Positions 1 to 43,461 of a DNA stretch of 43,461 nt are shown one piece after another. The notes beneath the pieces are model-generated. The model did not search any database. It saw only the letters and a list, made by a program, of their open reading frames with translations, and was not told where the DNA came from. This DNA is from a virus, in IMG/VR virus record IMGVR_UViG_3300030222_000030, positions 1 to 43,461 of that record. The stretch is one strand, 5' to 3'. The translations under genes and the position numbers were made by a program. Position 1 is the stretch's first letter. Every line of letters starts with the position of its first letter.

Positions 1-222
1 ATGCACCAAACTGCAGAACAAAGCAGGATTGTGCGGCTATTCTGGCACGTTTTTGACACGCGGGTTTTTGCTCTGTTCTTGCGAAAGCTGCCCTTTGCAT
101 TCACGCTTGCGGCGTGTGTCGCCATCGCAGGCTGTGCGACCAAGCAGTCATCAGAAAAACCGATCCCCCCCGCATTCAAGGACGGCAAGCCGCTGGACCT
201 GACGGAGTTCACCCGGCCCTGA
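1..222 (+). CDS. small lipoprotein, possibly with an overlong N-terminus
   Basis: A 73-residue product with a hydrophobic stretch (about residues 29-44) ending in a lipobox-like IAGC, so Cys45 is the likely lipidated residue. The mature part is short, lysine- and proline-rich, with no recognised domain. A normal lipoprotein signal would be about 20 residues, so translation may start inside, for example at the TTG near base 79, or the gene may begin left of the window. It is followed directly by a strong terminator. Function unknown. Membrane anchoring is inferred from the signal alone. Confidence 0.45.
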   Translation: MHQTAEQSRIVRLFWHVFDTRVFALFLRKLPFAFTLAACVAIAGCATKQSSEKPIPPAFKDGKPLDLTEFTRP

Positions 223-229
223 AACGACG

Positions 230-257
230 AAAGCCGCGCCCTTGGGACGCGGCTTTT
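230..257 (+). terminator. intrinsic terminator, probably bidirectional
   Basis: Nine-base stem AAAGCCGCG (230-238) pairs with CGCGGCTTT (248-256) around a nine-base loop and runs into six T residues. It follows the stop codon at 222 by seven bases and ends the lipoprotein transcript. An A-run on the other side lets it work for leftward transcription too. Confidence 0.8.
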
Positions 258-343
258 TTCGTCAGCCCGCCTGATTGCTTGCCGCGTTCGCGTTATTCCC
301 CTATGAGAACACAGAGGGAACAAACGAACGGTGATCAGGCATC

Positions 344-574
344 ATGTCACGCAAGAGCGGGCGCGGTCATATTCAGGCTGACAGTGTTCTGGGAAGGCTT
401 TCAGAGGGGCGCGAAGGCGCGGTCGACGTCATGCGGCAGGCGAAAATCGGGTCTGCCGAATATCGCAGCGCGGGCTTTGTCCTCGACGCGATAGACGATC
501 TGGCGCTCAAACTGACAGGGGACCGGACACACTTTCATTCTCGGCCAGCGTCGACCGCGCCGCGCGAGGATTGA
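344..574 (+). CDS. hypothetical protein, 76 aa
   Basis: A small soluble, charged product with alternating hydrophobic and charged residues (for example SAEYRSAGFVLDAIDDLALKL near residues 38-58), which looks like real helical protein rather than a shadow frame. No family recognised. The ribosome-binding site is weak and no promoter stands out. A competing overlapping frame starts at 114 but has shadow-like composition. It lies between a terminator and the promoter of the next gene, so it would be monocistronic. Confidence 0.4.
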   Translation: MSRKSGRGHIQADSVLGRLSEGREGAVDVMRQAKIGSAEYRSAGFVLDAIDDLALKLTGDRTHFHSRPASTAPRED

Positions 575-616
575 TCACGTCCAACCCAACGCGGTGTTAG
601 CTGCGCCGGAGAGTTG

Positions 617-646
617 TTGCTCGCACTAATGCAATCAGTCTACAAT
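617..646 (+). promoter_or_regulatory. sigma70-type promoter for the gene at 674
   Basis: TTGCTC at 617-622, an 18-base spacer, then TACAAT at 641-646 (five of six matches to TATAAT). The stretch is locally AT-rich and sits 28 bases before the start codon at 674. Assigned by sequence similarity only. Confidence 0.5.
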
Positions 647-673
647 TAATTGTTGAGATTTGAGGATTCCTAG

Positions 674-1195
674 ATGCAGCATTCAATTTTTGAGCTCAAT
701 TGTGATGACGGATCTTGGGACGCATTTGTTGCCGATTGGACGGCACAGTGCGAAAAGTATGACGAGGACTTTGCCGAGTATGCGACGGGAACATTTTCAG
801 TCGTCAAAGATCTGGTCAAGGTTCCTGAACCGAAAGCAGGTGTCTTTGCGATACATGACGGCAAACTTCACAACGCCGTTTGCCAAATAAACACTACGCC
901 GTTGCCAGGGTACGACGGGCCGGTAATGCGGGTGCGACACCTCGCGCTATGCCCAGAGCTTGATTATGGAGATCACAGTATCGATGTCTATGCCGACGCG
1001 TTGATGTTGGGCTTCGCAGGAATTATGGCGCTATCCGACCGACACGAGAAAGTGGCAGCCAAACACGTAAAGTTGCATTTACGCAGCCCCGCAGATCGTC
1101 AGTTTTTTTCGGCACTTAGCTCAGGACTGTCCGAATTAGACGAATTTAGCGCTGTACGACTGGCTGGGTCGTGGCTATATGTAAGCAAAAATTAA
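674..1195 (+). CDS. hypothetical protein, 173 aa, possible acetyltransferase-like fold
   Basis: The start is set by GAGGA at 662-666, seven bases before ATG. The protein is acidic and soluble. Its middle has a VRHLALCPELD segment followed by predicted helix and strand, and an HLRSPADRQFF element, a pattern that reminds me of degenerate GNAT-like phage proteins; this is not a firm family call. GC content is visibly lower than in the phage late genes, a usual sign of recent acquisition. A well-placed short gene at 1240 follows, and a strong terminator closes the pair, so the two look like a self-contained cassette with its own promoter at 617-646. Confidence 0.65.
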   Translation: MQHSIFELNCDDGSWDAFVADWTAQCEKYDEDFAEYATGTFSVVKDLVKVPEPKAGVFAIHDGKLHNAVCQINTTPLPGYDGPVMRVRHLALCPELDYGDHSIDVYADALMLGFAGIMALSDRHEKVAAKHVKLHLRSPADRQFFSALSSGLSELDEFSAVRLAGSWLYVSKN

Positions 1196-1239
1196 CACGA
1201 AGTTGCTCATATACCGAGCAACCAATCTAGGAGGCTCCG

Positions 1240-1398
1240 ATGGGAAACGTGCCGAATAGGCTTGTGATCGTACCGAGGCAAAAGCTGAAAGAGTGCTTCA
1301 AGGACGCCATTCAAAAGACGGGTTTGAAGAACTTCAAGCATACGTCTTTGTTCCTGTCTAACGAAGCAGCAGCGAACAAGCTCGAAAAAGCCGCCTGA
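1240..1398 (+). CDS. small basic protein, 52 aa
   Basis: This short gene has an excellent AGGAGG at 1229-1234, five bases before ATG, and ends just before a strong terminator, so it is probably translated. The product is lysine-rich (predicted strongly basic), with the pattern RLVIVPRQKLKECFKDA near its start. It has no signal peptide or membrane segment and no recognised family. It lies 44 bases after the gene at 674-1195 and is probably co-transcribed with it from the promoter at 617. The acidic larger protein followed by a small basic one may be functional partners, but that is inference. Confidence 0.55.
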   Translation: MGNVPNRLVIVPRQKLKECFKDAIQKTGLKNFKHTSLFLSNEAAANKLEKAA

Positions 1399-1417
1399 CA
1401 ACAATTCTCTGACCGCT

Positions 1418-1450
1418 AGTAGACCCCGCCAACCGGGGGGGTCTACTGTT
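1418..1450 (+). terminator. intrinsic terminator
   Basis: Perfect ten-base stem AGTAGACCCC (1418-1427) with GGGGTCTACT (1438-1447), loop of ten bases, followed by a short T-containing tail. It lies 20 bases after the stop at 1398 and closes the two-gene cassette. Being palindromic, it may also insulate the converging leftward regulator genes. Confidence 0.75.
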
Positions 1451-1473
1451 TCAAACTGAGCATTCCCACGTCT

Positions 1474-1707
1474 TCAATCCCTTTCAGGAAACTCGGGCGG
1501 GCGCCAGCCTGCCAGCATCCATTCCATGACACGGCAAGCAATCGGATTCGGATCGCGCGCCGTCTTGGCGTCGCCTCGGGTTTCCCACTTGCGCACGGTG
1601 CGCCCGTCCGTGTTCAGGATGCGGCCAAGCTCGGACTGCGAAAGGCCCAGCTGCTGCCGGGCCTTCTGGAAGTCTTGAGACGTCTTGACGCGGATTGCAT
1701 CACCCAT
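1474..1707 (-). CDS. XRE-family helix-turn-helix protein, 77 aa
   Basis: Starting at ATG 1707, the product is little more than a Cro/CI-type helix-turn-helix: residues about 9-40 contain SQDFQKARQQLGLSQSELG and RTVRKWE, the recognition-helix pattern of XRE regulators. The C-terminus is short and tryptophan-containing. The start overlaps the stop of the gene at 1700-2176 by eight bases, which argues for coupled translation. It is the obvious candidate to bind the palindrome inside the promoter at 2224-2252 and autoregulate the pair. Longer in-frame starts upstream lie inside the partner gene and are not needed. Confidence 0.75.
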   Translation of the reverse strand: MGDAIRVKTSQDFQKARQQLGLSQSELGRILNTDGRTVRKWETRGDAKTARDPNPIACRVMEWMLAGWRPPEFPERD

Positions 1708-2176
1708 GGCTTGCAAGCCCTTCCATCGGCGCGGAGTCCAGCAGCTCGACACCCTCTTCCACGCAGAATGCGCGGATGGCGTCCTTGACTTCATACTGCC
1801 ACTGCAGCCGGTGTTCATCCATCAGGATCACGACCAAGTAGGTCAGGTCTTCAAGCTGGGCAAAAAGAACGTCATTCCACTCCCAGAACATCGCAACGTC
1901 TTCACCCTCGTAAAGATCGGCGCACGCCGAAAGGGTTTCTTCCGACGGGATCTTGAAGCCGTCGCCCAGCCCCATTCCCACGATATAAGGATCGGTGAAC
2001 TCGAAGCAGGTCGCCATGTTCCGCTCGATTTCCGACAGAACGTCACCGGTCAGACCATGGTGCGCAAGGACCTCGCGGGCCGAGTCGTCAGGGTGAAAGG
2101 CAAGCCCCTTCGCCTGCAGTTCGGCCAAGAAGGCGATGGCCGATTTTTCGTCTGTCGGTTTGGTGAAAGCGGTCAT
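1700..2176 (-). CDS. hypothetical acidic protein, 158 aa, partner of the XRE regulator
   Basis: ATG at 2176 is preceded by GGAG seven bases upstream. Longer in-frame starts fall in or next to the promoter, so the shorter start is chosen. The product is acidic, with a tryptophan-rich middle (MFWEWNDVLFAQ) and no membrane segment. No family recognised. It is first in a two-gene unit whose second gene is an XRE regulator overlapping by eight bases. That arrangement, with an operator in the promoter, resembles toxin-antitoxin or other autoregulated modules, but the protein does not look like a known toxin such as RelE or HigB. Confidence 0.65.
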   Translation of the reverse strand: MTAFTKPTDEKSAIAFLAELQAKGLAFHPDDSAREVLAHHGLTGDVLSEIERNMATCFEFTDPYIVGMGLGDGFKIPSEETLSACADLYEGEDVAMFWEWNDVLFAQLEDLTYLVVILMDEHRLQWQYEVKDAIRAFCVEEGVELLDSAPMEGLASHG

Positions 2177-2223
2177 GTTCGTCTCCATTTCTGGCGGGCT
2201 CCAGTGCCCTGCTGACAGATATT

Positions 2224-2252
2224 TACATAGGGCCATTGGCCCTTATTGTCAA
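2224..2252 (-). promoter_or_regulatory. promoter with palindromic operator in the spacer
   Basis: On the minus strand: TTGACA (2252-2247, perfect -35), 17-base spacer, TATGTA (2229-2224). The spacer contains the perfect palindrome AGGGCCAATGGCCCT (2243-2229), seven-base arms around one base. A repressor bound there would block polymerase. It drives the pair 1700-2176 and 1474-1707. The likely binder is the XRE protein of the same operon. Confidence 0.75.
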
Positions 2253-2385
2253 GCGCGGACGAAACACGTTTTTCGCGCCCCCTCACAACCCAAGGGACCG
2301 CACCCGCGACCACCCTCACCCGGATAACGGCATTTTCACACCCGCCTGTCAGTCTGCCGCTCGGGCAATTGTCTGGAGTGAAGGA

Positions 2386-2604
2386 ATGCCGAAAGCGAAG
2401 ATTGACCCTTCGGAAAACGTCGAGGCGCTGAAAGGCCTGATCCGAGATACCCAAAACGTGTGCGGCAAGGACGGTCTCGCGCTCTGCGCCTATTTCCTTG
2501 AACTGGCCGCGCTCTCGCTGGACGATGACAGCCAGGACATCGACAGCCTGTTGCATCACAACGTCAACGCGCCCGCCGGCCAGAGCACGCACAAGGCGCC
2601 GTGA
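2386..2604 (+). CDS. hypothetical protein, 72 aa
   Basis: ATG at 2386 follows AAGGA closely, with GGAG slightly further upstream. The small acidic product has a helical pattern (VEALKGLIRDTQNVCG, then LALCAYFLELAALSLDDD), consistent with a compact helical protein. It has no signal or recognised family. It lies on the plus strand between the regulator pair and the end of the late operon and converges with the latter, separated by a hairpin at 2613-2640. Its own promoter may overlap the regulator-pair promoter region, which runs the other way. Confidence 0.55.
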   Translation: MPKAKIDPSENVEALKGLIRDTQNVCGKDGLALCAYFLELAALSLDDDSQDIDSLLHHNVNAPAGQSTHKAP

Positions 2605-2612
2605 CGCCGGAA

Positions 2613-2640
2613 ACAAATAAGCCGGGCGCTTGGCCCGGCT
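2613..2640 (-). terminator. terminator of the late operon
   Basis: Stem AGCCGGGC (2620-2627) with GCCCGGCT (2633-2640), five-base loop. On the minus strand it is followed by TTATTTGTTT, so it ends leftward transcription three bases after the last late gene. The plus side lacks a T-run. Confidence 0.75.
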
Positions 2641-2642
2641 CT

Positions 2643-2999
2643 CTATTGCTCGCTGATCAGCTGCCGTATTTCCGCTGCCATGCGCCCCGGCATCGCGTCC
2701 ATTTTGCCGGTCAGCTTTTCGATCGCGTCGACCAGGCGGTTTTCGACTTCTTTCAAGTGATCGACCGAGGCATATTCGCGGGCGACCTGCAGCTTATAGT
2801 CGGTGAATTCGGCGCGAAGCCCTTTCAGCTCCTGTGCAAGCTCTTCCTTGACGCGGCTAATGCGCTCATGAAGCTTGTCCTCTGCTGCGCGCTGCTGCCG
2901 CGCCTGCGCCCTGTCGCGGGCCAGGATGCCGCCGACAACGACCACAGCCGTAAGCGCCGTTCCGATCAGCCAGACGTCGCCCGAATCCACGCCGCTCAT
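2643..2999 (-). CDS. small membrane protein with coiled coil, 118 aa
   Basis: ATG 2999 follows AGGGGGG and overlaps the o-spanin stop as ATGA. One transmembrane segment near residues 10-28 is followed by a long charged heptad region (about 35-110) with many Glu, Lys, Arg and Ala residues, predicted coiled coil. It is the last late gene, right after the lysis genes, so a role in lysis control or in the lysogen envelope is possible. No family named with confidence; DUF-type phage proteins of this shape are common beside spanins. The terminator follows within three bases. Confidence 0.7.
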   Translation of the reverse strand: MSGVDSGDVWLIGTALTAVVVVGGILARDRAQARQQRAAEDKLHERISRVKEELAQELKGLRAEFTDYKLQVAREYASVDHLKEVENRLVDAIEKLTGKMDAMPGRMAAEIRQLISEQ

Positions 3000-3280
3000 G
3001 GTGTGCCCCCCTGCTCTTTCTGGACGTCCCTGTAAAACGCTGTCCAGCCGCGGCGCTTGGCTTCGCAATCGGCTAGTGCCAGGCGATGGCGCAGCGCGTC
3101 GCGGCCCTTGTCGCCGCTCAGACCCGGGTCACGGCACGGGGTTACCAGGTCCGTTTCCGGGTCCGGCAGCTTCACCGGCTCCAGGGGAATGAACCCGGAT
3201 TTTGCGCATGCTGTCAGTGTAAGCGCCATCAGCAGCGCAAGCGCTGGCGTCGCCGGCCGCGAGGCGGTCTTCATAGTCAT
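2996..3280 (-). CDS. o-spanin (Rz1-like outer-membrane lipoprotein)
   Basis: The chosen start at 3280 has AGGGGA upstream. The 94-residue product carries a signal with lipobox LTAC (Cys25) and a short, proline-containing mature part. It begins inside the i-spanin gene in another frame and runs past its end, the classic Rz/Rz1 overlap. Rz1-type lipoproteins sit in the outer membrane and join the inner-membrane spanin across the periplasm for the last lysis step. Size is slightly larger than lambda Rz1. A longer start at 3301 is possible but has no better ribosome site. Confidence 0.75.
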   Translation of the reverse strand: MTMKTASRPATPALALLMALTLTACAKSGFIPLEPVKLPDPETDLVTPCRDPGLSGDKGRDALRHRLALADCEAKRRGWTAFYRDVQKEQGGTP

Positions 3281-3650
3281 CGACAATCCCCTGAAGGTCA
3301 TAAAGTTTCACCGCGCGCTCCTGCGCCAGCTGCATCTGCCGGAACGCGACGCCGGCAAAACGTTCGCGCTGCTTGGCCTGCTCTTCGGCCACCGCCTGCC
3401 AGCGCGCCAATTCACGCTGCGCCCGTTCAAGCTCGGCGGTGCGGTCATGGTGCAGGCCGGAGCCGGTCCAGGCGGAAACGGCGAGACCAGACCCGAAGAC
3501 AAGCACCGCGAGATCCGACGCCGGCCAGCGCACGGACGGGTGATAGCGCGCGGCGAAGGCCAGGACGGCAAGCGCGAATGCACCTCCTGCCAGGCCGTAC
3601 CGCAGCAGCCCGCCGACGCCGCCGGCAAGATCGCCAAGCCACGCGATCAC
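3129..3650 (-). CDS. i-spanin (Rz-like), GTG start
   Basis: Starts at GTG 3650 with a GTGA overlap on the endolysin stop; 173 residues. The N-terminal part is hydrophobic with two possible membrane segments (about 16-35 and 45-62), followed by a coiled-coil region (about 68-125) rich in Glu, Gln, Arg and Ala. Rz proteins normally have one membrane anchor, so two segments would be unusual; the first may be a hairpin or extra anchor. Position after endolysin and overlap with an out-of-frame lipoprotein gene support the call. Confidence 0.7.
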   Translation of the reverse strand: MIAWLGDLAGGVGGLLRYGLAGGAFALAVLAFAARYHPSVRWPASDLAVLVFGSGLAVSAWTGSGLHHDRTAELERAQRELARWQAVAEEQAKQRERFAGVAFRQMQLAQERAVKLYDLQGIVDDYEDRLAAGDASACAADGAYTDSMRKIRVHSPGAGEAAGPGNGPGNPVP

Positions 3651-4111
3651 GTCAGGCCTTCCAGGCAAAGCCGGTGCTCTGCCGTGCGCCGGTTTACCAG
3701 GCCGGGGATCGTCCGCCCGCCGGCTTTCTTGAACCAGGTCGCGGCATCGCACGCCCCGCGCACGTCGCCGGCATCGAGGCGGCGCTTTGCGGTCGATCGG
3801 CAGAAGGCCCCAACGCCGATATTGTACGTCAGGCTGACGAAGGTCACATAGGACTTCGCCGGTATCGCATCCGGGTCTTTCAGGCATTTGCGCATGCCGG
3901 CCTCGTGGCGCTTCAGGCCGGCCAAAAGCATGGCGTCGCATTCCGCCTTGGTGTGCCGGTCGCCCATCTTCACGCCGAGCGTTTCGCCATAACAGACGGT
4001 CGGCACCCCGACGACATCCTTATAGGCCGTCAGGCGCAGGCCTTCCCAGGCGCCGACCAGGGCAATCGCAGCGGCACCAATGCCGCCCGCCAGGCGGGTT
4101 TTACGTCCCAT
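3647..4111 (-). CDS. phage endolysin, GH24 lysozyme, probable SAR type
   Basis: 154 residues. Glu23, Asp32 and Thr38 match the E-x8-D-x5-T catalytic triad of T4-type GH24 lysozymes, within WEGLRLTAYKDVVGVPT. The N-terminus is a weakly hydrophobic, Gly/Ala-rich segment (residues 8-21) next to the catalytic Glu, as in signal-anchor-release endolysins such as R21, so export by the host Sec system without the holin is likely. It cleaves peptidoglycan glycan strands. It overlaps the holin gene end by 11 bases and the i-spanin start by four, forming a lysis cassette. Confidence 0.88.
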   Translation of the reverse strand: MGRKTRLAGGIGAAAIALVGAWEGLRLTAYKDVVGVPTVCYGETLGVKMGDRHTKAECDAMLLAGLKRHEAGMRKCLKDPDAIPAKSYVTFVSLTYNIGVGAFCRSTAKRRLDAGDVRGACDAATWFKKAGGRTIPGLVNRRTAEHRLCLEGLT

Positions 4112-4316
4112 CTTTCAAATCCTTTTGTGCGAGAATGCGGGCGACGAACGCGCCGGCAGTGACCAGAGCCGAAAGAAGCGCCAGGCGCCCCGGCTCGATG
4201 AACCCGCCCACAAAGGGCAAGGCGACTTCCGCGCCTGACAAAACCGCTGCAAACAGCATCAGACGCACCGACCAGGCCCGCCGGATCACCCGGCGCCAGT
4301 CCTTGACAAGTTTCAT
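4101..4316 (-). CDS. putative holin or pinholin, 71 aa
   Basis: A small basic protein with two hydrophobic segments (about residues 18-38 and 43-62), a basic N-terminus (KLVKDWRRVIRRAW) and charged C-terminus. This shape is common in alphaproteobacterial phage proteins annotated as holins. AAAGGA precedes ATG 4316. It lies directly before the endolysin, overlapping it by 11 bases. With a SAR endolysin, a pinholin that collapses membrane potential would suffice. Function is inferred from position and topology. Confidence 0.7.
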   Translation of the reverse strand: MKLVKDWRRVIRRAWSVRLMLFAAVLSGAEVALPFVGGFIEPGRLALLSALVTAGAFVARILAQKDLKDGT

Positions 4317-4340
4317 GGGGATTGTCCTTTCGGGCCGCGC

Positions 4341-6848
4341 TCAGCGTTCCACCGGCACCAGATAAGACCCGTCGTCATAGGTCTTCACGGCAATGGCCGC
4401 GCTCACCTTGCCGATAACGCGCTCGGCAACGGTGATCGGATTGTCATCCTTGCGAAGGCGGATCTTGCGGGCGCAGCCGCCGCCAGCCGATTCCAGCAGG
4501 TCGCCGCCTTCAACGGTTTCGCCGGCCGCGATCCGGCCAACGCCGGCGCCAAGCGCGAAAACCTGCGCATCGACATCGCGCGGGTCGTCCGGCTGGTCCT
4601 GATTGTGGAAGAAGCCGAGCACGCGTTTCGAGCCGACCGTGTCGCACGGGCGGAACTTGACCAGGCGCGTGTCATCCATCCGCACGACTTTGGCCGTGAC
4701 GGTGAACACCTTCGGCACGCGCTGGCGGATCTTGTGCCGGCGCTTTCTTTCCTTGAAGCGAGGTTTGCCGATCATTTCCGGCACTTCGCGGAAGCCGCCA
4801 GGCGCTTGCCTGTCCGGCACGCGGGTCACGGCCTGTTCGCCGGTCTCTTCATCGATCACCGGCAAAAGGTCGATCACCTGCCGGCGGCCGCGCCGCATCA
4901 CCTTGCGCCGCATCAGTTTGCCGTCGACTTCCTCGTGATCGAACGCCGGGGTTTCGTGCTCTTTGTCTTCCAGGACCGGTTCTTCCTCGATGATCGTCTG
5001 CCGGAAGATTTCTTCCACCGTGCGCTCTACATCGATCGAGACCTCCGCGCCCTCGCCAAGCGCCGCGAGATCGATATCGGCCGGGCAGTCCTCGGTGATG
5101 ATCTTGCGCGGCACCAGCACGCCGTCGATTTCGTCGACGTGGACCGGGTCGTCATATTCCAGCGCCAGCCAATGGCACATGTCGTCGATGGTTTCGCAGA
5201 CGGTTCCGGGCAGGAAATCGGGCATGCTGTGATCGCTCAACTGCGACCAGTGCGAGCCGTGGAAGGAATTCAGGTTCATGGTGCCGTCGCTGGCAACCGA
5301 CAGGGACCCGTGCACAACGCCGTCAATCCCCAGCTGCATCACCGTGCCGAAAGAGCCGTTGCGCATCAGCTGCAGCGCGTAGGTGTTGGCGACGGTCATG
5401 TAACACTGCGCCTGCGCATCGCGGAATTCGACCCCGACCGCCGAGGCGTCCCGCGCCGTCTTGCCCAGGAAGACGTCGGAATTGGTATAGGCCAGCTTCA
5501 TGTTGCCGCCGGACTGATGCTTCACGATGCCGTTTTGATGGTCCCATGTTTCCATGAAACGCAGGCTGCTGCCGGGGTTTGCCTTGATCGAATGGAAAAC
5601 GTGGTTCGTGCCACCGATCATCTGTTCGGAGAACTGGCCGCCGCCCGAGACGTTCGCCTCGATGACCAGGCCCGGATTGTATGTCGAGTTGGCGCCGACC
5701 CCGGCGATATAGGGCGGCACGCCAAGCGTTCCGGTTGGAACAAGGATATGGACCGGCGCGTCGGCCGACGGAATTGAGTTAATGTCATTCGGACCCGGTG
5801 TCAGCGAATGCCGAGTGCCGAAAGTCGATTTATCGCGGCAGGTAAAACCACTCTCGACATTGTAGTGAGCGGCGCGCCCCTTGCCGGGAATGATCGCTGT
5901 GACGGCCGCGACGCCCGCTTCCCCCGGATGCGTGGCATGGTCGATCGCATAGGCCCAGATATTCGGCGAGATATTTGACGTCGGCACGTCGTCGACGCCG
6001 ATATAAAGCGACTTGTCGGTGCCAGGCGTCGCCGCCCGCAGCACTGCACCCGGCCCGTCAAATTCAATCAGCGAAGTCAGCCCGGACTGCGAAAGCGTCC
6101 AGCCTTCCGTTGCAATGCTGCTGACATCGAACATTTCCACCCAGGGCGCGCCGCTGTCCGGGTCTTCGTTCAACGAACTTGCCGCATCGAGGAAATAGAG
6201 CTTGTTGCTCTTCGTGACCGTCTGGCCTTGCGTGTATGTGGTCGCATTGCTCCAGGCGCCCTGAAAATCGAAGCCTGCCCCCTGCCCCCCGCCGAACAGG
6301 CGCCATTCGCCGGCAACATCGAACAGAAGCGTTGCAATGCCGGCCTGCAGGTCTCCGGCCGCCGGATCGGCGCCGGACGCGCTCTTGATGGCCTCCAGGT
6401 CGCCGGCATCCCAGGTCACCGAAACAGGGCCGGCGGCGTTGGTTGCGGCCGGCACGAAATAGATGATCTTGGCATCCGCCGCCGTGGCATCGCCGGACAG
6501 GTCGCCGGTGATATCGTTGCCCGTGCCGGCAATGTTGATCCCCTCGGCGACCGCGAGGCCAAGGTCTGACACCTTGGTCCAGGTGTCGAGCGCGGAATCG
6601 CCGAAGTAATAGCCGTTTTCCGTCTTGGTCGACGCCCCGCGCACCACGCCCCAGCGGTCGGCGCTGCCGACCGGGATGGCGTCCAGCTCTGCGAAGGATT
6701 TGGCCGCGACGGACCCTTCCGTCTTCAGCCGTTCCATCCATTTCAAATACTGGCGAAGGCCCGACTTGATCGGATTGTGAACCGGCGACCCGGTATCGCC
6801 GAGGACGGTGTTATCGCGCAAGATGCTGTCAATGTCCGGCGTGGCCAT
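4341..6848 (-). CDS. tail fibre / receptor-binding protein, 835 aa
   Basis: ATG 6848 follows GAAGGA. The N-terminal region (1-50) is helical and probably attaches to the tail tip. Residues about 165-200 contain a WSNATTYTQGQTVTKSNKLYF pattern like small chitin-binding/CBM5-12-type modules of fibres. The middle is glycine- and asparagine-rich beta-repeat sequence typical of trimeric fibres. The C-terminal third is highly charged (runs of RRK and E/D) and ends in a beta module of about 90 residues. It follows the tail-tip gene and precedes the lysis cassette, the usual place for host-range genes. A terminator separates it from the tip gene. Confidence 0.75.
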   Translation of the reverse strand: MATPDIDSILRDNTVLGDTGSPVHNPIKSGLRQYLKWMERLKTEGSVAAKSFAELDAIPVGSADRWGVVRGASTKTENGYYFGDSALDTWTKVSDLGLAVAEGINIAGTGNDITGDLSGDATAADAKIIYFVPAATNAAGPVSVTWDAGDLEAIKSASGADPAAGDLQAGIATLLFDVAGEWRLFGGGQGAGFDFQGAWSNATTYTQGQTVTKSNKLYFLDAASSLNEDPDSGAPWVEMFDVSSIATEGWTLSQSGLTSLIEFDGPGAVLRAATPGTDKSLYIGVDDVPTSNISPNIWAYAIDHATHPGEAGVAAVTAIIPGKGRAAHYNVESGFTCRDKSTFGTRHSLTPGPNDINSIPSADAPVHILVPTGTLGVPPYIAGVGANSTYNPGLVIEANVSGGGQFSEQMIGGTNHVFHSIKANPGSSLRFMETWDHQNGIVKHQSGGNMKLAYTNSDVFLGKTARDASAVGVEFRDAQAQCYMTVANTYALQLMRNGSFGTVMQLGIDGVVHGSLSVASDGTMNLNSFHGSHWSQLSDHSMPDFLPGTVCETIDDMCHWLALEYDDPVHVDEIDGVLVPRKIITEDCPADIDLAALGEGAEVSIDVERTVEEIFRQTIIEEEPVLEDKEHETPAFDHEEVDGKLMRRKVMRRGRRQVIDLLPVIDEETGEQAVTRVPDRQAPGGFREVPEMIGKPRFKERKRRHKIRQRVPKVFTVTAKVVRMDDTRLVKFRPCDTVGSKRVLGFFHNQDQPDDPRDVDAQVFALGAGVGRIAAGETVEGGDLLESAGGGCARKIRLRKDDNPITVAERVIGKVSAAIAVKTYDDGSYLVPVER

Positions 6849-6871
6849 TTGCTGTCCTTCTTGAATTTGGC

Positions 6872-6898
6872 ACGAAAAAGCCGCCCTCAAGGGGCGGC
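6872..6898 (-). terminator. intrinsic terminator inside the late operon
   Basis: GCCGCCC (6880-6886) pairs with GGGCGGC (6892-6898), loop of five. On the minus strand the stem is followed by TTTTTCGTG. It lies between the tail-tip gene and the tail-fibre gene, so fibre and lysis genes need read-through, antitermination or a new promoter. Confidence 0.75.
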
Positions 6899-6924
6899 CG
6901 GAAATTGCGGAAAATCGGCGTGGA

Positions 6925-9102
6925 TCAGGTCACGGTGACCGGCGTCCCGCTCGCGGCGACGCGGACGCTCTCGGCATTGGAGCCGTTCACCAGGGAAACC
7001 CAGACGTAATAGTCGCCGGGCGCCAGATCGCCGACCAGCGACTGATAGACGGTCGACTGCGCCGCGATGAAGGCACCGGCCAGAACGGCGGATGCGCTGT
7101 CGTTGACCGTCGAGACATAGACCTTGGCGCGCGCCAGGTTGCCGCTTGCCGATGTCGTGTAGTCGGCCCGGATCTGGCCGGCGCCGTTTGCCTGCGCCGA
7201 GACGGCGGTCGGCGCGCCAGGCGCAACCGTATCCACCATGACGGTTATGTCGTCGGCGTCGGAATACGCGCTTTCGCGGCCCGACCCGGTAAAGGACTGC
7301 GCAGCGACCTCGTAGACCGTGCCGTCCGTCAGGTCGGTAATCGTGATTTGCGACTGACCTTCTTCCAGATAGCTGTAGAGCGGCGCCAGCTGTGACTGAT
7401 CATAGGTCGGTATCAGCCGCACCCGGTGCAGGTTGCCCTCTTCCAGATCGCTCAGCGTCACGGTCAAGGTCGTGCCGCTCAGGCTGGTTGCCATCGTCGG
7501 AACGGCCGGCGCCAGGTCGTTGTCGATTTCGACCGGGACTTCCGGCGGGGCGACGCCGTCGACCGTTTCGTCATAGGAGATATCGGACTCGGTGCAGCTG
7601 ACACAGCCGAAGGTCACGCCCATGACATAGCCGTCTTCGTCAATGAGCTCCTTGACGCCGCCCTCAATGCGGAAGGTGCCGTCAATGCCGTTGATGGCGG
7701 ACTGAATACGGACATAACGTTCGCCCATGACCCGCAGACCGGAAAACATGGTTTCTACGGTCAGACCGACATCGGCATTCATCAGGTGCGCATTGATCTT
7801 CTGCAGATGCCTGCACAACCCGTGATCGGACGCCATGATGAAGTCGAGCGCGGCGACCTCCCGGCCGATCTGGTCGGCATTCGGGTGCGCGTATTCGATC
7901 GCGTCCATTTCGATATAGCCGTGCGCCGGCGACAGATATTTCGACCGCACCACGGTCTTGACGTCGCCGACATAGCCGCCCTCCGATGGCTTGATCCGCG
8001 CAATATCGTCATCCGTCAGGGTAATCGCCGGCTCTTCCCAGCCACCGACGCGAAGGCCGATCTTGCCGGCGGCCGTCACGTAGAATTCGCCGTCACAGGC
8101 CGACATCATGCGCGCCAGGACCGACGCCGGCGCTTCGGAATAGCCGTTCCAGCCGTCAAGCGTCCATTGCGCCCGTGTCGTCGCCTGCGGCCCGGCGACC
8201 ACAACGTCGCAGACATCCGCCGCGGCTGAAAAACTGTCCTCGTCCAGGAACTCGCGCGGGATGGCAAAGCCGTTTTCAGTCCGCGGTGCGGACAGCTGGT
8301 CAAGGATGATCAGGGCCGCGTTTCGGCTGTGCGACCAGCTGGTCTTATTGATCCAGTCATCCGGATCATGGGACGGCTCGCGCGGATCGTAGACCGGCGA
8401 GAAATCGCCGACCACCGACACCTCGGTCCGGAACCCGTTCGGGATATAGACGTAGTAGCGCGAACCGCATTGAAAATGCGCCTGCACCAGGGCCGTTCCA
8501 ACGCCGCGCCAACTGGAATCCGTTTCGTCCGGAAACTCGGAAAGAAGCGTCGGAAAAGCGACCTGATCGTCGGTACCGATACGCGTATTGAAAAACACCC
8601 GGTCCGCAAAATCGCCGGACGTTGCCCGCAGGTTTCCGTCGACCTCGCACAACCGGCCGTCAATGTAATACCCGGTATAGGCGCTGATCGGCCCGTCGGC
8701 GACGGCAACAATCATCATCATGCCATTGCCTTCGCTCCAGAGCGGCGAATTTCTCTTCACGGCCTGAAACACCAGGTGCCCGCCGCCGCGCATCGTGCCC
8801 CAGCCCTTGCGGCGATAACCGGTCGACGTGCGCACGATCTGCGTCTGTGCCGACGGCAGCGCCGGCGTCGGGATTTCCGGCCGACCGGCCAGCGCCGACA
8901 GCGCAGCGCCGCCAAGCGCCAGGATGGTGCCGAGCCCGCCGGCAGATCCGAAGAGACCGGCCAGGGCAAAGCCGACCGAGGCCCCGAGCGAATAGGCGCC
9001 GCCGGCGGCAAGCCCCGTCAGGGACAACGCCGCGCCGGATATGCCGGCAGCCGCCAACAACCCTTGGGTGAAAGCGCCGATTGCAACGACAACAGGAGGC
9101 AT
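6925..9102 (-). CDS. tail-tip / central fibre protein (gpJ-like), 725 aa
   Basis: ATG 9102 overlaps the upstream stop by one base. The N-terminus has Gly/Ala-rich hydrophobic stretches (about residues 1-75), seen in many J-type tip proteins. The centre is a baseplate-hub-like region with DUF-type tip-protein features, including a Cys pair (CVSC) near residue 508. The C-terminal third is beta-rich and resembles two fibronectin type III domains (about 530-625 and 625-720). It should form the hub of the tail tip that contacts the host. Position after the NlpC/P60-like gene matches lambda and GTA-like tail modules. Confidence 0.78.
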   Translation of the reverse strand: MPPVVVAIGAFTQGLLAAAGISGAALSLTGLAAGGAYSLGASVGFALAGLFGSAGGLGTILALGGAALSALAGRPEIPTPALPSAQTQIVRTSTGYRRKGWGTMRGGGHLVFQAVKRNSPLWSEGNGMMMIVAVADGPISAYTGYYIDGRLCEVDGNLRATSGDFADRVFFNTRIGTDDQVAFPTLLSEFPDETDSSWRGVGTALVQAHFQCGSRYYVYIPNGFRTEVSVVGDFSPVYDPREPSHDPDDWINKTSWSHSRNAALIILDQLSAPRTENGFAIPREFLDEDSFSAAADVCDVVVAGPQATTRAQWTLDGWNGYSEAPASVLARMMSACDGEFYVTAAGKIGLRVGGWEEPAITLTDDDIARIKPSEGGYVGDVKTVVRSKYLSPAHGYIEMDAIEYAHPNADQIGREVAALDFIMASDHGLCRHLQKINAHLMNADVGLTVETMFSGLRVMGERYVRIQSAINGIDGTFRIEGGVKELIDEDGYVMGVTFGCVSCTESDISYDETVDGVAPPEVPVEIDNDLAPAVPTMATSLSGTTLTVTLSDLEEGNLHRVRLIPTYDQSQLAPLYSYLEEGQSQITITDLTDGTVYEVAAQSFTGSGRESAYSDADDITVMVDTVAPGAPTAVSAQANGAGQIRADYTTSASGNLARAKVYVSTVNDSASAVLAGAFIAAQSTVYQSLVGDLAPGDYYVWVSLVNGSNAESVRVAASGTPVTVT

Positions 9103-9512
9103 TACAGGAAGCTCCAGGCCATGTGAAAACGGACCTCGCGGTCCGGCAGGATCAGCCGCCCGCGTGTTTCGGACAGGATCGACCAGCCACCTGCGGCACG
9201 GATCGTGCCGATGGTTTCGCCGGCGAAGGTGATGCACCCGACATCGCCATCAAGCGGCACCTGCACCCGCGCCAGCCCCGCGCCCCGCGCCGACTGGTCG
9301 ATGATCCGCAGCACGCCGCCCGCTTCTTTCAGGAAGGCTTCGGCGCCCGCCCGGTCGCTATAGGCCCCGCGGAACCGCTCGGCCGGATCTGTGCCCGTGG
9401 CAAACTGCACCCAGTTGGCCGGTTCAAGACAGCAATCACGGATGCCCCATTGAAAAAGGCAGCGCTCGCGCGCTGCCTTGAAATAGGCGTTCAATTCGTC
9501 GTCGATCGTCAT
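9102..9512 (-). CDS. DUF6950 / NlpC-P60-like tail protein, 136 aa
   Basis: The motif RDCCLEPANWV (Cys26/Cys27) is the usual start of the catalytic-Cys helix in DUF6950 and NlpC/P60-type phage tail proteins. The rest is short and beta-rich, ending in FHMAWSFL. In tails of this type the enzyme is thought to open peptidoglycan during DNA entry or to process the tail tip. It starts with an ATGA overlap on the DUF2163-like gene and ends one base into the tip gene, the order seen in alphaproteobacterial phage and GTA tails. Confidence 0.72.
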   Translation of the reverse strand: MTIDDELNAYFKAARERCLFQWGIRDCCLEPANWVQFATGTDPAERFRGAYSDRAGAEAFLKEAGGVLRIIDQSARGAGLARVQVPLDGDVGCITFAGETIGTIRAAGGWSILSETRGRLILPDREVRFHMAWSFL

Positions 9513-10105
9513 GCGAGTTGCAGCGGAATCCCAAGTGCCAGCGCGGACACCTGCTTGAAGAGATTGTCATCGACGCCCGGATAGCGGGCCTTCTGATCGG
9601 CTTCTGTATAGCGCCCGAAGGCAGCTTCCGAGCGCGGCCCGAACACCGTCTGCACCAGGAGCGACAAGGTATATCCGGGTGCGCTGCCGTCGATGGTCGC
9701 CCCGAGTGCTTCCGACGATACGCCGCGCATCTGGTAGAAGTTGTTGACCGAAACCGGGCCGACAATCTCCAGGGTGCGCGGGTGCATCAACATCGAATAC
9801 TCGATGCAATAGCGCCCGATCACCTCGTTTTTGACATCCCAGATCATGTCTTGGATGTCCTGCGGCATGCCCCAGACGGAGAATTCGCCGGTCTGGTCTT
9901 CCCCCTTCGGCGAGAACGGGATTTCCGGCCGTTTCAGCTGGCCGCGAAAGCCGATAAAGGTCTTGCCCGCAATCAGCTCGCGGTCGACATTGCCGTTCCA
10001 CACATACATGGTTTCAGAGGCAAAGCGGAATTCCCAGGCCATCGCCTTCAGCGCCCCGCCGGCGCTTTGCAGCAGCGCGATCTGCTCTTCGGTGTATGTC
10101 CCCAT
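9509..10105 (-). CDS. tail protein, DUF2163-like position, 198 aa
   Basis: ATG 10105 overlaps the stop of the upstream gene (TGATG). Residues 20-130 are beta-rich with aromatic residues (AWEFRFASETMYVW; EFSVWGMPQDIQDMIWDV), like the N-terminal domain of distal tail or baseplate-ring proteins. In related phages the gene before the NlpC/P60 protein is DUF2163 or DUF1833-like; family assignment here is by position and general pattern. No enzymatic motif seen. Confidence 0.6.
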   Translation of the reverse strand: MGTYTEEQIALLQSAGGALKAMAWEFRFASETMYVWNGNVDRELIAGKTFIGFRGQLKRPEIPFSPKGEDQTGEFSVWGMPQDIQDMIWDVKNEVIGRYCIEYSMLMHPRTLEIVGPVSVNNFYQMRGVSSEALGATIDGSAPGYTLSLLVQTVFGPRSEAAFGRYTEADQKARYPGVDDNLFKQVSALALGIPLQLA

Positions 10106-10794
10106 CACGCCGAATCCGGGCTGGTGTCTTCGATGAATTGAACGGTGAAATAGCCATAGCGGCCATATTGCAGCTGCCCGGAAAACGCCCTTGTGTCGGC
10201 CAGGCGGCATTTGACAACCGGATAGGTGAATTCGACCTCATCGCGCGGCAAGACCGCTTCCCGCAGCTCGGGCGCGATTTCAAGGACGGCCCGATCGTCG
10301 GTCTGCTCTTCGACGAAGCGCACGGCATATAGGTGCCCGTTGATCGAAAACGCGTGCCCCGGCCGGATCGTGCCGCACTGGACCTTGTCGACCGTCAGGA
10401 ACACGGTCCCGGCAAGCGCCACCGAAGCGGCCAACACGGTCGTGCCGGTCGTGACAAACCCGCTGCCATCGGCGAACGTCGACCCGTCCGAAAAGCCGCC
10501 CGTGGAAGGCTCGCCCGCCTTCGGATAGTTGCCGCGCGGATAGTAGGGCACAAGCACCGGATAGTCCCGCCCGCTCAGCTGCATTTCAAGCCCTTGCCAG
10601 GCGACCAGGTTCTTGGCTTCATTGACCGGAACGTCTGCAAATTGAGGCCGCCAGATGCCGCGCGTTGCAGGCCCGCCATTGTTGAGCCGCCCGGAAAGCG
10701 CCAGGCGGTTGTCCGCCGACGATTGCGGATCAAAGCCGCGGTTCCAGTGACGCGGATTGACAAGGCCGCGCGGCCATTCCAGATAAGTGACCAT
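10105..10794 (-). CDS. tail protein following tape measure, 229 aa
   Basis: Lies two bases after the tape-measure stop and overlaps the next gene by one base. The N-terminus begins with an aromatic, proline-containing segment (TYLEWPRGLVNPRHW). The middle is glycine- and serine-rich (GGFSDGSTFADGSGF) and the rest beta-rich. That fits a distal tail protein or baseplate component. No family named with certainty; position matches the DUF2460/Dit slot of comparable tail modules. Confidence 0.6.
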   Translation of the reverse strand: MVTYLEWPRGLVNPRHWNRGFDPQSSADNRLALSGRLNNGGPATRGIWRPQFADVPVNEAKNLVAWQGLEMQLSGRDYPVLVPYYPRGNYPKAGEPSTGGFSDGSTFADGSGFVTTGTTVLAASVALAGTVFLTVDKVQCGTIRPGHAFSINGHLYAVRFVEEQTDDRAVLEIAPELREAVLPRDEVEFTYPVVKCRLADTRAFSGQLQYGRYGYFTVQFIEDTSPDSA

Positions 10795-10796
10795 CG

Positions 10797-12587
10797 TCAG
10801 ACCGCCTTGCCCTTGTTATGCCGGCTGCCGATCGAGGAAAAATTCTGGCTCATGTCGGTCATCGCCATCTGCCACCCGGCATAAGCGCCCTGCTTCGCGG
10901 CATCGGTAATTTCGCGCGACCCCCGTGCCCCGGAAACATCCACGACCACGGACACCGCGCGCGGGCCGGACGGTGCGTTGCTGTTGCCGGCAACTTTTTT
11001 CAGCGTGTCGTTTGAAACGATCTGCGCCGGCCCGAACACGGGTTCGGGCTTGCCATTCTCGCCGGCGATCCCCCACTCGCCAGGCCCGAGGCGTCCGCCG
11101 TTTTCAAAGAAACCGGCAAAACCGCCGAAGAGGCCGGAAAGGACGCCGCCCAAACCACCACCGCCGCCGCGGCCAAAGCCGCCGGCGCCCTTCATGGTGT
11201 TGCCGAATAAAAGCGCCTGCGCCGTCGTCTCGACAAGCGTTGCCAGGAACCTGTCAAGCGCCGTGTTGCCCGTATCGATCATGCCGGTGACGATGCCAAG
11301 GCCGGACGACAAGACGCTGCTCAGCTGCTGCCCTTGGCGCGTTGCGCCGGTCAGGTTTTCCGTCAGGTTCACCGCCGCGCCCGATGTTTCGCCAAGGACG
11401 CTGGACGTCGCCCGGCGCACGTCGTTGGTCGCCTGACCCGCCGCCGCAACGTCATTCAAAACCTGCTTTTCAGAGTCCAGGGCCGTAAGCAGCGCGTCCC
11501 ATTGCGTGGCATCATAGACCGGCGACCGGTTATCGTTTGCGCCTTTGATCGCCGACAACGCTCCGGAGAGACGGCCCGACAGGTCGACGGTCCCTTCCGG
11601 CTCGCCGCCGAATGTTGAGCCCGTGCGGAACCTCGGCTTCTGATTGCTTGCAAAACCGATACGCCCCTCAAGCAGTGACGTTCCTTCCAGAAAATCGTCT
11701 AGATGCGTCAGCCCGGTCGCCTCGCGGAAGCGGCCTTTGAATTGCTCAAGCTGACCAAACACGTCCGGCATCAAATCCACGAACTCGCGCAGCTCCTTGA
11801 CGTTCAACGCCAGACCTTCATAGAAATCGATCAGAAGCGGCGCGCCGGCGATCAGCGCGGCATTCAATTGTTTGTCGAGCGCATCGGCCGCATTGCCGAG
11901 CCGGTTCTGCATCTCTTCGGCCTGGTCGAGAATGCGCGTTTCGATGATGTTGCCAAGCTGACGGGCTTTTTGACCGCTTTGATCCATGGCGCCGGCGCCA
12001 AGCTCAAGCACCCGGACAAGATCTGCGCCGCGCTGTCCGAACGCGGCTTTAACCAGCGCCGCCCGGTCCTCCGCATTGGAAGCCTGCGCAACCGCATTTG
12101 CATAAAGCCGCAGGCGCTGCTCGGCGCTTTCCGTGCTCAGGATCATGTCGAGCAAGGCCGGATCGATCCGGTTCAACTCGGTGTAGAGCGCGCCCGACCC
12201 GTTCTTCGCTTCGCCAACCGCGATTGTGAACTTGCGCAAGGCGTTATCCAGGACGCCGACATCGACCGACGCTTCGCCCGCCATGAAGGCAAGCGTTTGA
12301 TAGAATTCGCCATCCAGGCCGTTTTGGCGGGCAACCTTGGCAATCCGGTCAAAGTCGGCGAGACCCTGCTTTAACTTCAGGATGGCGGCGGAAAAACTTG
12401 CGATACCAACCCCGGCAGCGAGCGCGGATTTACCGATGCCGGCGATACTGGCCGACGCCATCTTGATATCGGCATTCATCAGGTTTGCCGCGCGGCGCGT
12501 GTCGCCGATGTTGCGGCGCGCCGAACGGAAAGCCGGACCGGACTGGTCGCGGCCCTTGATATCGAAGGCAAGCGGGGGAATGGTCAT
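10797..12587 (-). CDS. tail tape measure protein, 596 aa
   Basis: Long, helical, Ala/Leu-rich protein with a hydrophobic segment near residues 45-70, a heptad-rich body, and near residues 465-500 a glycine- and phenylalanine-rich hydrophobic stretch (GRGGGGGLGGVLSGLFGGF) typical of lambda-family tape measures. Its start overlaps the frameshifted chaperone product as ATGA. At about 0.15 nm per residue for a helix it predicts a siphovirus tail near 90 nm (inference), shorter than lambda. It occupies the tail lumen and is ejected with DNA. Confidence 0.85.
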   Translation of the reverse strand: MTIPPLAFDIKGRDQSGPAFRSARRNIGDTRRAANLMNADIKMASASIAGIGKSALAAGVGIASFSAAILKLKQGLADFDRIAKVARQNGLDGEFYQTLAFMAGEASVDVGVLDNALRKFTIAVGEAKNGSGALYTELNRIDPALLDMILSTESAEQRLRLYANAVAQASNAEDRAALVKAAFGQRGADLVRVLELGAGAMDQSGQKARQLGNIIETRILDQAEEMQNRLGNAADALDKQLNAALIAGAPLLIDFYEGLALNVKELREFVDLMPDVFGQLEQFKGRFREATGLTHLDDFLEGTSLLEGRIGFASNQKPRFRTGSTFGGEPEGTVDLSGRLSGALSAIKGANDNRSPVYDATQWDALLTALDSEKQVLNDVAAAGQATNDVRRATSSVLGETSGAAVNLTENLTGATRQGQQLSSVLSSGLGIVTGMIDTGNTALDRFLATLVETTAQALLFGNTMKGAGGFGRGGGGGLGGVLSGLFGGFAGFFENGGRLGPGEWGIAGENGKPEPVFGPAQIVSNDTLKKVAGNSNAPSGPRAVSVVVDVSGARGSREITDAAKQGAYAGWQMAMTDMSQNFSSIGSRHNKGKAV

Positions 12588-13068
12588 TTGGGTTTTGTCT
12601 CAAGCTCGGGCTTGATCCGCGTCAGGTAAATCACCCATTCGCGGAACTCGGTATCGGGCATCGCCTCGATTTCCGATACGGTTTTGTTGAGCCTTTCGGC
12701 CAGCGCGAAAATCAGCGTGCGCCGACCGTTTCTCAGTTTTTTTCCAGGTCCTCGTCAGACGGCCCGGCCAGGATCGACAGCGCGATCCGCGAGACGACGC
12801 TGCTGTCGACCTCATGGGTCAGCCCGTGCCGGTCGTCCGGCGTGAACAGTTTTACACCCTGCTTGTCTTCAGCCTTTTCAAGCAGAACGTCGACCAGCAT
12901 GGACGCGGTCCCGGTATTGCCGGCGTCGTTGACCCGGTCGCGCTGACCAACCGTCATGGGTGACGCATAGACAAGAAACGGGCTGCCAGGCTCACCCCAT
13001 TCGGGAACCTTGATGCACTTACGGCCCAACTCCCGATAGTGGCCCTTGGCCTTGTCCAGGACGCTCAT
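12584..13068 (-). CDS. tail assembly chaperone, -1 frameshift product, about 161 aa
   Basis: Predicted G/GT-type fusion. The first 111 residues are those of the gene at 12733-13068. At the heptamer A-AAA-AAC (12742-12736), just before the stop, ribosomes can slip back one base and continue for 50 more codons to TGA at 12584. The added tail reads LRNGRRTLIFALAERLNKT and onward through EFREWVIYLTRIKP, a plausible folded helical sequence. No good independent start with a ribosome site serves this segment. It ends with an ATGA overlap on the tape-measure start. Lambda and many other siphoviruses make the same pair of products. Confidence 0.75.
12733..13068 (-). CDS. tail assembly chaperone, unshifted product, 111 aa
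   Basis: Lies between tail tube and tape measure, the position of lambda G. ATG 13068 overlaps the tube-gene stop as ATGA. The product has a GQRDRVNDAGN segment and an acidic C-terminus ending LEKN. This family (gpG-like) binds the tape measure and recruits tail-tube subunits. The ratio of this form to the longer frameshifted form is normally critical for tail assembly. The stop codon TGA directly abuts the slippery heptamer. Confidence 0.8.
   Translation of the reverse strand: MSVLDKAKGHYRELGRKCIKVPEWGEPGSPFLVYASPMTVGQRDRVNDAGNTGTASMLVDVLLEKAEDKQGVKLFTPDDRHGLTHEVDSSVVSRIALSILAGPSDEDLEKN
12736..12742 (-). promoter_or_regulatory. programmed -1 frameshift slippery heptamer
   Basis: A AAA AAC in the zero frame of the chaperone gene, immediately followed by the TGA stop. 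It matches the X-XXY-YYZ rule for simultaneous two-tRNA slippage. Seven consecutive A residues precede the C. A stop codon right after the heptamer often raises efficiency in bacteria. No obvious strong stimulatory hairpin was noted within the next 15 bases. Confidence 0.75.
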
Positions 13069-13451
13069 ACGACGGTGCTTTCGGTCAGGGCGCCATTACC
13101 GACAAAGTTGAAGGTGATTGACGACGCGTTGGTGAAATCCTGAGTCCGGTCGATGCTTTCAACCATCGCCGAGCCGGTATGATAGGTCTGCCCCGAAGCG
13201 TTTCCGCCAGAGTAGAGATTGACCGTGACCTCGGCGCCGGGCTGCAGAGCCGTTTGCGCTGCCGACGTCCGCTTGAGCGAACAGGTCAGCGTGCCCGACC
13301 AGCTTTTCGGCGCACCGGCCAGTTTCTTTTCAAATTCATCGCCGACGTCGGTATCATCGGCCAGCGGCGCAGAGATGTTGAGCGCGAAGCTCTTCACCTT
13401 CAATTCATCGCTGCCAATGCTGACATAGCCTTCATTTCCATGAATGGTCAT
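13065..13451 (-). CDS. major tail tube protein, 128 aa
   Basis: Small beta-rich protein with the pattern of siphovirus tail tube proteins: short N-terminus, charged loop (DDTDVGDEFEKKLAG near residues 32-46), a W followed by SGTLTCSLK strand, and a final STITFNF-like strand (SSITFNFVGNG). AGGAG lies eight bases before ATG 13451. It is preceded by a terminator-like hairpin and follows the tail terminator gene, the lambda U-V order. Subunits stack into the hexameric tube around the tape measure. Confidence 0.8.
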   Translation of the reverse strand: MTIHGNEGYVSIGSDELKVKSFALNISAPLADDTDVGDEFEKKLAGAPKSWSGTLTCSLKRTSAAQTALQPGAEVTVNLYSGGNASGQTYHTGSAMVESIDRTQDFTNASSITFNFVGNGALTESTVV

Positions 13452-13471
13452 GGTTTCCGTCTCCTAAGTTG

Positions 13472-13498
13472 ACAAGAAAAAGCCGCCCCTCGGGCGGC
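13472..13498 (-). terminator. intrinsic terminator inside the late operon
   Basis: GCCGCCC (13482-13488) pairs with GGGCGGC (13492-13498) around a three-base loop. On the minus strand it is followed by TTTTTCTTG. It lies between the tail terminator and tail tube genes. Confidence 0.75.
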
Positions 13499-13509
13499 CC
13501 TGTTTGCGG

Positions 13510-13950
13510 CTAAAGCGCCGTCTGCGGATCTTGATCCGTGGTCAAAGCTTCGACTTCAAAGACGAGTGACGCCAAGGCCAAAGCCTTGCGACCTTCGCCG
13601 GAGACCTCGATATCGGTTGTCGAGAGACGCAGATCCTGCGCTACGCCACCGAGTGTAAGATCTGCCGCAAGCGCCGCTTCGGCCTCCGCCGCGAGATCGT
13701 CGGCCGTATTTTCCGCATTGGGCCCGGACGTGTGAACTTCCAGCACCAGGCGCACCAGGCGCTGCACCTCGCGCGGCGAGCCCATTTCTTGAGGCGACGC
13801 GCTTTCGCTTGGTGTGAAGATACGCCACATCGGCAGCTCACCATCTTTTACCGGATGGACACGCTGTTTGTAGATCCGCGACGCCGGCACGGTGCCACCG
13901 GCAAGCGCTGTTTCAGCAGCATCGCGGATTTGTTGCCTGATATGTGCCAT
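13510..13950 (-). CDS. tail terminator protein (gpU-like), 146 aa
   Basis: N-terminal helix with MAHIRQQIRDAAETALAG, then strands and a second long helix rich in Ala/Glu (about residues 78-97), the layout of gpU-type tail terminators. It overlaps the head-tail joiner stop by one base (TGATG) and precedes the tail tube, the lambda order FII-Z-U-V. These proteins form a ring that stops tail growth and docks the tail to the head. Assignment from order and helix pattern. Confidence 0.7.
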   Translation of the reverse strand: MAHIRQQIRDAAETALAGGTVPASRIYKQRVHPVKDGELPMWRIFTPSESASPQEMGSPREVQRLVRLVLEVHTSGPNAENTADDLAAEAEAALAADLTLGGVAQDLRLSTTDIEVSGEGRKALALASLVFEVEALTTDQDPQTAL

Positions 13951-14258
13951 CAGACTTCCTCTAGTCTGAAAACGATCATGGATCTGCCGTCATCCATGGG
14001 GCTTCGCAGAACAAAGTCGACTCCGCCAATCGTTGCCTGGTCCCCATCGGCCAAGCCGTCGGCATCCGACCTTGAGATCCGAAGCGTTGTCGCCGCCGTG
14101 ACCAAGCCCTCAAACTCTTCACCCGGCAACACGATCTGATCGTTTTCACGAAAGATACCGGGAACAGTCTTGGCGCCCGCACTCGTCTGAATGGTGAACT
14201 CGGCATCACCACCGAAGACACCGACAAACACAGCGCCAAGACCATCGAAGAGGCTCAT
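13950..14258 (-). CDS. head-tail joining protein (FII-like), 102 aa
   Basis: Short beta-rich protein with SRSDADGLADGDQATIGGVDFVLRS, typical of small phage head-tail connectors that carry a G-D-x-v-x-i-x-G-x-x-y/f pattern. ATG 14258 follows AGGG. It lies between the DUF2190 gene and the tail terminator. It should bind the head neck and form the site for tail docking. No catalytic residues. Confidence 0.75.
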   Translation of the reverse strand: MSLFDGLGAVFVGVFGGDAEFTIQTSAGAKTVPGIFRENDQIVLPGEEFEGLVTAATTLRISRSDADGLADGDQATIGGVDFVLRSPMDDGRSMIVFRLEEV

Positions 14259-14267
14259 TTCGCGGCC

Positions 14268-14597
14268 CTAGAACGACTGGTTCAGCCGGACCGTGCCGGC
14301 CTCGTCGCCGCTTGCTGCGACTGCCAGGGCAACACCGATCAAGGTGTTGCCCGACGCGGTCGTCGTGCAGTTCTTGTTGGTGTCGTTCCAATAGAGTTTG
14401 GCTCCGACCGTCCAGGCCTGCCCGGTAGCCTTCGGCAAGGTGAAAACGCCCGACGTTTTCAACTGCACCGCGTTGCCGCTTGTGGCGGCATCGACAGCGA
14501 CGCCGAAGAGCGAGCCGACCAGCGCGCCGCCACCGGACGCGACATCGTAGGGAGCGGCGACCGAAACGGTATCGCCGTCCTGAATGAAATTCTTCAT
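14268..14597 (-). CDS. DUF2190 family protein (capsid-associated), 109 aa
   Basis: DUF2190-type pattern: QDGDTVSVAAPYDVASGGGALVG near the N-terminus, GVAVDAATSGNAVQL, a TGQAWTVGAKLYWNDTN segment, and final IGVALAVAASGDEAGTVRLN. Members are encoded next to capsid genes and are thought to decorate or stabilise the shell. It sits right after the protease/capsid gene, separated by a terminator, where lambda D lies. TAG stop at 14268, ten bases before the joiner start. Confidence 0.85.
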   Translation of the reverse strand: MKNFIQDGDTVSVAAPYDVASGGGALVGSLFGVAVDAATSGNAVQLKTSGVFTLPKATGQAWTVGAKLYWNDTNKNCTTTASGNTLIGVALAVAASGDEAGTVRLNQSF

Positions 14598-14627
14598 GAC
14601 AAGTTTCCTTCGTTGGAGAAGTCAGGG

Positions 14628-14655
14628 CACGAAAAAGGCGGCTCTTACGCCGCCT
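14628..14655 (-). terminator. intrinsic terminator inside the late operon
   Basis: AGGCGGC (14636-14642) pairs with GCCGCCT (14649-14655), loop TCTTAC. On the minus strand it is followed by TTTTTCGTG. It lies between capsid and DUF2190 genes; the other side also has TGTTTT. Confidence 0.75.
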
Positions 14656-14684
14656 GTTTTCGCTTTGCCGAGTGCGCTGGAAGT

Positions 14685-16742
14685 TTACGCGCCGGCGTTC
14701 TTGTAGAGGCCTTCCCAGGCCAGCGCCTTAGCGGCGGCGTCCATGCGCACCTTGAATTCGGTGCCGTCGATGCTCCAGCCGTCGCGCTGTTCAAGCGTCG
14801 GCGACTGCTGACCGTCAAGATAGGCAACCTCGATCGTGTCGGTCGCATTCGGATCGGCCGCCAGGTACCAGGCGGTTGCAGAGGCTTCATCGAGCCGCGC
14901 ATCCATGATCGGCTCGATTGCCCCGCGCACCGTATTGGCGGCACGTGTGGTCTTCGACGGATCATATTCCGAATTCAGGACCTGCAGCACCGTTTCGCGC
15001 AAAGCGAACGGGAAGAGGCCAAAGCGCGGCATGATGTTGGATGCGACGGCGTTTTTGTCGCGATCCTTCTGCTTTGCCATGGCTGTAATGCCGGCGTTGA
15101 TCGTCGCACCGCTCGGCGCAGCACCGGAGCCCGCAAGGTTGTCATGATCAGCGTGGAACAGAGCCGTGCTATCGCCCATGGTTGGGTTGCTCGTCAGGAC
15201 CGCCCAAACAAGATTGCCAACGGTGCGGATGGCCGCACGGCCCATTTTCATCGGCGTGCGGGTGAAGGCGTCCATATCATCGTTGATGATCGCCTGACGG
15301 GTGATGCTGAACAGCCTGCCGTAGGTCGCAAGGACGATCTGTTCGGCGTGGTCGCCATAACTGCCATACTTGTATTCACCGCCCGCAGGAACTTCGGCAA
15401 GCGACGGGAAGGCGCCGGTCCCGACCCGGCTGGCCGGCTTGAAATCGGACAACGTGCCGGCATAGGTCCACTGCTGGAACGTCTCGTTTGCTTCCGCAAA
15501 CCCGCGCAACATGGATTTGTTGGCAACATTGGCAAGGATTTCGCCAAAGTCGGACGTGCCATGCATGCCGCCCGCCATTGTCGGCACGAAGAACATGCCG
15601 GCAAGCTCCATGCGGTTCATTGCGGCCGGTGTCAGGTTCCGCACATTCAGCGACGCACGCCCCATTTCCATCAGGGACATGGCCGTGAATTCGTTGCGTT
15701 CTCCGCCATCCATTCCAGCGCGAGCAAGCAAGGCTTTTTCAGCCCCCTCGCGGAACTTGTCGACGCCGTCAAGCGTTACCCGGCCGGGAGCGGCGTTGAT
15801 CGTCTCGTCGCCGCTTCGCATCTCCGCGATCTTGTCGACGATCCGTGCGTTTGCTTGCGCCACGGTGACACCTTCGGTGACGAGTTCTTCGGCAAAATCC
15901 GTCGCCAGGCGGGCCGCGCGTACCTGCGTGAAGATGCCGCTTACACGGTCCCTCTCCGCAGCCTGCGCTTCCAAGCGCGCCGCATCGACAGCTGCCGTAT
16001 CGACAGCCAGCGGGGTTGCAGCTTCCGGCTCCGGCGGCGTGGGCGCCGAGGGTGCCGGTGATTTCTTGGTAGGCATTTCCGGTTTCCTTTCCTTCAGGTC
16101 CGCGGCACACATGACCGCATTCATCGGCACGCCCTCGGCTTGCCAATTTCTGGTGAACTCCAGAAGTTTTTCCGGAGCATTTTGATAGGTTGAATAGTTG
16201 AAGACAGCAGGCGCAGCGTCTTCCGCGTCACTATCCGTCACCGCTTCGGTCGCAAAGCCGGCGGCGACGGCATCTTCGCCGTTCATCCAGGTTGTCGCCT
16301 TCATCAGGTCCCGGATTTCGGCTTCGGGCTTGCCCGCCCGCGCCGCATAGATCCGCGCCCATGTGTCGGCCATGTAATCAAGATGGTCCGCTGCGTTGCG
16401 GTGCTCTTCCGCAGTGCCATAGGTCAGGCCGGACGGATCGTGAATCATCATCAGCGAACCGGGCAGCATTCGGATTTCATCACCTGCCATTGCGATAACG
16501 GACGCAGCAGACGCGGCCATGCCTTCGATCTGGATCGTGACGCGGCCAGGATAGAGTGAAAGCGCGTTGAAGATCGCGACCCCTTCCGCTGCGATCCCAC
16601 CGTATGAATTCAGGCGCACGTTCAATTGCTCCTGATCCAGCTCCGGCAGCGCCTCAAGAACGGCCCGCGCCGTAAAACCTTCCCAGTCATCGCCCACGAA
16701 CCCGTAAAGGACCAGGTCGCCGTCAATCACGATTTCAGGCAT
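14685..16742 (-). CDS. fused prohead protease (ClpP-like) and major capsid protein, 685 aa
   Basis: ATG 16742 overlaps the portal stop by eight bases. Residues 1-170 are an S14/ClpP-like protease: GMAAS with Ser78, IHDPSG with His101. A Pro/Ala/Thr linker (about 222-262) and a helical scaffold-like stretch (262-330) follow. From about residue 330 to the end comes an HK97-fold-type major capsid protein (VPTMAGGMHGTSDFGEIL; GRLFSITRQAIINDDMDAF). The protease would cut itself and the scaffold from the shell. Such fusions are known in Mu-like and some lambda-like phages. Usually the two are separate genes. Confidence 0.85.
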   Translation of the reverse strand: MPEIVIDGDLVLYGFVGDDWEGFTARAVLEALPELDQEQLNVRLNSYGGIAAEGVAIFNALSLYPGRVTIQIEGMAASAASVIAMAGDEIRMLPGSLMMIHDPSGLTYGTAEEHRNAADHLDYMADTWARIYAARAGKPEAEIRDLMKATTWMNGEDAVAAGFATEAVTDSDAEDAAPAVFNYSTYQNAPEKLLEFTRNWQAEGVPMNAVMCAADLKERKPEMPTKKSPAPSAPTPPEPEAATPLAVDTAAVDAARLEAQAAERDRVSGIFTQVRAARLATDFAEELVTEGVTVAQANARIVDKIAEMRSGDETINAAPGRVTLDGVDKFREGAEKALLARAGMDGGERNEFTAMSLMEMGRASLNVRNLTPAAMNRMELAGMFFVPTMAGGMHGTSDFGEILANVANKSMLRGFAEANETFQQWTYAGTLSDFKPASRVGTGAFPSLAEVPAGGEYKYGSYGDHAEQIVLATYGRLFSITRQAIINDDMDAFTRTPMKMGRAAIRTVGNLVWAVLTSNPTMGDSTALFHADHDNLAGSGAAPSGATINAGITAMAKQKDRDKNAVASNIMPRFGLFPFALRETVLQVLNSEYDPSKTTRAANTVRGAIEPIMDARLDEASATAWYLAADPNATDTIEVAYLDGQQSPTLEQRDGWSIDGTEFKVRMDAAAKALAWEGLYKNAGA

Positions 16743-18270
16743 CTTCGTTTTCCTCTTCCATGTTCTCAGTGTCTTCGTCCTCGGGAATATCCGGCACGTT
16801 GGCCGGCGTCTCCGGCCGCGGCGGGGACGACGCGGCGCCGGCATCACTGTCAAAAACCAAGCCCGCGTCATTGGCGGCCGCACGCTCCGCGATGATTTCC
16901 GCTTCGACGACCTCCGGGTCGTACCCGAGTTGACGGATTTTCTGCCGGCGCGAGGAAAGACCGGCCTTGATTTCGTCGCGCATGGCCGGCACTTCCTTCG
17001 TCGGATCGACCAGGGCACGCCGTTGCGGCGTCCAGCCCAATTCAAAGGGCTCACTCGAACCTGTCGCCAACGCGACAGCGTCCTGCGTCCAGCGGGCCAG
17101 ACCCTGACAGAATTGCGGGATCATCATCAGCCATTGCCAGGCGTTGACGTTGTTATCCATATCGAGGCGCCCCATGCGCCCCGACGTGAAATTCACCTGC
17201 TTCAGGTCGCCGGATATGGATTCGTAGGTGATGCCCAAACCAATCGCGATTTTTCGAATGTTCGCTTTTGTATGGTCGACGTAGCCCCCCACATCGGGCG
17301 GGTCTGCAAACTCGACACGACGGCCGCCGGCAAGGTACTTGATCAGACCAGGCGCAAGCTGCATGCCGACAGACGGATCGTCCGGGCCTCCGCTGCCGGT
17401 CGGGCTCGGCTCGCCTGCGCCATTGTCCGGATCGTAAATAAAGGCAGCAAAACAGGCGGCGATTTTCTGCCGCATCAATTGTGCGTCCTCATAGTCTGCC
17501 AGGTCCTGCATGGTCAGGAGAACGGGAGCCAGCCAGGGCACGCCCCGTACCTGCCCCGGACGGTCACGGCGAAAAACATGGATGACATCACGGGCGAGAA
17601 CACGCTTTGACACGGGCAAGGCGAAAGTCGACGTGCTGGCCGGATGCTCACTGAACAGCCAATAGGCAACACGCTTGCCCCGCAGATCGAATTCAACCCC
17701 TTGCACCGCGCGATTGCCATTCGGCAGCGTCCCGTCTTTCGACGTATCCAGATAGTCCGCCTCCAGGATCTGGATCTGAAACGGCAACGACAGGTCGTCG
17801 CTGGCACGCCGGTACCGGCGCCGGACAAGCACCTCGCCGTCCGAAACGACGGCTTTCATGATCAAGGACTGAAGCCCGTAGAGATTGCCGCAGCCATCCG
17901 CATCGATGTCGGTAGAATCGAAATGTGCTGTGATCAGCGCATTGATTTCGGCTTTCCTGCTTTCTCGTTTGGCATCAACATTCGGGATGATGCCGGCGCC
18001 AATAACGGCGCCGTCGATGATCGACTGACCGCGCGCCGCGTAAGGATTGTTCCGGATCGCATCCCGGCTGACATCGCGCAAGCGCCCAAGCTGCCCGCGC
18101 TGCGCCCCTTGTGCATCTGTCGAGACCGCCCGCCAACCTGCCGTGCGCCGGGACCGGGAAGCGGCTTCATAATGCATACCGGCAAGAGCGGCCCTCGCCC
18201 GTGCCCGACGCAGTCCGGCCTGCGGACTGAATACACCGACCAGGCGATCAAGAAGGGTTTGCCTGGCCAC
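16735..18270 (-). CDS. portal protein (lambda gpB family), GTG start, 511 aa
   Basis: Starts at GTG 18270 with GAGGT upstream. The basic N-terminus (RRARARAAL) leads to residues ARGQSIIDGAVIGAGI and a long central domain with HVFRRDRPGQVRGVPWLAPVL, the hallmark of lambda-family portals. A C-terminal acidic tail ends the protein. Twelve copies form the DNA entry/exit ring and dock the terminase. It lies between gpW-like and capsid genes, as in lambda. Confidence 0.9.
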   Translation of the reverse strand: MARQTLLDRLVGVFSPQAGLRRARARAALAGMHYEAASRSRRTAGWRAVSTDAQGAQRGQLGRLRDVSRDAIRNNPYAARGQSIIDGAVIGAGIIPNVDAKRESRKAEINALITAHFDSTDIDADGCGNLYGLQSLIMKAVVSDGEVLVRRRYRRASDDLSLPFQIQILEADYLDTSKDGTLPNGNRAVQGVEFDLRGKRVAYWLFSEHPASTSTFALPVSKRVLARDVIHVFRRDRPGQVRGVPWLAPVLLTMQDLADYEDAQLMRQKIAACFAAFIYDPDNGAGEPSPTGSGGPDDPSVGMQLAPGLIKYLAGGRRVEFADPPDVGGYVDHTKANIRKIAIGLGITYESISGDLKQVNFTSGRMGRLDMDNNVNAWQWLMMIPQFCQGLARWTQDAVALATGSSEPFELGWTPQRRALVDPTKEVPAMRDEIKAGLSSRRQKIRQLGYDPEVVEAEIIAERAAANDAGLVFDSDAGAASSPPRPETPANVPDIPEDEDTENMEEENEDA

Positions 18271-18273
18271 TGG

Positions 18274-18480
18274 TCAGACCTCGCGCACGAATGTCGGGAA
18301 CAGGTTTTTGTCCCGCGTGCCAAGCCCGAGTTCCGCGCGCATTTGCGCGCGCAGGTTCTGCATTTCAGACAGCGAATTGTACGTAACGCTTTCGCCGTTA
18401 TAGCTGACAGTGCGCACTCCGCGCGCGATCGCAGCTTCCAGCTTCTCAAGTTGTTCGGTCGTAAATGCCATCAAAGCCAT
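18274..18480 (-). CDS. head-tail joining protein gpW family, 68 aa
   Basis: Small alpha/beta protein with the gpW layout: two short helices around a beta hairpin (VRTVSYNGESVTYNS), then LSEMQNLRAQMRAELG. gpW plugs the portal ring and is needed for tail attachment. Two starts are possible: ATG 18480, inside the terminase end, or ATG 18471, which touches the terminase stop as TGATG; the second gives a 65-residue product. Four bases separate its stop from the portal start. Confidence 0.8.
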   Translation of the reverse strand: MALMAFTTEQLEKLEAAIARGVRTVSYNGESVTYNSLSEMQNLRAQMRAELGLGTRDKNLFPTFVREV

Positions 18481-20606
18481 CCGTCACGTTGAGGAATCCA
18501 GCCTGCCCCCGGCTGGGAATGAGGGGCGCTCGTTTGCGCGTTCGCTGCCGCCGGCCCAGGTGTTGGCGCGGGGTCGGGCTTTGCCCCCTCGATCGGCGCG
18601 GCGAAGCTGTTGAATTCGGGTGCCGCAGCCCAGTCGGGCGGGTTTTCCCAATCGATGCGCTCGACGCCAAGCACAAGGGCCAGCGCAAGTGAATAGACGG
18701 CAAGGTCAAGCGCTTCATTGCGCTTTTGCCCCTGCTTGAGCTCAAACCCCTTCGCCGTCCGCCGTTCCGCGCAAAGCTCTTCGAACACCTGGTCCGGCAG
18801 AGCGTCCGACAGGTGATAAGCGCCGCTGCCGGCATCCTTGCGAGACAGGCTTGTCAGGATTTCCGACTTCAGTTTCCAGGTGCCGACTTGAATGATCGTC
18901 AGATCACTCCGGCCCTTCCGGCGTTTGCCGCTTTCCTTGCGCGGCTCCGTTTCGACCGCGCGATCGCGCTCCCAACCCGGGCGCCCCTTGATCAAGTGAA
19001 CACGGCGCCCGAGACCGTCTTTCTTGGCTTTCCGATAAAACGCATAGGCTTTCTCGGTAACGCCATCTTCACCGCCCGTGTCCACCGCCAGGGCCGCAGG
19101 TTTCAGAGACATGCCGCTGCCGGCGACCGGAAAGGACACCTCAAGAAGATCACGCAAGGCCTGCCAGTCTTCAGCGTAGCGCGCCGGGTCGATGGCGCGC
19201 TTTTCCGCGCCAGGCGCATCGGCCGGCGGCTCATGGATGTCGCGCCGCTCGATAAGCCAACGCTCCTTGTTCTCGCCATAGGCTTCGAATTGAACGACGA
19301 AGCGGCCCTTTTGAACATCGACAACAACCAGAATGAACCGGGTTCCAGCTGGAGCGACATTGAGCGGGTACCGTTCCGCGCGGTCTTTCAGGGACTGGAC
19401 AGTGATATCGGACCCGGTACCGAGCGACCGCGGCTTGTGCGGGTGGCCCTGATCGACATTTACGGTTGTCTTCAGACTGGTTTCGTCGCCCGTCCGTTCA
19501 AACTCTTCGACCGCCTGCAGGTACTTTGTCACCAGCTCCGCCCATGACTGAAACGCGGCCGCCGGCCCCTTGAGCCAATACGAAACAATCTCGGTTTCAC
19601 GGACGCGGTCATCATCGATCGGCACCAGCTCACCGTCCGCCGTTTCGTGAAGCCAAACACCCCCGATATTGAGATCGCGCTTGCTCTTGGCCGGGAGAGC
19701 GACGCCGCAATGCGGGCACATCAACTCCGCTTCGCGTCCACGCTCCGCCGGGGTGCCGGACTTCGGAAAGACCAGGAGTTTGAAGTCCGGTTCAAAACGT
19801 TTGCCGCAATCGGGACAGGTCCAATACCAGCGCCCTCGTGTGCCGCGATTGTAAATTGCAAGAATGCCGCTGGTCGGCGGAGCCAGGTGCGGGAATTCCG
19901 GGTTCGGCTTCCAGTCTTCATCCATCAGCAATCGGCCAGGAGAGGATTCTGCGATGGTCTTGCCGCGAGACCCGAATGTCTGGGTACGCTTGAAGGCCAG
20001 GTCGAAAGGGTTTCCTTCCCCGTCGATATCTTCCGGCATGCGGTCATAATCGGTCAGCAACATGATCGGAATATCAGACGACGAAAACTTGCTGATCACC
20101 GGCCAACCAATGTCCAGGCGCATGTTGCCGAGATACCGCTTGTCATAGATCGTATCGGCGTTGCGCCCGCTTGCCTTGCGCTCAGCCAGAGAAGGACAAT
20201 TCCGGATCATGGAGTCGAGCTTTTCCAGCGAGAATTCGCGCGCGGCGCCTTGGTCCATCTGCACAACCCGCATTCGTACCGGGTCGCATTGAATCCCCTG
20301 CCCGATCTTGTTCATGATCAGGCCTTCCGTTTTTGCCGTTCGGGCCGGACCGGCAAACCCGATTGCCTTGAACAGACGAGACGTCGCCATGGTCGCCGGT
20401 TCCATCATGTAAGGAACGACGTCATTGCGCCACGGCACTTTCTGCCCGTTGTCCATAAGCTTGCGCTCCGCCGCGGCCCACTCGGGCACGGTCTGGCGCT
20501 CCAGCGGCGCGATCGAAGGCAGTGCAGCGGCCAGGCAGTCGACCGCTTTGGAATACTCCGGCGGGCGCCAGCCATGGGGGCGCGGCGGCAAGCTGTGTGC
20601 GTTCAT
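18471..20606 (-). CDS. terminase large subunit (gpA family), 711 aa
   Basis: The N-terminal ATPase region has a Walker-A-like FAGPARTAKTEG (residues 84-95), in which Ala91 replaces the usual Gly. A Cys4 zinc-ribbon-like element (TCPDCG and MCPHCG) lies in the middle and nuclease-like acidic residues follow (VVVDVQKGRF; AVDTGG). The gpA-type enzyme cuts concatemeric DNA and pumps it into the head through the portal. ATG 20606 lies four bases after the small-subunit stop; an earlier in-frame start at 20654 would overlap it more. The C-terminus carries Pro/Ala-rich sequence. Confidence 0.88.
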   Translation of the reverse strand: MNAHSLPPRPHGWRPPEYSKAVDCLAAALPSIAPLERQTVPEWAAAERKLMDNGQKVPWRNDVVPYMMEPATMATSRLFKAIGFAGPARTAKTEGLIMNKIGQGIQCDPVRMRVVQMDQGAAREFSLEKLDSMIRNCPSLAERKASGRNADTIYDKRYLGNMRLDIGWPVISKFSSSDIPIMLLTDYDRMPEDIDGEGNPFDLAFKRTQTFGSRGKTIAESSPGRLLMDEDWKPNPEFPHLAPPTSGILAIYNRGTRGRWYWTCPDCGKRFEPDFKLLVFPKSGTPAERGREAELMCPHCGVALPAKSKRDLNIGGVWLHETADGELVPIDDDRVRETEIVSYWLKGPAAAFQSWAELVTKYLQAVEEFERTGDETSLKTTVNVDQGHPHKPRSLGTGSDITVQSLKDRAERYPLNVAPAGTRFILVVVDVQKGRFVVQFEAYGENKERWLIERRDIHEPPADAPGAEKRAIDPARYAEDWQALRDLLEVSFPVAGSGMSLKPAALAVDTGGEDGVTEKAYAFYRKAKKDGLGRRVHLIKGRPGWERDRAVETEPRKESGKRRKGRSDLTIIQVGTWKLKSEILTSLSRKDAGSGAYHLSDALPDQVFEELCAERRTAKGFELKQGQKRNEALDLAVYSLALALVLGVERIDWENPPDWAAAPEFNSFAAPIEGAKPDPAPTPGPAAANAQTSAPHSQPGAGWIPQRDGWL

Positions 20607-20610
20607 GGAT

Positions 20611-21231
20611 TTACTCGGCGGCTTCGGCCATGGGCGCAGCGGACACGCCGACATAGTCGGAAAGCGTCAGGTGCAATTCCCGCAACAGATCATCGCACGC
20701 GACAACGGCGTGTTCCGCCTGCCGGCCGGTCAGCCCTGCATCGCGTGAAAGGCGGTCGGGCAGCCCGTTGATCCCGTTGCGGACAAGTGAAAGGACATCG
20801 TCAAGCAAGGCCGCAACTTCCTGTCGTGGCACCAGATCGCCGCGCTCGCGTGCAAGAGCATTGTATTGCCGCTCCACCGCGTAGATCTTCTCGCGTTCGG
20901 AGTGGCTCAACTGCATTTCGCTGTCGTCGGCAGACCCGCCGATCAGCTCCATTTGCAGCTGGCGCACTGCGCGTTCGGCGGCTTCATCCTGCGTGCGGCG
21001 GTCGTCATCGCGGGCACACTTCCAGGCCCAGCAATTCGAAAGCTGAAACTCGAACGCCCGCCCGTTGGTTCCTTCGGTAAGAACGGGCATGCCCGACCGG
21101 CGCCAGCTGTCGATTGTGTTTTCGCTGGTGCCGAACGCCGCCGCCAATTGCGCGCGGTTCAACACCGCGTCCTCGACACTGTCAGGCAGCGGATAGCTTG
21201 TCTTGAGATTTTCGAGGGTGTCGTCAGCCAT
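20611..21231 (-). CDS. terminase small subunit (Nu1-like), 206 aa
   Basis: Residues 25-60 contain a winged-helix/Nu1-type DNA-binding pattern (NRAQLAAAFGTSENTIDSWRRSGMPVL), followed by a helical region (LSHSEREKIYAVERQYNALAR) and a C-terminal helical part that should contact the large subunit. It recognises the packaging site, probably in the non-coding stretch just upstream (21232-21344). It lies four bases before the large-subunit start. Confidence 0.85.
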   Translation of the reverse strand: MADDTLENLKTSYPLPDSVEDAVLNRAQLAAAFGTSENTIDSWRRSGMPVLTEGTNGRAFEFQLSNCWAWKCARDDDRRTQDEAAERAVRQLQMELIGGSADDSEMQLSHSEREKIYAVERQYNALARERGDLVPRQEVAALLDDVLSLVRNGINGLPDRLSRDAGLTGRQAEHAVVACDDLLRELHLTLSDYVGVSAAPMAEAAE

Positions 21232-21344
21232 GGCCTAGAACATCAACATCAACAATAAGCTGCAGCGCTCAGAGAATTCGCACAGCCCAATGTCCCACGG
21301 TCGCGAATTACCCGTGGGCGGCGGCGGTCAGGAAGGACCCGCGG
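21232..21344 (-). other. non-coding gap before terminase genes, candidate packaging (cos/pac) site
   Basis: This 113-base stretch has no gene. It contains the inverted repeat CCCACGG (21294-21300) / CCGTGGG (21312-21318) with an 11-base loop, next to a GGCGGCGGCGG run. Lambda-type phages with a Nu1/gpA terminase have cos just upstream of the small-subunit gene, and the lambda overhang is also a GGGCGGCG-type sequence. Here that run is on the strand opposite to the terminase genes. Likeness and position only; a promoter or RNA hairpin are alternatives. Confidence 0.35.
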
Positions 21345-21938
21345 TTACTTTGCGGTCCTTAGCGCGTGGGTCATGCCACGGCGCATGTTCGGGAGAAGGC
21401 GGCGCTTGGCCGTTGCCAGGGCATCGCGGCCAAAGGTCAGCTGCTTGCGGTATCTCGCCTTCGGTTCGTAAGCGACCAGCAGTTTCGGCGACCCGCCCTT
21501 ACGGCCAGGCCGCTGCCAGATCCCGGCCACCCCCTTGACCGTTCCGGAGAACACGTTCGGTTTCGACAGCAGGCGCTTGATCGCGCCCCGGCTCATGTTG
21601 CCGTAACGATTGAGCCTTGCGTTGACCGGAACCGGAATCGCTATGCTCTTCGGGCGCCGTTCGCCGCCGTCTTCCAGGCGCTGCAAGTACTGCGACTGGA
21701 TCGGCTTGAAGAACACACGGCCGGAAAGGCGGCGCTTGCTCGATCGCTTGACTGCAAGGCCGCGCTTCGTGAAAGGCGTCGGCCTGTCGAGCCTGACGTC
21801 AAGCAACCGCTCTTCGCCGGCCTTCACGTCTTCAAGGGTTTCATTGATCCCGAGCGACATTGCGAACGGCAGCTGCTGTCGCTGGAAGTCGGTCAATGAA
21901 CGCTCGAAGCGGTCAATGTTGTGATCGATAGAGAACAT
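21345..21938 (-). CDS. hypothetical phage protein at the head of the late operon, 195 aa
   Basis: Starts at ATG 21938, 10 bases after the terminator T-run, in the gap left by the NusG-like gene. The product is strongly basic (many Arg/Lys), with a helical N-terminus (IDHNIDRFERSLTDFQRQQ) and later beta-rich sequence, and has no cysteine cluster or membrane segment. Its shape recalls gpZ-type minor tail proteins, but there is no firm family. As first late gene before terminase it may be a packaging, minor tail or nucleic-acid-binding protein. Confidence 0.6.
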   Translation of the reverse strand: MFSIDHNIDRFERSLTDFQRQQLPFAMSLGINETLEDVKAGEERLLDVRLDRPTPFTKRGLAVKRSSKRRLSGRVFFKPIQSQYLQRLEDGGERRPKSIAIPVPVNARLNRYGNMSRGAIKRLLSKPNVFSGTVKGVAGIWQRPGRKGGSPKLLVAYEPKARYRKQLTFGRDALATAKRRLLPNMRRGMTHALRTAK

Positions 21939-21947
21939 ATCAGGGCA

Positions 21948-21975
21948 TGAAAAAGGCCCGCATCGTTGCGAGCCT
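21948..21975 (-). terminator. intrinsic terminator between NusG-like gene and late operon
   Basis: On the minus strand AGGCTCGCA pairs with TGCGGGCCT (one G-T wobble; stem bases 21954-21962 and 21967-21975) and is followed by TTTTTCATG. Pairing is better on the minus strand than on the plus, so it stops leftward transcription after the NusG-like gene. Late gene expression must pass it or start after it. Confidence 0.75.
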
Positions 21976-22038
21976 GTCTTACCTATCAGGTGCTTTCGCC
22001 ATAGAAACCCTTCGCACCAACACCGCCAGTATGGCGTT

Positions 22039-22764
22039 TCAGTTGGCTGGGTCCGCCGCCTCAGTCGCTCCGTTTGTGTGGTGAATACTCTCACCCGTGC
22101 CCGAGGGGTCCGACGAATCGTCCTGCACTTTGGATAACTCAGGACGTTTCACAGCGTCAACAGGCACGTCGACCAGCACCTTGCCGATTTTGCTTTCGAA
22201 GGCGCCGTAAACGCGCTGCTTGGCCTCGCTGTAGCCGGTAAACGCGAAGTCGATACCCGACCACACACCCTTGACCAGACCGAGCATGTGCCCCTTGTCC
22301 AGATCCGCCAGCCAGGCAATGAACCCATCCGGCAAAGGCTCGTCTTCAAACGTTCCGTGCGAAACGTCGATCACCTTGCACAAGAGCTCCTTGCGGACGC
22401 GGGCCGGACGGCCACTTTCCCTAAAGCAGACAATGCCTTCCACCCCGTCGCACGCGCGGACATCATCGGCGCACTGTCCCTTGCTGCGGTCGATGCCGGC
22501 GAACAGATAGCGGGCAAACATCGGCCGCTTCACGGTGTAGGTGCCGCCCTTCTTTTTCTTCGTGCTGAGACCATAGGGGCGCTCGACGCACTCCATGGGC
22601 AGATAAGCCAAAAGCCCCTTTGCCATCAGTGCGTCATGCGCCCGCCGCTCGCATTTCGGATTGGTGTGGATAACAATCCACTCGACCGAAGACTGGTTCA
22701 CCAGGGCCTTCAAGAGCTCAAGATTGAACACGATGTCCGGCCGCTTCACCTTCGCCTTGCTCAT
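22039..22764 (-). CDS. NusG/RfaH-like transcription elongation factor, 241 aa
   Basis: NusG N-terminal domain: WIVIHTNPKCERRAHDAL (from residue 29), YLP at 54-56, and RPMFARYLFAGID at 80-92, the segments that contact RNA polymerase. Residues about 156-200 resemble a KOW domain (LGLVKGVWSG, then KVLVDV). Residues 201-241 are a polar tail. NusG paralogues bind the beta' clamp helices and suppress pausing or termination; RfaH-type ones act only at special operons. It is the last gene before a terminator and the late operon, the lambda Q position. It is read from the same tightly overlapped operon as the replication gene (ATGA). Confidence 0.8.
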   Translation of the reverse strand: MSKAKVKRPDIVFNLELLKALVNQSSVEWIVIHTNPKCERRAHDALMAKGLLAYLPMECVERPYGLSTKKKKGGTYTVKRPMFARYLFAGIDRSKGQCADDVRACDGVEGIVCFRESGRPARVRKELLCKVIDVSHGTFEDEPLPDGFIAWLADLDKGHMLGLVKGVWSGIDFAFTGYSEAKQRVYGAFESKIGKVLVDVPVDAVKRPELSKVQDDSSDPSGTGESIHHTNGATEAADPAN

Positions 22765-23984
22765 TCCGCAGCCTGCCTTTCGATGATGGTTTCATAGTCG
22801 GTTCTGAATCGGTCGACCGCCGCGCGCACGGCTTCCAGGGGGCTGGAATAGCGGTCATAGTCTTCCGGCGGCACCGGCATCCAGATCCAGTCCGGGCAAT
22901 CGCTGTCCGGCCCGAGCCAGGGCCAGCCGTTTTCCTTGTGAAGCTGCTTCCAGGCATGCCAAATGCCCGAGCCCTTCGCGACCTCGCCGAACAGCTCGCC
23001 GAACTGGACAAGCGCCGGGTCGGCCGTCACGCCCCTGCGCCGGCGGACCGCGTCTTCGTGCATGGTGTTTACACGCGGCCAGCCGCTGTTTGCCTGCCGT
23101 TCAAGCAACAGGCTCGCCCGGTCAAACGTTCCGTCAGCGCAAAGCTTTTCCTGCGTCACCGACAGCGGCGGTATGTGCCCATAAGGCGCCAACATCAGAT
23201 CGGCGAAGCGGACGGCACCCCAGAGTTTGCCGTAGGGCGGCGCCGTCTCGAAAGCCCTGCCGCCGCCACCCTTCACGGTCTTTTCCGGCAGCTTTTCCCA
23301 GCGTTTCTCCTTGAGATAGACCGAATAACGGCAGATTGCCTGCCGCTTCAAAACCGTTTTGACGTGGTGCACATAGGCCCCCTGCAGGGCGACGGCCTGA
23401 TCGCGTTCGGCTTCGCTCAGAGAGAACCAGGCCTTTTCGGTAGGCTCCGGACTGTCGTCAGCAAAGGTCGGCCAATCCTTGTGCGCTTTCTTCAGCCGAC
23501 GCCTCCACGTCTCGCGGCTGACGGTTTCGGATTTTTCCTCTTCAGCGCTCTCGCGCACGCCCTCTCTCTCATTTACGGGTTCTATTACCCGTTCCCTTAC
23601 ATGGTTAGGCGGCATATTTTGCCGGTTGAAACTGTCGGAATCTGCCGGTTGCTCGGGCACGTTTTCGCCGGTAGAGCTACCGGCATTTTCTGCCGGTTGA
23701 AACTCGTCTTCAAACGCCAGCTTGTAGCGGTTTGAGCCCCGCTTTCCGTTCTCTCGGGCAGCGTCCCAATTGATCAATCCACGCTCGCGCAAGCGGTTCA
23801 GCTGCTCGCGCACCGACCGTTCTTTCAAGTTGGTGTTGTCGCAGATGTAGTCCTGACTTGGAAAACACCCGTAGATCGGGTTGTGACAGTCCGCCAGGAC
23901 CATCAGGACCGCCCATTCCGACGGCTTCATGTCGCGGTGGATCTGCGGCTGATCGAATGCCCATTTGGTCGCCGCGTGGCTCAT
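22761..23984 (-). CDS. phage replication initiator with N-terminal winged helix, 407 aa
   Basis: Residues 15-75 form a HTH_36-type winged helix (MKPSEWAVLMVLADCHN; NLKERSVREQLNRLRERGLI). A low-complexity polar linker (about 95-130) follows, rich in Glu, Asn, Pro and Ser, encoded by an iteron array (23617-23704). The C-terminal half has a helical domain (QGAYVHHVKTVLKRQAICRYSVYLKEKRW) with further conserved-looking aromatic segments. This layout, DNA-binding N-domain, linker holding the origin and C-domain for host replication partners, is that of lambda O. It overlaps the next genes as ATGA at both ends. Confidence 0.75.
   Translation of the reverse strand: MSHAATKWAFDQPQIHRDMKPSEWAVLMVLADCHNPIYGCFPSQDYICDNTNLKERSVREQLNRLRERGLINWDAARENGKRGSNRYKLAFEDEFQPAENAGSSTGENVPEQPADSDSFNRQNMPPNHVRERVIEPVNEREGVRESAEEEKSETVSRETWRRRLKKAHKDWPTFADDSPEPTEKAWFSLSEAERDQAVALQGAYVHHVKTVLKRQAICRYSVYLKEKRWEKLPEKTVKGGGGRAFETAPPYGKLWGAVRFADLMLAPYGHIPPLSVTQEKLCADGTFDRASLLLERQANSGWPRVNTMHEDAVRRRRGVTADPALVQFGELFGEVAKGSGIWHAWKQLHKENGWPWLGPDSDCPDWIWMPVPPEDYDRYSSPLEAVRAAVDRFRTDYETIIERQAAE
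23617..23704. repeat. iteron-like array, candidate replication origin
   Basis: GCCGGTTG or GCCGGTAG occurs at 23621, 23644, 23667 and 23692 on the plus strand, spaced 23, 23 and 25 bases, about two helical turns. Units 1 and 4 extend to GCCGGTTGAAACT. Unit 3 pairs with an inverted copy as GCCGGTAG-AG-CTACCGGC (23667-23684). The array lies in the linker-coding part of the initiator gene, and AT-richer sequence with a small inverted repeat (23575-23592) is next to it. Confidence 0.65.
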
Positions 23985-24268
23985 ACCGTTCCTCCCGCCA
24001 GCTCGCAGGCCTCGGACAGGGTCGCAGCGACCGCGCGCACCCTATGCTGCCGCGCAAGATGCCAAGCCGCGCGCGCCGCGCCCTGAATATCGGCGAACCG
24101 TTCGGCGAATTGCAGCTTGTCAGTCAGGCGGCCGTCAGCCCCGCCGAGAAAACGGACATCATGGAAGCCCATGAAGTCCGGCCAGCACACCACGAAGGGC
24201 GGTCCGGCCCTGTCTGCATCCGATAGCGACGGGACCGGCACAGGGTCGCGCCTGGTCACTTCCATCAT
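23981..24268 (-). CDS. hypothetical protein, 95 aa
   Basis: Overlaps both neighbours as ATGA (24265-24268 and 23981-23984), so its translation is coupled to the winged-helix gene before it and the replication initiator after it. The N-terminus is proline-containing, the middle aromatic (FVVCWPDFMGFHDVRFLGG), the C-terminus helical and Ala/Arg-rich. No family recognised. Because the order is conserved in type (small protein before initiator), a role as helper of replication is possible, but this is inference. Confidence 0.6.
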   Translation of the reverse strand: MMEVTRRDPVPVPSLSDADRAGPPFVVCWPDFMGFHDVRFLGGADGRLTDKLQFAERFADIQGAARAAWHLARQHRVRAVAATLSEACELAGGTV

Positions 24269-24588
24269 GTGGAAACCTCCTGTTCTGCCGGCGACACGCG
24301 CACATAAGCCGGGTGGTCGGGTGGAAAATCGAAGGGAAAGACGACGGTCATGTCGCCGCCGATATTGCTGGCCTGCACAAGCCCCGCGCGCTGCAGCGTC
24401 ACCAGCGCGCGCCAGAGCGTGACAGGATGCAGGTCAAGCGCGCGGGCAAGGCCCGCCGTTGAAACGCGGAACGGCCCGTCAAAGTGCTTTTCCGCCAGGG
24501 CCATCAGCACCTTGCGCCGCTGGCACGGGTCGGGCATGGCGCGCGCGCTCATGGCCTTCAAGACGTAGGGTTCGGCCTTGTCGCTCAT
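24265..24588 (-). CDS. winged helix-turn-helix DNA-binding protein, 107 aa
   Basis: Residues 25-80 form a winged helix: RRKVLMALAEKHF, STAGLARALDLHPVTLWRALVTLQRAGLVQ, then a short wing (SNIGGDMTVVFPF). MarR- or replication-type winged helices have this layout. It overlaps the PAPS-reductase-like gene as ATGA and precedes two genes leading to the replication initiator, so it may be a regulator of the replication module or a helper at the origin. Start at ATG 24588 is fixed by the overlap; longer frames are inside the neighbouring gene. Confidence 0.75.
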   Translation of the reverse strand: MSDKAEPYVLKAMSARAMPDPCQRRKVLMALAEKHFDGPFRVSTAGLARALDLHPVTLWRALVTLQRAGLVQASNIGGDMTVVFPFDFPPDHPAYVRVSPAEQEVST

Positions 24589-25424
24589 CCGACACACTCC
24601 CCATGGTCGGCCTGACAAAGTGCGCCTTCGGTCGACAGAGCCCAATCGCCCTGCCGCTCCATGTATCGGCGCATTTCCGCGCGGCTGTAGCGCTTGGAAA
24701 ACTGTGCAGCGGCGCCGGTCTTGGTCTTGCCCTTCAGACTGTCTTCCATGCCCTCCCACCAGGCGGCCCGGTCGGGAAAATCGCGGGTGAAAGCTGCGAT
24801 GCTGGCTTCTGACTTCAGGAAACAGCCGTCGCAATTGCCGAGCCAGCAATTGCCGCGCACGTTGGGAAGAGCCAGATCGAACGGTTGCGCTCGCCAGAAC
24901 GCGGCAACGTCGTGCTTCCCGACGCCCGCATCGGCCAGCGGCGTCCAAACCGTCCATCTGTCCTTGGGCTTCGGCTTGTTCAGCCGGTGCGGTTCATCGG
25001 CCCGCAGCCCAACGCAATTGGTCCAATACCGCCACCCGAGCGTCATCAGAAAACGTTTCGCGGTCCTGACCTTTAGTTCGGTCGAGCAGAATCGCGCCTG
25101 CTGGTTCGGCAGGAAGCCCCGTTTTTCTATCAGTGCTTCAAACGGTTCCCCGTTCTCGCTGGCGCCCTGCCGTCCAACGATTTCAAAGAACGGCTTTTCC
25201 GCCCGATATTCCAGCCAGGTGATTTCCACGCCCCATCGGCGCCCGACCTCGGCAACGAAGTCGAGCGTCTGGGGCATTTCCCGGCCCGTGTTCTGAAAGG
25301 TCACCTCGACGCGATCCGGCAGATCGCCGTTTGCTTCAAGGATCTGGTGCAACATGTAACCGCTGGTGCGGCCCCCGCTGAAAGCAATCTGGACGAAGCC
25401 CTCCGGCAAGCGATAACAATTCAT
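24585..25424 (-). CDS. PAPS-reductase-like / PP-loop adenine nucleotide hydrolase family protein, 279 aa
   Basis: ATG 25424 overlaps the Dam-like gene stop as ATGA and has GGGAGGGG upstream. The PP-loop SGGRTSG lies at residues 16-22, with FQNTGREMPQTLDFV following, the pattern of PAPS reductase and DndC-type proteins. A Cys-rich segment (CWLGNCDGC) about 190 residues in may hold iron-sulphur or zinc. Phage members of this family usually lie beside DNA methyltransferases. Whether it activates sulphate or modifies DNA cannot be said. It is co-transcribed with the methyltransferases. Confidence 0.78.
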   Translation of the reverse strand: MNCYRLPEGFVQIAFSGGRTSGYMLHQILEANGDLPDRVEVTFQNTGREMPQTLDFVAEVGRRWGVEITWLEYRAEKPFFEIVGRQGASENGEPFEALIEKRGFLPNQQARFCSTELKVRTAKRFLMTLGWRYWTNCVGLRADEPHRLNKPKPKDRWTVWTPLADAGVGKHDVAAFWRAQPFDLALPNVRGNCWLGNCDGCFLKSEASIAAFTRDFPDRAAWWEGMEDSLKGKTKTGAAAQFSKRYSRAEMRRYMERQGDWALSTEGALCQADHGECVG

Positions 25425-26302
25425 GCCGCCCCTCCCAGAATGCAAAGCTGTTCGCCGCGCCCTGCGCGTGCCCGCTCGCGGTCCAGGGCCGCGGCGCAGG
25501 CCGGGTTCAGCCAGAGCCGTTCCGTGCGCGGGCGCGCGCCGTCGGCATGGGTGGCCTTGTCGACCGTGCGCCAGCCCGCCAGCGTGCCGTCATAAAGCGC
25601 CGAGGCGTAGCCGGAGAGAACGACCATGCCTTTCAGCTCCTGCAGCGCCTCAAGCAGCGCGACATGGTCATCAAGGGAAAGCTCATGGCGGTATCCGTGG
25701 CCGGATCTGAAGCAATGGCTGGACCGCGTTTCCGGAAGATAGGGCGGGTCGACATAGTGCAGGACGTCCGCCGCATCGTGATACCGCATCAGATCGATCG
25801 CGGGCCGGTTCTCGATGCAAACGCCCCGCAGCCGCTCGACGATCCGGTTCAGCCCGTCCGGAAGGCCCATCCAGTCTCGTGCCGGCGTCGTTCCGCGCCG
25901 GTTCGCATTGCCGCGAAAGCCGGTCTTGACCTTGGGATTGGTCCCGTCGGACCCGAAGCCCTGAAACGACCGCACCACCATGCGCCGCGCGCGCTCAAAG
26001 GCATCGTCCGCCGGCTGATAAGCAGCCTCGAATTCCTGCCGCGCGAACGGCGTCATTTCGATTGCGTCGATGAAACGGGCGGCGGTTTCCGGGTCGCGCA
26101 GGATCCGGAAATAGCTGACAAGGTCCTCGTCCAGATCGTTGTAGACCTCGGAATAGGCCCGTTCCTTGCGCAGCAGCACCGCCGCCCCGCCGCCGAACGG
26201 CTCGACATAGATGCGGTGCGCCGGAAAATGCGAAATGATCCAGGGCGCCAGGCGCCATTTGCTGCCGTGATATCGAAGCGCCGGCCTGGTCGGGTCGCTC
26301 AT
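25421..26302 (-). CDS. N6-adenine DNA methyltransferase (Dam/D12 class), 293 aa
   Basis: Motif I PFGGG at residues 35-39 and motif IV DPPY at 185-188 in the order expected for D12-class adenine methyltransferases. ATG 26302 overlaps the C5 methyltransferase stop as ATGA. No restriction gene is adjacent, so it is an orphan enzyme that likely protects phage DNA or alters gene control. The recognition sequence cannot be read from the protein; GATC is typical of the class but not assured. The C-terminus is Ala/Arg-rich. Confidence 0.88.
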   Translation of the reverse strand: MSDPTRPALRYHGSKWRLAPWIISHFPAHRIYVEPFGGGAAVLLRKERAYSEVYNDLDEDLVSYFRILRDPETAARFIDAIEMTPFARQEFEAAYQPADDAFERARRMVVRSFQGFGSDGTNPKVKTGFRGNANRRGTTPARDWMGLPDGLNRIVERLRGVCIENRPAIDLMRYHDAADVLHYVDPPYLPETRSSHCFRSGHGYRHELSLDDHVALLEALQELKGMVVLSGYASALYDGTLAGWRTVDKATHADGARPRTERLWLNPACAAALDRERARAGRGEQLCILGGAA

Positions 26303-27849
26303 AGCGCCGCCTCCCTGATCAAGGCGTCGACCAAGGCGATGCGTTCGCCAAGCCAGTGCATGACATTCACGGCCATGGAATTGCCGAGCGCCTTGTAGCG
26401 CGGGCCGTCCGGGTCCTTGACGCGCCACTGGTTGCCCTTCAGGCGGACCGGAAGCCCGAGCGCCTTCAGCTCTTCCAGGTCCTCGCCGTCGTCCAGGTCG
26501 CGCCAGCCGCCGGCGGAGGCGCCCGGAACACGCGTATGGCCGTCGGCAAAACCCTGCAGCCGCTCGCATTCCACCGGCATCAACCGGCGCACCTGCCAGG
26601 CATCGGCAACAGCCTGCGGCACCTGCCGCGCTTCCAGCGTATAGGCGGCGCCATCTGCGCGAAAACCGGCGCCGTCGGGCCCGGCATCCGGGTTTTCAGA
26701 CACCGCCCGCTCCTGAATCGCCACCACCGCATGCCCGCCCGCGTTCTGGTGACTGCCGTCATGGCCCATCGATCGCAGGGTCGGGTGCGAACCGTCCGCG
26801 ACGGCCTGCACTTCCGTTCCCTTGCAATCGAAGGCAACCGGCACCAGCGGCGTGCCCCGCCCGCTGCCGTCCTCCGACGCGTCGAACCCGTCCGCGCGCA
26901 GGCTGTGCGCCACGAAGGTGTCGCTTTCAAAATCGAGCCGTACGCCGCTTTCACTGTGCGACAGCAGCGCCGCCGCAACGTCGATATCTCCCGACCTATT
27001 GTTGCCCCCGAAGGCAAGCAACTGGCCGATCGTGGCGTCCTGAAGCGTCTGTCCCGGATAGGCGTTGCCGCCGCTGTTGTTCAGCGCGCCGCAGACTTCC
27101 GCGACCGCGACGACCGGGTCCTGCCCGCGCGTCTCGCCGGCCCGCTCTACCCCCCGGCCACTGCCGACAAGGCCCGGTGCAACGTCGGCGGCAAGTCCTT
27201 TCCTCGCTTTTCGGCCCGGCGCAGGATTCCCCTGCAGGCTTTCGGCGTCAAAAAGTACCGCTGCGGCAGCGCGCCAGTCTCCAAGATATCCGACAACGAA
27301 GACACGCCGGCGCCGCTGGGGCACGGCGAAAGGGAACAGGCATGTTCTGGCAAATTGAGCGTCAAGCACACGCCAGGCGATGCCGTAGCTGTCCGGTCCT
27401 CCGGTGACGATGCCGGCGTTCTGCCAGCCTCCGGCGGGCGGCTCGATCGCCGTTCCCGTGAGCTCGCCCAGAAATCGGCCGAAGTCTTGTCCCCCGTTGC
27501 TTGAAAGCACGCCGGGGACGTTCTCCCACAAAAACCAGGCGGGGCGGTATCGGCCAAGAATTTCGACAAAGACAAGGGTGAGCTGGCCGCGGTCGCCAGC
27601 CATGCCAAGGCGCAATCCCGCGACGGAATAGTCCTGACAGGGGGTTCCTCCGACAAGAAGGTCAATTGCATGGCCGGGCCACCTCTCAAATTGCGTCATG
27701 TCGCCGTGGTTCGGCACGTGCGGATAGTGATGCGCCAGGACGGCGCACGGGAACGGCTCGATTTCGGAAAAGAAAACGGGTTCGAAGCCGAGCGGATGCC
27801 ACGCCACCGTCGCCGCCTCGATGCCGGAACAGACAGACCCGTAGCGCAT
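26299..27849 (-). CDS. C5-cytosine DNA methyltransferase, 516 aa
   Basis: ATG 27849 follows AAGGGGG. Motif I CSGIEAATVAW, motif IV TPCQDYS with catalytic Cys71, motif VI ENVPG (109-113), motif VIII QRRRRVF, and a final GNSMAVNV (motif X). Between motifs VIII and IX there is an unusually long, Gly/Asp/Ala-rich stretch (roughly residues 190-400) that should include the target recognition domain; such long versions are common in phage enzymes. With the adjacent adenine methyltransferase it forms a two-enzyme protection set without endonuclease. It is divergent from the moron at 27915. Confidence 0.9.
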   Translation of the reverse strand: MRYGSVCSGIEAATVAWHPLGFEPVFFSEIEPFPCAVLAHHYPHVPNHGDMTQFERWPGHAIDLLVGGTPCQDYSVAGLRLGMAGDRGQLTLVFVEILGRYRPAWFLWENVPGVLSSNGGQDFGRFLGELTGTAIEPPAGGWQNAGIVTGGPDSYGIAWRVLDAQFARTCLFPFAVPQRRRRVFVVGYLGDWRAAAAVLFDAESLQGNPAPGRKARKGLAADVAPGLVGSGRGVERAGETRGQDPVVAVAEVCGALNNSGGNAYPGQTLQDATIGQLLAFGGNNRSGDIDVAAALLSHSESGVRLDFESDTFVAHSLRADGFDASEDGSGRGTPLVPVAFDCKGTEVQAVADGSHPTLRSMGHDGSHQNAGGHAVVAIQERAVSENPDAGPDGAGFRADGAAYTLEARQVPQAVADAWQVRRLMPVECERLQGFADGHTRVPGASAGGWRDLDDGEDLEELKALGLPVRLKGNQWRVKDPDGPRYKALGNSMAVNVMHWLGERIALVDALIREAAL

Positions 27850-27914
27850 CAGGCAGCCCCCTTGCCTGCAACCTGCAATGGCGGCAAGTTGTCGTCCAAA
27901 AGGGGGACCACTGA

Positions 27915-28637
27915 ATGAAAAACGACACTCAATACGCGACACTTGCGTTCGGCATCGTGGCCGGTTTTGCGCTGGGAATCGTCGTTGGAATGTTCTCGCC
28001 ACCGGCCAACTTCAAGGTACCCACCGCCTGCGATGGGCAAGCCTTCTGGTGTTGGCTTGATCGTTGGCAGACCTTGATTGCAGGCTCTATTGCAATCGTG
28101 GGCGCCGCCGTCGCATGGTCGACGGTTGAGCGGCAACTCGAGTATCGAGACAAGGAAAAACTTTATGCCCGCAGGAAGCAACTTGTAATCGCTTTCCGCC
28201 TCTTGAACGAAACAAGGTTCGTCGCCAATAGATACAAGCAGGCGTTTTCTGAAATCCGTGAAGCGTTGGAAAGCCCGTTCGATATTGCTAACGAACTTCT
28301 CGCCAAGGGCCAGAAAGAGCCAATTCCAATACCAGACGAAGTTCGGGAACACTTTAGTGTTCTGACATTTGTCAGCCACGACATGCTGAACCAGGCAGTT
28401 CGTGTTTACCGAACGAAGGTTCAAGCGATAGGAATAGCGCGCAAATGGAAAGATTTTAAAAACTTGCCAGATGACGAGAACAAACAACTTGCCAAGCTGG
28501 CCGGCGATTGCTCTTTTAAATCCGAAAATTTTTCGACAAACCTCAACGCATGTTTGGAAGAAGTTAAGGTAGAACTCCGCGAGACAGGCATAGACCCGGA
28601 CACGATTGTGCATCGGCAGATTTTGGTGGTGGATTAG
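27915..28637 (+). CDS. membrane-anchored coiled-coil protein, moron, 240 aa
   Basis: Opposite strand to the surrounding operon and lower in GC. GGGGGA is upstream of ATG 27915. Two membrane segments (about residues 8-27 and 50-68) are followed by a charged helical region (about 70-215), predicted cytoplasmic. No family recognised. Strand, base composition and position between two leftward operon blocks fit a lysogeny-expressed moron that could alter the lysogen, for example superinfection exclusion or anti-phage defence; this is inference. A long competing frame on the minus strand has shadow composition and is left out. Confidence 0.7.
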   Translation: MKNDTQYATLAFGIVAGFALGIVVGMFSPPANFKVPTACDGQAFWCWLDRWQTLIAGSIAIVGAAVAWSTVERQLEYRDKEKLYARRKQLVIAFRLLNETRFVANRYKQAFSEIREALESPFDIANELLAKGQKEPIPIPDEVREHFSVLTFVSHDMLNQAVRVYRTKVQAIGIARKWKDFKNLPDDENKQLAKLAGDCSFKSENFSTNLNACLEEVKVELRETGIDPDTIVHRQILVVD

Positions 28638-28645
28638 GCAATACT

Positions 28646-28990
28646 TCACGACTGCCCCTCCCGCCGCGCCCGGCAGGCCTTGATGCGCGCCAGACGCTGC
28701 TCGCCCCGCGCGACCAGGGCGGGCGCCCCGCTTGCCAGATCCAGCCGGGCGCAATGCTCCAGCGGCCCGAACCGGTCGGTTGCTACCGCCCCGGCAGCCA
28801 CGGCCAAAGCACGTTTGGATTTCGAGATATCGAAGTGCACCCACGACGCCTTGGGCGGCTGCTGCAGCCAACGCCGCGCAACGCCGATCCGGTCAGCCAT
28901 CGCAAGCAATTCGTCCAGCGTGTCGGCCCACATGTGGCACATCACCATGCGCCCGAACTTGGCTTCCATATCGTCGACATAGACGGTCAC
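28646..28990 (-). CDS. DUF4031 family protein, GTG start, 114 aa
   Basis: Starts at GTG 28990 with a GTGA overlap on the upstream stop and a G-rich ribosome site. Sequence VYVDDMEAKFGRMVMCHMWADTLDEL and HFDISKSKRALAVAAGAVA match DUF4031. Members are frequent in phages and bacteria; function unknown, though the conserved His/Asp/Cys pattern suggests metal or nucleotide binding. It ends near the moron at 27915-28637, which runs toward it from the left. Confidence 0.82.
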   Translation of the reverse strand: MTVYVDDMEAKFGRMVMCHMWADTLDELLAMADRIGVARRWLQQPPKASWVHFDISKSKRALAVAAGAVATDRFGPLEHCARLDLASGAPALVARGEQRLARIKACRARREGQS

Positions 28991-29235
28991 GGGCGCCCCC
29001 GCATCGCTAGCGCCAGGTGGCGCGAGTAAACGGCAACCGCCTTCCAATAAGCCGCCATCGGCGCCTTATGTTTGCGCCAGGCCTTGTCCGCCCGCTCGCG
29101 GGCGTCGCGCGACATGTCCCGCAAAACGGCTTCGACGGCGGCCCGGCTTTCAGGGGGCAGCTCGGCAAGCCGCTTGGCAGAAGGAAGGCTCATCACGGGA
29201 TTGCGGACATCCGCACGATTGCTCCGGTCGGTCAT
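28987..29235 (-). CDS. hypothetical small helical protein, 82 aa
   Basis: Overlaps the DUF5131 gene by ATGA at 29232 and the DUF4031 gene as GTGA at 28987. Residues about 18-80 form a charged, Ala/Arg-rich helical region (ESRAAVEAVLRDMSRDARERADKAW). The C-terminus is basic. No family recognised. It could bind nucleic acid or be a phage helper protein. Confidence 0.6.
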   Translation of the reverse strand: MTDRSNRADVRNPVMSLPSAKRLAELPPESRAAVEAVLRDMSRDARERADKAWRKHKAPMAAYWKAVAVYSRHLALAMRGRP

Positions 29236-30353
29236 CCCCCTCCCTCCGGAAACCCGTCATGCGTCACCCCGTCCAAGACGCGGCCGGCCAACTGCTTGCC
29301 GATGCGGGAAACGATCTGCGTTTCGTCCAGACCGTCCCAATCGCACCACATGGGCCGGAACGGCTCGCCCCAGCGGCCCGCTGCCGTGTCCCATTCCCGA
29401 TGGTCAAACCGGCTCATTTCCGGATCGTCATCGATGGTCCAACCGTCAACGGCGCCGACGTGGGGCGCCCAAGCGCCCCACTGCTTGAACAGAAACGCCA
29501 CCCCGGCCGCCGCGCATTGATCGCGCAAGGTCCGCGCCCATTCGGGATGCATCGGCCGCGCGTTGCGACCGCTTTCGCCGCCGACAATCACCCAATCAAG
29601 CCCCGACCTCCCTTCCTCGACGTCTGCCGCCGACTGCAAACCGCGCCGACAATTGAAGAGAGGGGGAAAGCCATTCGCGCACCAGGCGCAATCACCCCAG
29701 CATTCGGCGCCGAGCGCGGTTTCGCCGTGCCAGGCGATTTCCAGATCCACCGGCCCCAGCAGCGGTTCCGCCGAAACGAAGCGCACCGCCGCCGGCGTTT
29801 GCAGCAGATAGGGAATTCGCGTGTCGGCGGTCGGCTGATCCTCGATCGACGTGCCCAGCCAGATATTTTTCAGCGGCAAATGCGGCCAGATGCCGGGCGT
29901 CGGGCACGGGCACGGCAACAGAGCCTGCGCCGCAGCAATGCGGCTCTCGCGCCTCTTTTCCCGAAGATAGTCCCGCATCCGCTCCGGGCGCTTGGTCAGC
30001 ACCTGAAACGTATGCTGCGGACACAGCGCCATGACAGCGAAGACCTTGTCGATCCATTCGTCCGGCACGTTTTCATGGAAAAGATCACCATGGGCGCAGA
30101 CGAAGATCCGGCGCGGCTTCTTCCAGCGCAGCGGCTGGTCAAGCCACTCTTCGTTGAACCGCACCTTCCCGTTGAACTGCGCCGCGCCGGCGGCGTTCTT
30201 CTTGGCAAGGCCGATCCGCGAGGGCAGGTTTTTAAGCCGCGTCGCGGCCAGGTCCGCCGCATAGCAGAAGCGGCACCCTTCGGACATCAGCGAACAGCCG
30301 GTGATGATGTTCCAGGTTGCGTCGGTCCATTCGATCTTGGTTTGATCAGCCAT
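29232..30353 (-). CDS. DUF5131 / phage Gp37-Gp68 family protein, 373 aa
   Basis: N-terminus TKIEWTDATWNIITGCSLMS is diagnostic of the Gp37/Gp68 (DUF5131) family. Cys20, Cys27 and Cys30 (C-x6-C-x2-C) form a radical-SAM-like cluster; further motifs TKRPERM and GGESGRNARP lie downstream. These proteins are widespread in phages, of unknown chemistry, presumed radical SAM enzymes. A Cys-rich insertion (about residues 215-235: ECWGDCAWC) may bind a second cluster or zinc. It overlaps neighbours by eight and four bases in a dense operon. Confidence 0.85.
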   Translation of the reverse strand: MADQTKIEWTDATWNIITGCSLMSEGCRFCYAADLAATRLKNLPSRIGLAKKNAAGAAQFNGKVRFNEEWLDQPLRWKKPRRIFVCAHGDLFHENVPDEWIDKVFAVMALCPQHTFQVLTKRPERMRDYLREKRRESRIAAAQALLPCPCPTPGIWPHLPLKNIWLGTSIEDQPTADTRIPYLLQTPAAVRFVSAEPLLGPVDLEIAWHGETALGAECWGDCAWCANGFPPLFNCRRGLQSAADVEEGRSGLDWVIVGGESGRNARPMHPEWARTLRDQCAAAGVAFLFKQWGAWAPHVGAVDGWTIDDDPEMSRFDHREWDTAAGRWGEPFRPMWCDWDGLDETQIVSRIGKQLAGRVLDGVTHDGFPEGGG

Positions 30354-30594
30354 CGGCCTGCCCCTCGATTTGCGTTCCGACAGGCTTTGCCGCGTCGGCC
30401 AGCAATTTCGAGCCGTTCAGATAGATCCGGAAGCCGTTGAAGATCTGCTTCGCAAGCGCACTGCGGGCCATCGCGTCCTGCGTCGAAATCTCGCCTTTCC
30501 GGAGCGCTTCCAGGTCGCCGCACAGGCCTCGAATGACGTTGTCGATGCCAAGGCTTTCCGTTTCCGGCTGGCTTTCATAGTCGCGTGGTGGCAT
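30346..30594 (-). CDS. hypothetical protein, 82 aa
   Basis: ATG 30594 follows AGGGAG closely and lies 20 bases inside the upstream gene. Product: acidic N-terminus, then helical segment (LGIDNVIRGLCGDLEALRKGEIS; ARSALAKQIFNGFRIYLNG). The pattern resembles small phage proteins of the early operon. No family named. It overlaps the DUF5131 gene by eight bases. Confidence 0.65.
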   Translation of the reverse strand: MPPRDYESQPETESLGIDNVIRGLCGDLEALRKGEISTQDAMARSALAKQIFNGFRIYLNGSKLLADAAKPVGTQIEGQADG

Positions 30595-30850
30595 AGCCTT
30601 GCTCCCTGTGTGCAGCGATGGTGAAAAGGGCTTCGGCAAGGGCGTGAACCTGACAGGCGCGCCTGCGGTCCTTGAATGCCCCGGCCACCGGCTCGGCAGA
30701 ACCGAATTCATGCTCACAGCGCGTGCACACGGGGGCCATTTGCTGATAGCGGCCGTCGTGACTGTGACACTCCAGAATGTCGCGCTCGCATATGGCGCAT
30801 GTGAAAAGAACACGGTTCCAATCGATCGGTTCCGACGGATTTTTCGGCAC
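30575..30850 (-). CDS. Cys4 zinc-finger-like protein, GTG start, 91 aa
   Basis: Begins at GTG 30850 with GGGGAGGG upstream. TCAICERDIL and APVCTRCEH give C-x2-C and C-x2-C pairs about 20 residues apart, with an extra His near each; a zinc-binding fold is likely. Small phage zinc proteins of this form bind nucleic acid or host proteins. Two bases separate its start from the stop of the DUF4326 gene. The last 20 bases overlap the next gene. Confidence 0.65.
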   Translation of the reverse strand: MPKNPSEPIDWNRVLFTCAICERDILECHSHDGRYQQMAPVCTRCEHEFGSAEPVAGAFKDRRRACQVHALAEALFTIAAHREQGYATTRL

Positions 30851-30852
30851 GT

Positions 30853-31161
30853 TCAGCCCTCCCCATCGCCGCGCTCAAGCCGCGCGGCGTATCTCAGCAG
30901 CACATCGCCATGGCAAGGCGCATCCAGCGCGCACCAGCAGGCCAGGTCCTTGCCGGCAAGCTCATGAACCGGCAGCTGCGGAATCGTCAGATGTTCGAAC
31001 AGGCGGCAGGCTTCGGCCGCATCCATCGGCGCCCCGGTTTCGGGCGACGGAGCGCCAACCTTGAACGGATTGCCCCATTTCGACGGCCGCGCGACGATCA
31101 CCGCGTCCGGCGCGTCGCAGCGCCAGGGGCGCTTCCGGGTCATCTGGATACGTTTAGGCAT
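30853..31161 (-). CDS. DUF4326 family protein, 102 aa
   Basis: [12 protein letters not shown] near residue 22, then [23 protein letters not shown], are the conserved blocks of DUF4326, a small family common in phages, of unknown function. The cysteines and histidine of the second block may bind metal. ATG 31161 overlaps the GapR-like gene stop by eight bases; longer starts are inside that gene. Confidence 0.82.
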
Positions 31162-31414
31162 CGCCTGCCCCCGCCATGCCAAGCGCGTGTTCATAAAGCT
31201 CCAGGACGGAGTCCTCTTCCTCGCGCTGGTGCGGTTGCTTGCGCCGGCGGGCGATAACCAGCTTCAGGATCTTGACGTCGAACCCGACGCCCTTGGCCTC
31301 GGCATAGACGTCCTTTTTGTCGTCGTTGATCGCCTTGTTTTCTTCTTCCAGCCGTTCGATGCGCTCGACAAAGGCCCGCAATTGATCGGTGGCAATTCCA
31401 CCCGGATCTCTCAT
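31154..31414 (-). CDS. GapR-like DUF2312 protein, 86 aa
   Basis: DUF2312 pattern: [20 protein letters not shown], then [19 protein letters not shown] and [27 protein letters not shown]. GapR is the alphaproteobacterial nucleoid protein that clamps overtwisted, AT-rich DNA ahead of forks and stimulates topoisomerases. Here it is phage-borne, in an early operon. It may help phage replication or rewire host DNA topology; that is inference. ATG 31414 overlaps the upstream stop as ATGA. Confidence 0.9.
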
Positions 31415-31596
31415 GATGTTTTTGCCCTCCACTTCCTTTGATAAGAGGCGTTCAACGCCTTGCGCCGCGCGGCCCATTGCGGGTCCAGGAAGTTGCGCGC
31501 CACGAATGCGCTGACACCGGCCTTGGCCGCCGCCGCGCGCCAGCTGTCGCCCTCCTGCCGGGCCGCGGTCACAATGCGGATTTGCTCCTGCGTCAT
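31411..31596 (-). CDS. small helix-turn-helix protein, paralogue 2, 61 aa
   Basis: [19 protein letters not shown] with [22 protein letters not shown] is a short homeodomain/resolvase-type helix-turn-helix: helix, turn (GVSA), recognition helix. It is clearly related to the gene just upstream (31593-31784), sharing VARN, DP-WAARR and the same length, so they arose by duplication. Overlaps both neighbours as ATGA. Basic C-terminus should bind DNA. Confidence 0.68.
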
Positions 31597-31784
31597 GCCG
31601 CCCCCGCCTCTTCCCGGCGCCGCGCCCGGTTCGCATTCACTTGCCGCCGCCGGCGGGCGGCCCACCTCGGGTCGAAATGATTGCGCGCAACGAAGTAACT
31701 GACGCCCGCGAGTTTGGCCGCGCGGTTCCAGCTATGCCCGCAATTGCGCGCCGTGCGCACGGCCCGGATCTGGTCCAGCGTCAT
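31593..31784 (-). CDS. small helix-turn-helix protein, paralogue 1, 63 aa
   Basis: [43 protein letters not shown] and a basic tail. Same architecture as the next gene. ATG 31784 overlaps the methyltransferase stop as ATGA. The two together may bind adjacent or slightly different sites, or form heterodimers (inference). Confidence 0.68.
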
Positions 31785-32509
31785 GTCGACACCTCTTCGG
31801 TTTGGGAAAAAAGCGGGCCGAACCCGTCGCAGACAGGCGCCTCGTTTGCCGCCAGCTTCAGATCGGAAGGTCTGGAATGCCGGTGCGCTGCACCGGGCGC
31901 GATCCAGCGAAGCCGCGGCTTGCCATCGTGCCCGTCCGTGCGCCAGATCACCCAGCAATAGGCGGTCGCGGTTTTGCCGTCCGGGTCCCACTTGCCGCGC
32001 GCGATCGGCACCCGCTCGGCAAAGACGCCGACCATGGCCGGTGGCTTCGGCAGGAAAAGCTGCCTTGCCCGGTCCAGCGTTTCCAGCCAGCGCAGCTGCA
32101 CGAAGACGGCCACACCCCGGCGCGGCGCGTGCTCAAACGCGCGCTCGACGAAGCGTTGCGGCAGGTCGCCATAAGGCGGATTGGTGATGATCCAGTCAAA
32201 ACGTCCCGCAGGGTGCTGCGATGCCGGGTCGAGACAGAGAAAGTCCCACTCCGGCCCGAACGCCTGATTGAAACCCCGGTCGAACAGATCGGAGGCGAAC
32301 ACTTCGGCGAAATAGTCGGCCAGCGGCACCGCCATGTGCCCGCCGCCGCAGGCCGGTTCCCAGACCGACAGGTCCGTGCCGGGCTCCAGATCAAGCAGGT
32401 CGGCGCACAGCGCGCGGGTCGCCCATGGGGGCGTTGGAAAATAGTCCGGCGACTTCGCCGCTTCCAGGCGCGAGGCCATGACGGCACGATGCGACGTCAG
32501 CTCAACCAT
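31781..32509 (-). CDS. SAM-dependent DNA methyltransferase (NPPY type), 242 aa
   Basis: Motif I EPACGGG at residues 51-57 and motif IV NPPY at 110-113 give an N6-adenine or N4-cytosine methyltransferase-like fold; FPTPPWATRAL near the N-terminus is typical of phage members. ATG 32509 overlaps the XRE gene by eight bases. It is the third methyltransferase in the prophage. It could methylate DNA or RNA; substrate unknown. Confidence 0.8.
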   Translation of the reverse strand: MVELTSHRAVMASRLEAAKSPDYFPTPPWATRALCADLLDLEPGTDLSVWEPACGGGHMAVPLADYFAEVFASDLFDRGFNQAFGPEWDFLCLDPASQHPAGRFDWIITNPPYGDLPQRFVERAFEHAPRRGVAVFVQLRWLETLDRARQLFLPKPPAMVGVFAERVPIARGKWDPDGKTATAYCWVIWRTDGHDGKPRLRWIAPGAAHRHSRPSDLKLAANEAPVCDGFGPLFSQTEEVST

Positions 32510-32822
32510 CGGCCCGCGCCTCGCGTTCAAGACACGCGCTTGCTTCAGGTGCGACAGTGGTATGTTCACATGAAACATCCTGTGAAACACGCAAGCCGTC
32601 GAACGGGTCGTAATCCAGAACAAGGCAAAGTTTCAGATAGCTTTCCGCGCTGATCTTGTGCCCGCGCGACGCCCGCCGAACGGTAATTTCATTGAGGCCG
32701 CTGTCCCGGCTGATCTTGCGCAAGGAATTGTCGGGTCGGCCTGCGATGGCGGCCAGAACCGCCGCAAGACGGCTGAAATCCAACTGCCCGCCGGGCAGCA
32801 AGTGTGCATAATCCTCGTTCAT
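32502..32822 (-). CDS. XRE-type regulator, 106 aa
   Basis: NSLRKISRDSGLNEITVRRASRGHKISAESYLKLCLVLDYDP is a Cro/CI-type helix-turn-helix (residues about 32-75), with a short acidic tail. It is embedded in the early operon (ATGA with the preceding gene at 32819), so it may modulate early transcription rather than hold lysogeny. No peptidase domain. Confidence 0.75.
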   Translation of the reverse strand: MNEDYAHLLPGGQLDFSRLAAVLAAIAGRPDNSLRKISRDSGLNEITVRRASRGHKISAESYLKLCLVLDYDPFDGLRVSQDVSCEHTTVAPEASACLEREARADG

Positions 32823-33187
32823 GCCGCGCCCTTTCTGCCGTCCACCCGCCGCCGCGCCTCTTCCACCGAGACCGGCGCCACCCCGCCGCCCGGACCGGGC
32901 TCAAACGCGGCGCCAAGGTCCGCCACAAGCACGGGTGCGCCGTGCTTTGTCGCCAGTCTCAGCCCGGTCCAGGCGGCAAGGGTTTTCTGTGTGTGTGTCG
33001 ACGAAAAGCCGCCGGCCAGTGCGGCCTTGACCTTGCAAAGGTCCAGCCCGGTGTCTTCGGCGATCACCGCCGCGATGAAACCGAACCCGACCGGCTCCTG
33101 CCGGGTTCTAAGGCGGTGCTGCCCCCGCGCCCGCGAGAACACTTTCAGGGTCTGGCGAATGTCGGCCGTTGCGGCTTGTGCGCTCAT
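32819..33187 (-). CDS. hypothetical protein, 122 aa
   Basis: Starts at ATG 33187 (ATGA overlap with the DnaA-domain-like gene). N-terminal helical, then FGFIAAVIAEDTGLDLCKVKAALAGG, then beta-rich. No recognised family. Ends with a basic tail (RRRVDGRKGAA). Position between a DnaA-like and an XRE gene suggests a replication or control role (inference). Confidence 0.6.
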   Translation of the reverse strand: MSAQAATADIRQTLKVFSRARGQHRLRTRQEPVGFGFIAAVIAEDTGLDLCKVKAALAGGFSSTHTQKTLAAWTGLRLATKHGAPVLVADLGAAFEPGPGGGVAPVSVEEARRRVDGRKGAA

Positions 33188-33720
33188 TCGCCGCCGCCTT
33201 TCGGGCGCCCGCCGCGCGTCCAGTCTCTTGGCAGGCCGTGCAATTCGGCATGCCGCCGGGCGCCTTCGCGCACGGTGTTGTCGCTCTTGTACATGAGCCG
33301 CCCGACTTCCAGCGCCGACATCCCGCTTGCGGACATCAGCATGTAAAAGGCTTCGCGCCGGGCTTCGCCGCACCAATGCGCGCGCCCGCTCATCAGGTCC
33401 ACGGCGCTCATGTCATAGGCGCGGCAAATCTCCGTCAGGATCGTGAAGGCAAGCGCCGGGTCGGCTTTTGAGCCTTCTTTCACGGCGGGCCTGATCATCG
33501 GCAGCGCGTCGGGCGCCGGCGGCATCTGCCCCACCTTGCCGCGCGGCTGGTTTTCCGGGTCGAAGAAATGACGCCCCGGCACCTTCGCCGGCAGGCTCTC
33601 GCGCGGGCGCACGTGCGAGGCCGCCTGTTTGACGCGCTCGGCGCGCGCCGGGTCGCGCGGCGTCACCAGGCAGGCGCCGAGCAGTGCTTCGGCTGGGTCG
33701 CGGGTCGGCGTCAGGCTCAT
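33184..33720 (-). CDS. DnaA domain-IV-like DNA-binding protein, 178 aa
   Basis: Residues 88-160 match the DnaA C-terminal fold: AFTILTEICRAYDMSAVDLMS, RREAFYMLMSASGMSALEVGRL, then SDNTVREGARR in place of the DnaA signature DHTTV. The N-terminal 85 residues are Pro/Arg-rich and disordered, without AAA+ motifs, so it cannot act as a full initiator. Such truncated proteins could compete for DnaA boxes or act in phage replication. ATGA overlaps at both ends. Confidence 0.78.
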   Translation of the reverse strand: MSLTPTRDPAEALLGACLVTPRDPARAERVKQAASHVRPRESLPAKVPGRHFFDPENQPRGKVGQMPPAPDALPMIRPAVKEGSKADPALAFTILTEICRAYDMSAVDLMSGRAHWCGEARREAFYMLMSASGMSALEVGRLMYKSDNTVREGARRHAELHGLPRDWTRGGRPKGGGE

Positions 33721-33956
33721 GCGTCACCGCCTTCCTGCCGGTCGGCCAATTCGCGCAGCAGCCCGGCAATGAAGGTCAGCTCATTGGCTTCGTTGACTGC
33801 CTCGCGTTTGTCCTCGGGCTGGAAGCGCTCCGGGTCCAGCCCGGCCAGCTGTGCGCCGACATGCGCACGGCGCATCGCGTTGCCGGAAAACTCGGTCGCC
33901 CGCGCCGACAGGCGCCGCAGGTCCTCAGGCCTGCACTGGTCAAGAAAAGAGGTCAT
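33717..33956 (-). CDS. hypothetical early-operon protein, 79 aa
   Basis: ATG 33956 follows GAGAGG; an upstream in-frame GTG at 33965 is less well placed. Product: FLDQCRPEDLRRLSARATEF then acidic, helical. No family recognised. A hairpin overlaps the ribosome site (33966-33984), so translation may be structure-controlled. Confidence 0.6.
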   Translation of the reverse strand: MTSFLDQCRPEDLRRLSARATEFSGNAMRRAHVGAQLAGLDPERFQPEDKREAVNEANELTFIAGLLRELADRQEGGDA

Positions 33957-33965
33957 GCAAGGCAC

Positions 33966-33984
33966 CTCTCGACTTTAACGAGAG
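33966..33984 (-). promoter_or_regulatory. hairpin over the ribosome site of the gene at 33956
   Basis: CTCTCG (33984-33979) pairs with CGAGAG (33971-33966) on the minus strand, loop TTAAAGT. The right arm is most of the GAGAGG Shine-Dalgarno used by ATG 33956. It could mask the site; short stem, so the effect is uncertain. Confidence 0.4.
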
Positions 33985-34024
33985 ACTTTGCTGAAATACT
34001 GCCGATTGAGCTTAGAGGGTTGTA

Positions 34025-34390
34025 ATGACCACTGAAGAATTGTTTCTTTTGGCAGCGTTTGCTGTCGCAGTTTCCCTTATTGGCGTCCTCATTCGTTTCG
34101 CACAAAAAAGCGCAGTCGAAAAAGCGCTCACCTCGACACCCACCCAGATCAGCAATACGTCTGTGCAAATTGGCTATGCGGGCACCGACGGAAGAGTAGA
34201 AGACCTTACGGTTAGGATTTCGAGGGCATATAGAAAGGATGGCTTGGTGTTCTTCGAGGCGCGAACGCCGGGTTTCGTCGATGAACGGACATTCAGCGTG
34301 CACAACGTTACTTGGCTGAAGGACGACCTCACCAACGAGTTTCTGGAGGGCGCCGCGGCCCGAGCATGGTTTAAGTCCAGAGTTACCTAA
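34025..34390 (+). CDS. membrane-anchored protein, moron, 121 aa
   Basis: Plus strand in a leftward operon. AGAGGG precedes ATG 34025. A single membrane segment (residues about 6-24) starts the protein; the remainder is soluble, with strands (VQIGYAGTDGRVEDLTVRISR) and mixed charge. Likely anchored to the inner membrane, with orientation not determined. No family recognised. Lower GC than the neighbours. It neighbours the VasI-like gene, and both could form a lysogenic-conversion cassette. Confidence 0.65.
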   Translation: MTTEELFLLAAFAVAVSLIGVLIRFAQKSAVEKALTSTPTQISNTSVQIGYAGTDGRVEDLTVRISRAYRKDGLVFFEARTPGFVDERTFSVHNVTWLKDDLTNEFLEGAAARAWFKSRVT

Positions 34391-34473
34391 AACTCTCATG
34401 CGTCACCGCCTTTCCGCTCGACTCCTGCGGGCATTCTTGTTGAAATGCAGCTTTTGAGGGGAGTTTCTGAAAG

Positions 34474-35112
34474 ATGAGATTTGCAGCCGCGCTGTTCTTC
34501 GCCGCGTTGCTTGGCCTTGTCGGGCCGTCCTTTGCAGCTGACGATCCGAAAACCTGCGCGATGATCCCCGAAGACAAGTATCGGCTTGCCTGCTACGACC
34601 GGCACTTCCGGGAACCGATGAACCAACCAGTCGACGCTGACATGACGCCAGACGAAGCCAATGAGACCTGGCGCGAAAACTGGCGCCGCAAGATTGAAAA
34701 ATCCGGCTTTGACGACAGCAAAAAAGTCATCCTCTTTTCGCAATCGACCGCAAAGTATGAGTCCCGCTTCAAAAGCAACTACATCACTCTTGTGATTGCC
34801 TGTCGCGAGAACACGACAAGCCTGTGGTTCAATTTTGGTGGGCTTTTCATGTCCGACCTGAACAACGGCAAAATCGATTACCGGATCGACAAACGAAAGC
34901 CAGGCGCGAAGAACTTTCGCGAATCCAACAATCACGAAGCCCTCGGCTTGTGGAGCGGCAGCAGCTCCATTCCGTTCATCAAACAGCTTTTCGGAGCTCA
35001 AACCCTTTTGATCCGCGCCACACCGCACAGCGAAAGCGCGGTGACCGGAGAATTTAAGATTGGCGGGCTGGAATATGCCATCAAGCCGCTGCGCGAAGCC
35101 TGCAGCTGGTAA
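34474..35112 (+). CDS. VasI/TagO-like periplasmic protein with signal peptide, moron, 212 aa
   Basis: Cleavable signal peptide (residues 1-21, SFA-AD). CAMIPEDKYRLACYDRHF near residues 28-45 is the CYD pattern of VasI/TagO-type proteins; later strands (VILFSQSTAKYESRF; LVIACRENTTSLWF; YRIDKR; NHEALGLWSG) and the end IKPLREACSW match the family. VasI proteins are periplasmic and associated with type VI secretion in bacteria, but phages also carry them without such systems. Here no other type VI gene is present, so an envelope role is more likely. AGGGGAG upstream. Confidence 0.72.
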   Translation: MRFAAALFFAALLGLVGPSFAADDPKTCAMIPEDKYRLACYDRHFREPMNQPVDADMTPDEANETWRENWRRKIEKSGFDDSKKVILFSQSTAKYESRFKSNYITLVIACRENTTSLWFNFGGLFMSDLNNGKIDYRIDKRKPGAKNFRESNNHEALGLWSGSSSIPFIKQLFGAQTLLIRATPHSESAVTGEFKIGGLEYAIKPLREACSW

Positions 35113-35114
35113 CC

Positions 35115-35492
35115 TCATTCGCCGCCCTCCCCTTGCTCCAGGCGGTCGCGCGCGGCCATGGCGGCCCGCAAAATGTCGTCGATGAGATCCAGCGCGCCGT
35201 CGCCGCGCACGGGCACGAAGCGCCCGCCGGCCAGCGCGCACAGGGTTTCAAGCAGCGGCGCCACCTCGCCGCGTTCGGCGCAGTCGACAATCAGGTCGGC
35301 CATGACGTCCGCCGGCACGAACGTGTCCCTGTGCCGGTCGTTTTCGGTGTTGCAATAGTCGGAAAGCTGCTGCCGGGAGACCCGCGTGATCGACGCCGCG
35401 CTGTCCTGCCCGCCGCACAGGCGGACGGTGCGCTGAGTGGTGACCTTCAAGGCCCGAAGATCGTCCGCCGATGTGGGCCGATGCACCGTCAC
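35115..35492 (-). CDS. hypothetical early regulator-like protein, 125 aa
   Basis: Starts at GTG 35492 with a GTGA overlap on the preceding gene and a GGGG site. VTTQRTVRLCGGQDSAASITRVSRQQLSDYCNTENDRHRDTFVPADVMADLI suggests a small helix-turn-helix-like, phage regulatory protein. A helical second half follows. First or second gene of the leftward transcript. No family named. It shares a boundary with the plus-strand VasI-like gene, which ends three bases away. Confidence 0.6.
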   Translation of the reverse strand: MTVHRPTSADDLRALKVTTQRTVRLCGGQDSAASITRVSRQQLSDYCNTENDRHRDTFVPADVMADLIVDCAERGEVAPLLETLCALAGGRFVPVRGDGALDLIDDILRAAMAARDRLEQGEGGE

Positions 35493-35803
35493 GATTGCAC
35501 CCCGCAATTTTCATCGGTTTTGCGGGATGACAGATCGGTTTCGGCCACGGATGATTGCGGCAAAAGACACGGATCGACGTTTTCAACGCCATACACCCGT
35601 ATCAACCGCAAGGTTTCTTCATGAATGAACGCCCGAATAGCCGACGCCTTCTGGGAAAGGACGTCCCCGCCGTCGCTCAACCGTTCATACAATCGCCCGT
35701 CCCTAGCAACGACGCGGCCGAAGTGTGTCGGGGACATTCGTTCGCCGCACTGCCGCTTGAGCGTCAGGAACGCGTCGATGGGATTGAGCAATTCGTGTGC
35801 CAT
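35489..35803 (-). CDS. Cro-position regulator, probably leaderless, 104 aa
   Basis: First gene read leftward from the immunity promoter. SPTHFGRVVARDGRLYERLSDGGDV with a following SAIRAFIHEE matches a small alphaproteobacterial DNA-binding pattern (x-x-FG-x-D-x-L-x-x-L). ATG 35803 lies where transcription should start (-10 at 35814-35809), so the mRNA may be leaderless. The longer frame starting at 35842 would begin inside the promoter and is rejected. It is placed as Cro is in lambda, but direct homology is not claimed. Confidence 0.65.
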   Translation of the reverse strand: MAHELLNPIDAFLTLKRQCGERMSPTHFGRVVARDGRLYERLSDGGDVLSQKASAIRAFIHEETLRLIRVYGVENVDPCLLPQSSVAETDLSSRKTDENCGVQS

Positions 35804-35808
35804 GCGCG

Positions 35809-35838
35809 AGTAAATGCACGCACTAGCGTTCATGTCAA
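35809..35838 (-). promoter_or_regulatory. leftward early promoter
   Basis: On the minus strand TTGACA (35838-35833), 18-base spacer, TTTACT (35814-35809). Operator A fills the spacer. It drives the early operon and, if the -10 is right, transcription starts at or near ATG 35803. Confidence 0.7.
35815..35832. promoter_or_regulatory. immunity operator A
   Basis: TGCACG-CACTAG-CGTTCA, one mismatch from the palindrome TGCACG-N6-CGTGCA. Lies in the spacer of the leftward promoter, where a bound repressor blocks it. Its centre is 30 bases from operator B. Confidence 0.65.
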
Positions 35839-35844
35839 TCATAA

Positions 35845-35862
35845 TGCACGAATTAACGTGCG
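35845..35862. promoter_or_regulatory. immunity operator B
   Basis: TGCACG-AATTAA-CGTGCG, one mismatch from TGCACG-N6-CGTGCA. Sits upstream of both the leftward -35 and the repressor -10 (35885-35890), so occupancy could activate repressor synthesis while helping to hold the early promoter. Confidence 0.6.
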
Positions 35863-35884
35863 TGCTATGACTTGTGAAGGACTC

Positions 35885-35890
35885 TATAAA
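35885..35890 (+). promoter_or_regulatory. repressor gene -10 element
   Basis: TATAAA seven bases before ATG 35897. No consensus -35 at the right distance; GTGCTA is at that place. Together with the short distance it suggests an activated, leaderless repressor transcript. Confidence 0.45.
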
Positions 35891-35896
35891 TCTGTC

Positions 35897-36499
35897 ATGA
35901 GCACACGTCCGATTGACAGGATTGCCGCCGCTATACTCTTGAGCGGGCAGAGCAAAAGAAGCCTCTCCAAGTCAGCAAAGCTTGGCGTCAACGCAGTGTC
36001 TCAGTTATTCACAAAAGAACAAATGCCAGGCCACAAAGGCTTGTCGGCACTCTGTGATGTTCTTTCCATCGATATGGGATGGGTGCTGACGGGAACCCCC
36101 AGGAACCCGAGCATCGACACTCTGCTGGAAATCGTTGACGGATTGAGCTTTGACGAGAAAAGCAAGGTTGTAGAAAGACTGGCTAGCCGTGAAAAGCTTA
36201 CGCTAGACGAACTTCGCAGCATTTCAGAGGAAGCCCAATTGCCATTTGACGCGCTTCAGTCATGGGTGATCGGAAAAGAAGCGCAGCCGAGCGACCCGGC
36301 CAGCGTCGCGGCTTTTGATGAACTGGCAATGATTGCAAACGGAAATGAGCTCAACAGCGACTTACTCATGGAAGCGCTAGAGGAAGCTTACCAGATTGAG
36401 CGAGAAGTTTACGGCAAGCTGGGCCCTGCCGCTACGCGCGCCAAGCTCGTAAAGCGGATCTACGCTCTCAAGATTTCCGGCAAGTCAGACAGCCAATAA
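35897..36499 (+). CDS. phage immunity repressor (CI-like, without S24 peptidase), 200 aa
   Basis: ATG 35897 gives a protein with an XRE helix-turn-helix near residues 18-62: SKRSLSKSAKLGVNAVSQLF and HKGLSALCDVLSIDMGWVLTG. The rest is acidic and helical (about 75-190), probably for dimerisation. No Ser/Lys peptidase motifs are seen, so induction would not be by LexA-type self-cleavage. It diverges from the regulator at 35489-35803 across the operators A and B. Longer upstream in-frame starts lie in the divergent gene and are rejected. The ribosome site is poor, which fits leaderless translation. Confidence 0.75.
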   Translation: MSTRPIDRIAAAILLSGQSKRSLSKSAKLGVNAVSQLFTKEQMPGHKGLSALCDVLSIDMGWVLTGTPRNPSIDTLLEIVDGLSFDEKSKVVERLASREKLTLDELRSISEEAQLPFDALQSWVIGKEAQPSDPASVAAFDELAMIANGNELNSDLLMEALEEAYQIEREVYGKLGPAATRAKLVKRIYALKISGKSDSQ

Positions 36500-36510
36500 A
36501 TACCGCAATT

Positions 36511-36538
36511 TACAACCTATGCGATTTCATAGGTTGTA
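36511..36538 (+). terminator. 11-base inverted repeat after the repressor gene
   Basis: TACAACCTATG (36511-36521) pairs perfectly with CATAGGTTGTA (36528-36538), loop CGATTT. It follows the stop at 36499 closely, but no strong T-run follows, so it may be a weak terminator, RNA stabiliser or binding site. Confidence 0.5.
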
Positions 36539-36666
36539 TTCGTCAGTATTAACACTTCAACTCAAAATTGACCTTTACAGCATTCAAACTTTGCATCTTT
36601 AATGACTGAACGACAATTCATGTGGCGCAAAACACCACTACTCAACCGTGCACTTCGGGACGAACC

Positions 36667-36939
36667 ATGGGCAATGCTAGTGACCGCGACAAGCTTATCA
36701 GGTTCGCCGAGGACCTTTATAAGGATGTCGAACCGCGCCCCGAATACATTGAACTGAGAAACTTCCTCGACGAATGCGCCGAGTACAATTTGACGGTGTT
36801 CCTCAGCTCTTTCGTTTGTCACGGACTCTTCGGTCACAGCCAGCCTGAAACATTGACAGGAAAGGATATCGAGCTTTTCATGAAGCACGCCGACTTTTTC
36901 CTGCAAACCGCCATGCTGCAACGGAGCATGATGCCATGA
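36667..36939 (+). CDS. hypothetical lysogeny-side protein, 90 aa
   Basis: ATG 36667 chosen with a GGGA site; GTG 36622 would give a longer form. Product: RDKLIRFAEDLYKDVEPRPEYIELRNFLDECAEYN then VFLSSFVCHGLFGHSQPETLTG, mixed helical. Overlaps the next gene by ATGA at 36936. Lower GC than structural genes. No family recognised. Confidence 0.6.
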   Translation: MGNASDRDKLIRFAEDLYKDVEPRPEYIELRNFLDECAEYNLTVFLSSFVCHGLFGHSQPETLTGKDIELFMKHADFFLQTAMLQRSMMP

Positions 36940-37487
36940 CCAACACGGCAACCAGGCTGGACTTTGACTTTTTGTCATCGACAAATGACGAGATTGCGAA
37001 ACAGATCGTTTCCGAATGCCTCCGCAGTGATTTTTTGATCTCCGAAAGCCTCGGTCGATTCTCCGAACAGCTTGTCATTCTGGACGGAAACCCTGCGACG
37101 TTGGATTCTCCCCGTATCCTGTTCGGTGGCGGCGATACCCTCGCCTCAAACGAATTTGAACTGGATTGGCCCAAAACGCCTGTTTCGCCGCAGAACGTTT
37201 TCAGTGAGACGTATAGGCAGCTGACCTCTAGCGGATACAAGGATTGCATCAACGATACGAACGTCGTCATCGAGCATATTGATTGCCACGATGCCATGAC
37301 AAGCGTTCACCGGCCCGTGTCTTATTCTCGCATAGTGTTTCCCGTGACAAACGGTCTAGGCGCTTGGTTTATCGGCGTTTACGCCTTCAACTCTCGATCG
37401 GCCCAATATCCAAGGGCCTTTGAAGCAGCTGGACGATCCCTGCCGGATCACATCCTAAGAAACACAAATCTTCATATGCCGTGTTAG
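36936..37487 (+). CDS. hypothetical protein, PAS-like element, 183 aa
   Basis: Coupled to the preceding gene (ATGA). Residues about 125-150 (HRPVSYSRIVFPVTNGLGAW) resemble the last strand of alphaproteobacterial PAS_5-type domains, found in sensory or regulatory proteins; resemblance is partial. Its 3' end overlaps the converging gene 37387-38121 by 101 bases. Part of an accessory block downstream of the repressor, probably expressed in lysogens (inference). Confidence 0.55.
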   Translation: MTNTATRLDFDFLSSTNDEIAKQIVSECLRSDFLISESLGRFSEQLVILDGNPATLDSPRILFGGGDTLASNEFELDWPKTPVSPQNVFSETYRQLTSSGYKDCINDTNVVIEHIDCHDAMTSVHRPVSYSRIVFPVTNGLGAWFIGVYAFNSRSAQYPRAFEAAGRSLPDHILRNTNLHMPC

Positions 37488-38121
37488 CCGGCGGAACGTT
37501 CCACTTGAGCCCACCGGCATAACAAGTCGTATAGCCCCATCGCAAAAAAAGCGCCTTCTGAAACGCATGGTGCCGCTGCATCCAGCCATATGTATAAACC
37601 GGCGCCCATTTCGTGTTGGCGATCACGAGGCAAAGCCGCACCAGGAACGCCGCCAAGTTGTTTTCCCGCCAAGCCTCAGCGACGTAGGTATCGCCAATAT
37701 ACGCGATCTGCCCGCTGATCCCTTTAGCGAACGAAACAGCATCGTCAGAAAGCGAAACCGGCCCTCCGTTTTCGGCCGTGTATGCCCGCTCCCAGAACTC
37801 CCTGACATACCGATCCAGGTCCCAACCGACAATTTCGTCGCAGCGAATTGCCGTGGTAGCGACGACTTCCCCGGTCTCAGAACGGCAGGTAATTCCTTGA
37901 AACATTGCCGGGAGCAGAGTGTTGATAGATCGATGAAAATATTCGCCGACATACCCCTTATTCGATAGGTCGACGCTCTCGTGATACGATTTAACTTCGT
38001 CATGCAACTCTATTTCTTTGACCCCAAAAGAACGAAGCTTCGCCTCAAGCGAAGCCCCTGCTTTCATCAGGTCAATAATTGAGAATTGCACGCCCGCCAA
38101 AACAACGCTCCTGTTGAACAT
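37387..38121 (-). CDS. hypothetical protein, possible acyltransferase-like fold, 244 aa
   Basis: ATG 38121 follows GGTGGGG. Mixed alpha/beta sequence, with GEVVATTAIRCDEIVGWDL, QIAYIGDTYVAEAWRENNLAAFLV and RHHAFQKALFLRWGYTTCYAGGLKW, a pattern that recalls the GNAT fold (strand, acceptor helix, strand). No signature strong enough to name. Own promoter at 38164-38192. Converges with the gene 36936-37487. Confidence 0.6.
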   Translation of the reverse strand: MFNRSVVLAGVQFSIIDLMKAGASLEAKLRSFGVKEIELHDEVKSYHESVDLSNKGYVGEYFHRSINTLLPAMFQGITCRSETGEVVATTAIRCDEIVGWDLDRYVREFWERAYTAENGGPVSLSDDAVSFAKGISGQIAYIGDTYVAEAWRENNLAAFLVRLCLVIANTKWAPVYTYGWMQRHHAFQKALFLRWGYTTCYAGGLKWNVPPANTAYEDLCFLGCDPAGIVQLLQRPLDIGPIES

Positions 38122-38163
38122 GTCCCCACCAATCTAGCCAGTTTCACCAATAATGCGTGGCAA

Positions 38164-38192
38164 ATTTTGGCTATGGCACACGTTGCGTTCAA
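38164..38192 (-). promoter_or_regulatory. promoter for the gene at 38121
   Basis: Minus-strand TTGAAC (38192-38187), 17-base spacer, CAAAAT (38169-38164). Upstream of ATG 38121. Operator C lies about 25 bases further upstream. Confidence 0.45.
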
Positions 38193-38216
38193 CTTTTTTT
38201 CGTGCATTTTATTGAT

Positions 38217-38236
38217 TTGCACGCACATGCGTGCAA
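38217..38236. promoter_or_regulatory. perfect operator C
   Basis: TTGCACGCACATGCGTGCAA, nine-base arms with a two-base centre. The core TGCACG-CACATG-CGTGCA is the same as operators A and B near 35.8 kb, and is the only perfect copy seen. Extra half-sites CGTGCA at 38201-38206 and TGCACG at 38283-38288. It lies before the rightward genes from 38303 and near a TTGATT hexamer at 38212. Confidence 0.7.
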
Positions 38237-38302
38237 GTATCATGTGGATTTTCGACCAGCGGCACCACGCTTGTCAGCCAACTGCACGGGCCAGATCGCA
38301 AA

Positions 38303-38596
38303 ATGACCAACACCCCCGCCCCCGCATCTCTTGAAGACCGCCTCGCCGCGCTGGAAAGCCGCGTCCAGGAACTGCAGGCGAACGCGGCGACCAGGGAAGA
38401 CACGTTGATCGAGGCCGTCACGGAAGTCGTCTTCAAGCGCGTGAAACAGGTTCTGCCGGGATGGATCGCAAAGGCTAACGAAAGCAAAGGGGCGCCGCGC
38501 TTCGGCGCTTGCGGCAGCGGCACCAATGAGACCGTGATCGGACCCGATAGCCCTAGCGTTCAAATTTCGACTGAGCGCCGGAGATCATCCCAGTGA
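38303..38596 (+). CDS. hypothetical coiled-coil protein, 97 aa
   Basis: ATG 38303, weak ribosome site. Residues 8-65 form a predicted coiled coil (LEDRLAALESRVQELQANAATRED) and helix; the C-terminus is glycine/serine-rich. The first rightward gene after operator C, so it probably belongs to the induced rightward block. Its end overlaps the minus-strand gene 38553-38819 by 44 bases. No family. Confidence 0.5.
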   Translation: MTNTPAPASLEDRLAALESRVQELQANAATREDTLIEAVTEVVFKRVKQVLPGWIAKANESKGAPRFGACGSGTNETVIGPDSPSVQISTERRRSSQ

Positions 38597-38819
38597 TCAT
38601 GTTCGGAACATTGGCCTTGAGCGCTTCGAATTCTTCTTCGCCATACCCGTCGTTGACGGCCCGCTCCGGCCAAGTTTCAGCGGACTTTTTCAGGCGGCGC
38701 AGAAAGTCGTTTCGCCACTCGTCATTCGGAGCCGAGTCCAAGAAGTTGGCCAGCAGAATTTCGATCAGGAATTTTTGCGCCGCCAACTGGCAATGCACAA
38801 ATGTCTCGTTTCTGTCCAT
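38553..38819 (-). CDS. hypothetical protein, 88 aa
   Basis: ATG 38819 is preceded by AAGGAAAAGA. The product FVHCQLAAQKFLIEILLANFL then DEWRNDFLRRLKKSAETW is helical and acidic/basic mixed; no membrane or family. In-frame ATG 38840 is a longer option. Antisense to the flanking rightward genes, so it would need its own promoter. Confidence 0.5.
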   Translation of the reverse strand: MDRNETFVHCQLAAQKFLIEILLANFLDSAPNDEWRNDFLRRLKKSAETWPERAVNDGYGEEEFEALKANVPNMITGMISGAQSKFER

Positions 38820-38991
38820 GGTCTTTTCCTTTTCTGACATGGATGGAACCGGGCGCGCCGCTTCGGGAGCCTGCGGCGCGCCCGCACCTTTTCCGGTTGA
38901 TCCCGGCAAACATTCACAATTTCCGGCTGCTGCCATTCTGTCCAGCAAATCGGTAGCGTTTCCCCATGAAACACAATCAGGAGACGCAGCC

Positions 38992-39477
38992 ATGACCGCC
39001 TCGGTTCAAAACACACGGTCCGCCTTCAAGGTCCTGCACAACGGCCTGAAATGGTTCCGCGAAGCAACGCACGAACGCGTTGAAGACCGGGTCGCGATGC
39101 TCGAAACGCTCGCCCGCAGCGCCGAAAAATGCCTCGACAGCATCGACGCGCAGATCCGCTTCTACCAGTCCGCCACCGGCACGGGCCGCGCCTATTGGAT
39201 CGAGATTGACGGCAAGGACGAACACGTCAGCGCCCAGCACTTGAAGACCCTGCGGCTCGCCCTGCCGGGCGCCGATGAAGACGCCGTCATCCACGGCAAG
39301 GCGGACGCCCTGCAGGCCGTCGCCGAAGCGCTTCAGGCCGCGGGTGAGACCGTCACCGGCCCCGCCACCCTTCGCCAGATCGCCGACCAGCTGGCCGACG
39401 CCGCCTTTCAGGCGGGCGGCCAGCCGCCGGAGAAGAGAAAGGCCAAGAAAGAGGTAAAGGCACATGGAAGTCCTTGA
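38992..39477 (+). CDS. hypothetical helical protein, 161 aa
   Basis: AGGAG precedes ATG 38992. Helical segments LNGLKWFREATHERVEDRVAML-like (near residues 14-36) and a beta segment (YWIEIDGKDEHVSAQHL) in the middle; Ala/Gln-rich second half ending with a basic tail. Start region encodes SAFKVLHNGLKWF. Overlaps the next gene by 14 bases. Part of the rightward early or lysogeny block. No family recognised. Confidence 0.6.
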   Translation: MTASVQNTRSAFKVLHNGLKWFREATHERVEDRVAMLETLARSAEKCLDSIDAQIRFYQSATGTGRAYWIEIDGKDEHVSAQHLKTLRLALPGADEDAVIHGKADALQAVAEALQAAGETVTGPATLRQIADQLADAAFQAGGQPPEKRKAKKEVKAHGSP

Positions 39478-39760
39478 AACCGCCCGCGAGGCCGCGCCTT
39501 GGATGCTCTTTTCCCTGATCGCTTTTGCGCTGATCATTTGGACTATCGTCGCTGCCTATGCGGCAAAGCTTGAAGCCGCCGACGAAGAATTCCGCGATCC
39601 GCAATTCGGTGATTGGCGCGCCGCTGAAGAAACCACCCCGTTCCCCGAACCCGCTTCGCCGTTTCTGCAGTCGTTGGCGAAGCGGGTCATCTACGGCCTC
39701 GCCGCCAGCATCTTGGTTGGCGAGGCCCTTTTTGTCATGCATTTGGAAGGGTGGATTTGA
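39464..39760 (+). CDS. two-pass membrane protein, 98 aa
   Basis: Membrane segments at about residues 13-35 and 74-92, separated by an acidic loop rich in Asp/Glu/Pro. Probably inner membrane. It overlaps the previous gene by 14 bases and the DUF3310 gene by one base (TGATG). No family recognised. Confidence 0.6.
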   Translation: MEVLETAREAAPWMLFSLIAFALIIWTIVAAYAAKLEAADEEFRDPQFGDWRAAEETTPFPEPASPFLQSLAKRVIYGLAASILVGEALFVMHLEGWI

Positions 39761-40035
39761 TGGTTTTGCCTTACGACAAGAGATATCCGCAGCCGGACTT
39801 TGGCAAAAGGCGGAGAGATTCGAAGCCCACAGACTCGGTCAACCACCCGCCGCATTACACCAGCCACCCAAGCGGCGTTGAGTGCATCCAGGTCGCCGAA
39901 CACATGAATTTCTGCCGCGGCAACGCCGTCAAATACATTTGGCGCGCCGGCGAAAAGGGCGATGAAATCGAGGACCTGAAAAAGGCGCGCTGGTACCTCG
40001 ACAGAGAAATCGAACGCCTTTCAAACGGAACATGA
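39760..40035 (+). CDS. DUF3310 family protein, 91 aa
   Basis: HPPHYTSHPSGVECIQVAEHMNFCRGNAVKYIWRAGEKG and DLKKARWYLD are the conserved blocks of DUF3310 (SaV-like nucleotide-kinase-associated phage protein). Function unknown, common in phages. ATG 39760 overlaps the upstream stop by one base. A 76-base gap with no gene follows before the excisionase. Confidence 0.8.
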   Translation: MVLPYDKRYPQPDFGKRRRDSKPTDSVNHPPHYTSHPSGVECIQVAEHMNFCRGNAVKYIWRAGEKGDEIEDLKKARWYLDREIERLSNGT

Positions 40036-40111
40036 CACGCCGCCCCATCGGCACCCGCCCGCAAGCCTGAAGGCAGGCGCCGGGCAGAGATAGAAACCAG
40101 GACTTGAAACC

Positions 40112-40585
40112 ATGACCAGCCAGCAAGAGCTTGACCAGGTTGAAATCGAGTATTTCACTGTTCAGGAAGTCGCGGACAAGTTGCGCAAGTCGCTGCGCTG
40201 GCTGAATGGCATTCTGGCCGAAGACGGCCGCCGCCGGCCGAGCGAGCAGCTGTTTCAGTTTCATGTCCGCCACGGGAGGACAAGACTTTGGACGCCGGAA
40301 GCCCTGACAAGACTGAAAGCCGCGATCGCAAGGGAAAGCGAGCCGGGCGGCGTGCTCGCGGGCTCGCCCCGATCGACCGTGACGGTGTCTGGCACTGTCA
40401 CGGAACCGTGCGGGCTGGCGGACGCTCGGTCCGCATTAGAAGAAGTCTTGGCCTTCCAGTCGCAACCGTCTCCGAAGACGCCGCCCTTGAAGAATGCCGG
40501 CGCTATGAAAGCGAAATCATCGCCGAGGCCACGGGGCAAAGGACGCCGGGGGCTTACGTTAGTGTCGCCGCAGCCGACTACCTGA
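40112..40585 (+). CDS. excisionase-like DNA-binding protein, 157 aa
   Basis: Residues about 12-60 form an AlpA/Xis-type winged helix (IEYFTVQEVADKLRKSLRWLNGIL; then GRTRLWTPEALTRL). The rest is Ser/Thr/Pro/Lys-rich, a tail seen in alphaproteobacterial phage excisionases. It shares 298 bases with the integrase start in another frame, so the last 99 codons are dual-coding. It should direct excision by bending DNA at the att site. Confidence 0.7.
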   Translation: MTSQQELDQVEIEYFTVQEVADKLRKSLRWLNGILAEDGRRRPSEQLFQFHVRHGRTRLWTPEALTRLKAAIARESEPGGVLAGSPRSTVTVSGTVTEPCGLADARSALEEVLAFQSQPSPKTPPLKNAGAMKAKSSPRPRGKGRRGLTLVSPQPTT

Positions 40586-41574
40586 CCCGCACCCGCGAAA
40601 AGCCTCTCGGTCAAACCACGATCGATATCGTCCAGGAGATTGCCGGACTCTTCGGCCTGCGCCGGCTCAACGAAATCACGGAAGACGAATGGCACCGCCA
40701 TGTCGACCAGCGCCAGGCGGGCAACGCGGCATCCACCCGCGAACGCTATCTCAACGCGCTTTTGTCCTTCCTGAAATTCTGCCAGGGCAGGAAATACAGG
40801 CTGGACCGCCTGCCCGATTTCGACCGGGACAAGCGCGCCCGCAATCCGAACCGCCGCGCCAGGCGCCGCGTCCGCGAATTGCGGCCGGACCTGATCGCCC
40901 GCCTCATGATGGCCGCGCATATTTCCATCCGCGCCCAGATGGCCGTTGAATGGTCGACGGGCGCGCGCGTGTCGTCTGTCCTGCATGGTTGCCGGGTCTG
41001 CGATCTGATCTTGGCTGAAGGCCGCGAACAGATCACCTTTCACGACACCAAGAACGGCGAAACCGTCGATGCCGCTCTGCACCCGACCGCCGCGGAGATC
41101 CTGCGCGACTATGTCGAGTGGCGCGGCCGGCTTCATGAGCGAGAGGCGCCCCTTTTCCTGACATACCGCCGCAAGCCCTACAGGGACACGGCCGGCGCCA
41201 GGGGCGGCCAGAACAAGACAGGGTTCAACGCCGCCAAGCGCCGCGCGGCAGAACAGCTCCTGAAGGACGCGGAGGACCAGGCCCGCCAGGAGAAGGACCG
41301 GCAGCGCCGGCTTGAAATCATGGCCGACGCCGAGGCCGACGCCGCCCTGCTGCGGTCAGTCACCCAGCATTGGTTCCGCCACATGCTGGCGAGCCGCATG
41401 CTCCGCGACGGCGACATTCGCGCGGCCATGGAACAAGGGGGATGGCTCGACATGCGATCCGTCGTCGGCTACTCGCACGACGTGCCGGAATTCCGCCGTT
41501 CGGTCGTGTCCAAATTCGACGATTTCGGCAAGTCTTTGACACGTGAAGAAAAAGACACGGAGGCAAGTAAATGA
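40288..41574 (+). CDS. int: tyrosine recombinase integrase, TTG start, 428 aa
   Basis: TTG 40288 has GGGAGGA seven bases upstream, so the start is convincing even inside the excisionase gene. N-terminus basic, then VWHCHGTVRAGGRSVRIRRSLGL arm-type domain; core-binding domain about 90-180. Catalytic Arg227 (TGAR), His361 and Arg364 (HWFR), Trp386 and Tyr395 (GYSHD) are visible. It should recombine attP with the tRNA-Thr core located 30 bases after its stop. Confidence 0.88.
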   Translation: MDAGSPDKTESRDRKGKRAGRRARGLAPIDRDGVWHCHGTVRAGGRSVRIRRSLGLPVATVSEDAALEECRRYESEIIAEATGQRTPGAYVSVAAADYLTRTREKPLGQTTIDIVQEIAGLFGLRRLNEITEDEWHRHVDQRQAGNAASTRERYLNALLSFLKFCQGRKYRLDRLPDFDRDKRARNPNRRARRRVRELRPDLIARLMMAAHISIRAQMAVEWSTGARVSSVLHGCRVCDLILAEGREQITFHDTKNGETVDAALHPTAAEILRDYVEWRGRLHEREAPLFLTYRRKPYRDTAGARGGQNKTGFNAAKRRAAEQLLKDAEDQARQEKDRQRRLEIMADAEADAALLRSVTQHWFRHMLASRMLRDGDIRAAMEQGGWLDMRSVVGYSHDVPEFRRSVVSKFDDFGKSLTREEKDTEASK

Positions 41575-41604
41575 TAAATATAGAGAATTCCAGATTAAAC
41601 CTGC

Positions 41605-41652
41605 CCCTTGGTAAGGGAGAGGTCGAGAGTTCAAATCTCTCCGGCAGCACCA
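41605..41652 (+). other. attachment core: 3' part of tRNA-Thr(GGT)
   Basis: A 48-base stretch matches the tRNA-Thr(GGT) pattern from the anticodon stem to CCA: loop TTGGTAA (41608-41614, anticodon GGT), variable AGGTC, T-arm GAGAG-TTCAAAT-CTCTC (41625-41641), acceptor strand CGGCAGC, A, CCA (41650-41652). The upstream anticodon stem breaks at 41603-41604 and no D-arm is present, so it is the displaced 3' copy (attR). Confidence 0.8.
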
Positions 41653-41736
41653 TCAAGACCTCAATGAAATCAATAACCTGTTGAAACTACAGGGCTTATC
41701 TATCCGCCTGTTCCATTGGACTGTTACAGTGGAGCT

Positions 41737-43461
41737 ATGGAAAAGATGGCTGGACACCCCCGCTTGTACCGTCGCGGCGCAACGTACTATCACCGCGCTG
41801 CCATCCCTCAGGACATCAAAGCGACCTATCCCAAGTCAGAAGAAACGTTCTCGCTCGGGACCAAGGACTACCAGGAAGCTCTACGACGCGTCAGACAGGA
41901 AGCGGTCAAGATTGATCGACGCTTTGACGAGCACCGTCTGGAACTTTCCAAAGCAGCTCAGCCTGCCCTTGAAGAGCTCTCAGACACCCAGATCGACATC
42001 ATCGGCGACATCTACTACGCCCACCTTCTGGAAGAAGACGAGGCGCTTCGGGAAGAGGGTTTCGAGTCCAAGTCCTTCGAGGAGCATGCTGACGACATCG
42101 AAGAGCTTGGGGACATCAATCGGTACGCCTATGCGCGTGGAGAAGACACCGAGGGCTTCTTCAGGGATGAGGCGGAAGAAGTTCTCAGCTGGACCAATGT
42201 TGACTTAAAGCTCGTTCCGGTGTCGCCCAGCTGGCGCAAGCTTATCAGGAAGCTGCAGGCAGTCACTCTCAAGGCCAACGAGGGGAAGACAGCCAGAAAC
42301 CGTGGGGAGGTCATTGAGACCCCCATGGCGCCAACTCAGCAGGTCCCAAAGCCCAGCGCGGCACCAATGCTCTCTGTGGCAATCCCTAACTGGATCCGGG
42401 AGAAGTCCCTCGCTTCTTGGGGTGAGAAGACCGCTGACGATCATCGGATCTGGGCAGACCGTTTCATGCTCATCGCCGGAGACCGGCCTCTGGACGACTA
42501 TACGAAGGCTGATGGAAGAGCTTTCAAAGACGTCCTGTTGAAGCTTCCGCCGAATTGGACCAAGCAACCTCAGCTCAAGGATTTGCCTATCACAGAGGCC
42601 GCTGCAAGGGCCTGTGAGCTCAGCCTACCGCCGATGAGTATCACCAACTGCAACAAGGTCATCGGCTTCGTCTCGGCCTTCTGGAACTGGGCTGCGAGCA
42701 ATTTCGACGAGGTAGACAAGAACCCGCTGCAGGGCCTCAAGCTCCGCAAAGAGGCTGCTGCGTTTGAGGAACGGGATCCTTTCACTGCTGAACAACTGAC
42801 CCGGATCTTTCACGCTCCCCTCTATACCGGCTGCAAGAACGCAAAGTCGTGGCGAACGAAAGGCACGCATGTCCCGAACGATCTGGGTCTTTACTGGGTG
42901 CCTTTGCTGTCCCTGTTCACAGGAGCCCGATCCGGTGGACTTATCCAGCTCTACGTGAGCGACATCAAGACGGAGAACGGGGTTACCTTTTTCGACATCA
43001 ACAAGCTTGAAGACGACAAGAGGTTGAAGACCAAGGGCTCCCGGAGACGGCTCCCAGTTCATCAAACCCTGATTGATCTCGGCTTCATGAAGTTCGTCGA
43101 TCACTGCAGGCGTGAGAAGCGTGCGCGTCTCTTTCCGGAGATGGTCAAGGGCAAGGACGGCTATTACTCATCACCCTTCTCCCGACAATTCAGGCGCGTT
43201 CTGGAAGGCGTTGGAGCGAAGACCAGCAAGAACACCTTCCACAGCTTCCGGCACTCCTTTGAAGACGCCTGTCGAGACTCAGGTGTCCCTCGGGATGTCA
43301 TGTACGCCCTTCAGGGTCATGAAGACCCAGGCATGGGAGACAGGTATGGCAGCGGCTATTCCCTGAGAGTTCTCGATGAGCACTTGCAGCGCCTATCCTA
43401 CCCCAGTTTGGGCCTGTCGCACCTGAAGTCATTCACACGCTCACCACAGAGTGTGGAATAG
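41737..43461 (+). CDS. second tyrosine recombinase, DUF6538-type N-terminus, 574 aa
   Basis: ATG 41737 has GGAG nearby; ATG 41746 and TTG 41716 are alternatives. N-terminus resembles DUF6538 (HPRLYRRGATYYHRAAIP). Long N-terminal and core-binding region; catalytic parts FTGARSGGL (Arg), HSFRHSF (His-x-x-Arg), LQGHED and RYGSGYS (His, Tyr). Unlike the prophage integrase in length and sequence. It starts 84 bases after the att core, and so belongs to a neighbouring element or host segment. It ends exactly at the window edge with a complete stop. Confidence 0.85.
   Translation: MEKMAGHPRLYRRGATYYHRAAIPQDIKATYPKSEETFSLGTKDYQEALRRVRQEAVKIDRRFDEHRLELSKAAQPALEELSDTQIDIIGDIYYAHLLEEDEALREEGFESKSFEEHADDIEELGDINRYAYARGEDTEGFFRDEAEEVLSWTNVDLKLVPVSPSWRKLIRKLQAVTLKANEGKTARNRGEVIETPMAPTQQVPKPSAAPMLSVAIPNWIREKSLASWGEKTADDHRIWADRFMLIAGDRPLDDYTKADGRAFKDVLLKLPPNWTKQPQLKDLPITEAAARACELSLPPMSITNCNKVIGFVSAFWNWAASNFDEVDKNPLQGLKLRKEAAAFEERDPFTAEQLTRIFHAPLYTGCKNAKSWRTKGTHVPNDLGLYWVPLLSLFTGARSGGLIQLYVSDIKTENGVTFFDINKLEDDKRLKTKGSRRRLPVHQTLIDLGFMKFVDHCRREKRARLFPEMVKGKDGYYSSPFSRQFRRVLEGVGAKTSKNTFHSFRHSFEDACRDSGVPRDVMYALQGHEDPGMGDRYGSGYSLRVLDEHLQRLSYPSLGLSHLKSFTRSPQSVE

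Follow-up and report, generated by a model that had tools for sequence, protein, structure and literature searches.

The 43,461-base virus record IMG/VR IMGVR_UViG_3300030222_000030, analysed at full length and referred to here as the window, carries a gene for a NusG-family protein at the position that Q occupies in phage lambda, followed by a conserved folded RNA leader and the late genes. We consider it likely that this NusG paralogue and the nascent leader RNA together would drive late transcription through terminators, in the manner of LoaP and not of RfaH recruited at an ops site. Comparison of genomes brought out the parts of this arrangement, their order, the structure of the RNA, its linkage to the protein and the exchange of the two. 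Antitermination of the late genes by a Q-position NusG-family protein is the best explanation of these comparative data, because the order of NGN gene, promoter, leader, terminator and terminase is conserved, internal terminators lie on the coding strand, and protein and leader are exchanged together.

The first-pass annotation had described a NusG paralogue as the last gene of the leftward (middle) operon, followed directly by a terminator and then the late operon. This observation was confirmed: the gene (22764-22039, minus strand) closes the operon 3' of the replication-initiation gene (22761-23984), and the stem of the terminator that comes next spans 21975-21954, with TTTTT running to 21949 (Table 1). 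Its interpretation was partly supported, in that the lambda-Q position and the gene order stood and recruitment of the ops type did not. Both the RNA leader and the promoter had been overlooked in that reading and were found in the follow-up analysis. TerL lay downstream of the NGN gene in 16 of 17 relatives and was of two kinds, gpA and HK97-like; since terminases of two lineages follow, the switch appears to be independent of any single packaging lineage.

Table 1. Positions of the switch and of its proposed target genes in the window
Feature	Position	Strand	Evidence or detail
Replication initiation protein, immediately upstream of switch	22761..23984	-	PHROG 270, 5.5e-29
NusG-family (NGN + KOW) phage protein, 241 aa	22039..22764	-	Pfam, PDB profile search, AF2, Foldseek
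Probable late promoter	22131..22160	-	-35 TTGACG 22160-22155, 18-nt spacer, -10-like TATCCA 22136-22131
Conserved folded RNA leader, ~127 nt	21999..22125	-	22-sequence covariation
Leader intrinsic terminator (tR'-like)	21949..21975	-	terminator scans; 24 nt past leader
Late (head/tail) operon, proposed target	4341..21928	-	PHROGs and Pfam
Minor tail-like protein, start of late operon	within 4341..21928	-	PHROGs and Pfam
TerS	20611-21231	-	PHROGs and Pfam
TerL, gpA type	18471-20654	-	PHROGs and Pfam
Portal	16735-18270	-	PHROGs and Pfam
Head protease	14685-17054	-	PHROGs and Pfam; late operon continues onwards
Internal late-operon terminator	14636..14655	-	terminator scans
Internal late-operon terminator	13479..13501	-	terminator scans
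Internal late-operon terminator, unlisted in first-pass annotation	9457..9478	-	terminator scans
Internal late-operon terminator	6879..6899	-	terminator scans

The gene product matched the Pfam NusG family (3e-13, residues 28-127), the sole Pfam family above cut-off, and gave no match to the lambda Q families (PF03589, PF06530 and PF06323). It also matched PHROG 6386, 'transcription antiterminator' (1e-8). The RfaH model TIGR01955 was found at 8e-11, yet its score of 42.1 bits fell below the equivalog cut-off of 144.5, and the UpxY match was sub-threshold only. A PDB search with a profile from nine relatives returned NusG (1e-10) and RfaH (2.6e-9), and the same profile aligned the stand-alone KOW chains 6duq and 2kvq of NusG. 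The NGN domain lies at about 22683-22384 and the KOW domain at about 22299-22156. The NGN fold was present in the AF2 model (pLDDT 72.8), which comprised NGN plus a beta-barrel KOW with strands at 160-201, and Foldseek matched it to the NGN domains of RfaH and NusG, with a TM of 0.83 by target length and an rmsd of 2.2 A over 105 residues for RfaH in a transcription complex (8pen). In this low-depth model, built on a shallow alignment, KOW was predicted as beta and not as the RfaH alpha hairpin. The C-terminal tail (210-241, pLDDT < 50) was predicted to be disordered, and the final ~30 codons share their DNA with the RNA leader. With its NGN domain and C-terminal KOW beta barrel, the phage protein is a specialised paralogue in the NusG/Spt5 superfamily.

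The probable late promoter sits inside the 3' end of the NGN gene, and the leader begins 6 nt past its -10-like box. Of 26 leaders, 25 were preceded by TTGAC at a distance of 27-31 nt, the orphan L105 and the decayed L109 among them, and at 18-nt spacing the -10-like A was present in 19 of 25 and T in 17 of 25, the -10 box being weak. Judged from the TTGAC box and the -10-like position, the leader would begin at about +1. Within the same genes, V/I/L-D codon pairs read TTGAC in 21 of 21 cases at this site compared to 13 of 69 elsewhere (p 5e-12, uncorrected for kinship). The orphan L105 carries TTGACA 30 nt upstream, free of coding constraint, and the decayed L109 is likewise unconstrained by protein. 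These results suggest that the TTGAC box is kept beyond protein-coding need. A clean TTGAC was absent from the orphan L100 and from L071. Downstream of 21948, where in the first-pass annotation a strong late promoter would have counted against a NusG-type switch, a sigma70 scan brought up no late promoter, and sigma70-type promoters showed no excess within the late operon. In three multi-copy NGN prophage genes (L075, L079 and L080, G026), the leader and the TTGAC box are both lost, with GCTGAT replacing the box and an HNH-like frame directly after.

Directly downstream of the probable promoter lies the leader, which overlaps the last NGN codons in the window. Among the relatives of the protein, the block past the NGN stop is conserved also where the stop falls earlier than in the window, so the block is not conserved as protein. 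We aligned 22 leader sequences with MAFFT and based the structure largely on how one member (L050) folds, with helix 7 added by eye. The resulting architecture has an outer helix, a first arm of helices 2-4 and a variable hairpin, and a second arm of helices 5-7. Standard pairs made up 90.5% of the pair cells, and two-sided changes occurred in 18 of 35 pairs. Cells with two-sided changes numbered 87 in the 22 sequences, compared to 24 in shuffled and no more than 22 in slid controls; in nine sequences less than 72% alike there were 33, compared to 9.7 shuffled and at most 10 slid. Single-sequence folding energies were mostly no better than shuffles, with z-scores near zero for most members, and the structure therefore rests on covariation. 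Rfam gave no match at gathering in the window and none up to E 1 in L060, L071 and L052, and a Trp_leader match in L003 (E 0.57), the sole candidate there, was rejected as chance. As far as these searches reach, the leader appears to be a new structured RNA class.

We ran a covariance model of the leader (R1) on 87 genomes of the host family (Stappiaceae, Hyphomicrobiales, as read from Labrenzia sp. DG1229), in which NGN genes were found independently by protein search. The results showed 28 leader matches, of which 23 lay directly after an NGN gene; the remaining five, without an adjacent intact NGN gene, comprised one behind a decayed NGN gene, two orphans and two at 24-26 bits. Conversely, 23 of 29 NGN genes had the leader and 6 were without it. 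A first DNA pattern scan gave 37 contigs, most of them chance. In a separate pattern scan of viral contigs, blind to proteins, 4 of 80 loci scored as leaders, exactly the 4 that carry the NGN gene. Other genomes of the order added two divergent members (L132, 5e-7; L133, 1e-4), and the model run on 397 order and 385 class genomes, with few candidates scored per genome, returned nothing beyond two known host-family genomes. Past the NGN stop at one locus (L140, G285), CTTGACG lies 29 nt before TAGGACGAAC and a leader-like stretch, which has diverged too far to be recognised by model R1.

Distances between NGN proteins and between leaders were correlated (r=0.70, 0/5000), a value that kinship among the sequences can inflate. 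This correlation is as expected of cognate pairs, and common descent probably also contributes. In one pair of relatives (L002 and L003), the flanks were 97-99% identical on both sides, compared to 62% for the NGN gene and 69% for the leader: the two were swapped together as one cassette.

The late operon contains further intrinsic terminators. The three internal ones named by the first-pass annotation (at 14628, 13472 and 6872) all proved real, and a fourth was added at 9478-9457; all four are strong and stand in gaps between genes. Under a strict rule (a stem of at least 7 pairs, then directly at least 4 T), five terminators were found on the late strand (21973, 14655, 13498, 9476 and 6898), compared to 0.55 expected from shuffles; two were found on the opposite strand, one of them the same hairpin read backwards. 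Applied to 17 relatives over as much as 13 kb beyond the NGN gene, the strict scan counted 35 coding-strand terminators and 7 on the opposite strand. In 11 of these relatives an equivalent of the leader terminator lay 86-206 nt beyond the NGN stop, and in 6 the strict rule found none. A permissive scan over 4000-23999 found 26 terminators compared to 22 in shuffles, no excess, and a looser energy rule (5 vs 6 by strand) did not separate the strands; the strand difference is visible only under the strict rule, with its T run right after the stem. Some internal terminators are common in phage late operons without antitermination.

From this arrangement we infer promoter activity, a stop at the leader terminator, RNA binding and processive read-through. 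The late promoter would fire without the factor, but polymerase would halt at the leader terminator and leave a leader RNA of ~177 nt. Once made, the NGN protein would bind the nascent leader, as their linkage suggests, its NGN domain would dock on the clamp helices of the polymerase, and the protein would stay bound. Polymerase carrying the protein would then run through the terminator of the leader and those inside the late operon, so that this operon would be transcribed. Since the conserved probable promoter lies just upstream of the leader, the switch would act on the leader terminator of a separate late transcript and not only on read-through from the middle operon. In the pR'-tR' layout of lambda, which this resembles, a promoter, a short leader and a terminator likewise stand ahead of the late genes.

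The linkage data would fit equally well a protein that blocks the leader terminator locally without travelling, the internal terminators being leaky or having promoters of their own, and in the window just 24 nt separate the leader from its terminator. We regard such local attenuation as unlikely, given that NGN is the polymerase-riding domain of NusG and RfaH and that four more terminators lie inside the late operon, with no excess of sigma70-type promoters there. A leader that acts alone on polymerase, with the NGN protein as a general phage elongation helper, has a precedent in the put RNA of HK022, which folds close to its promoter and needs no protein to antiterminate (PMC9378689), and the present leader is both conserved and promoter-proximal. 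This is very improbable in our judgement, as leader and protein are nearly always adjacent, are swapped as a unit and have correlated distances. We give the least credence to the leader being an unrelated phage RNA, such as a small regulatory RNA or a packaging signal, merely beside the NGN gene. Its place between replication and packaging genes is that of cos/pac signals; against this, the terminases that accompany the NGN genes beside it are of two unrelated types, the swap took in the leader and the NGN gene but not the terminase, and the leader has a promoter at its 5' end and usually a terminator at its 3' end.

RfaH-like recruitment through an ops-type DNA site on the non-template strand of the leader region would agree with the close structural match to RfaH and with the GGCGGT at 22027-22022, which the first-pass annotation had taken as a weak match to the ops core. 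The location was right, but this is no ops site, because GGCGGT occurs 37 times on that strand and most relatives read GCGGAGUUGGCGC at this spot, inside a covarying RNA helix. No GCGGTAGC was found near the phage NGN gene, only GGCGGT. Genuine ops-like sites (CACCCG..GCGGTAGC) followed chromosomal RfaH-like genes of the same order and not the phage genes, and KOW was predicted, in a low-depth model, as a beta barrel and not as the RfaH alpha hairpin. We therefore rejected ops-type recruitment on the 37 copies, the variable spot and the covarying helix, and give it hardly any chance. In the chromosomal RfaH-like genes L141, L142, L144, L145, L147, L148, L153 and L156, a conserved CACCCG(N)..GCGGTAGC motif lies 44-81 nt past the NGN stop.

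LoaP, a NusG paralogue of Bacillota and others, is recruited by a leader RNA hairpin and antiterminates long operons, and the phage system resembles it in its specialised NusG paralogue, its long operon studded with intrinsic terminators and its leader RNA (PMC12691694), with recruitment by that RNA proposed for the phage protein. LoaP uses a small UNCG-type hairpin in biosynthesis operons, whereas here a branched leader of ~127 nt, of which such a hairpin is not the conserved core, precedes phage late genes in Alphaproteobacteria. RfaH and chromosomal RfaH-like proteins share the NGN fold (8pen, TM 0.83) and a weak match to the RfaH model; the phage protein differs in falling below the curated RfaH cut-off, in having no ops and a KOW predicted as a beta barrel, and in its large RNA leader. 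Lambda Q and Q21 show the same succession of early operon, antiterminator gene, promoter, short leader, terminator and late genes (PMC7171158), but the protein is unrelated, and Q binds DNA (QBE) at a sigma-dependent pause where a conserved folded RNA is found here. The put RNA of HK022 is likewise a promoter-proximal folded RNA in phage antitermination, but it works without protein on early genes and has ~70 nt and two stems (PMC9378689), whereas the present leader is NGN-linked and precedes late genes. Annotated NusG-like genes of Rhizobium phage RHph_N28_2 and Bradyrhizobium phage ppBjS10J-1 also lie upstream of packaging genes and on their strand; an R1-type leader was not found there, and no function has been described for them.

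RfaH-like genes on prophages receive only passing mention in reviews of NusG paralogues (PMC7593976), and the open-access full-text literature yielded no description of a phage NusG late switch. The superfamilies of the parts are known, and the combination, the RNA class and the phage role are new as far as our searches reach. Processive phage late switches are known mainly as Q-like proteins, and most of the specialised NusG paralogues described so far serve cell-envelope, antibiotic or plasmid operons. If many alphaproteobacterial phages do switch on their late genes through a NusG paralogue and its own large leader RNA, the two fields would be joined. Such a switch would also offer a compact model for RNA-guided NusG loading, with one protein, one ~177-nt leader and one terminator, and a tool for terminator read-through. 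For the new RNA class, a covariance model is already available, as is a hypothesis of its function. A broader reading, which we hold as speculative and rather doubtful, is a phage-specific class of RNA-guided NusG antitermination, in which the large leader RNA evolves together with an NGN protein dedicated to it, the pair forming a late-switch cassette that can be exchanged. Under this reading, orphan leaders, one next to an integrase and an HTH replication gene and one on a small RepA/MobA contig, would borrow the antiterminator of a resident prophage.

One such orphan (L105/L129, G037:C6 ~150951-151080, minus strand) has its own TTGACA box and is followed by a small ORF, an HTH_36 protein and an integrase, with no NGN gene; an NGN prophage lies elsewhere in the same genome, and the orphan is possibly a satellite that borrows its antiterminator. 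The other (L100/L130, G032:C2 5377-5507, plus strand) lies on a 14-kb contig with RepA, ParA, MobA, DUF2513 and an integrase, and no NGN gene was found in that genome. At two further loci (L008, 6545-6650, and L135), for which no further viral contigs were found, another NGN subfamily lies upstream of packaging-type genes, and its gene is followed by a different conserved leader (TTGCAAATnTGCAACCACGCTnCGTGCGT) with a terminator, perhaps a second leader class.
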